This document shows positions 1-28,521 of a DNA stretch of 28,521 nucleotides, one piece after another. Both the position numbers and the translations under genes were made by a program. The notes under the pieces were generated by a model, which saw only the letters and a list, made by a program, of their open reading frames with translations, searched no databases and was not told the origin of the DNA. The stretch lies in the IMG/VR virus record IMGVR_UViG_3300025889_000707, positions 1 through 28,521 of that record; one strand, 5' to 3'. The stretch comes from a virus. Within the stretch, counting starts at the first letter, position 1. The number at the start of each line of letters is the position of its first letter.

Positions 1-78
1 TTCCTGAATACAAATTTGGGGAACTTAGCTGTGGTGGCGGTTTCCTTTTGTAAGGGGCAGAGACTAGAAGCAACTTAA
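1..78 (+). CDS. 3' end of an octapeptide-repeat protein (partial)
   Basis: Frame 1 is open from the first base to a TAA at 76-78 and encodes 25 residues. It contains LGNLAVVA, a degenerate copy of the (W/R)GNSSVVA repeat encoded at the other end of the window (28436-28521), followed by a short non-repetitive tail ending GQRLEAT. I therefore read it as the C-terminus of a protein of the same family, probably the same gene interrupted by the window edges. Joining the last base directly to the first does not keep the frame, so some sequence is missing between them. The role is unknown. Such short periodic repeats with a conserved G-N and alternating valines would suit a beta-solenoid, which is inference. 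Confidence 0.55.
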   Translation, partial: FLNTNLGNLAVVAVSFCKGQRLEAT

Positions 79-113
79 ACTAATCTAAGGTCTGGTGCTT
101 TGCCCCACAATTT

Positions 114-1475
114 ATGAATGTAGAGTTAGACATTAAGTTACACGAGAATCAGAGGAAGATATCTGATAGTTCAGCTTTGTATAAGGTGATCAAGGCTGGG
201 AAGCGATTTGGCAAGACGAAGTTTGCGATATTTGCTTTGACTCAGGCGGCTGGCAAGAAGCCTGGGGGGATGTTCTGTTATATTGCGCCCACTTATAGGC
301 AGGCCAAGAATATTGCTTGGTTAGAGTTTAAGAGGTTAATTCCGCATAAGTATATAAAGCGAATTGTTGAGAATGAGTTATTGATTGTTTTGATTAACGA
401 TGCTGAGATTCATTTGCTTGGGAGCGACAATGCGGATTCGTTGCGTGGTATTAAGATGGACGGGGTTGTATTTGATGAGGTTGCTTATCAGAAGAAGTAC
501 AACTGGAATAACATTATTCGTGGTCAGCTTCTAGGGAATCAGCGGGCAGATGGGACGTATACGGAGCCAGGGTTTGCAATCTTTATCAGTTCGCCTATCA
601 ATCCTATAGAGACGATGGGTAAAGATATTGAGGATTGGTTCCCTGAGTTTTTTAATGAAGCGTTGCGGAAGAGAGATAGTGGGAATAAAGAGTGGGACGC
701 ATGGCATTTCACGATTTATGATAATCCGACGCTGAGCCGAGATCAGATTGAGGAGATCAGGAAAGATAACACGGACGATGCTTGGGGAGTGGAGTATTTG
801 GCGAACGAGAGCGCGTTTGCTGGGAATGTTTACGGTGAGTTTTCTTATGAGCGGCAAGTTAAGGAGTATATTCCTGATCCTTCATCTTTATATGTGCGTG
901 GTATTGACTGGGGGATAAGTCATCCGACGGTATGCTTATTTGGGTATGTAGATGACAAGAACAAGAAGATTTATATCGAAGACGAGTATGTGAAGAGTGA
1001 CCATACGATTGAAGAGAGTTGTGATGTGATTAAGCGCAAGACGATGGATAAGAGGGTGGAGTGGACGGTATGTGATCCTTCGCTTCACAAGAGGAATTCT
1101 GTGACATTAGTGCCTGACATTCAGGAGTTTAACAAGAATGGGGTTCCGTGCATAGCTGGGGATAACAATAAGCGTGGATATAACATTTTGAAGATGTTTT
1201 TAAAGAAGGATGTGATTGTGATTAATCCCAAATGCCGAATTTTGATTAAACAGTTGAAAGAATTGCAATGGACGGACAAGACAGACGACGATTGTCCTGA
1301 CGTTTTAAGGTATATGGCTGTGCGTGTACATGATTTGATGTTTAAGTTTAAGGATTTGAATGAGAGTTCTATTGAAGTTAAGAAAAATCCATTGACGTTT
1401 AATCTTAACAGCGCGATGTTCAATCAGAAGGAAGCGTACAGGAACAAATATATGGAAGCGGTAAGGAGTTATTGA
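114..1475 (+). CDS. terL: Terminase large subunit (packaging ATPase/nuclease)
   Basis: This protein cuts concatemeric phage DNA and pumps it through the portal into the prohead. The 453 residues fit the family. Near residues 26-34 is a Walker A of terminase type (AGKRFGKT), near 116-122 a Walker B (GVVFDEVAY) with the catalytic acid, and the C-terminal half has the RNase H-like nuclease signature, GIDWG near 264 and CDPS near 320. It opens the structural operon and overlaps the portal start by one base. The ATG at 114 has no clear Shine-Dalgarno sequence, so it may depend on upstream translation. No small terminase is visible next to it; TerS may lie outside the window or be too divergent to recognise. 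Confidence 0.93.
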   Translation: MNVELDIKLHENQRKISDSSALYKVIKAGKRFGKTKFAIFALTQAAGKKPGGMFCYIAPTYRQAKNIAWLEFKRLIPHKYIKRIVENELLIVLINDAEIHLLGSDNADSLRGIKMDGVVFDEVAYQKKYNWNNIIRGQLLGNQRADGTYTEPGFAIFISSPINPIETMGKDIEDWFPEFFNEALRKRDSGNKEWDAWHFTIYDNPTLSRDQIEEIRKDNTDDAWGVEYLANESAFAGNVYGEFSYERQVKEYIPDPSSLYVRGIDWGISHPTVCLFGYVDDKNKKIYIEDEYVKSDHTIEESCDVIKRKTMDKRVEWTVCDPSLHKRNSVTLVPDIQEFNKNGVPCIAGDNNKRGYNILKMFLKKDVIVINPKCRILIKQLKELQWTDKTDDDCPDVLRYMAVRVHDLMFKFKDLNESSIEVKKNPLTFNLNSAMFNQKEAYRNKYMEAVRSY

Positions 1476-3367
1476 TGCCTGTGAATCCTAGTTTTAACAT
1501 AATCATTCCGAAACCATTTGTATTGGCTGAGCAGAACAAGGCTGATCTTGAGAAGATACAGTCTGAGATTATGGACAAGGTAACGACTTGGGAAACTAGG
1601 AGTTCAAGTAAATTTGAAGAGATGTTTACAACGGCTGATTCATGGAGAATTAGGCCGAAGTCTGGGAAAAAGAAGGAAACAAAAACTTTATTTGACTCTA
1701 AGAGTGGAGAGACGCACAGAGGAACTGAGACATTGGCGACAGTTTGGCAAAGGATGCTGACTGCTTCTGATCCCTATTTTGAGGCTGTAGCTATGGGACT
1801 TGGTTCAATGGGTCAACCTGTAAGCGAGACTGAGATTTATGCGACAGAAGGCATACTTCGTGAACAGCAAAGGGTTTCCAAGTTTAAGAAGAAGCTTTTA
1901 AAGTTCTTACGTTCTATTTCTTTGTATGGAACAGGGATAGCCGAGGAGCCTTTTGTTTCTTTGCCTCATGGATTTGGAAGAAAGAACATAGAGTTTACTG
2001 ATTTTGTTCCGCGATCTTTGTTGCTTACTGGATTTGATACTGCTGTTTGCGACATTTACGATTCTGATTTTATATTCACGATTGATTTTGTTAGCAAATG
2101 GATGTTGCGTAATCTTTCTAGCCAATCGACAGAGTTTTGGGACGTAGATTTGGTTGAAAAACATATTCAGGAGTTCGGAGTAGGACATGGCAGCGGTCAG
2201 ACTTATACAAGGTTACAGCAGAGCCGCGCTCGTGCAGGATATTACGACAACAATGCGAATGTTTTTGAGAACCTTAACTATCATGGACGGTTAGAAGACA
2301 ATTCCGTGATAAATGCCTATGCCGAATCTATGGGACTTGATAGAGATCCTAAATTTGTTGATTGGTCTGTAGGTATTTTGGATGGGACTGACGTTGCGAA
2401 GTTTCACATGACACAGTATGGCGATTGGCGGACAAGATTTAAGGCTTGTACTTATAAAGAATTTGAAAATGAGCCGTACGGGTATGGAGTTGGCGCGTTG
2501 GGCCGGAAACTTCAAAGAAACATGGACGTTTTGGAGAGCATGGCTGACGACAAGTTGATGTTCGACGTATTGAACATGATGAAAGTAGGTAAATATTCAG
2601 GATATGATCAGAAACAGTTTGTTGCTGAACCATTGAAGATGGTCGAGCTTGAAGATATTAATCAGTTGGCTCCTATTGTTGGCGATCCAAGAGTATTACA
2701 GCAGGCAATTGCAATGATTAATATGAGGCGTGAAGATTTTAGAAACATTGTAGGAGCGCAAACCAATCTTCAGGCCCAGGCCAATTCTGCTAATTCTGCT
2801 ACGGAAGCGGCTATCTCACAGACAGAAGCTATTAGAAGTGCCGGAGTTCATGCAGAGATTATTGGTGAGGTATTGCGTGAGCATCTTGATACAGCTCATA
2901 TCAACAATTTGAACCATCTTGATGAGGGTATTTGGGTTGGGATGACAGGAGAAAAAAAGCCCTTGTACGTTACAAGAGATATGTTGCCTATTTCTGTTGG
3001 ATTTATCATTAAGGTTGTAACAGATAAAGATTTTAGGCCGGAGAGACAGAGAAACCTATTGCAGTTCTTACAGATTTTGACTTCTATTCGACAATTCCTA
3101 CCTTCTTCGATTAATGCTGTTAAACCTACAACAGAAGAGATAATGAGAAATTTCGGAATGAATCCACGTTTAATTAATACTCCGCCAAGTGTAATGGATG
3201 TTATGGAAAGAAATATGAGACAAAATCAGAATCAGCCTGGTTTGGCTAATCAGAACGCGGGAGAAATGTCTGAAGAAATGGGAGGATCAGGAGCTACGAA
3301 CATGATGCCGACACCCGTAGGACAAGTGCCGACATCAAGCGTACAGATGCCTGATACAAGCGCATGA
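1475..3367 (+). CDS. Portal / head-tail connector protein
   Basis: This 630-residue protein would form the dodecameric portal vertex through which DNA enters and leaves the capsid. Its place directly after terL, its length and its sequence style (a helical N-terminus with LATVWQRMLTASDPYFEAV, then a long alpha/beta core and a Q/N/P-rich tail) suit the podovirus head-to-tail connecting protein family. I choose the ATG at 1475, overlapping the terL stop, because AAGGAG lies 6 bases upstream; a TTG one codon earlier is less likely. The last 50 residues (NQNQPGLANQNAG and beyond) look disordered. The family is recognised by pattern and context and not confirmed by alignment. Confidence 0.85.
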   Translation: MPVNPSFNIIIPKPFVLAEQNKADLEKIQSEIMDKVTTWETRSSSKFEEMFTTADSWRIRPKSGKKKETKTLFDSKSGETHRGTETLATVWQRMLTASDPYFEAVAMGLGSMGQPVSETEIYATEGILREQQRVSKFKKKLLKFLRSISLYGTGIAEEPFVSLPHGFGRKNIEFTDFVPRSLLLTGFDTAVCDIYDSDFIFTIDFVSKWMLRNLSSQSTEFWDVDLVEKHIQEFGVGHGSGQTYTRLQQSRARAGYYDNNANVFENLNYHGRLEDNSVINAYAESMGLDRDPKFVDWSVGILDGTDVAKFHMTQYGDWRTRFKACTYKEFENEPYGYGVGALGRKLQRNMDVLESMADDKLMFDVLNMMKVGKYSGYDQKQFVAEPLKMVELEDINQLAPIVGDPRVLQQAIAMINMRREDFRNIVGAQTNLQAQANSANSATEAAISQTEAIRSAGVHAEIIGEVLREHLDTAHINNLNHLDEGIWVGMTGEKKPLYVTRDMLPISVGFIIKVVTDKDFRPERQRNLLQFLQILTSIRQFLPSSINAVKPTTEEIMRNFGMNPRLINTPPSVMDVMERNMRQNQNQPGLANQNAGEMSEEMGGSGATNMMPTPVGQVPTSSVQMPDTSA

Positions 3368-3741
3368 AGATTGATAGAAACCTAAAGAACGGACTTCCCA
3401 ATATTGTTTTTGAGAAAAACGATATTTCTGATTTAGCCAGAGTTGAGGAGATGTTTTCTGGGAAATTTCATTGTAATAAATGCGGAATTCCTTATGAGAA
3501 TGGCGGATGGGAGATATTTAAGAAGTATTTAGAGTCTGAGCGTATTAAGTTAGAAGCATTTATGAAGTTAAGCGTATCAATCAATAAGGTAGATGATATT
3601 CAGACGAAAGTAGAAGTGGCGAAGTTGGTTGGATTTGACCATTTTTTAGAATTGGAAAACAAGATTAAACTTAAACTTGAAAAACTAAGAGAAGTACCAA
3701 AGGAGAATAAAAATGATGAACCAAACCCCTACGGGGACTGA
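3364..3741 (+). CDS. Small CxxC protein of the head module, unknown function
   Basis: A 125-residue protein whose ATG overlaps the portal stop (ATGA), so it is translationally coupled. Around residues 37-41 it has one CNKC pair, too few cysteines for a complete zinc site in one chain unless it dimerises. The rest is Lys/Glu-rich and probably helical, with a charged C-terminus ending NPYGD. Its place between portal and scaffold/capsid genes suggests an assembly or minor head role, but the sequence shows no recognisable domain. Its last 29 bases overlap the next gene in another frame. Confidence 0.7.
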   Translation: MKIDRNLKNGLPNIVFEKNDISDLARVEEMFSGKFHCNKCGIPYENGGWEIFKKYLESERIKLEAFMKLSVSINKVDDIQTKVEVAKLVGFDHFLELENKIKLKLEKLREVPKENKNDEPNPYGD

Positions 3742-3967
3742 AGAACAGGAATCAGAGGGCGGAGGGATTGATTCAATCATTTCCACAGTTGATTCTTATA
3801 TCCTCGACCCTAAACTTATCACTCCGCAGACTTTAGAACAGCTTAAATCCGACTTAATGGATTTGAAGTCTTATCTTGATGGTGAAGAGACTCAGGAACC
3901 TATGGAGTCAGAGTCAGAACCTTCGCCTATGGCTGAGATGATTAAGAAACATGGAGGGATGCAATGA
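3713..3967 (+). CDS. Small acidic protein of the head module
   Basis: An 84-residue, strongly acidic protein: an E/G-rich start, a central helical stretch (PQTLEQLKSDLMDLKSYLDG) and a second E/S/P-rich tail ending in basic KKHGGMQ. AAGGAG about 9 bases before the ATGATG supports this start even though it lies inside the preceding gene. Small acidic helical proteins near portal and capsid genes are often scaffold or internal head proteins; that is inference from position. It is followed by an ATGA overlap with the next gene. Confidence 0.65.
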   Translation: MMNQTPTGTEEQESEGGGIDSIISTVDSYILDPKLITPQTLEQLKSDLMDLKSYLDGEETQEPMESESEPSPMAEMIKKHGGMQ

Positions 3968-4395
3968 AGAAGATTATTTTTGCTTTAAGTTTTTTAATGG
4001 GAGGAGTTCTTCATGCAAGCGGACTCCCTGAATGGAATTATATACCAAGATCATCTTATACGGAAGTAGCGTCTGGAGGGGCTGTACTGTTTTCTTCTGG
4101 CCCTATTCAATTTGTTGCTATAACAGTATCTTCTGCTTCTGCTAATTCTTATGTTGCAATTTTTAGGTCAACGTCCGCGACATTCACTGCGGACATTACG
4201 ACTCAAATAGCTATTGCCACAGATGCCCAATCAATAATGACTACAAACTATATTCCACTCTATGATATGTTGAACACTTCTTATACCTATATCAATAAGG
4301 TTGGGCCTTCAAAGTTGATCTATTGGATTCGATGCCCCAATAACAATAACGTTGGAGCTTGCCCTGGTCTTAAATCTTCAGGACAAAATAGATAA
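3964..4395 (+). CDS. Signal-peptide beta-rich protein beside the portal gene
   Basis: A 143-residue protein starting with a clear Sec-type signal peptide (MKKIIFALSFLMGGVLHASG: basic n-region, hydrophobic core, small residues at the cleavage site). The mature part is Ser/Thr/Val-rich with alternating hydrophobic residues, as in a beta-sandwich, and two late cysteines (IRCP, GACPG) that could form a disulfide after export. The ATG overlaps the preceding stop. The stretch VLFSSG...STSA resembles VFFSSG...STSA in the signal-peptide protein encoded just after the capsid gene (6940-7407), so the two may be distant paralogues. The function is unknown. A signal peptide in the middle of a capsid operon is unusual. 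Confidence 0.75.
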   Translation: MKKIIFALSFLMGGVLHASGLPEWNYIPRSSYTEVASGGAVLFSSGPIQFVAITVSSASANSYVAIFRSTSATFTADITTQIAIATDAQSIMTTNYIPLYDMLNTSYTYINKVGPSKLIYWIRCPNNNNVGACPGLKSSGQNR

Positions 4396-5168
4396 TGCCT
4401 GATTTCAAGGTCGGATTAGGAATTTGCACGCATAGAGAAATCCGAATGAGGGTTCACCAGAACCTTCGGATGCTCTATAAATGCCCTAACCCTGAAATTA
4501 GCGAAATCTCTGTTGATCAAGACGGTCTTATTTCTAGGTCGAGAAGTCGGGTTGCGACTTACTTTACGGACAAAACAGATGCAGATGTGCTTCTTTTCTT
4601 AGACGACGATATTATTATTTCTAGTGTAGATGCTACAAAGTTAGCTTGGCTATGTTACAAGGAATATCCAATCATAGGCGGTATTTACGCTACCAAAAGT
4701 CAATCTAACCCAGGATTAGCCGCTCAGCCGTTTCAAGATAATGGAGAGATTATTTTTGGTAAGAATGGCGGAATAGTTAAGATGAAAAATCTTTCTACAG
4801 GTTGCATGGCTATCAGAAGAGAAGTATTTGAAAAGATGAAAGCAAATTCGGAATCAATCGGTATTCATGATTGTGTTCATGGAGACTATAAATATTGGAG
4901 TTATTTCCAGCAGAGAGACGTTTTTACTGGTCAATGGAATGATACTTCCGAAGATTGGTTTTTTTGCAGGAACGCAATGCAATTAGGATATGAGATTTAC
5001 GCTGATACGACTATTATTTTGGGACATATCGGCAATTATGAGTATACGGTTCATGATATCCCTAATTTTAAGAAGCATCAGAAAACAGAAAATGTTTTAT
5101 TCAAATTTGGAAAAAATACCGTTCCTGTTCTTAACGGGAACGAGGCCCTAATAGGCTCAAAGGAGTAA
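4395..5168 (+). CDS. GT2-like glycosyltransferase (GT-A fold)
   Basis: A 257-residue protein with the order of a family-2-like GT-A glycosyltransferase: an N-terminal beta strand (VGLGICTHRE), an SRSR segment, an acidic metal/nucleotide-sugar motif FLDDD near residues 68-72, STGCMAIRREVF near 135-146, an ED pair near 185 (EDWFFCRNA) as candidate catalytic acidic residues, and LGHIG near 209 as a possible metal-binding histidine. It would transfer a sugar from a nucleotide donor; the acceptor is unknown. It starts by a TAATG overlap with the preceding signal-peptide gene and is followed 2 bases later by the scaffold candidate, so it is an integral member of the head operon. A virion protein or a host surface glycan are both possible acceptors. 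Confidence 0.8.
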   Translation: MPDFKVGLGICTHREIRMRVHQNLRMLYKCPNPEISEISVDQDGLISRSRSRVATYFTDKTDADVLLFLDDDIIISSVDATKLAWLCYKEYPIIGGIYATKSQSNPGLAAQPFQDNGEIIFGKNGGIVKMKNLSTGCMAIRREVFEKMKANSESIGIHDCVHGDYKYWSYFQQRDVFTGQWNDTSEDWFFCRNAMQLGYEIYADTTIILGHIGNYEYTVHDIPNFKKHQKTENVLFKFGKNTVPVLNGNEALIGSKE

Positions 5169-5170
5169 TC

Positions 5171-6034
5171 ATGGAAGAAATACTAACTGCCCCTACGGAA
5201 GTGGGTAACGCGAATGAAATCGCGCCGCAGGATTCTCAGCCACAGGCGCAAGCCCCCGCTGAGACTCAATCGTCCGTCGTTCCCCAGGTCGAGGCGAATG
5301 TCAACCCACCTCAAGCAGTTGAAACACAGAGGCCGAAGGTGTCAAGTTTCTACAAGGAAAGAGAGCGTGTCCGAAGGATTGAAGAAAATTCTCAAAGACA
5401 AGCTCAAGAACTTGCGGAAATGCGTCGGCTATATCAGGAACTTAAGAATCCTAAGCCTGATGTTTCAAATATTCAGAAACTCACAGCGGAAGAACTTTTA
5501 AATGACCCTGAGAAAGTTTTTCAATCGAGAGAGCAAAGACTCTTACAAGAGTTTAACTCTCTTAAAGAAGAACTTAATCAGTTAAAGTCCAAAGAAGTGA
5601 ACGCTGAGCGTACGAAATTAGAGCGAGAGGCGTTGGAAGTGTTATTCCCAAAATCAAGCCCAGATTCAAAAGAAACGCTTGAAGAAAGGATTAAAAATCA
5701 AGAACGTGCTGATTTAATTCAGCAAGTATTGAGAGAGAATCCAAGTTTGGATAGGTTTTCGTCAATTGATCCAAAAGCAGCCGCAGAGTTCCTTTTGGAG
5801 AAAATTAACAAAATCAAACCTCAGTCGAGTCCCAATGTGATTCCTAAAGCATTGATGGGTTCCACGGCGAGAGGAAATCCAGGCGCAGGTAAAGTGTCTT
5901 TTGAAAATCTGATGTCCGATTATAAAAAGCTTACAGCAGAGATTGATAGGAATCCTGCTTTGCGTTTCGATGCTAAACACAAAGAGCGCAGAGAATCTCT
6001 TATGAGGCAAATGGACTCGCTTGCAAAAGAATAA
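5171..6034 (+). CDS. Scaffolding protein candidate
   Basis: A 287-residue protein directly upstream of the capsid gene, the usual place of the scaffold. The N-terminal 55 residues are rich in P, Q, A and E and look disordered. Residues about 60-150 are a charged heptad-like helical region (RRIEENSQRQAQELAEMRRL onward) likely to form a coiled coil. The C-terminus is basic (KHKERRESLMRQMDSLAKE), as in scaffolds that bind the coat protein through a positive C-terminal helix. No protease motif was seen. AAGGAG precedes the ATG. The assignment rests on position and composition, because scaffold sequences are poorly conserved. Confidence 0.68.
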   Translation: MEEILTAPTEVGNANEIAPQDSQPQAQAPAETQSSVVPQVEANVNPPQAVETQRPKVSSFYKERERVRRIEENSQRQAQELAEMRRLYQELKNPKPDVSNIQKLTAEELLNDPEKVFQSREQRLLQEFNSLKEELNQLKSKEVNAERTKLEREALEVLFPKSSPDSKETLEERIKNQERADLIQQVLRENPSLDRFSSIDPKAAAEFLLEKINKIKPQSSPNVIPKALMGSTARGNPGAGKVSFENLMSDYKKLTAEIDRNPALRFDAKHKERRESLMRQMDSLAKE

Positions 6035-6062
6035 GGGAATAGCAATAAGTTAAGGAAATTTT

Positions 6063-6926
6063 ATGGCAAATGAATTCGATAATACAGCCTTAAACGCTAC
6101 TGTTAGAGAACTTTGGGACGAGAAGGTTGAAGAGGCACGTTATGCCAAGATGGTTATTGGCAATCGCGTTTCTAATAAATCAGGTCTCGCTCAGAAAAAG
6201 GGTGACATTATCAATGTGACCGTTGACCAGAAGTATACCGTTGGGACAGTTTCTGCTGCTGGCGTTGTTGCCGCGCAGAACTATACTCCTACTTCTGTTC
6301 CGATCACATTGAACCAATGGGAACAAATTACGATCGTGGAGTTGGACAGAGCCGTTGCTCAGTCTTTTTGGACTCCCGATTCGATCTTCCCTAGGAAAGT
6401 TGGTGAAGCCTTTGGTTCTCGTTACGATGCTCAGTTGGCTGCGCTTTATACGGGCGTGGCGGCTGGTAATACCGTTGGCGATCCTAACAATCCTGAGGAA
6501 TTTAGCAAAGCTCTATTCCAAGAGGCTATGTTGGATCTCGCTAATGCAAATGTTCCTTTGGAAGACTTGTCCTGGATTATTCATCCCAGGGCGTATCTCA
6601 AGGGATTGACTAACGAAGGACAGCTGACAGCGGCGCAAGATTCAGGCCAAAATAAAAACGTCTTGACTACGGGATATCAGTTCCCGTTGTTTGGCGTTCC
6701 TGTTTATCAGTCCACTAACATTGTTCGTGTCGGATCTCCTGCAGTTTACAAGAACCTCTTGGTTCACAAGAGTGCGATTGCGATTGCATGGCAGAAAGAC
6801 GCGGAAATCAAGAAAGCGGACGGATTGGCTGGACTTGTTCTGGGAACGATTTTCAACGCGCAGAGCCTTTATGGTCTGTCGGTGATTCGTTCTGATCATT
6901 TCGTAGTTGCAAATAGTGCTGCATAA
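6063..6926 (+). CDS. Major capsid protein (HK97 fold)
   Basis: A 287-residue coat protein that would build the icosahedral shell. The pattern is typical of the N4-gp56/P22-coat-like group: an N-terminal arm (NATVRELWDEKVEEARY), then KKGDIINVTV, the ITLNQWEQITIVELDRAVAQ segment preceding the spine helix, YDAQLAALYTG, and a C-terminal beta-rich domain ending in a small-residue tail. AAGGA lies upstream of the ATG. The codons used (GTT, GCT, GGC, AAG) look more biased than in the neighbours, consistent with high expression. It is followed after 13 bases by a signal-peptide gene that has its own strong Shine-Dalgarno sequence. Confidence 0.88.
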   Translation: MANEFDNTALNATVRELWDEKVEEARYAKMVIGNRVSNKSGLAQKKGDIINVTVDQKYTVGTVSAAGVVAAQNYTPTSVPITLNQWEQITIVELDRAVAQSFWTPDSIFPRKVGEAFGSRYDAQLAALYTGVAAGNTVGDPNNPEEFSKALFQEAMLDLANANVPLEDLSWIIHPRAYLKGLTNEGQLTAAQDSGQNKNVLTTGYQFPLFGVPVYQSTNIVRVGSPAVYKNLLVHKSAIAIAWQKDAEIKKADGLAGLVLGTIFNAQSLYGLSVIRSDHFVVANSAA

Positions 6927-6939
6927 AAGGAGGCGTAAA

Positions 6940-7407
6940 ATGAAGAAGTTTCTTTTGACCGCCTTGGTTATGCTCTCTATGACGCTTGTTTCTCATGCAG
7001 GTTCCCTTCGGGACATTCCCGTTGGCCCTGACCGAGCGTTAGCTACGGCTGATTATGGCGGCGTTACTTATTCGACCAACAACTTCCCATTGGCGGGTTC
7101 TTTTTCGACCGCTTGCATTAATTCTGCAAACTTCACTTGTCGCGGAGTGTTTTACGGAGTTTTTTTCAGCTCTGGTAACACCGTTGACTTTGTTGATGTG
7201 TTTGACAGCACTAGTGCGGATACTGGCAAGCTCCAGGGAGCGATTATGCGTTTGTATAACGTGCAAATCTCCTCTGCTGGAACTTCTCAGTTTGCGGCAG
7301 GTTTTTCTGGTCCCCCTAAACCTATTCGGTTTAGTGAAGGCTTGATTACCCGTCCAAGTGTTGGTGGTTACAATAGCATTATGACTCTTTATAACCAAGA
7401 GCGTTAA
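6940..7407 (+). CDS. Signal-peptide protein downstream of the capsid gene
   Basis: A 155-residue protein. The ATG at 6940 is chosen because AAAGGAGG lies 7 bases upstream and because it gives a textbook signal peptide (MKKFLLTALVMLSMTLVSHA, cleaved before GS); a start at 6907 inside the capsid gene would add a basic non-signal extension. The mature part is Gly/Ser/Phe-rich and beta-like, with two cysteines (STACINSANFTC) that could pair, and shares VFFSSG...STSA with the product of 3964-4395. Its place right after the major capsid protein is where head decoration proteins are often encoded, which is only a suggestion here because export would separate it from cytoplasmic assembly. Confidence 0.78.
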   Translation: MKKFLLTALVMLSMTLVSHAGSLRDIPVGPDRALATADYGGVTYSTNNFPLAGSFSTACINSANFTCRGVFYGVFFSSGNTVDFVDVFDSTSADTGKLQGAIMRLYNVQISSAGTSQFAAGFSGPPKPIRFSEGLITRPSVGGYNSIMTLYNQER

Positions 7408-7416
7408 AGGTTTCGG

Positions 7417-7435
7417 GAGGGGTGAAAAGCCCCTC
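7417..7435 (+). terminator. Hairpin after the capsid operon segment
   Basis: A perfect 6-bp G/C-rich stem (GAGGGG / CCCCTC) with a 7-base loop TGAAAAG begins 9 bases after the stop at 7407. Only a short T stretch follows (ACGATTTTA), so it is at best a weak intrinsic terminator or an mRNA-stabilising hairpin that would leave capsid mRNA more abundant than downstream mRNA. It also lies just before the next ATG (7444), which has no Shine-Dalgarno sequence. Confidence 0.45.
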
Positions 7436-7443
7436 ACGATTTT

Positions 7444-7728
7444 ATGTTGATTTGCGATAACTGCAAGACAGACAAACATTACAAGCTTCGATGTGAGAAG
7501 GGTCTTTGGTTATGTTCAAATTGCCGATCCTATCAGGAGCATAATGTTCATGGCGTTTTGTTAAACAAAAAAGTAAAAATTGGAAAGACTTGGGCGACTG
7601 AAAGACAGTTGAACGAGATGGAAAGGCGAGTCATTCTACCTTACAGTAAACCTGACGGCGGATATTATGTAGGCCGCCGTGGAGATAATGGGAAGATTCA
7701 GGAACGCTGGCCTCAATATCAGTCTTAA
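7444..7728 (+). CDS. Small zinc-ribbon-like protein
   Basis: A 94-residue protein with CDNC at residues 4-7 and CSNC near 27-30, spaced as in a zinc ribbon. The rest is basic and aromatic (RRGDNGKIQERWPQYQS at the end). It lies between the capsid and adaptor genes. The ATG has no evident Shine-Dalgarno sequence and sits 8 bases after a hairpin. Function unknown; a nucleic-acid-binding or minor head role is possible. Confidence 0.65.
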   Translation: MLICDNCKTDKHYKLRCEKGLWLCSNCRSYQEHNVHGVLLNKKVKIGKTWATERQLNEMERRVILPYSKPDGGYYVGRRGDNGKIQERWPQYQS

Positions 7729-7739
7729 AAGGAGAAAAT

Positions 7740-8114
7740 ATGGAAGAAATCACAATGCAAACGATGGATTTAAAGATTAGGAAATTTAAGGAGTTTATGG
7801 ACGACTTCAATAAGATGTTTGAGAGCGGACATCTTTCCGTCAATATGTGGAAAACACAAAGGGGACAACTTAAAGCGGCTAATCTTGAGTTGGAGGAAAA
7901 GAATCGTAAGGCCGAGGAACTTTTGAATCAGACAGTTTCAGCTATGGAGAAGATTAAGGCTGACGCTATGGAGTTTGAACAGCGTAAAAGGGCAGATGCG
8001 CTTGTCCTTTATTCTAAAGCTCATGCCAAATATAAGGAATTTGAACGTCATTTAGAAGAGGCGGATAAGAAAAGGTTAAAGAATGAATTGAAGGAGTTGG
8101 AGGCGGTGGCCTAA
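7740..8114 (+). CDS. Coiled-coil protein of the head-tail module
   Basis: A 124-residue, highly charged helical protein. Residues about 45-120 show continuous heptad-like spacing with Lys/Glu pairs (ANLELEEKNRKAEELLNQTV and onward), predicting a long coiled coil. AGGAG 5 bases before the ATG supports the start. Its stop overlaps the adaptor ATG by one base (TAATG). No family is recognised; the context suggests an assembly chaperone or minor structural protein. Confidence 0.68.
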   Translation: MEEITMQTMDLKIRKFKEFMDDFNKMFESGHLSVNMWKTQRGQLKAANLELEEKNRKAEELLNQTVSAMEKIKADAMEFEQRKRADALVLYSKAHAKYKEFERHLEEADKKRLKNELKELEAVA

Positions 8115-8827
8115 TGTCAAACCTAGGCCAGATAAAGAGCCTGATTAGAGTAAAAATATCACAAACTGATACGACTAATACTGATTTTACCGATCAGGAG
8201 CTTACTGGATTTGTAAATGAGGGCCAAAGATTCTTGGGCGCATTGGTTAAGAAGCCTATTGACCATGTTGAGATACAAGTTCAACAGGATTATCCGGCAT
8301 ATACCCTGCCAAATGACACAATTCTCCTTAATACAGCCTATTTCGGAGATGTCTCAATCAATGGTGATGTTCGACCATTGACAATCACGACCGAAGAGGC
8401 ATTGAAAGAGGCTAATCCTAATTGGATGGATGAAACTACTAATTCTCAAGGGCGACCAACTAGGATTGTGCTGATTGACCGAGTTACTGTTTTAATTTCT
8501 CCTAGACCCAACGCTGCGGAAGGTGCTAGTGGAAAGAAACTCCATATTGGATATGTTTATCAGCCCGCAATCCTTACAAATGACTCGGACACTCCCGATT
8601 TGCCTATTGTTTACCATGATTTATTGGCTGATTATGGACACTATATGTGCTGTCTTTCAAAATTAAATAAACCAGAATTAGCCACGGCAATCCTATCTCA
8701 AATGATGGATAAGGCTAAGAAATTGGAGCCGTTAATTATAAAGGAAACTAATTCTTTTGGTTTTTCTTGGGGTGGCGGTTTTGATCCAAACGACGATAAT
8801 GGCAGCGGATTGAGGTTTTCGTTTTGA
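8114..8827 (+). CDS. Head-tail adaptor protein (SU10/podovirus type)
   Basis: A 237-residue protein resembling the phage adaptor that bridges portal and tail nozzle in short-tailed phages. The N-terminus is helical (LGQIKSLIRVKI, then DQELTGFVNEGQRFLGALV), the centre is beta-rich with YTLPNDTILLNTAYFGDVSI and a GRPTRIVLIDRVTVLISPRP strand pair, and a C-terminal helical section (YHDLLADYGHYMCCLSKLNKPELA) ends in a Gly/Asp/Phe tail. This helix-beta-helix order matches the SU10-adaptor style as I know it. Its position between capsid and tail hub genes agrees. Confirmation would need a profile or structural comparison. Confidence 0.72.
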   Translation: MSNLGQIKSLIRVKISQTDTTNTDFTDQELTGFVNEGQRFLGALVKKPIDHVEIQVQQDYPAYTLPNDTILLNTAYFGDVSINGDVRPLTITTEEALKEANPNWMDETTNSQGRPTRIVLIDRVTVLISPRPNAAEGASGKKLHIGYVYQPAILTNDSDTPDLPIVYHDLLADYGHYMCCLSKLNKPELATAILSQMMDKAKKLEPLIIKETNSFGFSWGGGFDPNDDNGSGLRFSF

Positions 8828-9087
8828 AAATATCATCTAATCAGTTTTCTAAGAAGAATTTTAACAAAGGGACAGGATTTACTGACCAGTCCTTTAATAC
8901 TTGTTCTAATTCTTTTTCTAAAAAAGCTTTCAATAAGGGGACGAATGTTTGGGGTGGAGATAATACTGCTGAATCAGCTTATGGCGTGGATGATATATAC
9001 GGAGGAGTAGATAGCACGTACGGGACAACCCCCTATGGGGGAATGAGTCATTTCCGTTTGCGTCAATTTTACGATTTGTCTCACTAA
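8824..9087 (+). CDS. Small repeat-containing tail-module protein
   Basis: An 87-residue protein starting at a TTG that overlaps the adaptor stop (TTGA). It carries two copies of a short motif, NQFSKKNFNKGTGF and NSFSKKAFNKGTNV, followed by a Gly/Tyr/Asp-rich part (GVDDIYGGVDSTYGTTPYGG). The composition is low complexity and probably flexible. The single-base overlaps on both sides show that it is part of the operon. Function unknown. Confidence 0.62.
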   Translation: MKISSNQFSKKNFNKGTGFTDQSFNTCSNSFSKKAFNKGTNVWGGDNTAESAYGVDDIYGGVDSTYGTTPYGGMSHFRLRQFYDLSH

Positions 9088-11426
9088 TGAAAAAACTATT
9101 GCTTCTTCTATTCCTTGTCGGTACGGCTCATGCTGATCCTCTAGCAGTAGAAGAGATTCAGACTCCGTTGGGAGGATTGAATACGGCGGACCCGACATGG
9201 AGGATAAGCTCAAAATACTCTCCTTATATGAGGAATGTATTTATTGATCAAGGCAGAATTGAAGGCATAAATGGATATCAGACAGTTGGCACAACTTTAA
9301 CACTAAGTAAGGTTACTGGAATTTTTCCATTTAGGCGTGAAAATGGGAATACAACTTTTTTAGTTACAGATTCAAGCGTTACACTTGAAACATCTGATTT
9401 TCAAACATGGGTTTTAGTAAGTTCAAACTCAAATACTGGAAGCCCATTAAATTGGATTCAGGTTAGGAACAAAATGTGGGGATATAATGGATTGGATTTT
9501 GTTAAGACATGGGACGGGATAAATAGATCTATTCTTAATGGGAATGATAATACTCCAAATGTCCCAAAGTTCAAGTATGCACAATATTGGCAGGAGCGTG
9601 TATGGGGATTTAACAACCCTTCACTCGCTTCAGAACTAGCGTTCAGTTCAGTTGTTACCACAGATGCTGTAATTATTGATCCTACTGATTCAAGAGCTTG
9701 GCCTGTAACTAATTCATTGAAAATAGGTCAAGGAGACGGTGAGATTGGGACAGCATTATGGGTTAGAAATGGTCAATTGAAGGCAGGAAAAGAACGGTCA
9801 AAGTACACGATCTATGGAACGAATGTTTCTAACTATTTCGCTCGTAAAGATATATCTAATTCCGTTGGCGTGATTTCAAATGATTCTGTTGTTAATCTTG
9901 ATGACAGTACATATTATTTAAGTTATGACGGGATATACAAGGATGAGCAAAGGATATCTGATTTAATTGAAGATGATATTGAGAATATTAGCCGAGGAGT
10001 TCAGAAGAATGTGCAAAATATTTGGGACACACAATCAGATTTTACAAAAGGTCAATTATTTGGGACGACTGCGACAGCATCTGGATTTTTAAAGCCTCTA
10101 AGTAAGGGGAAGTTCTTCAATAATGTCAGAAAATTCCAAGGTGGAGCATCTCAACCATTTTCAGCTGTACTTAGCTCAGTTTATCCATCCACCCCATCTA
10201 CAAGCATAACAAATGATGCTTCGACTTATATTCGTATTGCCGTTACTCCTCCTGATTATATTCCGACGGATGATGTGTTTGCTCCAGGAGATAAAATGTT
10301 TATTAGTGATTTAGCTTTGCCTTGTAACGGGACAGCAATCAATATGAGTATTAAAAATTTCTATACAGGGGAAGAGGCTATTATAGATTTGGAAAGTGTA
10401 AAACCTTATGAAGCAAAGATATTATTTGATCATTTTGTTGTTGATGGTGGAAGTTTAGGATTCAGGTGGGCATTAAAAAATATAGGTGATGTAATTTCAT
10501 GTGGGAGAGCCGCTTCTTTACAGGAAGATTTAGGAAATTGGTTCTTTAAGCCAACGACTACGGGATCATTTATTTCTGAAATAACAACAGTTTCATCAAA
10601 TATTACTTCATGGTCTAGTCTGGATTCTTTAAATAGTACAAATGGTGGTGAAATATCTTATTTTTATCGAACATCAACTAGTGCAGTTAATATTGCAACT
10701 CAGACATGGAATGCTATTGGCCCAGGGGCCATAATCAATGCTCCTATAATAAATAATTATATTCAATGGACTACCACAATAACGTCCGTATCTTCTATGA
10801 CTCAAAGCGTTTCTAACATTGACTATTTAACTATAAATCACGTTGAAGGAGCAGGTTCTTTTAGTAGAGCTTTTGGCATAGACTGGAAAAACAGGTATTG
10901 GCTTGCGACTTCTACTGATGGCGGGAATATATTTAGTCTTATTTATGTTAAGTCAAAGGTTACGAATGAAAACCCTAATGCTTTTATGCCTATTGAGGGG
11001 ATAAATATCCGATCTTTTGCAAAGGATGGGAATGTTCTTTATGGCGGATCTTCAAGTACTGGATCAGTCTATAGATTGGATTATGGGACGAACTTCGATG
11101 GAGCCGCTATTCCATTTATATATGAAACTCCTGACATGATACTAGGAAGCAATTTCACATCAAAGAATATTCAGTCCTATTTATTGGATGCAGATAAGGG
11201 GTCCGCTTTAACTCTAAATGTTGGAAGTTCCATAGATTTTGGTTCATTCTCAAATAAGAGCATACCTTTGATTGGTTCCGGCAGATCATTAAATTCTATT
11301 AAGGGTGTGACAGCTCCTGCAAAGACTTTAAGGATAAGACTTTCTCATTCTCTTTTGGATCAACCATTTGTTATTAACAATTTATCTGTTCTTTATAGTC
11401 CTACAGCGATATTGGAGCCGAAGTGA
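9087..11426 (+). CDS. Tail hub/nozzle-like protein with an N-terminal signal peptide
   Basis: A 779-residue protein. After a near-perfect Sec signal (MKKLLLLLFLVGTAHA before DP) the mature N-terminus reads QTPLGGLNTADPTWRISSKY, then MRNVFIDQGRIEGINGY. This 'GGLNT...DP...P.MRNV....GR...GY' opening is typical of beta-propeller tail proteins of short-tailed phages (the P22 gp10/T7 gp12-like hub or nozzle group). The body is beta-strand-rich, with W/Y/G motifs repeated along the chain (QERVWGFNNPS, YLSYDGIYKDEQR). It follows the adaptor module and precedes the ejection genes, as expected for a nozzle. The signal peptide is the oddity, because tail proteins normally assemble in the cytoplasm. Start by TAATG overlap. 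Confidence 0.75.
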   Translation: MKKLLLLLFLVGTAHADPLAVEEIQTPLGGLNTADPTWRISSKYSPYMRNVFIDQGRIEGINGYQTVGTTLTLSKVTGIFPFRRENGNTTFLVTDSSVTLETSDFQTWVLVSSNSNTGSPLNWIQVRNKMWGYNGLDFVKTWDGINRSILNGNDNTPNVPKFKYAQYWQERVWGFNNPSLASELAFSSVVTTDAVIIDPTDSRAWPVTNSLKIGQGDGEIGTALWVRNGQLKAGKERSKYTIYGTNVSNYFARKDISNSVGVISNDSVVNLDDSTYYLSYDGIYKDEQRISDLIEDDIENISRGVQKNVQNIWDTQSDFTKGQLFGTTATASGFLKPLSKGKFFNNVRKFQGGASQPFSAVLSSVYPSTPSTSITNDASTYIRIAVTPPDYIPTDDVFAPGDKMFISDLALPCNGTAINMSIKNFYTGEEAIIDLESVKPYEAKILFDHFVVDGGSLGFRWALKNIGDVISCGRAASLQEDLGNWFFKPTTTGSFISEITTVSSNITSWSSLDSLNSTNGGEISYFYRTSTSAVNIATQTWNAIGPGAIINAPIINNYIQWTTTITSVSSMTQSVSNIDYLTINHVEGAGSFSRAFGIDWKNRYWLATSTDGGNIFSLIYVKSKVTNENPNAFMPIEGINIRSFAKDGNVLYGGSSSTGSVYRLDYGTNFDGAAIPFIYETPDMILGSNFTSKNIQSYLLDADKGSALTLNVGSSIDFGSFSNKSIPLIGSGRSLNSIKGVTAPAKTLRIRLSHSLLDQPFVINNLSVLYSPTAILEPK

Positions 11427-11701
11427 GAAAGATATGGATATTTTTAGTTTTGCCTTTATTTGGATTTACTCGTATTCATACTGATTATATTGATCCTAGG
11501 AATACTCAGGACGAGTTTTCAAATTTAGAAAACACAGTTCAAGATCAGGAGAACATTGTATTTGTTTCCACGCCAAACTTATCAGATGTTAAAGATAAGC
11601 AGATATTTTTGATTAGTTCAGGAACATACAATTCTTTTGGATGGCGATATAATCAGGAAATTTATGCAGTTAGCGGGTCTTGCGTGACCATTAGAAGGTA
11701 G
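11423..11701 (+). CDS. Small protein with a signal-like N-terminus
   Basis: A 92-residue protein starting at a GTG that overlaps the hub stop (GTGA). The N-terminus (MRKIWIFLVLPLFGFT) is a basic n-region with a hydrophobic core, but the cleavage site is less clear than in its neighbours, so it may be an anchor. The remainder is polar: an N/D/E-rich middle (NTQDEFSNLENTVQDQENI) that may be helical, and an aromatic end FGWRYNQEIYAVSGSC. Function unknown; the position suggests a tail accessory. Confidence 0.6.
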   Translation: MRKIWIFLVLPLFGFTRIHTDYIDPRNTQDEFSNLENTVQDQENIVFVSTPNLSDVKDKQIFLISSGTYNSFGWRYNQEIYAVSGSCVTIRR

Positions 11702-11713
11702 AGGAGATAATTT

Positions 11714-12676
11714 ATGGCAGAACAACCTTTAAGTAGTTTAATTCCAAATTACGGTCTTGGGGTGGATATTGCGTCACCGCAAGATTATGAAGGTCTTATC
11801 AATCAAGCTTATGTTGGTCTTGGTCAACCCGCTAATGATAACGGTAGGTATGAAACCACTCAAGATTTTATCAGAGGGTTAAGTTCTTCTTTTGTAGATA
11901 ATTATTACAAGAAAACAGGAAAAGTCCCAACTGTTGATCAAGTTAAACAATTTGTGGCTTTCAATGCAGATACTTCCAATGCAAAACAATTTATTACTGG
12001 AACACTAAATGCTGACAAAATGAATGCTTTGTCGAATATGTATATTGAGAGCAATCCAGAGATAGTTGCCGCTAATTCTCAACCGACTGACTTGGGAGCT
12101 ACAGCTGAGCAAATCAATGCTCTTTTTGATCCGCTTCAAAAGAACGCTATTGAGGCGAATTCCCGCAACTTCGCTCCATTAAGAGCTAGGGCTGTTGAGG
12201 AGGAAGCGGCATTGGGTCGGTTACGGTCAGGAGTATCCGCTGATCCTTCTTCTACAATCGGACAGGTAGACGTTAATGAAGCAAACTCGTTAAGTTCTGT
12301 AATAGGAAATATACTGGGTCAAAAAGCTTCAGGGACTTTGGATTTGAATAAATTCAATCAGAGCCTTGATTTTTCTAAGCAAAATGCCGCTGACGCTAGG
12401 AATCAATTCAATCAAAATCTGGCTTTCAATAAAAACGCCTATTCCGATCAGATGGATTTGGCACAGAGGCAGTTATCTTTATCTGCATTACTTGGAAGAT
12501 TGCAGGGAAGCAGAAGAAAGAATAATGGGATAGCAGGAGCATCTGGAGGAGCATTATCAGGGGCAGCTAGCGGAGCATTATTAGGAAGTATTGTCCCAGG
12601 GATCGGGACAGGGATCGGAGCCGCTGGCGGTGCATTGGTAGGTGGCCTTGGCGGATATTTCGGGAGTGCTGATTAA
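11714..12676 (+). CDS. Candidate ejection / internal virion protein with a glycine-zipper C-terminus
   Basis: A 320-residue protein. Residues 1-260 are polar and helical with many Asn/Gln/Ala (NQFNQNLAFNKNAYSDQMDL). The last ~45 residues are a glycine-zipper membrane-active stretch (GGALSGAASGALLGSIVPG, then GAAGGALVGGLGGYFGSAD). In podoviruses, proteins injected with the DNA lie downstream of the hub and often have such amphipathic or membrane-inserting segments, so I infer an ejection role. GAGGAG is well spaced before the ATG. It is the first of three adjacent genes of this type. No catalytic motif was seen. Confidence 0.65.
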   Translation: MAEQPLSSLIPNYGLGVDIASPQDYEGLINQAYVGLGQPANDNGRYETTQDFIRGLSSSFVDNYYKKTGKVPTVDQVKQFVAFNADTSNAKQFITGTLNADKMNALSNMYIESNPEIVAANSQPTDLGATAEQINALFDPLQKNAIEANSRNFAPLRARAVEEEAALGRLRSGVSADPSSTIGQVDVNEANSLSSVIGNILGQKASGTLDLNKFNQSLDFSKQNAADARNQFNQNLAFNKNAYSDQMDLAQRQLSLSALLGRLQGSRRKNNGIAGASGGALSGAASGALLGSIVPGIGTGIGAAGGALVGGLGGYFGSAD

Positions 12677-12685
12677 GGAGAATAT

Positions 12686-13834
12686 ATGCCTAATTATCCA
12701 AATGTAGATACACTTTCTGAACTTATTAGAAAACAGTCTTTTTATAATAGTGGTGGAGAAGAACCAGGGACAACTACTGCTGATAGATTTAATCAAGGTG
12801 TTAAATTAATTGGTGGAGTTGGAGATATTGTAAGCAATACCATCAATAATGTCCTAGCGATCAAGAAGGCTAATTTAGAAAGACAAAAGTTAAAGGCAGA
12901 CATAAATGAAAAGCTTCAAGGGCAGACGCCTATGCGTGATTTAACGATGCCTTTGAATCCTCAGACAATGAGAATTGACGAGAACACTACTCCTGAACAA
13001 AGAGCCGAGCAGGATAAGATTTATGCCGCTCGTGAAGCTATGGGGACAGGAACTTTGGATCAAGCTAAAGAGATGTCCGAGATTGAGAAGAATTTGAGAG
13101 AAAGACAGTTAAATCCAATGAAATCCGGAGTACATAGATTTGTTGATAGGAAGACTGGGAAGATTTTACAAGAAATTCCTTCAACTCCTGGAACAGGTGA
13201 TACGACTACTTTGATTGGAGAAGGATCAGGTGGCGGAGATGTTACTGTTGCCAGCAGGCTTAGACAAGAATTTATAAATCGTCCTGAAGTTAAAGATTTT
13301 GTGACTGTGAACACATCAATTAAATCAATGGATTCTTTGCTTAAGAATGCATTACAAGGAAACAAACAGAATCAACTTGCTTTGGATCAGGCATTGATAA
13401 CAATGTTTAATAAATTGACTGATCCTCAATCTGTTGTTAGGGAATCCGAATATGCTAGAACCCCAGAGAATCTTCCGATGGTAAATAGAATTGCTGGCGC
13501 ACTTGAAAAGGTAGGTCAAGGTGGTGCTGGTATGACCAATGAAGACCGTTTAGCATTAGTTACGGGAGCAAAAATTATTGGAAATGAAAGAGGTAATACA
13601 TTCAACAATCTACGGAATGAATATGAAACTCTTTCGACAAAATATCAAATTGATCCATCTCTTATAACTGGAACCTTAAAGCCATTTAATCCATATCAAT
13701 ATGAGAATGAAGGTCAAAAAGAATTAGATAAATTAAGAAGCCAATCATCTCCTGAAGAGTTGAACTTTATAGACTCGTTACAGGGAACCCCAGATCAGAA
13801 ATTGGCTGAAATTAAAAGAAGGATGAAACAATGA
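12686..13834 (+). CDS. Candidate ejection / DNA-injection protein
   Basis: A 382-residue, mainly helical hydrophilic protein. The central segment around residues 215-270 (DQALITMFNKLTDPQSVVRE followed by SEYARTPE) is a motif I associate with phage internal virion or injection proteins. The N-terminal third is Lys/Glu/Gln-rich, the middle has a Gly/Thr linker (GEGSGGGD), and the C-terminus is rich in charged residues. AAGGAG precedes the ATG, and the stop overlaps the next ATG (ATGA). The role is inferred from the motif and from its place between two other ejection candidates. Confidence 0.66.
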   Translation: MPNYPNVDTLSELIRKQSFYNSGGEEPGTTTADRFNQGVKLIGGVGDIVSNTINNVLAIKKANLERQKLKADINEKLQGQTPMRDLTMPLNPQTMRIDENTTPEQRAEQDKIYAAREAMGTGTLDQAKEMSEIEKNLRERQLNPMKSGVHRFVDRKTGKILQEIPSTPGTGDTTTLIGEGSGGGDVTVASRLRQEFINRPEVKDFVTVNTSIKSMDSLLKNALQGNKQNQLALDQALITMFNKLTDPQSVVRESEYARTPENLPMVNRIAGALEKVGQGGAGMTNEDRLALVTGAKIIGNERGNTFNNLRNEYETLSTKYQIDPSLITGTLKPFNPYQYENEGQKELDKLRSQSSPEELNFIDSLQGTPDQKLAEIKRRMKQ

Positions 13835-15306
13835 GTCTTGGATTAGACTTATCAGACATTAACACAAATTCTTCGTCTAATTCAAGTCCTACACAAACAG
13901 AACCAAAGAGGGGCTTAGGATTAGATTTAACTCCGAGTCAAGAACCGTCATTGTCTTCTTATGCAAAGGCAGTTCTTCCTTCTATGAAAGCAGTAGGTTC
14001 TCAAATGCTTGATACTAATCAAAAACTTGGGAGAGGAATTGTTCGTGGAGCTACTATGGGACTGCTTGAGAAAAAGACTCCTGAAGAACAGGCAATGGAA
14101 GGGAGCATTTTCAATGAGCAGGGTAAGGAAAAGACTTTTGCAGATAAATACTTAGCTCCAGAAAAAATTGGAGAGATGGCAGGATCAGTAGTTCCTCTTG
14201 TAATATCTGAAATGGTTTCTGGTACTCCTGCTAGTTTATTGGTTTCAAGATTTGGACTTGGAGCAGTTAAAGCGGCAATGGCAAAAGCTGGATTGACAAT
14301 GGCAACATATGAAGCGGCTAAAGGTGGAGTAGAGAATAAGCCGCCATTAGAGACAGCTTCAAATATGGCATCTGGGGCTATGGGTGGTGGAGTTCTTGGA
14401 GCTATTGGATATGGAGCAGGGAAAGTTGGTGAAGCATTAACAAAAGATTTACCTAAAGCCATAGCTACTGATTATCTTAATACCCCTTCTTCTATTTCCG
14501 AGAATCTTCGTAGAGATGGGAAAACATCTCTTAGTGAGCAATTTCTTGAAAGGACAAAGTATGGAGCGGGACAAAGCAAAAATCAAGTTTATGACGATAT
14601 TAGCAAAGAACTTGAACAAAACAGATTTGTTATTAGAAGTAAACTTCAACAAGCTGACGAAAGCGCTATGGTTGGGGATGTTGGAACTTATAGGACAGGA
14701 AAACTTGGAGAACCTATTAGAATTTCACAGTTACAAGAAGGTTCAGGGATTGATTTAGACAAAATAAGAAATAACTTAGCTCCTTTAGCTAAAGAACAGT
14801 CCTCTATTGGTCAAAAAAGTCAAGCCAGAACAATTAGACGGTTAATGTCCGATATTGCTCCAGGTAGGAGTGTTATCAGTAAATCGGATGCCTATGATCT
14901 ATTAGGACAACTAGATGCCGAGGTTAATAAAAATTATCTAAAAGCAACGAACGATATAGCTCCTGGAACCGAAGCTAGGGCAGCTTTTGCGAATGGTCTT
15001 AGACAAATGTTGAGTGAAACTGCTCCTGAAGTTTCCAAACTTATTAATCGTAATCATTTTCTTCAAAGTGTACAAACATCACTTTTACCGCAAGTGTCTG
15101 ATACTGGTGCAAAATTTGGGAATGTTAAAAATGCTGCTGTCCGGTTTCTTCTTGGGAATAGATTTACTCTAGGTGCAGCAAGAGGTTTACGATCTCCTGT
15201 TGTTGAGCAAACAACTAATGTGGTAAGTCCAGTAATTAAACAAGCAACAAGACTAAAATTATCTGAAACTATTGACAATATGCGTAACAAAGGCAAAAAA
15301 CAATGA
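13831..15306 (+). CDS. Candidate ejection protein with duplicated GLDL N-terminal motif
   Basis: A 491-residue protein. The N-terminus has two copies of a short motif, SLGLDLSD and GLGLDLTP, separated by a Ser/Asn/Thr linker; such repeated short linear motifs may dock to a partner. Residues about 115-200 are hydrophobic and Ala/Gly-rich (GEMAGSVVPLVISEMVSG, then ASGAMGGGVLGAIGYGAG) and could insert into membrane. The C-terminal half is helical and charged. This matches the pattern of large internal virion proteins that extend the DNA channel across the envelope in short-tailed phages. No lytic transglycosylase motif was found. Its stop overlaps the fibre start by ATGA. Confidence 0.63.
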   Translation: MSLGLDLSDINTNSSSNSSPTQTEPKRGLGLDLTPSQEPSLSSYAKAVLPSMKAVGSQMLDTNQKLGRGIVRGATMGLLEKKTPEEQAMEGSIFNEQGKEKTFADKYLAPEKIGEMAGSVVPLVISEMVSGTPASLLVSRFGLGAVKAAMAKAGLTMATYEAAKGGVENKPPLETASNMASGAMGGGVLGAIGYGAGKVGEALTKDLPKAIATDYLNTPSSISENLRRDGKTSLSEQFLERTKYGAGQSKNQVYDDISKELEQNRFVIRSKLQQADESAMVGDVGTYRTGKLGEPIRISQLQEGSGIDLDKIRNNLAPLAKEQSSIGQKSQARTIRRLMSDIAPGRSVISKSDAYDLLGQLDAEVNKNYLKATNDIAPGTEARAAFANGLRQMLSETAPEVSKLINRNHFLQSVQTSLLPQVSDTGAKFGNVKNAAVRFLLGNRFTLGAARGLRSPVVEQTTNVVSPVIKQATRLKLSETIDNMRNKGKKQ

Positions 15307-17276
15307 AAAAATGGCTCCTAGCTCTACTTCTTCTACCTACGAATGTTTGGTCTGATACTATTACGACAGGGGCATTAGGATTGCTTAAACCTACGACAGG
15401 ACAAGTCAGTTCTCGTCCTGCTGGTGACAAGCTCAATTCTAACTTTGACATTATTGATTCATCCTTTACTTCTCTTAAATCTCAGGTAAATAATATTGCA
15501 CAAGCTACAGCCGCCTTGGCTTTGGGTGGAGGAGGGGCTTCATCTTTAGCGGTAGGCACAGGGACATTGCAGTCAGTTACAATCATATCTAGTCCGACTT
15601 CTATTATCAGTTTTGCAAATGGCCCTTTTAAGGTTAATCTTGTAAATAATGCTACGGCCTATATTGATATTGATTATTCCTCTATTACGGCTCAGGGACT
15701 TGTAACTGGAGGATCATCTGGAATTCCATTACCAAATGGTGACACCTCTTACATTCAGAGGGAAGCGACATGGACTGTGACGGGAAGCCCGACGTTTGCA
15801 AGTTCAACGACTTTTTTGGGTGATGCTATATTTGACAAGCACGTTGGCATATCAAGCAACGTCAGAATTTATAACAATTTTGAATCTAATACTGATTATG
15901 CACCGATGCTTTACATAAAGGAAGGAAGAGTAAATCAACAATATTCACTATTGGAGCTTAATAGTGTGACAACTGGGAGAAATGGTTATTACATAAAAGC
16001 TGGGGATTTCTTTTTATTAAACTCGGTACAAAGTCCTACCTTTAGCCCTTCCCCTGGGATGGTCATAGGTAGCACAAACCCCACATCTATGATTGATGTT
16101 GTTGGCGGTTCTATAACGGTGCGCGGGAATAACGCCGGACTTTACATGGCAGGAGTTTCATCTATATCTGCGAGTGGGATTGAGGTTAGGCAAAGTTCGA
16201 TTACGTTCCAGAATTACACAGCTGTCTTTGCAACTGGTGGAGCATCCGTTGGCGATAGATTAATAGCGACTCAAGTTAATGGATCGAATGTCATCATTGG
16301 TTTTGGGAAAGCCGTGTCAGCGTCTGGGAGTGGGATAACTACAGATCAGGCGAATGCTCTAATCTCGTCAACATGGACAGCGTTTACAAACTTCACGTCA
16401 ACCACTCAAGCCGTTGGGACATCGACATCAAACATTCAGGCGTTTTATGCTGGCTTCACTTCCACTTCAGATGCGCGCGGGAACACTTTTGTGAATTTCC
16501 GCTCCACAACTGACACGACGTTCAACCATATCAATTCAACGATCACGGCGATCAAAACATCTACGACAAATATTCAAAACTTCTACGCCGGATTCACCTC
16601 TACATCGGACGCAAGAGGCAATACATTTGTAAATTTCAGGTCAACGACGGATTCACAAATTACCACATTCCAAAACTTTAGATCCACCACAGACGCGCTG
16701 ACAAGCGTTATCCGTTTCTCCACGTATTCAGGTGTCTACGCCCTTAATTTTGATATGGCGTCACTTCATGCGTTATCAACTGGATTTGCGACGATAGAAT
16801 CAACGGCATCCTATGCCTCTCCATATGGGCTTTCCCTTGTGCCAATGCTTGTGAGGGCATTTGACGGGACTTTGACTGAAACGGTTCATGGGAAATTTAT
16901 ACTCCCCGAGGACGTGGATGTCAGCTCAAATGTGCTCTTTATGACGACGGTTATCCCGAAGACGGCTGGTCCGAATAAAAATGTGACCATTTTATTTAAT
17001 TCCACAGCCACGTTTGCGAATGGAGCCGGCGTTTACAATTACGCAAATTCTACAGGAGCGCAGACGTGCTTACTTATAGGATCGACAGGAACATTCAATA
17101 CCTGTTCTTGGACTCAATCAATGTCAGCCCTAAACTGGCAAGCATACGAGCAGGTATTTTTTGAAATTGGCAGAGGAAATGACACGGCAATTTTAGGAAC
17201 TACAAATTTAAGCGGAGATTTGTACATGATGAATCTGATGATCCAGATTCCGATGGTTTACAAGAAGGAACCATGA
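15303..17276 (+). CDS. Tail fibre-like protein with signal peptide and internal repeats
   Basis: A 657-residue protein with a Sec-type N-terminus (MKKWLLALLLLPTNVWS before DT), then a short conserved-looking section (GLLKPTTGQVSSRPAGDKLN) and long Ser/Thr/Gly/Asn-rich beta-like stretches typical of trimeric fibres. Residues about 381-404 and 427-450 are a nearly exact protein repeat (FYAGFTSTSDARGNTF, then VNFRSTTD), and a third partial copy FQNFRSTTD follows. The C-terminal ~170 residues look like a separate globular, perhaps receptor-binding, domain (SYASPYGLSLVPMLVRAFDG and onward). It follows the ejection genes and precedes a lectin-like gene. From about 16.1 kb onward the DNA uses more GCG, CGC and ACG codons than upstream, which may indicate module exchange. 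Confidence 0.75.
   Translation: MKKWLLALLLLPTNVWSDTITTGALGLLKPTTGQVSSRPAGDKLNSNFDIIDSSFTSLKSQVNNIAQATAALALGGGGASSLAVGTGTLQSVTIISSPTSIISFANGPFKVNLVNNATAYIDIDYSSITAQGLVTGGSSGIPLPNGDTSYIQREATWTVTGSPTFASSTTFLGDAIFDKHVGISSNVRIYNNFESNTDYAPMLYIKEGRVNQQYSLLELNSVTTGRNGYYIKAGDFFLLNSVQSPTFSPSPGMVIGSTNPTSMIDVVGGSITVRGNNAGLYMAGVSSISASGIEVRQSSITFQNYTAVFATGGASVGDRLIATQVNGSNVIIGFGKAVSASGSGITTDQANALISSTWTAFTNFTSTTQAVGTSTSNIQAFYAGFTSTSDARGNTFVNFRSTTDTTFNHINSTITAIKTSTTNIQNFYAGFTSTSDARGNTFVNFRSTTDSQITTFQNFRSTTDALTSVIRFSTYSGVYALNFDMASLHALSTGFATIESTASYASPYGLSLVPMLVRAFDGTLTETVHGKFILPEDVDVSSNVLFMTTVIPKTAGPNKNVTILFNSTATFANGAGVYNYANSTGAQTCLLIGSTGTFNTCSWTQSMSALNWQAYEQVFFEIGRGNDTAILGTTNLSGDLYMMNLMIQIPMVYKKEP
16443..16652 (+). 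repeat. Protein-level repeat in the fibre gene with scrambled codons
   Basis: Two copies (16443-16514 and 16581-16652) encode the same 24 residues, yet 20 of the 24 codons differ, all synonymously. The only identical codons are two TTC, one TTT and one AAT. All 15 four- or six-fold degenerate positions differ. Confidence 0.85.
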
Positions 17277-18034
17277 CGAAAATATTGACTGTTATTCTTG
17301 CGATTATTTTAGCCAATCGAATTGCTTGGTCAGCTTCGAGTTTAACCTTCGGCACAGCCACAACCGACGTTGTTAATCACGGCTCTCAGTCAGTCGTTGA
17401 TGATCTCGACCCATTTACATGGCTGGCATGGATTTATCCAACATCTTGGGCCGTGAATAGAATTCTGATCAGAAAAGGGGCGGCGGTCACTGGCAGAAAA
17501 GTTATATTCATGAACACGAGCCTCGGTCAATTGCAGGTCAATGTTGACAGGGTCACAACCGACACGGATTACACGACAAATCAAATTATTTCTCTCAATA
17601 ACTGGTGGAGAGTCGGACTTGTGTTTAATAGTCAGGGTTCCGTTAATAACATCGCAAATATCTATTACGCAATAGGGTCAACGGCCCCTATTCGAGAGGC
17701 AACGTATCAGGGCATTACTGACGGCGCAGGTGCGATTGATTCAGACGCGCCGAACCCGCTAACCGTCGGGAACCGCGACGGCTCGGTTGGTGCATTTCCT
17801 GGTCAAATTGCTTGGGTTGGAATTTATAAAGGTGCTCTGACACCAGCGGAGATGGCTGAACAGTTTATAGTCCCATCGTCAACGATGCTGGTTTTCTCTG
17901 CCTATTATGGGCGCGGATCGAGTGACACGGCACTTGTGCAGGATTTAACTGGCAATGGCAGTATTGGGGTTGCAGCTGGAACCGTAGGATCAAGCAACGG
18001 CCCGCCTTTAACATTTTTTGGAGGGAATAGATAA
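17273..18034 (+). CDS. LamG/concanavalin-like lectin protein with signal peptide
   Basis: A 253-residue protein. The first 20 residues (MTKILTVILAIILANRIAWS) form a signal peptide. The mature protein has the pattern of a LamG-3/concanavalin A-like jelly roll: an early strand (SSLTFGTATTDVV), FTWLAWIYPTSWAVNRILIR, a central NNWWRVGLVF strand, and the late motif GQIAWVGIYKGALTPAEMAE that is typical of the last strands of LamG-3 domains. Such domains bind glycans or form trimeric adhesin heads. Overlap with the fibre gene (ATGA) suggests it works with the fibre in host recognition. Signal-peptide cleavage after AWSA is plausible. Confidence 0.78.
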   Translation: MTKILTVILAIILANRIAWSASSLTFGTATTDVVNHGSQSVVDDLDPFTWLAWIYPTSWAVNRILIRKGAAVTGRKVIFMNTSLGQLQVNVDRVTTDTDYTTNQIISLNNWWRVGLVFNSQGSVNNIANIYYAIGSTAPIREATYQGITDGAGAIDSDAPNPLTVGNRDGSVGAFPGQIAWVGIYKGALTPAEMAEQFIVPSSTMLVFSAYYGRGSSDTALVQDLTGNGSIGVAAGTVGSSNGPPLTFFGGNR

Positions 18035-18378
18035 TGTCGAACATGGTGATTTTCAACACAAACGACGGAGAGATTTTAGAGGTTTATCCCGAAGGAGGAT
18101 TCAGCGTACCCGATTATAAAGGGCGCCCAGACGTTCTGATTGATATCGATATGTCGATTCTTAAAACGGTTCCGCGCGATCATGTTAAGGTGGATTTGAA
18201 GGATCACTTTCTTTATGAGATTCCCCAAGAAGAAAAGGACGCCAAAGAGCAAGAAAAGATTGACGCAGAGAACGCCAAGAAATCATTCTCCGACGGAATA
18301 AAAGCAAAGTTTATCGGACTTGGATTTACTGATTCAGAGGTTGACGCAATCAGTTCGGGCAGTTGGAGATATGACTGA
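18034..18378 (+). CDS. Small tail-region protein, unknown function
   Basis: A 114-residue protein starting by TAATG overlap with the lectin gene. It has a beta-rich N-terminus (NMVIFNTNDGEILEVYPEGG), an acidic/basic helical linker (EEKDAKEQEKIDAENAKK) and a C-terminal helical motif FTDSEVDAISSGSW. Its small size and position after the fibre resemble accessory fibre or assembly proteins. The C-terminal coding segment is duplicated just beyond its stop in the -1 frame (see next entry), suggesting recombination at this boundary. Confidence 0.62.
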   Translation: MSNMVIFNTNDGEILEVYPEGGFSVPDYKGRPDVLIDIDMSILKTVPRDHVKVDLKDHFLYEIPQEEKDAKEQEKIDAENAKKSFSDGIKAKFIGLGFTDSEVDAISSGSWRYD

Positions 18379-18419
18379 CACCATCGGAGGCTGACGCAAT
18401 CAGGACGGGTGAGTGGTAA
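18375..18419 (+). pseudogene. Duplicated C-terminal coding remnant
   Basis: Right after the stop at 18378, in the -1 frame, the DNA encodes LTPSEADAIRTGEW and a TAA. This parallels FTDSEVDAISSGSW at the end of the upstream gene. The DNA repeat is visible: 18334-18353 and 18384-18403 match at 18 of 20 bases with a 50-base offset. It has no start codon of its own. It looks like the tail of a related gene left by recombination or duplication, or less probably a C-terminus reached by frameshifting. The 13-mer TGACACCATCGGA of this copy recurs at the start of the next gene (18445). Confidence 0.6.
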
Positions 18420-18443
18420 AAAATATAATTGGGGAGATAATCA

Positions 18444-18749
18444 ATGACACCATCGGAAGAAGAAATAAAAAAAGCCACGGATCAGGTTGAGTTTCGCGTC
18501 AACATGATTTCTAAAATTGATTCTCTCAATGCGACCATTGCATCGCTTGATAAGAGCTTTACTCAATTTAATCAGGGGATGGGGAAAAGAATTGATGAGA
18601 TTGAGAAAGTCCTCATGCAACATTCAATTATAATGCCCGACCTAAAATGTGGCATTGAGGATTATCGTGATTCTAAGAAATGGATATCGAGGATCGTTGT
18701 CGGATCAGTCATTACCGCTCTTTTGGGGCTGGTGATTCTCAAAAAATGA
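18444..18749 (+). CDS. XhlA/holin-like coiled-coil protein with C-terminal TM
   Basis: A 101-residue protein. Residues 1-75 are a charged, heptad-like coiled coil (ISKIDSLNATIASLDKSF and further), and residues about 80-99 form one transmembrane helix (WISRIVVGSVITALLGLVIL) followed by KK. This order, coiled coil then C-terminal membrane helix, is like the XhlA/hemolysin-associated group found in phage lysis cassettes. GGGGAG precedes the ATG. It is followed by an ATGA overlap. A lysis role is inferred from topology and location; a membrane tether or other accessory is possible. Confidence 0.6.
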   Translation: MTPSEEEIKKATDQVEFRVNMISKIDSLNATIASLDKSFTQFNQGMGKRIDEIEKVLMQHSIIMPDLKCGIEDYRDSKKWISRIVVGSVITALLGLVILKK

Positions 18750-19048
18750 AACGTCTATATCGGGAATTTAAGAGTTTCTTTGTGAGGGACATATCAAAGC
18801 AAAATTTGTCTGAATGGAAACAAACCATCATCGGCATGAAGCAGACGGCTATTGATAGGAAGCTAGAAAATATCTTTAAGACGCTATCAGAGCTTAAGAA
18901 AATCGAGGATCGGAATTATTCCAAGTTTCTATTGATCGAAGCCAATCAATCATTGACGACAAAATCCATGAATGACATTCGAGGCGACTTGAGCAATGTC
19001 TTGAGAGAGATTCATGCTTTGCTTGTCGAGACGGGCAAAAAGGGGTAA
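18746..19048 (+). CDS. Small helical protein of the lysis region
   Basis: A 100-residue protein beginning at the ATG that overlaps the previous stop. A longer in-frame start at 18680 would lie deep inside the upstream gene and is rejected. The product is highly charged and helical (KQTAIDRKLENIFKTLSELK), without signal peptide or membrane segment. It ends 2 bases before the next start. The function is not recognised; the tight coupling suggests it acts with the preceding holin-like protein. Confidence 0.6.
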   Translation: MKRLYREFKSFFVRDISKQNLSEWKQTIIGMKQTAIDRKLENIFKTLSELKKIEDRNYSKFLLIEANQSLTTKSMNDIRGDLSNVLREIHALLVETGKKG

Positions 19049-19050
19049 AT

Positions 19051-19488
19051 ATGGAGAATAGCACGCCGATACCGTTGATGGTAATTAAAAGAATAGCCCT
19101 TAGCCAAGATTGGACGCTAGGGGTTATTTTATCGGAAGGGAAAATTCCATTTGCGCTCACAATGGAAAGGCCGTGGCTCAATAATCAAAAGTCTGTTTCT
19201 TGCATACCTAAAGGGGAATATACCTGCAAGCGTGTTGTGAAGCCAAAACACGGATCATGCTTTGAGGTCACGAATGTCCCTAACAGGACTGATATCCTGA
19301 TTCACAAGGGGAATTTTGTATGGGATAGCGAGGGGTGCATTATTCTTGGAGAGAACTATCAGGACGTGATGACATCGAAGTCGGATAAACCCGTAACTTC
19401 CGTTCAGTCCAGCGGAGTGGCTTACCATGAATTTATGATGCTTCTGGACAAAAAAGACGAATTCAAACTGGTGATTACAGAATGCTAG
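19051..19488 (+). CDS. DUF5675-family protein, possible cell-wall enzyme
   Basis: A 145-residue protein with the DUF5675 pattern: an N-terminal strand pair (DWTLGVILSEGKIPFALTME), CIPKGEYTCKR near residues 50-60, VPNRTDILIHKGNF near 76-89, and SEGCIILG near 93-101. The histidine of ILIHKGN and the cysteine of EGCIILG recall the H...SHGC arrangement of L,D-transpeptidase-like enzymes, so cell-wall action is plausible but unproven for this family. It lies in the probable lysis region. No other recognisable endolysin is present in the window, making this the best candidate for a lysis enzyme after the hydrolase at 20171. Confidence 0.72.
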   Translation: MENSTPIPLMVIKRIALSQDWTLGVILSEGKIPFALTMERPWLNNQKSVSCIPKGEYTCKRVVKPKHGSCFEVTNVPNRTDILIHKGNFVWDSEGCIILGENYQDVMTSKSDKPVTSVQSSGVAYHEFMMLLDKKDEFKLVITEC

Positions 19489-19589
19489 CTAGATGTGATC
19501 ATTGCGGATATCAGTTTATTAAAAAAGACGAGAGTGATGTTTTATCTTATTGCGAGAAATGCGAAAAAATAACAATATGCGAAAACTAA
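19482..19589 (+). CDS. 35-residue zinc-ribbon microprotein
   Basis: An ORF starting at an ATG 7 bases before the end of the DUF5675 gene. Residues 5-8 read CDHC and residues 24-27 read CEKC, a complete two-knuckle zinc-ribbon spacing, followed by another Cys near the end. Short proteins of this Com/zinc-ribbon type are common in phages. The overlap with both neighbours and the four well-placed cysteines support a real gene, though too short for standard callers. Confidence 0.55.
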   Translation: MLARCDHCGYQFIKKDESDVLSYCEKCEKITICEN

Positions 19590-19687
19590 TTGACGTTCTC
19601 ATGCTTTTTGGAATCCCAATTATAATCTGTCTACTTCCGCTTATTGGGCTTTTAATTTTAATCGAGGTAATAATCAATGGACATTGA
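19577..19687 (+). CDS. 36-residue single-TM microprotein
   Basis: This ORF begins inside the end of the zinc-ribbon microgene. After MRKLID it is almost wholly hydrophobic (VLMLFGIPIIICLLPLIGLL) and ends EVIINGH. One membrane helix is evident. Its position in the lysis region and its overlap with another membrane microprotein make it a candidate holin/antiholin or membrane accessory, without direct evidence. Confidence 0.5.
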   Translation: MRKLIDVLMLFGIPIIICLLPLIGLLILIEVIINGH

Positions 19688-19763
19688 CGGTGCCGGAGTC
19701 TGGTTCTGGGGATGCATGATTAACCTGCTACCTTTAATTGTATGCATTCTGTTTACACAATAA
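19677..19763 (+). CDS. 28-residue membrane microprotein
   Basis: The ATG lies 8 bases before the stop of the preceding ORF. The product has a short acidic N-terminus (MDIDGAG) and a hydrophobic body with two Trp and two Cys (VWFWGCMINLLPLIVCILF). It could span the membrane once. Support comes from overlap and hydrophobicity only. Confidence 0.42.
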   Translation: MDIDGAGVWFWGCMINLLPLIVCILFTQ

Positions 19764-19770
19764 ATACATT

Positions 19771-19797
19771 AGTTACATACTAGTTACATATAGTTAC
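19771..19797 (+). repeat. Short AGTTACAT repeats at one-helical-turn spacing
   Basis: AGTTACAT occurs at 19771-19778 and 19782-19789, with a shortened AGTTAC at 19792-19797, a spacing of 11 and 10 bases, just upstream of the lipoprotein gene. GAGTTACATT also appears at 19837-19846. Such phasing would suit a protein-binding site; nothing proves this. Confidence 0.4.
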
Positions 19798-19816
19798 CGT
19801 CGACGATTTTACATAT

Positions 19817-20083
19817 ATGCGTAAAAAAATACATTTGAGTTACATTAAAATTGCATTAATCGGTTTAGCCATAATCGGGTGCGCTAAGAAGCCGGAGCCT
19901 AAGAATTACCCTTTAACTGGCCCCTGCTATCTATGGAACCTTGTCGAAGTGAAGAGAGAAGGGAAGAAAAAACTTTGTTGGACTATGTGGAAAGACGACA
20001 AAACGCTAAGATGCAATCGGGAACGTGGTCATGCTGGACGCCATCATATACATTATGTTAATGACTGCGTGGCTATATTTTGA
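19817..20083 (+). CDS. Small lipoprotein
   Basis: An 88-residue protein with a basic start (MRKKIHLSYIK), hydrophobic core and lipobox-like end LAIIGC, so Cys22 would be lipidated and the protein anchored in a membrane. The mature part has five more cysteines and a His-rich segment (CNRERGHAGRHHIHYVNDC) that could bind metal or form disulfides. No Shine-Dalgarno sequence precedes the ATG. Being close to the integrase it may be a lysogenic-conversion gene, such as a superinfection-exclusion lipoprotein, or an outer-membrane lysis component. Both are inferences. Confidence 0.65.
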   Translation: MRKKIHLSYIKIALIGLAIIGCAKKPEPKNYPLTGPCYLWNLVEVKREGKKKLCWTMWKDDKTLRCNRERGHAGRHHIHYVNDCVAIF

Positions 20084-20169
20084 GGAAATTAAAGCGTTTG
20101 GCTCTATGGCTCAAGGATCATTACAAGGACGGGCGATTCTTTGTGACTCTCTTTAAGTGGAGGTGGTGA
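20080..20169 (+). CDS. 29-residue basic amphipathic microprotein (TTG start)
   Basis: A TTG overlapping the lipoprotein stop (TTGA) opens an ORF that ends 1 base before the hydrolase ATG. It reads LRKLKRLALWLKDHYKDGRF and then FVTLFKWRW, a basic, amphipathic, Trp-rich peptide. The precise fit between two genes supports it; the rare start and size leave doubt. The alternative frame from the ATG at 20061 gives a less convincing peptide. Confidence 0.4.
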   Translation: MRKLKRLALWLKDHYKDGRFFVTLFKWRW

Positions 20170-20170
20170 G

Positions 20171-20857
20171 ATGAGTCTGGACATTTTTTTAATTCACGGA
20201 ATAGGCCAGAAATTCGATCCGTCATCCTACGATGACTTTGTAAATGGAATCAGGAAGTACCTACCCCTTGATTCGGACATTGTATGGCATCCGATTGATT
20301 ATAGCTCCCTGTTGGCTCCAAGAGAGGCAAAGATTTACTCATGGATGAAACACTTGCCGTGGCCCAAGGTTAGGCGGTTTGCTTGTGATTTTATTGGAGA
20401 TGTCTTGGCCTATGGATATCCCAAGAGGCCACCCGAAGAAGGTGATTTTATACATGACCTCAACAAACTTCTGGGCCAAGAGTTCGCTAAGTGTAGGGAC
20501 AATTCAAAGCGTGTCATTATAGGCCATTCCCTCGGCTCAATCGTGGGCTACGGCGCAACATTTGATTTCAAGACTGATTGCTTAATTGTAATGGGAAGCC
20601 CTTTTTGTTACTTTTCTGTCAGATATAAAAACTTTGGTGAGATGAACCCAGACCTTCCGCAATTTCATAACTTCTGGCGTGGGCGTGATCCTGTTTCTAC
20701 GATTATTTCAAAGAATCCAAACTTTAAGATGGTGCATGACTATGAGGTTAAATCCTTCAATCCTCTAAATCAATTCATGCTTCGGAGTCACGGTATCTAT
20801 TGGAAGAGTAAATTTGTCCATGAAAAGATTGCTAAAATTATTCAGTCTTTGGCTTGA
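20171..20857 (+). CDS. Alpha/beta hydrolase (serine esterase/lipase-like)
   Basis: A 228-residue alpha/beta hydrolase. HGIG at residues 9-12 forms the oxyanion-hole loop, GHSLG at 118-122 is the nucleophile elbow with Ser120, and Asp173 (RGRDPVS) and His207 (SHGIYW) fit the remaining triad in the right order. No signal peptide is present. The substrate is unknown: phage enzymes of this fold can act on envelope lipids or esters during lysis, or can be carried as cargo genes. GGAGGTGG directly precedes the ATG. It is the last + strand gene before the attachment region and is convergent with the integrase. Confidence 0.78.
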   Translation: MSLDIFLIHGIGQKFDPSSYDDFVNGIRKYLPLDSDIVWHPIDYSSLLAPREAKIYSWMKHLPWPKVRRFACDFIGDVLAYGYPKRPPEEGDFIHDLNKLLGQEFAKCRDNSKRVIIGHSLGSIVGYGATFDFKTDCLIVMGSPFCYFSVRYKNFGEMNPDLPQFHNFWRGRDPVSTIISKNPNFKMVHDYEVKSFNPLNQFMLRSHGIYWKSKFVHEKIAKIIQSLA

Positions 20858-20901
20858 TTTCAATAAAAAAACCCAATTATAACCCAAAAACAATATATTC
20901 T

Positions 20902-20967
20902 CCGTCGATGAAACACGCTTTCCAGGCGAGCCGTTTAAGCCACTCACGCACCCCTCCTCATCGACGG
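20902..20967. repeat. Inverted repeat flanking the tRNA half
   Basis: CCGTCGATGA (20902-20911) and TCATCGACGG (20958-20967) are perfect 10-bp inverted repeats separated by 46 bases. They enclose the tRNA-Ser 5' half almost exactly. They may be core-flanking recombinase sites of attP or a cruciform-forming element. Confidence 0.65.
20911..20957 (-). tRNA. 5' half of a tRNA-Ser(GGA) within putative attP (incomplete)
   Basis: Read on the - strand, 20957 to 20911 looks like a tRNA-Ser from its 5' end to the end of the anticodon arm: acceptor strand GGAGGGG, TG, D-arm CGT-GAGTGGCTTAA-ACG with three perfect pairs, then anticodon stem CTCGC, loop CTGGAAA (U33, anticodon GGA, A37) and GCGTG. Four of the five anticodon-stem pairs form; T-T is the mismatch. 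No variable arm, T-arm or 3' acceptor strand follows, so it cannot be a functional tRNA. It is best read as the host-identical segment of an attachment site used by the adjacent integrase. Confidence 0.68.
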
Positions 20968-20993
20968 TAAATCAAGACTTATCCACAGGCGGA

Positions 20994-21078
20994 TTATTGG
21001 GTAAATTTGGGTCAATCGTGACAACGTAGGCCATTGTTTGGTCTTGAAAACTTTGAAAACCCAAATTTTACCCAATAA
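20994..21078. other. Putative attP arm sites (17-bp inverted repeat)
   Basis: ATTGGGTAAATTTGGGT at 20996-21012 and ACCCAAATTTTACCCAAT at 21059-21076 are inverted repeats with one extra T; the match extends two bases outward on each side (TT/AA). The gap is 46 bases, as in the other inverted repeat nearby. Further ACCCAA motifs occur at 20871 and 20882. The location next to the 3' end of the integrase gene fits integrase arm-binding sites. A transcription terminator is unlikely with such a large loop. Confidence 0.55.
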
Positions 21079-21080
21079 AA

Positions 21081-22028
21081 TCATAGCCGTACTCGGATCA
21101 TTCTTTCCGCAAGATAGTGGGGCTGGAAGTGAGCATACCTTTGAACCATTGAAAGCGTTCCCCACCCGCCAAGAACCCTTAAATCGGCCAAGGTTCCGCC
21201 GGATTTGAGGTAAGCCGAGGCCCAAGTATGCCGAAGGTCATGGGGCCTTATACGGCCCATTCTAGCGCGGGCGACGGCCTTTCTAAACGCGCTTTCAAGC
21301 CCGTCCTTTGTCCATGCTCCTACTATCGTTAATAGCAACTTCCGCGTCATAGGACGCAAGGGAATGTGACGGCTTCCTGTTTTGCCTGAAATATTAACGC
21401 CGTGTTCTGAGATGTTATCTGATGTTATATTCAAAAACTCTCCGATCCTCATTCCGGTATTATAAAGGACGTAAATAACCCTCCGCAATCGGGGGGAGGA
21501 TGCTTTGTAGAATGTTGCCATGTCTTCCCTTGATAGGAACCGCGCCACGTCTTGTTCCTTAAATTGGCTGACAGATTTACATGGGTTAGCGGTTAAGTAC
21601 CCCGCGCGGACGCAAAACTCAAAGAATGTTTTGAGATTGCGAATAACCATGTTGATCCCAGCAACCTTCCTGAACTCTAAAAGCCGATTCTTGAATTGCT
21701 CAACCTCTTGGGGCGTTATAGTCTGAATCTTCCTATCTCCAAACTCCCCTAAGAACGGTGAAAGAGAGGTTCGGGCTATTTCCGCCGTCCGTGGCCTTAC
21801 AGTCTTGCCCATAACTTCAAGATATTCGCGCATACAGATTTTGACTGTGGTGGTAGCAAGAGAGGGATTTTGCCTTAGAACAAGCCCTTCTTCAATCTCG
21901 GCTTCAATGATCTTGGCTGTACGCCGATGGGTTCCGGCCCTTCGGCTCTTCTGGACTCCGTTTTCATTCCAGCGGACTATATAGCGCGGGCCTTTTTTGG
22001 TTTGATAGGTTTCCGTCCAAGGTGGCAT
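21081..22028 (-). CDS. int: Tyrosine recombinase, phage integrase
   Basis: A 315-residue integrase that would recombine attP with a host attB, probably a tRNA-Ser gene. It has an N-terminal arm-binding-like region (GPRYIVRWNENGVQKSRRAG), a SAM-like core-binding domain around residues 60-145, and a catalytic domain with Arg194 (TGMRIGE), Lys216 (SGKTGSRHIPL), His263-x-x-Arg266 (HDLRHT), Trp289 in place of the second histidine (LGGWG, a known substitution) and Tyr298 (QRYAHF). It is complete, lies downstream of the repressor on the same strand and is probably cotranscribed with it. The putative attP lies immediately beyond its stop. Confidence 0.93.
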   Translation of the reverse strand: MPPWTETYQTKKGPRYIVRWNENGVQKSRRAGTHRRTAKIIEAEIEEGLVLRQNPSLATTTVKICMREYLEVMGKTVRPRTAEIARTSLSPFLGEFGDRKIQTITPQEVEQFKNRLLEFRKVAGINMVIRNLKTFFEFCVRAGYLTANPCKSVSQFKEQDVARFLSREDMATFYKASSPRLRRVIYVLYNTGMRIGEFLNITSDNISEHGVNISGKTGSRHIPLRPMTRKLLLTIVGAWTKDGLESAFRKAVARARMGRIRPHDLRHTWASAYLKSGGTLADLRVLGGWGTLSMVQRYAHFQPHYLAERMIRVRL

Positions 22029-22073
22029 TTATTGGTTAATCATTACCTTATATTGTTTATAAAAACCCGAAGA

Positions 22074-22316
22074 CTACATTGCTTTCCGGTGTCGATGCTC
22101 GTTGCGTTTCTCTAATACCAAAGGGACTGGTTGATCTGATAGTTTTTTTTTACCTACTTCCTCTAATCCTATTCTTGCCAAATTTTCCAAAGCTTTGCTG
22201 AAACTCCATTGATGTTCATCTGCATAGTCACGCACCAATTTTGCGACATCATAGTTCATACTGATGCCTGTGGAAATTGTCTTTCCATATTTTTGTCTCG
22301 ACGGTAAATTAGCCAT
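22074..22316 (-). CDS. Ribbon-helix-helix repressor candidate
   Basis: An 80-residue protein. Residues 12-53 fit a ribbon-helix-helix (CopG/Arc type): a short beta strand (KTISTGISM), helix A (YDVAKLVRDYADEHQ), a turn (WSF) and helix B (SKALENLARIGLEEV). These dimers bind palindromic operators through the beta ribbon. It is divergent from the early operon and only 22 bases from its promoter, where a perfect 18-bp palindrome lies between -35 and -10. I infer it represses the early promoter and possibly its own. No Shine-Dalgarno sequence precedes its ATG. It could instead be an integrase regulator, but no other repressor candidate is seen in the window. Confidence 0.72.
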   Translation of the reverse strand: MANLPSRQKYGKTISTGISMNYDVAKLVRDYADEHQWSFSKALENLARIGLEEVGKKKLSDQPVPLVLEKRNEHRHRKAM

Positions 22317-22338
22317 AAAAAATATTTTAATTTAAGAC

Positions 22339-22367
22339 TTGACAATATATGCATATATTGTTATATT
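22339..22367 (+). promoter_or_regulatory. Early promoter with embedded palindromic operator
   Basis: TTGACA (22339-22344), a 17-base spacer and TATATT (22362-22367) form a near-consensus sigma-70 promoter reading rightward. The spacer contains most of CAATATATGCATATATTG (22343-22360), an exact 18-bp palindrome, so a dimeric repressor here would block RNA polymerase. A second short palindrome TATGCATA (22367-22374) lies 19 bp further on, at the expected start point. Confidence 0.8.
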
Positions 22368-22373
22368 ATGCAT

Positions 22374-22412
22374 ATGATGAATCGCGACTATAAGTTAAGG
22401 CGACCCAAATAA
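22374..22412 (+). CDS. Possible leaderless 12-residue leader peptide
   Basis: ATGATG lies exactly 7 bases after the -10 box, so the transcript would start at or next to this AUG. The ORF encodes MMNRDYKLRRPK and stops at 22412. Leaderless translation in this position is possible, but so short an ORF can occur by chance. Its DNA includes GAATCGCGA (22379-22387), which is complementary to the leader RNA segment at 22481-22489. Confidence 0.35.
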   Translation: MMNRDYKLRRPK

Positions 22413-22419
22413 TATGATC

Positions 22420-22573
22420 CGAATCGCGAGCTTGGATCGCTTTTTTTATTTCACAAATTTAGAGCATGGTGCGGAGTTTCTCGCGATTCGCCACACCGTA
22501 AAAAAGCCAGGCAAAAAGAAAACTATCCTTCGCGGGAGAAAAACTTTGAGCCTGGCTTGCTCGTTTCTATCCC
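22420..22573 (+). ncRNA. Structured leader / C4-like antisense RNA candidate
   Basis: This stretch lies between the early promoter and the first clear gene. Perfect inverted repeats are visible: CGAATCGCGAG (22420-22430) with CTCGCGATTCG (22480-22490), and AAGCCAGGC (22504-22512) with GCCTGGCTT (22550-22558). GCGA-N7-TCGC followed by seven T (22426-22447) could be a weak terminator that competes with the first pairing. The hairpin pair and the TCGCGATTCGCCACACC segment remind me of C4 antisense RNAs of P1-type phages, from memory. A loop sequence ATCCTT (22525-22530) could pair with AAGGAT upstream of the next gene. An overlapping 90-codon ORF (22414-22686) exists but has no Shine-Dalgarno sequence and no recognisable protein pattern, so I prefer RNA. 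Confidence 0.45.
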
Positions 22574-22678
22574 ACATTGTCCATAATTTCGGTTCCATAA
22601 TCAATAGTTTATTCAAAGAAACATTTAATCTTTATGACGCCAATCATATTGAGGTTTTAAGGATGGGAGGGAAAAACA

Positions 22679-22885
22679 ATGATTGAGAAACGCGGATTTA
22701 CCCTAAAAGAGGCAAGTATTTATACCGCTATCGGTGCGCGTACGCTTCGCAGACTTGTTGAAGAGGGGCGGATCGCATTTGCAAAATGCGGAACGGGCGA
22801 CTTTAAAAAACAATCAATCATATTTTTGCGGGAAGACCTGGATAGACTGCTCACCAAAAATCGAATTGAAGGAGCGAGGGTATGA
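22679..22885 (+). CDS. Xis/MerR-like helix-turn-helix protein
   Basis: A 68-residue protein that fits the excisionase-type HTH_17 domain: FTLKEASIYTAIGARTLRRL, then VEEGRIAFAKCG and FLREDLDRLL. Such proteins bind att arm sites to direct excision or regulate early genes. GGGAGGG is found about 9 bases before the ATG, after the structured leader. It is the first clear gene of the rightward early operon, where an excisionase would be expected. The stop overlaps the next start (ATGA). Confidence 0.7.
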   Translation: MIEKRGFTLKEASIYTAIGARTLRRLVEEGRIAFAKCGTGDFKKQSIIFLREDLDRLLTKNRIEGARV

Positions 22886-23073
22886 GGAGCATTCCTTATC
22901 AAAGAGAGCGCGGTTTAAGGATCTTTGACGCGGCTTGCATCGTGGCGCTTATATGGATCATTTGGTTCATGGCGACATTTCGAGTCCCGACATTGGAGCA
23001 GATGGATCGGGCTATGCAGAGAATTGAGTCGTCAACAAATCGTGGACAACTGAATGAGGAGGCGGGGCAATGA
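22882..23073 (+). CDS. Small single-TM early protein
   Basis: A 63-residue protein with a basic N-terminus (MRSIPYQRERGLR), one Trp-rich membrane helix (IFDAACIVALIWIIWFMATF) and a polar tail rich in Glu and Gln, oriented with the tail probably outside by the positive-inside rule. Start and stop both overlap neighbours. Early phage membrane proteins often concern exclusion or host takeover; nothing specific is seen. Confidence 0.6.
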   Translation: MRSIPYQRERGLRIFDAACIVALIWIIWFMATFRVPTLEQMDRAMQRIESSTNRGQLNEEAGQ

Positions 23074-23219
23074 AACCAGCTACGACGCATATTTGCAAGC
23101 GAGGCATAACAGAACCACATGATGACTGCTACGTTAATTTATACGGTCGGCTCGTAATCTGTCATTTTGAGGATATAACACCTTTGTCACCTGAAACAAT
23201 TTTGGAGAGACTGAAATGA
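23070..23219 (+). CDS. 49-residue early protein, unknown
   Basis: The ORF starts with an ATG overlapping the previous stop (GGAGG lies 9 bases upstream) and ends by an ATGA overlap with the next gene. The product has three Cys and three His (HICKRG, HDDC, ICHF) that could bind a metal, and ends LSPETILERLK. The gene context is persuasive although it is short. Function unknown. Confidence 0.6.
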   Translation: MKPATTHICKRGITEPHDDCYVNLYGRLVICHFEDITPLSPETILERLK

Positions 23220-23464
23220 TATACGGCAGAGATTTGGAAAATTACAGATTTGAAAATGGTTCGAGTCCTTTTAGCGACGAGGATCGCCAGCATATAAACC
23301 ACTATTCAATTCAATTTTATAAAAGCCACATAGGAATTATTTACGAGGATGGGCACACCGTCGCAAGTGTTCCAGGCGGGCATACAGAGCAAGCATTAGA
23401 CACAGCTTGTCGCCTTGTCTGCCTTGCTAATTATGCGCTTGAACGGATGGCTAAAAATGACTGA
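23216..23464 (+). CDS. 82-residue early protein, unknown
   Basis: A soluble mixed alpha/beta protein. The middle has strands (HYSIQFYKSHIGIIYEDGHT), and the C-terminus is a helix (ALDTACRLVCLANYALERM). It starts by ATGA overlap and its end overlaps the next gene by 8 bases. No family recognised. Confidence 0.6.
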   Translation: MIYGRDLENYRFENGSSPFSDEDRQHINHYSIQFYKSHIGIIYEDGHTVASVPGGHTEQALDTACRLVCLANYALERMAKND

Positions 23465-23660
23465 GCGCACGATGGCGGATGACATTATTGAAATGGCGAA
23501 CCTACCCAAAATTGACAGGTGGGCAATCAGGGCCACGCCTGACGGTTCGAGGTATCTGCTTTCTGCGATTTCCGAGAAACATTATTTTGAAGAGCGTCTT
23601 ATCAGCATAAATTTTGAAGGTGGGACAGTCCAAACCGTAACTGGGAGGTATCGGATATGA
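23457..23660 (+). CDS. 67-residue early protein, unknown
   Basis: I take the ATG at 23457 (MTERTMADDII). An in-frame start at 23415 would lie far inside the upstream gene; an ATG at 23472 is also possible. The product is a small mixed alpha/beta protein (WAIRATPDGSRYLLSAIS, then GGTVQTVTGRYRI). It couples to the next gene by ATGA overlap. Function unknown. Confidence 0.55.
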   Translation: MTERTMADDIIEMANLPKIDRWAIRATPDGSRYLLSAISEKHYFEERLISINFEGGTVQTVTGRYRI

Positions 23661-23836
23661 AAGACGCATTGATCTTTATATTTGGATTCTCAATCGGCCT
23701 GATGGCGCGTTACCTTTACGAAAGATTTCATACCCGCGTGGGCGATAAAACGGGCGGAACACTCGATCCGTCCATGCGGGCGTTTTTGGCATTTACCAAA
23801 CCGAAGGACAAGAAGTTAAAGGAGATGAAGCCGTGA
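23657..23836 (+). CDS. 59-residue membrane-associated early protein
   Basis: An ORF with ATGA overlap at its start and GTGA overlap at its end. The N-terminus is a hydrophobic segment (LIFIFGFSIGLMARYLY) that may anchor it to the membrane; the remainder is basic (FTKPKDKKLKEMKP). Function unknown. Confidence 0.58.
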   Translation: MKDALIFIFGFSIGLMARYLYERFHTRVGDKTGGTLDPSMRAFLAFTKPKDKKLKEMKP

Positions 23837-24024
23837 GCTTTTACCCTGTTTTGAAAATGCTGGAAAATATCTCTCTGAAAATATCAGACGCGCAAAATGC
23901 CTGTATGAATGCTCAAGATGTCCTTATTCAGTCAAAACTTGCAATCAATCTTGAGATGATGAAATTTAACAACAATTTAATAACTGCGGGTAGCCCCGCC
24001 ATAAAAAGCCAAAAGGAGAAATAA
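23833..24024 (+). CDS. 63-residue helical early protein
   Basis: It starts at a GTG overlapping the previous stop. The product is helical with two Met/Asn/Gln-rich segments (ISLKISDAQNACMNAQDVLI) and ends KSQKEK. The stop is 1 base before the next ATG, whose Shine-Dalgarno sequence (AAAGGAGA) lies within this gene. No family recognised. Confidence 0.55.
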   Translation: MSFYPVLKMLENISLKISDAQNACMNAQDVLIQSKLAINLEMMKFNNNLITAGSPAIKSQKEK

Positions 24025-24025
24025 A

Positions 24026-24913
24026 ATGAGAGCAAAAAAGCCAGAAATAAAAGAGAAGAGACTTAAATTGTTTGTCTATGGTCCGGCTGGAGTCGGGAAA
24101 ACTGTAGCATCCTTGCAGTTCCCGAATGCGGTCATTATTGACACGGAGAAGGGGACAGACTTCTACTCCGACATGATTGCAAAGCAAGGATCGGTAGTTT
24201 TTCAATCCTCAAACCCCGACGAAATCCGTGAGGAAATCCGCGAGTTAATGACGACAAACCATGATTACAAGACGCTTATTATAGACCCGATGACACAGGT
24301 TTATAATTCCATACAAGAAAAATGGATTCGTATTCTTGCCGATCCCAAGAAACCAAATGAAGACTTGGGTATGCGCTTTTGGGGAAAAGTTAAGGGGGAA
24401 ATGAAAACCCTTCAACGCATGATCTTGGCTCTTGACATGAATGTGATTATCACCAGCCATCAAAAAGATGTTTATGGAGATAATTTTAAAAAAATCGGAG
24501 TGACATTTGACTCCATGAAAGGTGATGATTACCTTTTTGATCTAATTTTTCAGATCGTCAAAAAGGGTGATAAGCGCATTGCTACGACCATTAAAGAACG
24601 CGCTGAGATTGGCAAGAATAAATTCCCAGAAGAGTTTGAATGGAGCTATTCAAACTTCTGCCAATTCTACGGCAGAGACATCCTTGAGCGAGAATCTAAA
24701 CCTATGACTCTCGCTTCGACTGAACAGGTTCAGCAAATCAAGAAATTGCTTGAGGTTGTGAATGTCGAGAGTGATTCAATCCAGAAATGGTTCACCAAAG
24801 AGGACGTGGATAGCTTCGAGGAAATGAGCGCAGAAAGAATCCAAAAGTATATTGATTTTGTGCAATCGCATCTTACTGGAATTGCGCCTGTCGCAAAGGA
24901 GGTGAAATCATGA
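24026..24913 (+). CDS. Phage AAA/RecA-like ATPase (AAA_24 type)
   Basis: A 295-residue ATPase. Walker A is GPAGVGKT at residues 19-26, Walker B is TLIIDPMTQ near 83-91, and VIITSHQKDVYG near 139-150 resembles the sensor region. This corresponds to the single-domain phage nucleotide-binding proteins commonly found next to recombination or ssDNA-binding genes. The C-terminal ~80 residues (TEQVQQIKKLLEVVNVE onward) are helical and may bind partners or DNA. It overlaps the DUF669 gene by ATGA, a pairing often seen in phages. The probable role is DNA recombination or replication; its exact activity is unknown. Confidence 0.8.
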   Translation: MRAKKPEIKEKRLKLFVYGPAGVGKTVASLQFPNAVIIDTEKGTDFYSDMIAKQGSVVFQSSNPDEIREEIRELMTTNHDYKTLIIDPMTQVYNSIQEKWIRILADPKKPNEDLGMRFWGKVKGEMKTLQRMILALDMNVIITSHQKDVYGDNFKKIGVTFDSMKGDDYLFDLIFQIVKKGDKRIATTIKERAEIGKNKFPEEFEWSYSNFCQFYGRDILERESKPMTLASTEQVQQIKKLLEVVNVESDSIQKWFTKEDVDSFEEMSAERIQKYIDFVQSHLTGIAPVAKEVKS

Positions 24914-25401
24914 AAGGCATGATGACACAAATGAAAGATGTCGCCGAGAATCAGCCCTATCAGCTACTTCCTAAAGGTGATTATTTCTTTGAAATCTCGG
25001 AGATAACGGACTCCTTTACAAAGAACGGTGATCCGATGATATCGCTGGTTCTGGTTGTATGTTCAGGAGAGAAGAAGGGGGCTAAGGTTTGGGACAACAT
25101 CACGATATCCGCGAACCCTCAAAGTCCTGCTTGGAACATTAGATGGAGAGCGAAGATGTTTCTAAAGGCGATTGGTGAGGCGCATCATGGCGACGAATTC
25201 GCTTGGGACAGCGACAGGTGGCTATTCAAGCGGTGTATTGGCACGGTGGACCACAAGAAACAAGATACCGGTAAATACGCTGGACAAGACAAGGCCATTA
25301 TTAAGAAATATTCACCAATCGAAGGTGATGGTGGATTTTCAAAACCAGTAGAAACTAAAGAGACAAATGAAGTTTTCGATGAAGCGGAAATTTCATTCTA
25401 A
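24910..25401 (+). CDS. DUF669-like ssDNA-binding protein
   Basis: A 163-residue protein resembling phage DUF669: the N-terminal LPKGDYFFEISEITDSFTKN followed by GDPMISLVLVVCSGEKKGAK, and a later domain with strands and WNIRWRAKMFLKAIGEAHH. The fold would be OB-like. The C-terminus ends in acidic residues and a terminal Phe (EVFDEAEISF), as in single-stranded DNA-binding proteins that recruit replication partners. It lies next to the AAA ATPase and upstream of the replication genes. The family is recognised by pattern. Confidence 0.75.
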   Translation: MKGMMTQMKDVAENQPYQLLPKGDYFFEISEITDSFTKNGDPMISLVLVVCSGEKKGAKVWDNITISANPQSPAWNIRWRAKMFLKAIGEAHHGDEFAWDSDRWLFKRCIGTVDHKKQDTGKYAGQDKAIIKKYSPIEGDGGFSKPVETKETNEVFDEAEISF

Positions 25402-25413
25402 AAGGAGACAAAA

Positions 25414-25485
25414 ATGAAACTTGAAAAACGCGGTAGGCCACTTGGTAGCAAGAACAAACCTAAGTTACCTCAAATACCTGCATAA
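25414..25485 (+). CDS. 23-residue AT-hook micropeptide
   Basis: A tiny ORF with a strong AAAGGAG 7 bases before its ATG. The product is MKLEK, then RGRPLGSKNKPK, an extended AT-hook (the GRP core with following SKNK), then LPQIPA. AT-hooks bind the minor groove of AT-rich DNA. It would be a single-motif DNA-binding peptide, made just after the ssDNA-binding protein. The Shine-Dalgarno sequence and motif support translation. Confidence 0.6.
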   Translation: MKLEKRGRPLGSKNKPKLPQIPA

Positions 25486-25486
25486 A

Positions 25487-25549
25487 ATGGATAAATTGGC
25501 TGGTGATATTTATTATGGCTTACATGTCACCAGCCAATTATTTATATGA
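25487..25549 (+). CDS. 20-residue coupling ORF containing a long hairpin
   Basis: The ATG lies 1 base after the AT-hook stop and the ORF ends by ATGA overlap with the zinc-ribbon gene. It encodes MDKLAGDIYYGLHVTSQLFI. The following gene has no Shine-Dalgarno sequence of its own, so translation through this ORF could open the hairpin and deliver ribosomes to it. The peptide itself may have no function. Confidence 0.42.
   Translation: MDKLAGDIYYGLHVTSQLFI
25494..25539 (+). promoter_or_regulatory. 13-bp perfect hairpin before the zinc-ribbon gene
   Basis: AATTGGCTGGTGA (25494-25506) and TCACCAGCCAATT (25527-25539) are exactly complementary. The stem can extend inward by three more pairs (one G-T), leaving a 14-base loop. 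There is no T-run after it, so it is not an ordinary terminator. It may control translation of the gene at 25546, protect mRNA ends or bind a protein. Confidence 0.7.
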
Positions 25550-25740
25550 AAGTTTTAATATGCAAAACCTGCGGACAAGATCGTGATTTAACCATACACA
25601 TGAGATTGTGTCGTCAATGTTTTGAGGATTACCGACGGGAATATATCCGCGCCTATAACCGTGACTCTATCGTCTGCATTATGCGCCGGACATTTAATCG
25701 GTGGATGAAGAAGGTTCGTAAACTTTGGAGAGTGGCTTGA
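25546..25740 (+). CDS. Small zinc-ribbon, basic protein
   Basis: A 64-residue protein with CKTC (residues 6-9) and CRQC (22-25), a zinc-ribbon spacing, followed by a strongly basic C-terminus (RRTFNRWMKKVRKLWRVA) likely to bind nucleic acid. The ATG is preceded by the hairpin and not by a Shine-Dalgarno sequence, and overlaps the 20-codon ORF stop. Its role may be in replication or transcription; family not identified. Confidence 0.62.
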   Translation: MKVLICKTCGQDRDLTIHMRLCRQCFEDYRREYIRAYNRDSIVCIMRRTFNRWMKKVRKLWRVA

Positions 25741-26024
25741 GTAAGGAAATAATTTATCAAAAATTTGAAGAAATTTCTCTCGATCTTTTCCGCAGAGGAT
25801 TCAAGCATTATTCCGCCGATGGAGTGGCTCACGTGATCCGATGGCAGACATCGGTTCGCGGTGATGATCCGATTTTCAAAATCAATAATAACGATGTGGC
25901 GGAATTGGCTCGTAGATTTATCGCAGACCATCCAGAAGCTCAAGGATTCTTTAAACTTCGGGCATCTAAGTTAGACAATCTTAAAATAAAATTCGATTCA
26001 GATAACCAAGGAGTGTGGATTTAA
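25737..26024 (+). CDS. Small conserved phage protein of the replication operon
   Basis: A 95-residue protein. I choose the TTG at 25737, which overlaps the previous stop (TTGA) and has GGAG 6 bases upstream; a TTG at 25725 is the alternative. The central part (HVIRWQTSVRGDDPIFKINN, then ARRFIADHPEAQGFFKLR) resembles a family of ~100-residue phage proteins with 'F.INNN...AR.F...P...GFF..R'. Its function is not known to me. Confidence 0.65.
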   Translation: MSKEIIYQKFEEISLDLFRRGFKHYSADGVAHVIRWQTSVRGDDPIFKINNNDVAELARRFIADHPEAQGFFKLRASKLDNLKIKFDSDNQGVWI

Positions 26025-26197
26025 TGATATTAGACTTTGATACACTAGCGACGACGAAAAGAAGCACAGAAATTGAAGAAGCGATTATTTACTGGCAAAA
26101 CAAAAAAGGATTAGCAAAGACCCCCTCTCAAGCACATCAATGTAACCATTTTTTAACCAGACTTTACGATCTTCGGGATATGGGAAGTTATCTGTGA
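26024..26197 (+). CDS. 57-residue protein, unknown
   Basis: The ATG at 26024 overlaps the previous stop (TAATG) and has AGGAG about 10 bases upstream; a GTG at 26015 is less suitable. The product is helical (TEIEEAIIYWQNKKGLA, then HFLTRLYDLRDMG). It ends by GTGA overlap with the initiator gene. Function unknown. Confidence 0.58.
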   Translation: MILDFDTLATTKRSTEIEEAIIYWQNKKGLAKTPSQAHQCNHFLTRLYDLRDMGSYL

Positions 26198-26928
26198 AGC
26201 TCCCATCATTTCAGTTCTATCCAGGAGATTGGATGAAAGACCCCAATTTAGCCAGAGCCACAAAAGCAGAAAAAGGATTTTTTATAGATTTGTTATGCCT
26301 GATGTTCGAGTGCGATGAGCGTGGGGTTATTGCGACTGCTGGGTGTCATTGGTCTGATGATGAGATCACCGGTGCCATCTGTGGGGACAAAACAGAAAAC
26401 TTGTTGTGCCTTCAAGGGCTTCTACGGAAGGGGGTTATTCACCGGAATGAATCTGGTGCTATATATTCTCGCCGTATGGTTCGTGATGAAGAAATCAGGA
26501 AAACAAGAGCTTCTTGCGGTGTTTTAGGGGGTCGTCCCACCGTCGAGAAAAAGCAAAATGAAAGCAAAGCCAAAGCAAAACGAAAGCAAAACATAACCCC
26601 TTCATCTTCATCTTCATCTTCTACTTCAACAACGAATATACATACCCCTATAGTCCCCTTAAAACCGCAACTTCAAAAAACGGCCGACTTTATCCAAACG
26701 ACGGAACCATTTAAAAGCGGCAGTTTTGATGTTGTGCATTTCCTGACAAGGGCAGGGGCGGTATATAAACCAGAGCAGATAGATGCGGCTTTGAGAGAGA
26801 TTGTAGACTACTGCGCTCGAAAGCCGATATGGGAAACAAAGCGGAGGGATTGGCCCAGAACGATCATTGCTTGGTTAAAGCGAAGTCAGAAGCGCGACTA
26901 CTCGGCGCAGTTTGTGAAAACAATATGA
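26194..26928 (+). CDS. Replication initiator / DUF1376-like protein
   Basis: A 244-residue protein starting at a GTG overlapping the previous stop. The N-terminal ~110 residues (FQFYPGDWMKDPNLARATKA, then KGFFIDLLCLMFECDERGVI) fit the DUF1376/YdaU-like winged-helix domain common at phage replication loci. A basic linker (KKQNESKAKAKRKQN), a poly-Ser stretch and a C-terminal domain with helices (AALREIVDYCARKP, WPRTIIAWLKRSQKRD) follow. It precedes and overlaps the DnaB helicase, so I infer it melts the origin and loads the helicase like lambda O/P-type proteins. Its linker DNA holds the iterons described separately. Confidence 0.75.
   Translation: MKLPSFQFYPGDWMKDPNLARATKAEKGFFIDLLCLMFECDERGVIATAGCHWSDDEITGAICGDKTENLLCLQGLLRKGVIHRNESGAIYSRRMVRDEEIRKTRASCGVLGGRPTVEKKQNESKAKAKRKQNITPSSSSSSSTSTTNIHTPIVPLKPQLQKTADFIQTTEPFKSGSFDVVHFLTRAGAVYKPEQIDAALREIVDYCARKPIWETKRRDWPRTIIAWLKRSQKRDYSAQFVKTI
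26550..26591 (+). other. Putative replication origin iterons
   Basis: AAAGCAAA occurs four times, at 26550, 26561, 26572 and 26583, spaced by exactly 11 bases. The period is not a multiple of three, so a repeated amino acid sequence cannot explain it. The iterons lie within the initiator gene, as in lambda-type origins, and are followed by a strand-asymmetric TTCATC repeat (26600-26617) and an A/T-rich segment. Confidence 0.6.
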
Positions 26929-28229
26929 CCCCACCGCATAATACAGGCGATGAGCAGATGGCGTTAGGGGCGATGATGGTGGACAAAGAGGCCGCCGAGA
27001 AAGGAGTCTCTGTATTGGTTCAAGATGATTTCTACGATCTTACCCACGGGGTTATTTTTGGCGTTATTGGCGAGATGGTGAAGAAAGGGAAAACGCCGGA
27101 CATGATAACGGTCGGGAGTGAGCTTGCAAGACAAAGCAAGTTGGTCGAGATTGGAGGTGCAGAGGTCTTGTCTTCGATGGTGAACGGGATAACAACGTCA
27201 CTTCACGCGGATCACTTCTTCGAGCAAATAAAAAACTACGCCATTCTGAGGTCGGCAATTAAGAAGTTCAGCGAAGTCGTCAACGACTGTTACGAACATC
27301 AAGATTCTCCGCAGGAGGTTTTGGAGAAGGCGGAAAAGTATCTTTACAGTTTAACAACGTGGAAGTCTGCGGTTGGTTTACGACACGTTAAAGAGTCTAT
27401 CCACGAACATTTAGAAGCCCTAGAAAACGTCAAGAGAATGGGCAATAAGTTTGTGGGAATTGAGACAGGGCTTCCAACATTGGACAGGATTACGTCGGGA
27501 CTTCATCGGCAAAACCTTGTTGTGTTGGCGGCCCGACCTTCCGTCGGTAAAACTGCGATGGCGGTCGATTTTGTCAGACAAGCTCTATCGAACGGTATAC
27601 CGACTGCATTTTTTTCTATCGAACAATCCCAGTCTGAAATTATGAATCGGTTTCTTTCCGGCATGGCAAAAATAAAATTAACAGACTTGATGCATGGGAC
27701 TTATACAAACGAAGTTTATTCGAGACTTCATTCCGCCGGAGAAAAAATTTACAACTCGCCTTTATATCTTGTCACGTCCGAGTGTCACAACATTTCTATG
27801 CTTCGGGCCATGTGCAGAAAATTGGCGACAAAGTTGGCATTAAGCAAAGAAAAGTTAGGGCTGGTTGTTGTGGATTATTTGCAATTACTCGGAGGTGAAA
27901 CAAAGAATTTTGAAAACAGGCAAAACGAAGTATCTGAAATCTCTCGTAACTTGAAAAGAATCGCAAAAGATATGGACGTGTGTGTGGTGGCATTGTCGCA
28001 ATTGAACCGGAAGCCGGAGGACAGAGCTGGGGGCCGTCCGGTGCTATCAGACTTGCGTGAGAGCGGGAGCATTGAGCAGGACGCAGACTTAGTGCTGATG
28101 ATGTGGAGAGATGACAAGTGTACTCAAATTGAAATTCAAAAACACAGGAATGGGCCATTGGGGAAAATCAGTCTTTTCTTTCAAAAAGAATATGCCAGTT
28201 TTGTAGAGATGGAGGGGGAGAATAATTGA
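26925..28229 (+). CDS. dnaB: Replicative DNA helicase, DnaB type
   Basis: A 434-residue helicase. I take the ATG at 26925, which overlaps the previous stop and gives MTPPHNTGDEQMALGAMMVD, the usual DnaB start; a longer ORF from 26829 adds an unrelated N-terminus. The N-terminal domain covers about residues 1-105. The RecA-like domain has Walker A (ARPSVGKTA, near 203-211), Walker B (LVVVDYLQLL, near 312-321), VVALSQLNR, DLRESGSIEQDAD and KHRNGPLG. It would unwind the phage origin as a hexamer with host polymerase and primase. The gene follows the initiator as in many phage replication modules. Confidence 0.93.
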   Translation: MTPPHNTGDEQMALGAMMVDKEAAEKGVSVLVQDDFYDLTHGVIFGVIGEMVKKGKTPDMITVGSELARQSKLVEIGGAEVLSSMVNGITTSLHADHFFEQIKNYAILRSAIKKFSEVVNDCYEHQDSPQEVLEKAEKYLYSLTTWKSAVGLRHVKESIHEHLEALENVKRMGNKFVGIETGLPTLDRITSGLHRQNLVVLAARPSVGKTAMAVDFVRQALSNGIPTAFFSIEQSQSEIMNRFLSGMAKIKLTDLMHGTYTNEVYSRLHSAGEKIYNSPLYLVTSECHNISMLRAMCRKLATKLALSKEKLGLVVVDYLQLLGGETKNFENRQNEVSEISRNLKRIAKDMDVCVVALSQLNRKPEDRAGGRPVLSDLRESGSIEQDADLVLMMWRDDKCTQIEIQKHRNGPLGKISLFFQKEYASFVEMEGENN

Positions 28230-28268
28230 TGAAAAAATATGATTTCAGATTGGGGCAGGTTTACAATC

Positions 28269-28328
28269 ATGCGTAACGCCATGATCGTTGAGGTTTATCG
28301 AGAGAAAATTGAAAAGGAGAAAGTATGA
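28269..28328 (+). CDS. Short ORF between helicase and repeat gene (19 residues)
   Basis: The ORF encodes MRNAMIVEVYREKIEKEKV and its stop overlaps the next ATG. A 15-codon ORF at 28229-28276 that overlaps the helicase stop precedes it. Both are perhaps remnants or coupling ORFs; the Shine-Dalgarno sequence AAAAGGAG inside this ORF serves the repeat gene. Confidence 0.3.
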   Translation: MRNAMIVEVYREKIEKEKV

Positions 28329-28521
28329 AAGTAATTATCATAAAAACGCAGGCAGAAATCGACGCGCTTCCGGATAAATTTTCTGAATTCACTAGGATTT
28401 ATATTCAGGGGACGGAGAGAATATGCGTTAAAAAGGCGTGGGGGAACTCAAGCGTGGTGGCGTGGGGGAACTCAAGCGTTGTGGCGCGGGGGAACTCAAG
28501 CGTTGTGGCGTTGGAGAACTC
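28325..28521 (+). CDS. Octapeptide-repeat protein (partial, runs off the end)
   Basis: A gene with AAAAGGAG well placed before its ATG. The first ~37 residues form a non-repetitive N-terminal part (MKVIIIKTQAEIDALPDKF, SEFTRIYIQGTERICV), followed by repeats of AWGNSSVV, AWGNSSVV, ARGNSSVV and ALEN at the window end. The repeat is 8 residues, probably a short beta-solenoid. A related degenerate repeat ends at base 78 of the window. It lies at the end of the early operon, before terminase. I have seen comparable GNS-V-A repeats in bacterial and phage hypothetical proteins, but their function is unknown to me. Confidence 0.72.
   Translation, partial: MKVIIIKTQAEIDALPDKFSEFTRIYIQGTERICVKKAWGNSSVVAWGNSSVVARGNSSVVALEN
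28436..28521 (+). repeat. 24-bp tandem repeat coding for octapeptides
   Basis: Units start at 28436, 28460, 28484 and 28508 (incomplete). They are nearly identical in DNA (one to two differences per unit), suggesting recent expansion and a region hard to assemble. Confidence 0.85.

What the first reader, a model, noticed from the sequence alone, without database searches (positions are those of the whole stretch)
3964..18034. Six proteins of the virion operon carry Sec-type signal peptides, including the tail hub and the tail fibre
The genes at 3964, 6940, 9087, 11423, 15303 and 17273 begin with a basic n-region and a hydrophobic core, and most have AxA-like or similar cleavage sites (for example MKKLLLLLFLVGTAHA before DP). 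Tail proteins of dsDNA phages are normally assembled in the cytoplasm. Export of the hub, the fibre and a lectin would imply assembly in or beyond the periplasm, virion maturation at the membrane, or a dual role as secreted proteins. Alternatively, the signals may be uncleaved membrane tethers. The signals are regularly interleaved with ordinary cytoplasmic structural genes, so this appears to be a property of the phage and not a single captured gene.
Basis: partly seen in the sequence, partly recalled or inferred. Interest (0 to 1): 0.82.

Follow-up and report, generated by a model that had tools for sequence, protein, structure and literature searches.

The report
Short-tailed phages with secretion-tagged tails
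A lineage of uncultured short-tailed viruses of bacteria carries secretion signals on its tail hub, its fibres and two small outer proteins, but not on its head proteins, which suggests that the tail parts leave the cytoplasm before they join the particle, unlike any tailed phage I know of.

Summary
The window is an uncultured short-tailed phage (SU10-type adaptor and nozzle). In its virion operon exactly the six claimed proteins begin with a basic n-region, a hydrophobic core and, in most, a plausible signal-peptidase site; none of the other 14 does. The same kind of N-terminus recurs at the same genes in four further, diverged lineages (portal identity 71, 59, 49 and 40%): 29 proteins in all. 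It persists when the mature fibre has been replaced. The nozzle decides the case: in this lineage it carries the signal (5/5); homologues in other phages lack it and begin where the cleaved protein would begin (12-16 residues before a shared GGL motif in both groups). No structural protein of the control phages scores; their hits are lysis genes, Lom and curli/porin genes. So these are very probably real Sec signals on external virion proteins, added in this lineage. Export itself, and where the particle is finished, is not shown. I favour heads made in the cytoplasm, tail parts made in the periplasm, and joining when the inner membrane is breached. The 92-aa protein (11423) lacks a recognisable cleavage site and may be a tether. 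No precedent turned up in ten literature searches.

The parts
3964..4017 (+). signal peptide MKKIIFALSFLMGGVLHA of the small protein 3964-4395 (position conserved between portal module and scaffold)
   Evidence: scorer; same position in five lineages; Shine-Dalgarno
4018..4395 (+). mature part, small Ser/Thr-rich protein, possible capsid decoration protein (inferred)
6940..6999 (+). signal peptide MKKFLLTALVMLSMTLVSHA of the protein directly after the coat gene
7000..7407 (+). mature part, possible decoration protein (inferred from position)
9087..9134 (+). signal peptide MKKLLLLLFLVGTAHA of the nozzle / tail hub
   Evidence: present in 5 of 5 lineages, absent from homologues in other phages
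9135..11426 (+). mature nozzle (tail hub) protein
   Evidence: phrog_3287 virion structural protein E=2.8e-11; follows SU10-type adaptor
11423..11464 (+). hydrophobic N-terminus MRKIWIFLVLPLFG (signal peptide or uncleaved tether)
   Evidence: no cleavage motif above chance
11465..11701 (+). rest of the 92-aa protein encoded after the nozzle; one Cys near the C-terminus invariant in the four aligned lineages
15303..15353 (+). signal peptide MKKWLLALLLLPTNVWS of the tail fibre
15354..17276 (+). mature tail fibre-like protein
   Evidence: fibre of lineage L014/L025 carries a virion structural domain, phrog_10330 E=1.3e-15
17273..17332 (+). signal peptide MTKILTVILAIILANRIAWS of the lectin-domain protein
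   Evidence: core and charge; cut after AWS read by eye
17333..18034 (+). mature lectin-like protein (Laminin_G_3)
   Evidence: Pfam PF13385 E=3.5e-9
1472..3367 (+). portal, no signal
   Evidence: phrog_332, phrog_156
6063..6926 (+). major coat protein, no signal
   Evidence: phrog_267
8114..8827 (+). SU10-type adaptor, no signal
   Evidence: PF24175 E=1e-15
11714..15306 (+). three genes, probable internal/ejection proteins (by position), no signal

Best explanation
A lineage of short-tailed dsDNA phages has added cleavable Sec signal peptides to the virion proteins that sit outside the head: nozzle, fibre(s), lectin, and two small proteins that are probably capsid decorations. The 92-aa protein encoded after the nozzle has a similar N-terminus that may not be cleaved. 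Portal, scaffold, coat, adaptor and probable ejection proteins have none. Proposed mechanism: heads are built and filled in the cytoplasm; host Sec exports the external parts; signal peptidase I trims them to the native N-terminus; they fold, possibly with disulphides, in the periplasm; the two halves join when the inner membrane is breached at lysis. Shown by sequence: the signals, their conservation, and the match between the predicted mature nozzle and the N-terminus of signal-less homologues. Inferred: export, cleavage, place and time of joining.
For: Six of six in the window and none of the other 14 virion-operon genes. Present at four core genes in all five lineages and at the fibre in the four lineages whose fibre is covered. 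Cleavage motif beyond composition over all 29: 0/1000 shuffles; nozzle 0/1000, fibre 5/1000. Nozzle homologues without the signal (L004, Roseobacter phage CRP-1, Cellulosimicrobium phage DS1) have 12-16 residues before GGL, and the predicted mature nozzles have 12-16; the PHROG profile starts just after the predicted cut. No further transmembrane segment in any mature part tested, and mostly paired Cys. Fibre types change between lineages but each comes with a signal. Signal-bearing and signal-less genes share one operon with overlapping starts, so they are probably co-expressed.
Against: No predictor such as SignalP was run, only a home-made scorer. No proteomics, host or isolate. Known tailed phages assemble in the cytoplasm, and P22-type heads lose DNA without their plug proteins, so a head waiting for an exported nozzle needs another seal. 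Protein 11423 and its relatives lack a cleavage signal. Cys pairing is not uniform and is weak evidence.
Confidence: 0.55

Rival explanations
1. The signals act as uncleaved or slowly cleaved inner-membrane tethers: tail parts face the periplasm while anchored, heads dock from the cytoplasm, and the particle is completed at the membrane.
For: The 11423 family has a conserved hydrophobic N-terminus without a cleavage motif and could be such an anchor.
Against: Nozzle, fibre and the 6940 family have clear cleavage motifs (0, 5 and 20 of 1000 shuffles); hydrophobic cores are as short as in E. coli signal peptides; no phage membrane-assembly gene was recognised.
Confidence: 0.2
2. The N-terminal segments look like signals but are not used for export; they are assembly or stability leaders that stay in the cytoplasm, perhaps removed by a phage protease.
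For: All known tailed phages assemble in the cytoplasm; no experimental data here.
Against: They have all three parts of a Sec signal, with cleavage motifs above chance; they occur on unrelated mature proteins; in control phages the scorer picks only lysis genes and known exported-type accessory genes.
Confidence: 0.15
3. The exported proteins are not virion parts but surface proteins of the infected cell (receptor blocking, adhesion), like lambda Lom.
For: Lectin domain on 17273; lambda Lom and the HTVC008M curli genes and porin show that phages do encode exported proteins of this sort.
Against: The nozzle is a core tail protein with virion homologues and is exported-type in every lineage; no second, signal-less nozzle gene was recognised.
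Confidence: 0.1

Closest known systems
Kuravirus SU10 (and T7/P22-type) short tails
   Same: Order portal, scaffold, coat, adaptor, nozzle; SU10_adaptor Pfam match to 8114; role of the nozzle as the hexameric hub on the adaptor (PMC9509320)
   Different: SU10 gp17, T7 gp12, P22 gp10, epsilon15 gp12 and crAss001 gp44 have no signal peptide
Phages with 'phage stabilization' nozzle homologues (Roseobacter phage CRP-1, uncultured Manatee Spring phages, Cellulosimicrobium phage DS1)
   Same: Homologous nozzle by tblastn, weak for DS1
   Different: 0 of 69 structural-region genes carry a signal
Filamentous phage coat proteins (Ff pIII, pVIII)
   Same: Virion proteins made with Sec signal peptides and assembled from the membrane (established knowledge)
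   Different: Unrelated ssDNA phages extruded without lysis; here a dsDNA tailed phage with terminase and portal
Lambda Lom, phage curli and porin genes
   Same: Phage genes with Sec signals
   Different: Not core virion proteins

Membership tests
Sec / signal peptidase I substrates | positively charged n-region followed by an 8-15 residue hydrophobic core | tested here: met
   all six in the window; 28 of 29 pass the scorer, the 29th (L036 11277) narrowly fails the hydrophobicity rule
Sec / signal peptidase I substrates | small residues at -3/-1, above what composition gives | tested here: met
   0/1000 shuffles over all 29, nozzle 0/1000, fibre 5/1000; not met for the 11423 family alone, 582/1000
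Sec / signal peptidase I substrates | actual export and cleavage | not testable with these tools
   needs reporter fusions or virion N-termini
Short-tailed phages with SU10/P22-type nozzle | terminase, portal, coat, adaptor and nozzle in one late operon | tested here: met
Short-tailed phages with SU10/P22-type nozzle | nozzle fold (beta-propeller with platform) | tested here: inconclusive
   structure model too poor, pLDDT 32; no PDB match by sequence
Short-tailed phages with SU10/P22-type nozzle | tail proteins made without an export signal (usual, not formally defining) | tested here: not met
Filamentous phages | coat proteins with signals, plus pI/pIV-type assembly-export genes and an ssDNA genome | tested here: not met
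   gene content is that of a packaging tailed phage (terminase, portal, coat)
Lom-type exported accessory proteins | accessory gene dispensable for the particle | tested here: not met
   the nozzle is core and signal-bearing in every lineage

The most novel reading that the evidence does not exclude
A tailed dsDNA phage builds its particle in two compartments: DNA-filled heads in the cytoplasm and Sec-exported, trimmed and perhaps disulphide-bonded tail and decoration proteins in the periplasm, united only when the inner membrane opens at lysis.
Probability: 0.45. Interest if true: 0.92.

Novelty: new variant of a known kind. Interest (0 to 1): 0.8.

Why it matters
Cytoplasmic assembly is taken as a rule for tailed phages. 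A lineage that sends its hub and fibres through Sec would break that rule, would tie virion completion to lysis or to the membrane, would give tail proteins access to oxidative folding, and could keep receptor-binding parts away from the cytoplasm. It also means that signal peptides on phage structural genes should not be dismissed as annotation errors.

Tried and rejected
Mis-called starts: rejected; Shine-Dalgarno sequences and overlapping starts fit the signal-containing starts, and signal-less homologues match the cleaved form. One L036 nozzle start has to be an ATT codon. Chance: rejected. Single captured gene: rejected (five lineages). AlphaFold models of the nozzle and of protein 6940 were unusable (pLDDT 32 and 35), so no fold search was run; PDB sequence searches found no usable relative. 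Host: not found; two scans of prokaryote genomes with the portal gave no relative, helicase and integrase hits were uninformative. Clear Shine-Dalgarno use argues against a Bacteroidota host. Literature: ten searches, no report of systematic signal peptides on tailed-phage structural proteins; the library omits most subscription journals. Even Cys numbers as proof of disulphides: only suggestive.

Full report
What the window is. The window is a complete IMG/VR virus record of 28,521 bases. Its left part is a late operon: terminase (Pfam Terminase_6N), portal (phrog_332/156), coat (phrog_267), SU10-type adaptor at 8114 (PF24175, E=1e-15), nozzle at 9087 (phrog_3287, E=2.8e-11), a 92-aa protein at 11423, three probable internal proteins at 11714-15306, fibre at 15303, lectin at 17273 (PF13385) and a lysis region. 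No match to portal or nozzle of the window was found in about 50,700 deposited phage records by tblastn.

Check of the observation. I built a scorer (n-region charge, hydrophobic core, cleavage matrix) from 21 E. coli signal peptides typed from general knowledge; each is recovered when left out. In the virion operon it calls exactly the six claimed genes; outside it calls only a lipoprotein at 19817. It calls none of 26 spurious ORFs and none of 218 internal start codons. In annotated controls it calls only lysis genes (SU10, P22, N4, crAss001), Lom (lambda), and the curli cluster (including two unnamed neighbours) and porin of HTVC008M. No annotated structural protein scores. So the signal-like N-termini are real and unusual.

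Relatives. Two near-identical copies exist (L002, L003; 99.2% over 21 kb). Four further lineages were found: L010/L024 (portal 71%), L014/L025 (59%), L036 (49%) and L038 (40%). In all five lineages signal-like N-termini occur on the same four core genes: the small protein between portal module and scaffold, the small protein after the coat gene, the nozzle, and the 92-aa protein after the nozzle. The fibre has one in each of the four lineages where it is covered, as do additional fibre-region genes in L014/L025 and L038. That is 29 proteins; 28 pass the scorer and the last (L036 11277) misses one threshold. In lineage L014/L025 the fibre cluster has moved to another place in the operon and still has its signals.

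Constraint on the signal. Mean pairwise identity is about equal in signal and mature part for the nozzle (41 and 42%), but for fibres it is 54% in the signal and 23% after it. Between the window and L010 the fibre match is confined to the first 18 residues, while L038 and the window share one type of fibre start and L010 and L014/L025 another. Fibres have been exchanged, and each version has a signal. Shuffling the residues after the core shows a cleavage motif beyond composition: 0/1000 over all proteins, nozzle 0/1000, fibre 5/1000, 6940 family 20/1000, 3964 family 75/1000, and none for the 11423 family (582/1000) or the mixed remainder (345/1000). The 11423 family may therefore be an uncleaved tether.

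The nozzle as a natural experiment. Nozzle homologues outside the lineage have no signal: L004, Roseobacter phage CRP-1, Cellulosimicrobium phage DS1 and three Manatee Spring phages (some of the latter with poorly defined starts or weak alignment). Across five of these phages 0 of 69 structural-region genes score. In L004, CRP-1 and DS1 a conserved GGL motif is preceded by 16, 13 and 12 residues; in the five signal-bearing nozzles it is preceded by 12-16 residues after the predicted cut and 28-34 before it. The PHROG profile likewise begins 2-5 residues after the predicted cut. The signal is thus an addition, and cleavage would restore the ancestral N-terminus. The Fisher value for 5/5 against 0/8 treats related sequences as independent and should be read as descriptive only.

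Starts. The 3964 and 6940 families have strong GGAGG-type ribosome sites at the right distance from the signal's own start codon in all lineages; nozzle and fibre starts mostly overlap the preceding stop. The L036 nozzle must start at ATT to include its signal, and the L038 homologue of 11423 has an uncertain start.

What it most likely does. The signal-bearing set is the set expected outside the head (nozzle, fibres, lectin, probable decorations); the signal-less set is the head, portal, adaptor and internal proteins. That division follows particle topology. The simplest reading is Sec export and trimming of the external parts and their addition to heads outside the cytoplasm, most easily when the inner membrane is breached at lysis. 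I put about 0.9 on genuine Sec signals, about 0.8 on export, and about 0.5 on this assembly route. Membrane-tethered assembly, unused leaders and non-virion surface roles remain as rivals.

Comparison. By gene order and homology this is a short-tailed phage with an SU10-like tail base (SU10 tail described in PMC9509320). It differs from all examined members of that kind in having export signals on the tail. Functionally the nearest thing is the signal-bearing coat proteins of filamentous phages, to which it is not related. Papers found on signal peptides in phages concern endolysins or general annotation.

Limits. No SignalP, no proteomics, no host, no structure (models failed). Control phages are few (eight general, five with related nozzles) and mostly classical. 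Five lineages are related, so their counts are not independent events.

Noticed in passing
window 4395-5168: A glycosyltransferase-like gene (phrog_1574 E=5e-18, phrog_34859 glycosyltransferase E=1e-3) sits among the head genes and is conserved in four of the five lineages.
   Followed up: partly
window 116-137 and 21274-28521 versus L002/L003: The near-identical copies differ from the window at the 5' end of the terminase (about 89% at protein level) and in the whole early region with the integrase, which suggests a recombinant early module.
   Followed up: partly
L036 8869: The nozzle start appears to be an ATT codon overlapping the upstream stop codon; no ATG, GTG or TTG is available before the conserved region.
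   Followed up: partly
window 11423-11701: The 92-aa protein has a Cys near its C-terminus (GSCVT) that is invariant in the four aligned lineages, a possible intermolecular disulphide.
   Followed up: no
window 19817-20083: Small lipoprotein-like protein (IIGC lipobox) near the lysis genes, possibly an outer-membrane spanin-type or unrelated lipoprotein; it suggests a diderm host.
   Followed up: no
L019/L020 (record of L003), oriented 24257-25591, 22295-22684 and 33653-34297: The longer copy carries a gene that looks by eye like a B12-binding radical SAM protein and two similar signal-bearing proteins with a GLGMGR..NET motif, possibly beta-barrels.
   Followed up: no

Follow-up and report, generated by a model that had tools for sequence, protein, structure and literature searches.

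The window, by which we mean the whole analysed stretch of 28,521 nucleotides from an IMG/VR virus record carrying genes for terminase, head formation and DnaB-type replication, very probably contains a phage attachment site (attP) of the 5'-half type, with a host among the Elusimicrobia and the tRNA-Ser(GGA) gene as target. This reading becomes very probable because the integrase gene lies only 124 bp off, inverted repeats occur at the site, and a complete tRNA results when phage and host sequences are joined. Such a mirror-image arrangement is rare elsewhere and, to judge from their sequences, common among related mobile elements of the Elusimicrobia.

Read on the minus strand from 20957 to 20913, the segment (GGAGGGGTGCGTGAGTGGCTTAAACGGCTCGCCTGGAAAGCGTGT) comprises 45 nt corresponding to nt 1–45 of tRNA-Ser(GGA), with 100% identity to the genes for this tRNA in three Elusimicrobia (MGUU01000013, L006; MGUQ01000010, L007; JAKFYJ010000017, L008). 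The identity begins at tRNA nt 1 (nt -1 in comparison to L008) and stops just past the anticodon stem. The preliminary description had placed a tRNA-Ser(GGA) 5' half at 20911–20957; this identification was confirmed for 20913–20957, whereas positions 20911 and 20912 do not belong to the tRNA, 20911 being where an inverted-repeat arm begins. Past nt 45 the sequence diverges at once, and variable arm, T-arm and 3' acceptor are indeed missing, so that the segment is not a canonical 3' fragment. The first 42 nt were found as exact matches only three times in 84,980 genomes (one per species), in each case in an Elusimicrobia MAG and at the start of an intact tRNA-Ser(GGA), which excludes chance; bacterial tRNA-Ser genes fitting the 5' half therefore do exist. 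A search of 341 Elusimicrobiota genomes that tolerated one mismatch in 30 nt matched 10 of them, at one site each. Neither ARAGORN nor Rfam at the gathering threshold detected a tRNA in the window, and their silence on the segment itself is expected, because only half a tRNA gene is present there. A tRNA 3' half was likewise not found elsewhere in the window by these two programs.

The adjacent integrase gene (21081–22028, minus strand) encodes a tyrosine recombinase of 315 aa (PF00589, E 1e-18; PHROG integrase, E 4e-53), in which the residues R194, H263, R266, W289 and Y298, invariant in the alignment, make up the catalytic set of this enzyme class. The gene reads toward the half-tRNA and its stop (21081) lies 124 bp short of the block (20957–20913); the attP is thus located outside the integrase gene, and the gene is not of the split, pTN3-like kind. 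In an annotated phage collection, relatives of the integrase reached less than 60% identity, and about 25% among the matches listed. Apart from the integrase, the window encodes a small HTH_17 protein (22679–22885) that weakly matches an excisionase family (phrog_66, E 9e-4) and might be a directionality factor. A strong sigma-70-like promoter (TTGACA, 17 nt, TATATT, extended -10) is present on the plus strand at 22339–22367, where it precedes the early genes and points away from the integrase gene, and at the contig end (28435–28521) an imperfect repeat, present twice 48 nt apart, encodes WGNSSVVA-like units. The terminase was considered as evidence for the host and discarded; it has matches of about 29–42% in 58 Elusimicrobiota genomes, yet also of about 30% in Vibrio and other phages, and is therefore uninformative in this respect.

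When the integrase side of the phage was joined in silico with a host 3' half, a complete tRNA-Ser(GGA) was obtained; 3' halves of this gene read GTACTTGC... or GTCCTTTA...CTCCCCCTCCGCCA. The other in silico junction and the attP itself contained no tRNA, and an intact gene consequently arises on the integrase side only; the attP holds a 5' tDNA fragment, identical over nt 1–45, which restores the gene. In the three genomes with an exact match, tRNA-Ser(GGA) is situated about 5 to 30 bp behind a histidine-kinase gene, so that integration would leave an orphan 5' half at this place and the intact tRNA behind phage DNA. Searches with the integrase and with the tRNA pattern revealed no lysogen of the window phage in the 341 Elusimicrobiota genomes.

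In the proposed mechanism, the 45-nt block and the matching 5' half of tRNA-Ser(GGA) in the host would be recombined by the integrase, and the crossover would probably take place in or beside the anticodon loop CTGGAAA of the near-palindromic anticodon arm. One end of the lysogen would then consist of host upstream DNA and an orphan 5' half, and the other end of the phage integrase gene, the phage leader, the phage 5' half and the host 3' half, together forming an intact tRNA gene. Integration would deprive the restored tRNA of its own upstream region, and its transcription in the lysogen must then start on the phage side, presumably as part of the integrase transcript or from a promoter in the leader. 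No convincing sigma-70 promoter was identified in the phage leader before the half-tRNA.

The half-tRNA is enclosed by a perfect 10-bp inverted repeat (CCGTCGATGA/TCATCGACGG), one arm of which abuts tRNA nt 1 and the other of which starts 2 bases past the block. The right-flank motif (TCATCGACGGAGAAT, 20897–20911, minus strand) represents one inverted-repeat arm and is probably a site for the integrase or an accessory protein; its inverted copy (TCATCGACGGTAAAT, 20958–20972, plus strand) adjoins tRNA nt 1 on the integrase side and shares the 13-mer CATCGACGGTAAA with the end of the integrase gene in one close relative (L024). Additional arm-type repeats were detected right of the core at 20868–20897 (AACCCAATTATAACCCAAAAAC and its complement, minus strand; direct repeat D1) and on the integrase side at 20993–21012 (ATTATTGGGTAAATTTGGGT; inverted repeats I1, I4 and I5) and 21056–21085 (AAAACCCAAATTTTACCCAATAAA; repeats D1, I1 and I4), the last of which touches the integrase stop codon. 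Repeats of the AACCCAAATTTTACCCAATAA type flank the half-tRNA on both sides, as expected for arm-type integrase sites.

Similar motifs recur in the attPs that were reconstructed for 13 relatives of the element. The 7-mer CCCAAAA/TTTTGGG was present in 11 of these 13 attPs (background about 16%), and an unbiased count, which included the window and was uncorrected for the number of 7-mers, gave an enrichment over element interiors with p 1e-7. A further motif, GACGRNRA, occurred within 75 nt of the core on its far side in 11 of the 13 attPs as against 4.8% of background windows, a significance that is optimistic because the motif was defined after viewing the sequences; the 6-mer CGACGA also emerged from the unbiased count of attP flanks. 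In the window, GACGRNRA flanks the core once on either side; the two copies are oppositely oriented and constitute the inverted repeat.

The perfect complementarity of the two arms and their direct contact with tRNA nt 1 could also mean that the 66-nt segment is a functional RNA, namely a tRNA half whose ends are held together by a 10-bp stem and which serves as mimic, decoy or processing signal of the integrase transcript. The calculated fold (MFE -27.4 kcal/mol, z -2.2) agrees with this idea, but its stability derives mostly from the repeat and is only modestly better than that of shuffled sequences, and Rfam gave nothing above threshold, for which reasons an RNA element was rejected. Moreover, a hairpin closing the half-tRNA is found in none of the reconstructed attPs of the 13 relatives, whereas the arm sequence recurs there on only one flank of the core, as a DNA motif. 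A function as RNA is thus exceedingly improbable, and the two arms flanking the half-tRNA probably represent paired protein-binding sites, which in the 5'-half-type attP would be occupied by the recombination complex.

Relatives of the integrase (E ≤ 1e-15) are held by 66 of the 341 Elusimicrobiota genomes, none of them as a close copy, and 89 places were classified by the nearest tRNA. At 38 of these, an intact tRNA follows directly downstream of the integrase gene on the same strand; 11 have the tRNA on the ordinary side, one is placed otherwise, and 39, some of which are probably XerC/XerD, have no tRNA nearby. The reversed arrangement accordingly accounts for 38 of the 50 tRNA-adjacent relatives. 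In 13 of the 38 cases, the intact gene is preceded, 6–29 kb upstream, by an orphan 5' fragment of a tRNA, oriented alike; each of these fragments covers the tRNA from nt 1 or 2 to a position between nt 37 and 45, and they derive from tRNA-Ala, Arg, Ser, Thr, Tyr and Val genes, at which these elements would integrate in the same manner as the window phage. An intact tRNA beside the integrase gene, combined with an orphan 5' half at the opposite end of the element, is the footprint of 5'-half exchange. Together with the tRNA restored in silico, these lysogen structures bear out the earlier interpretation of the segment as a putative attP. The 25 cases that lack an orphan fragment are partly due to short contigs or to the fetched length, but several have more than 15 kb upstream and yet none. 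TATAAT-like hexamers were observed on the element side 10–20 bp before the tRNA (e.g. G224:C29, G228:C45 and G224:C140). Leaders with a -10-like hexamer (at least 5 of 6 positions) numbered 23 of 38, in comparison to a mean of 12.9 and a maximum of 22 in 300 shuffles; this is no more than suggestive of elements bringing their own tRNA promoter.

Two phages, G004 and G005, match the window from 228 to 21274 at 99.4%, including the attP. Their integrase is reduced to the C-terminal 71 residues (about a quarter), fused to another frame, with no further PF00589 match (G005, L021, 16284–16673; G004, 21537–21761); the fused frame resembles an ORF found elsewhere in the same phage (82% over 76 nt, G005 4750–4825). 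Late genes and attP are shared with the window, but the early module differs, and G005 has 88-bp direct terminal repeats. Judging from these genes, both may be derived forms that cannot integrate on their own. That they retain the segment in spite of a truncated integrase would fit a passive relic, i.e. host DNA taken along by an imprecise excision in an ancestor and now unused. A relic of this kind would hardly start exactly at tRNA nt 1, end after the anticodon stem and show no drift in 45 nt, beside an intact integrase gene and between repeats common to the attPs of the relatives. In addition, the same boundaries recur in 13 related integrated elements, some of them close copies, whose identity blocks have their first base between tRNA nt -4 and 2 and their last between nt 37 and 45. 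We therefore regard the relic as quite unlikely, and an attP of the 5'-half type remains the preferred reading.

In a quick tree of the integrases (LG+G4, SH-aLRT only), the window integrase grouped with two Elusimicrobiota integrases (G175 and L024) with an SH-aLRT of 98, a placement that is tentative owing to long branches. The G175 integrase is located directly at tRNA-Ser(GGA). L024 adjoins what appears by eye to be an orphan 3' half of tRNA-Leu, and 40 kb of sequence contain no intact tRNA there, so that the branch of the window integrase is not uniformly of the 5' type; the region in which the L024 integrase ends beside this apparent 3' half (2490–2610 of L024) also holds CATCGACGGTAAA. 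Taken by itself, such a neighbour would agree with an ordinary use of the tRNA site, in which the 3' half is supplied elsewhere, or with destruction of the tRNA as in tRNA-dependent lysogeny. The latter is known from mycobacteriophages, which like the window phage have a tyrosine integrase and a tRNA gene as attB, but which use a core of about 10 bp without tRNA restoration and bring a whole tRNA (PMC10865867). The attP of the window differs from this in its 45-nt restoring block, and the window, as a contig that may be incomplete, contains neither a tRNA gene nor a tRNA 3' half; the block restores the tRNA exactly. Both variants are thus highly unlikely in comparison to the 5'-half-type attP.

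As a control, 53 similarly distant integrases of IMG/VR phages (25–37% identity, from 80 loci) were classified in the same way as the Elusimicrobiota relatives. A nearby tRNA was present in 16 of the 53, and all 16 integrases face its 3' end, with no reversed case. Reversed and canonical arrangements differ between the Elusimicrobiota and control sets with a Fisher p of 2e-8, a value that overstates independence because many control integrases are near copies (tRNA-His) and the rows are not independent. The integrase gene hence points toward the tRNA 3' end in the control phages and toward the 5' end in the Elusimicrobiota group. As the anticodon arm is nearly palindromic, the same attP layout (integrase gene, then core) could arise with the arm flipped, and use of a flipped arm could explain the 5'-half type without new chemistry.

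In 16 of the 38 Elusimicrobiota relatives, the reading frame of the integrase enters the tRNA gene. Frames running into or through the restored tRNA gene were recorded for L023, L068 (G332), L069 (G138), L072 (G176) and L075 (G334), and the integrated and excised states are predicted to have different C-terminal tails in four of the six cases with both ends known. It is conceivable, though somewhat doubtful, that a large group of Elusimicrobiota integrases flips the near-palindromic anticodon arm, which would place the element upstream of the tRNA and capture its transcription, and that some of their genes end inside the restored tRNA, so that integration and excision would switch the C-terminal tail and tie integrase expression to an essential host tRNA. 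The window integrase stops before the half-tRNA, and a change of the tail is therefore inapplicable to this phage. No description of tail-changing integrase genes running into a tRNA in Elusimicrobiota was found in the subset of open-access literature that was searched, nor was one of the prevalence of 5'-half integration in this phylum.

The 5'-half kind as such is already known, though rare, from Islander islands and from pTN3-like integrases. Islander contains 3760 islands with 3' tDNA fragments and 159 (of 3919) with 5' fragments (PMC4383910), in accordance with the premise of the preliminary description that 3' halves are usual. Its 5'-fragment islands have a tyrosine integrase, a tRNA target, the element upstream of the restored tRNA and a displaced 5' end (PMC4383910), as the window phage would have after integration; they are a small minority there, in contrast to 38 of the 50 tRNA-adjacent Elusimicrobiota relatives, and the site in the window is the very probable attP of a free phage. 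A review describes use of the tRNA 5' half as seldom met in bacteria (PMC8371274). In archaeal pTN3-like integrases, attB is a tRNA 5' half (shared block of 41 bp in pTN3), and the restored tRNA is severed from its own promoter and expressed from that of the integrase (PMC8371274, PMC5495485). The tRNA 5' half is common to both systems, but the pTN3 integrase gene is split on integration, whereas that of the window, with the attP 124 bp past its stop, stays whole. Ordinary 3'-fragment phages and islands also have a tRNA target, often a core in the anticodon arm, and the integrase gene beside attP; unlike in the window, the tRNA portion that they contain is the 3' one, and the tRNA keeps its own promoter.

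The sequence alone thus sufficed to name a likely host phylum for an uncultured phage and to predict its exact attachment site. A form counted as rare (about 4% of the Islander islands) is the commoner one among the tRNA-adjacent Elusimicrobiota relatives of this integrase. Because essential tRNA genes receive a new upstream side from these elements, the tRNA supply of the host should depend on the prophage in a lysogen, and this dependence would offer a direct test of the coupling between a mobile element and tRNA expression.
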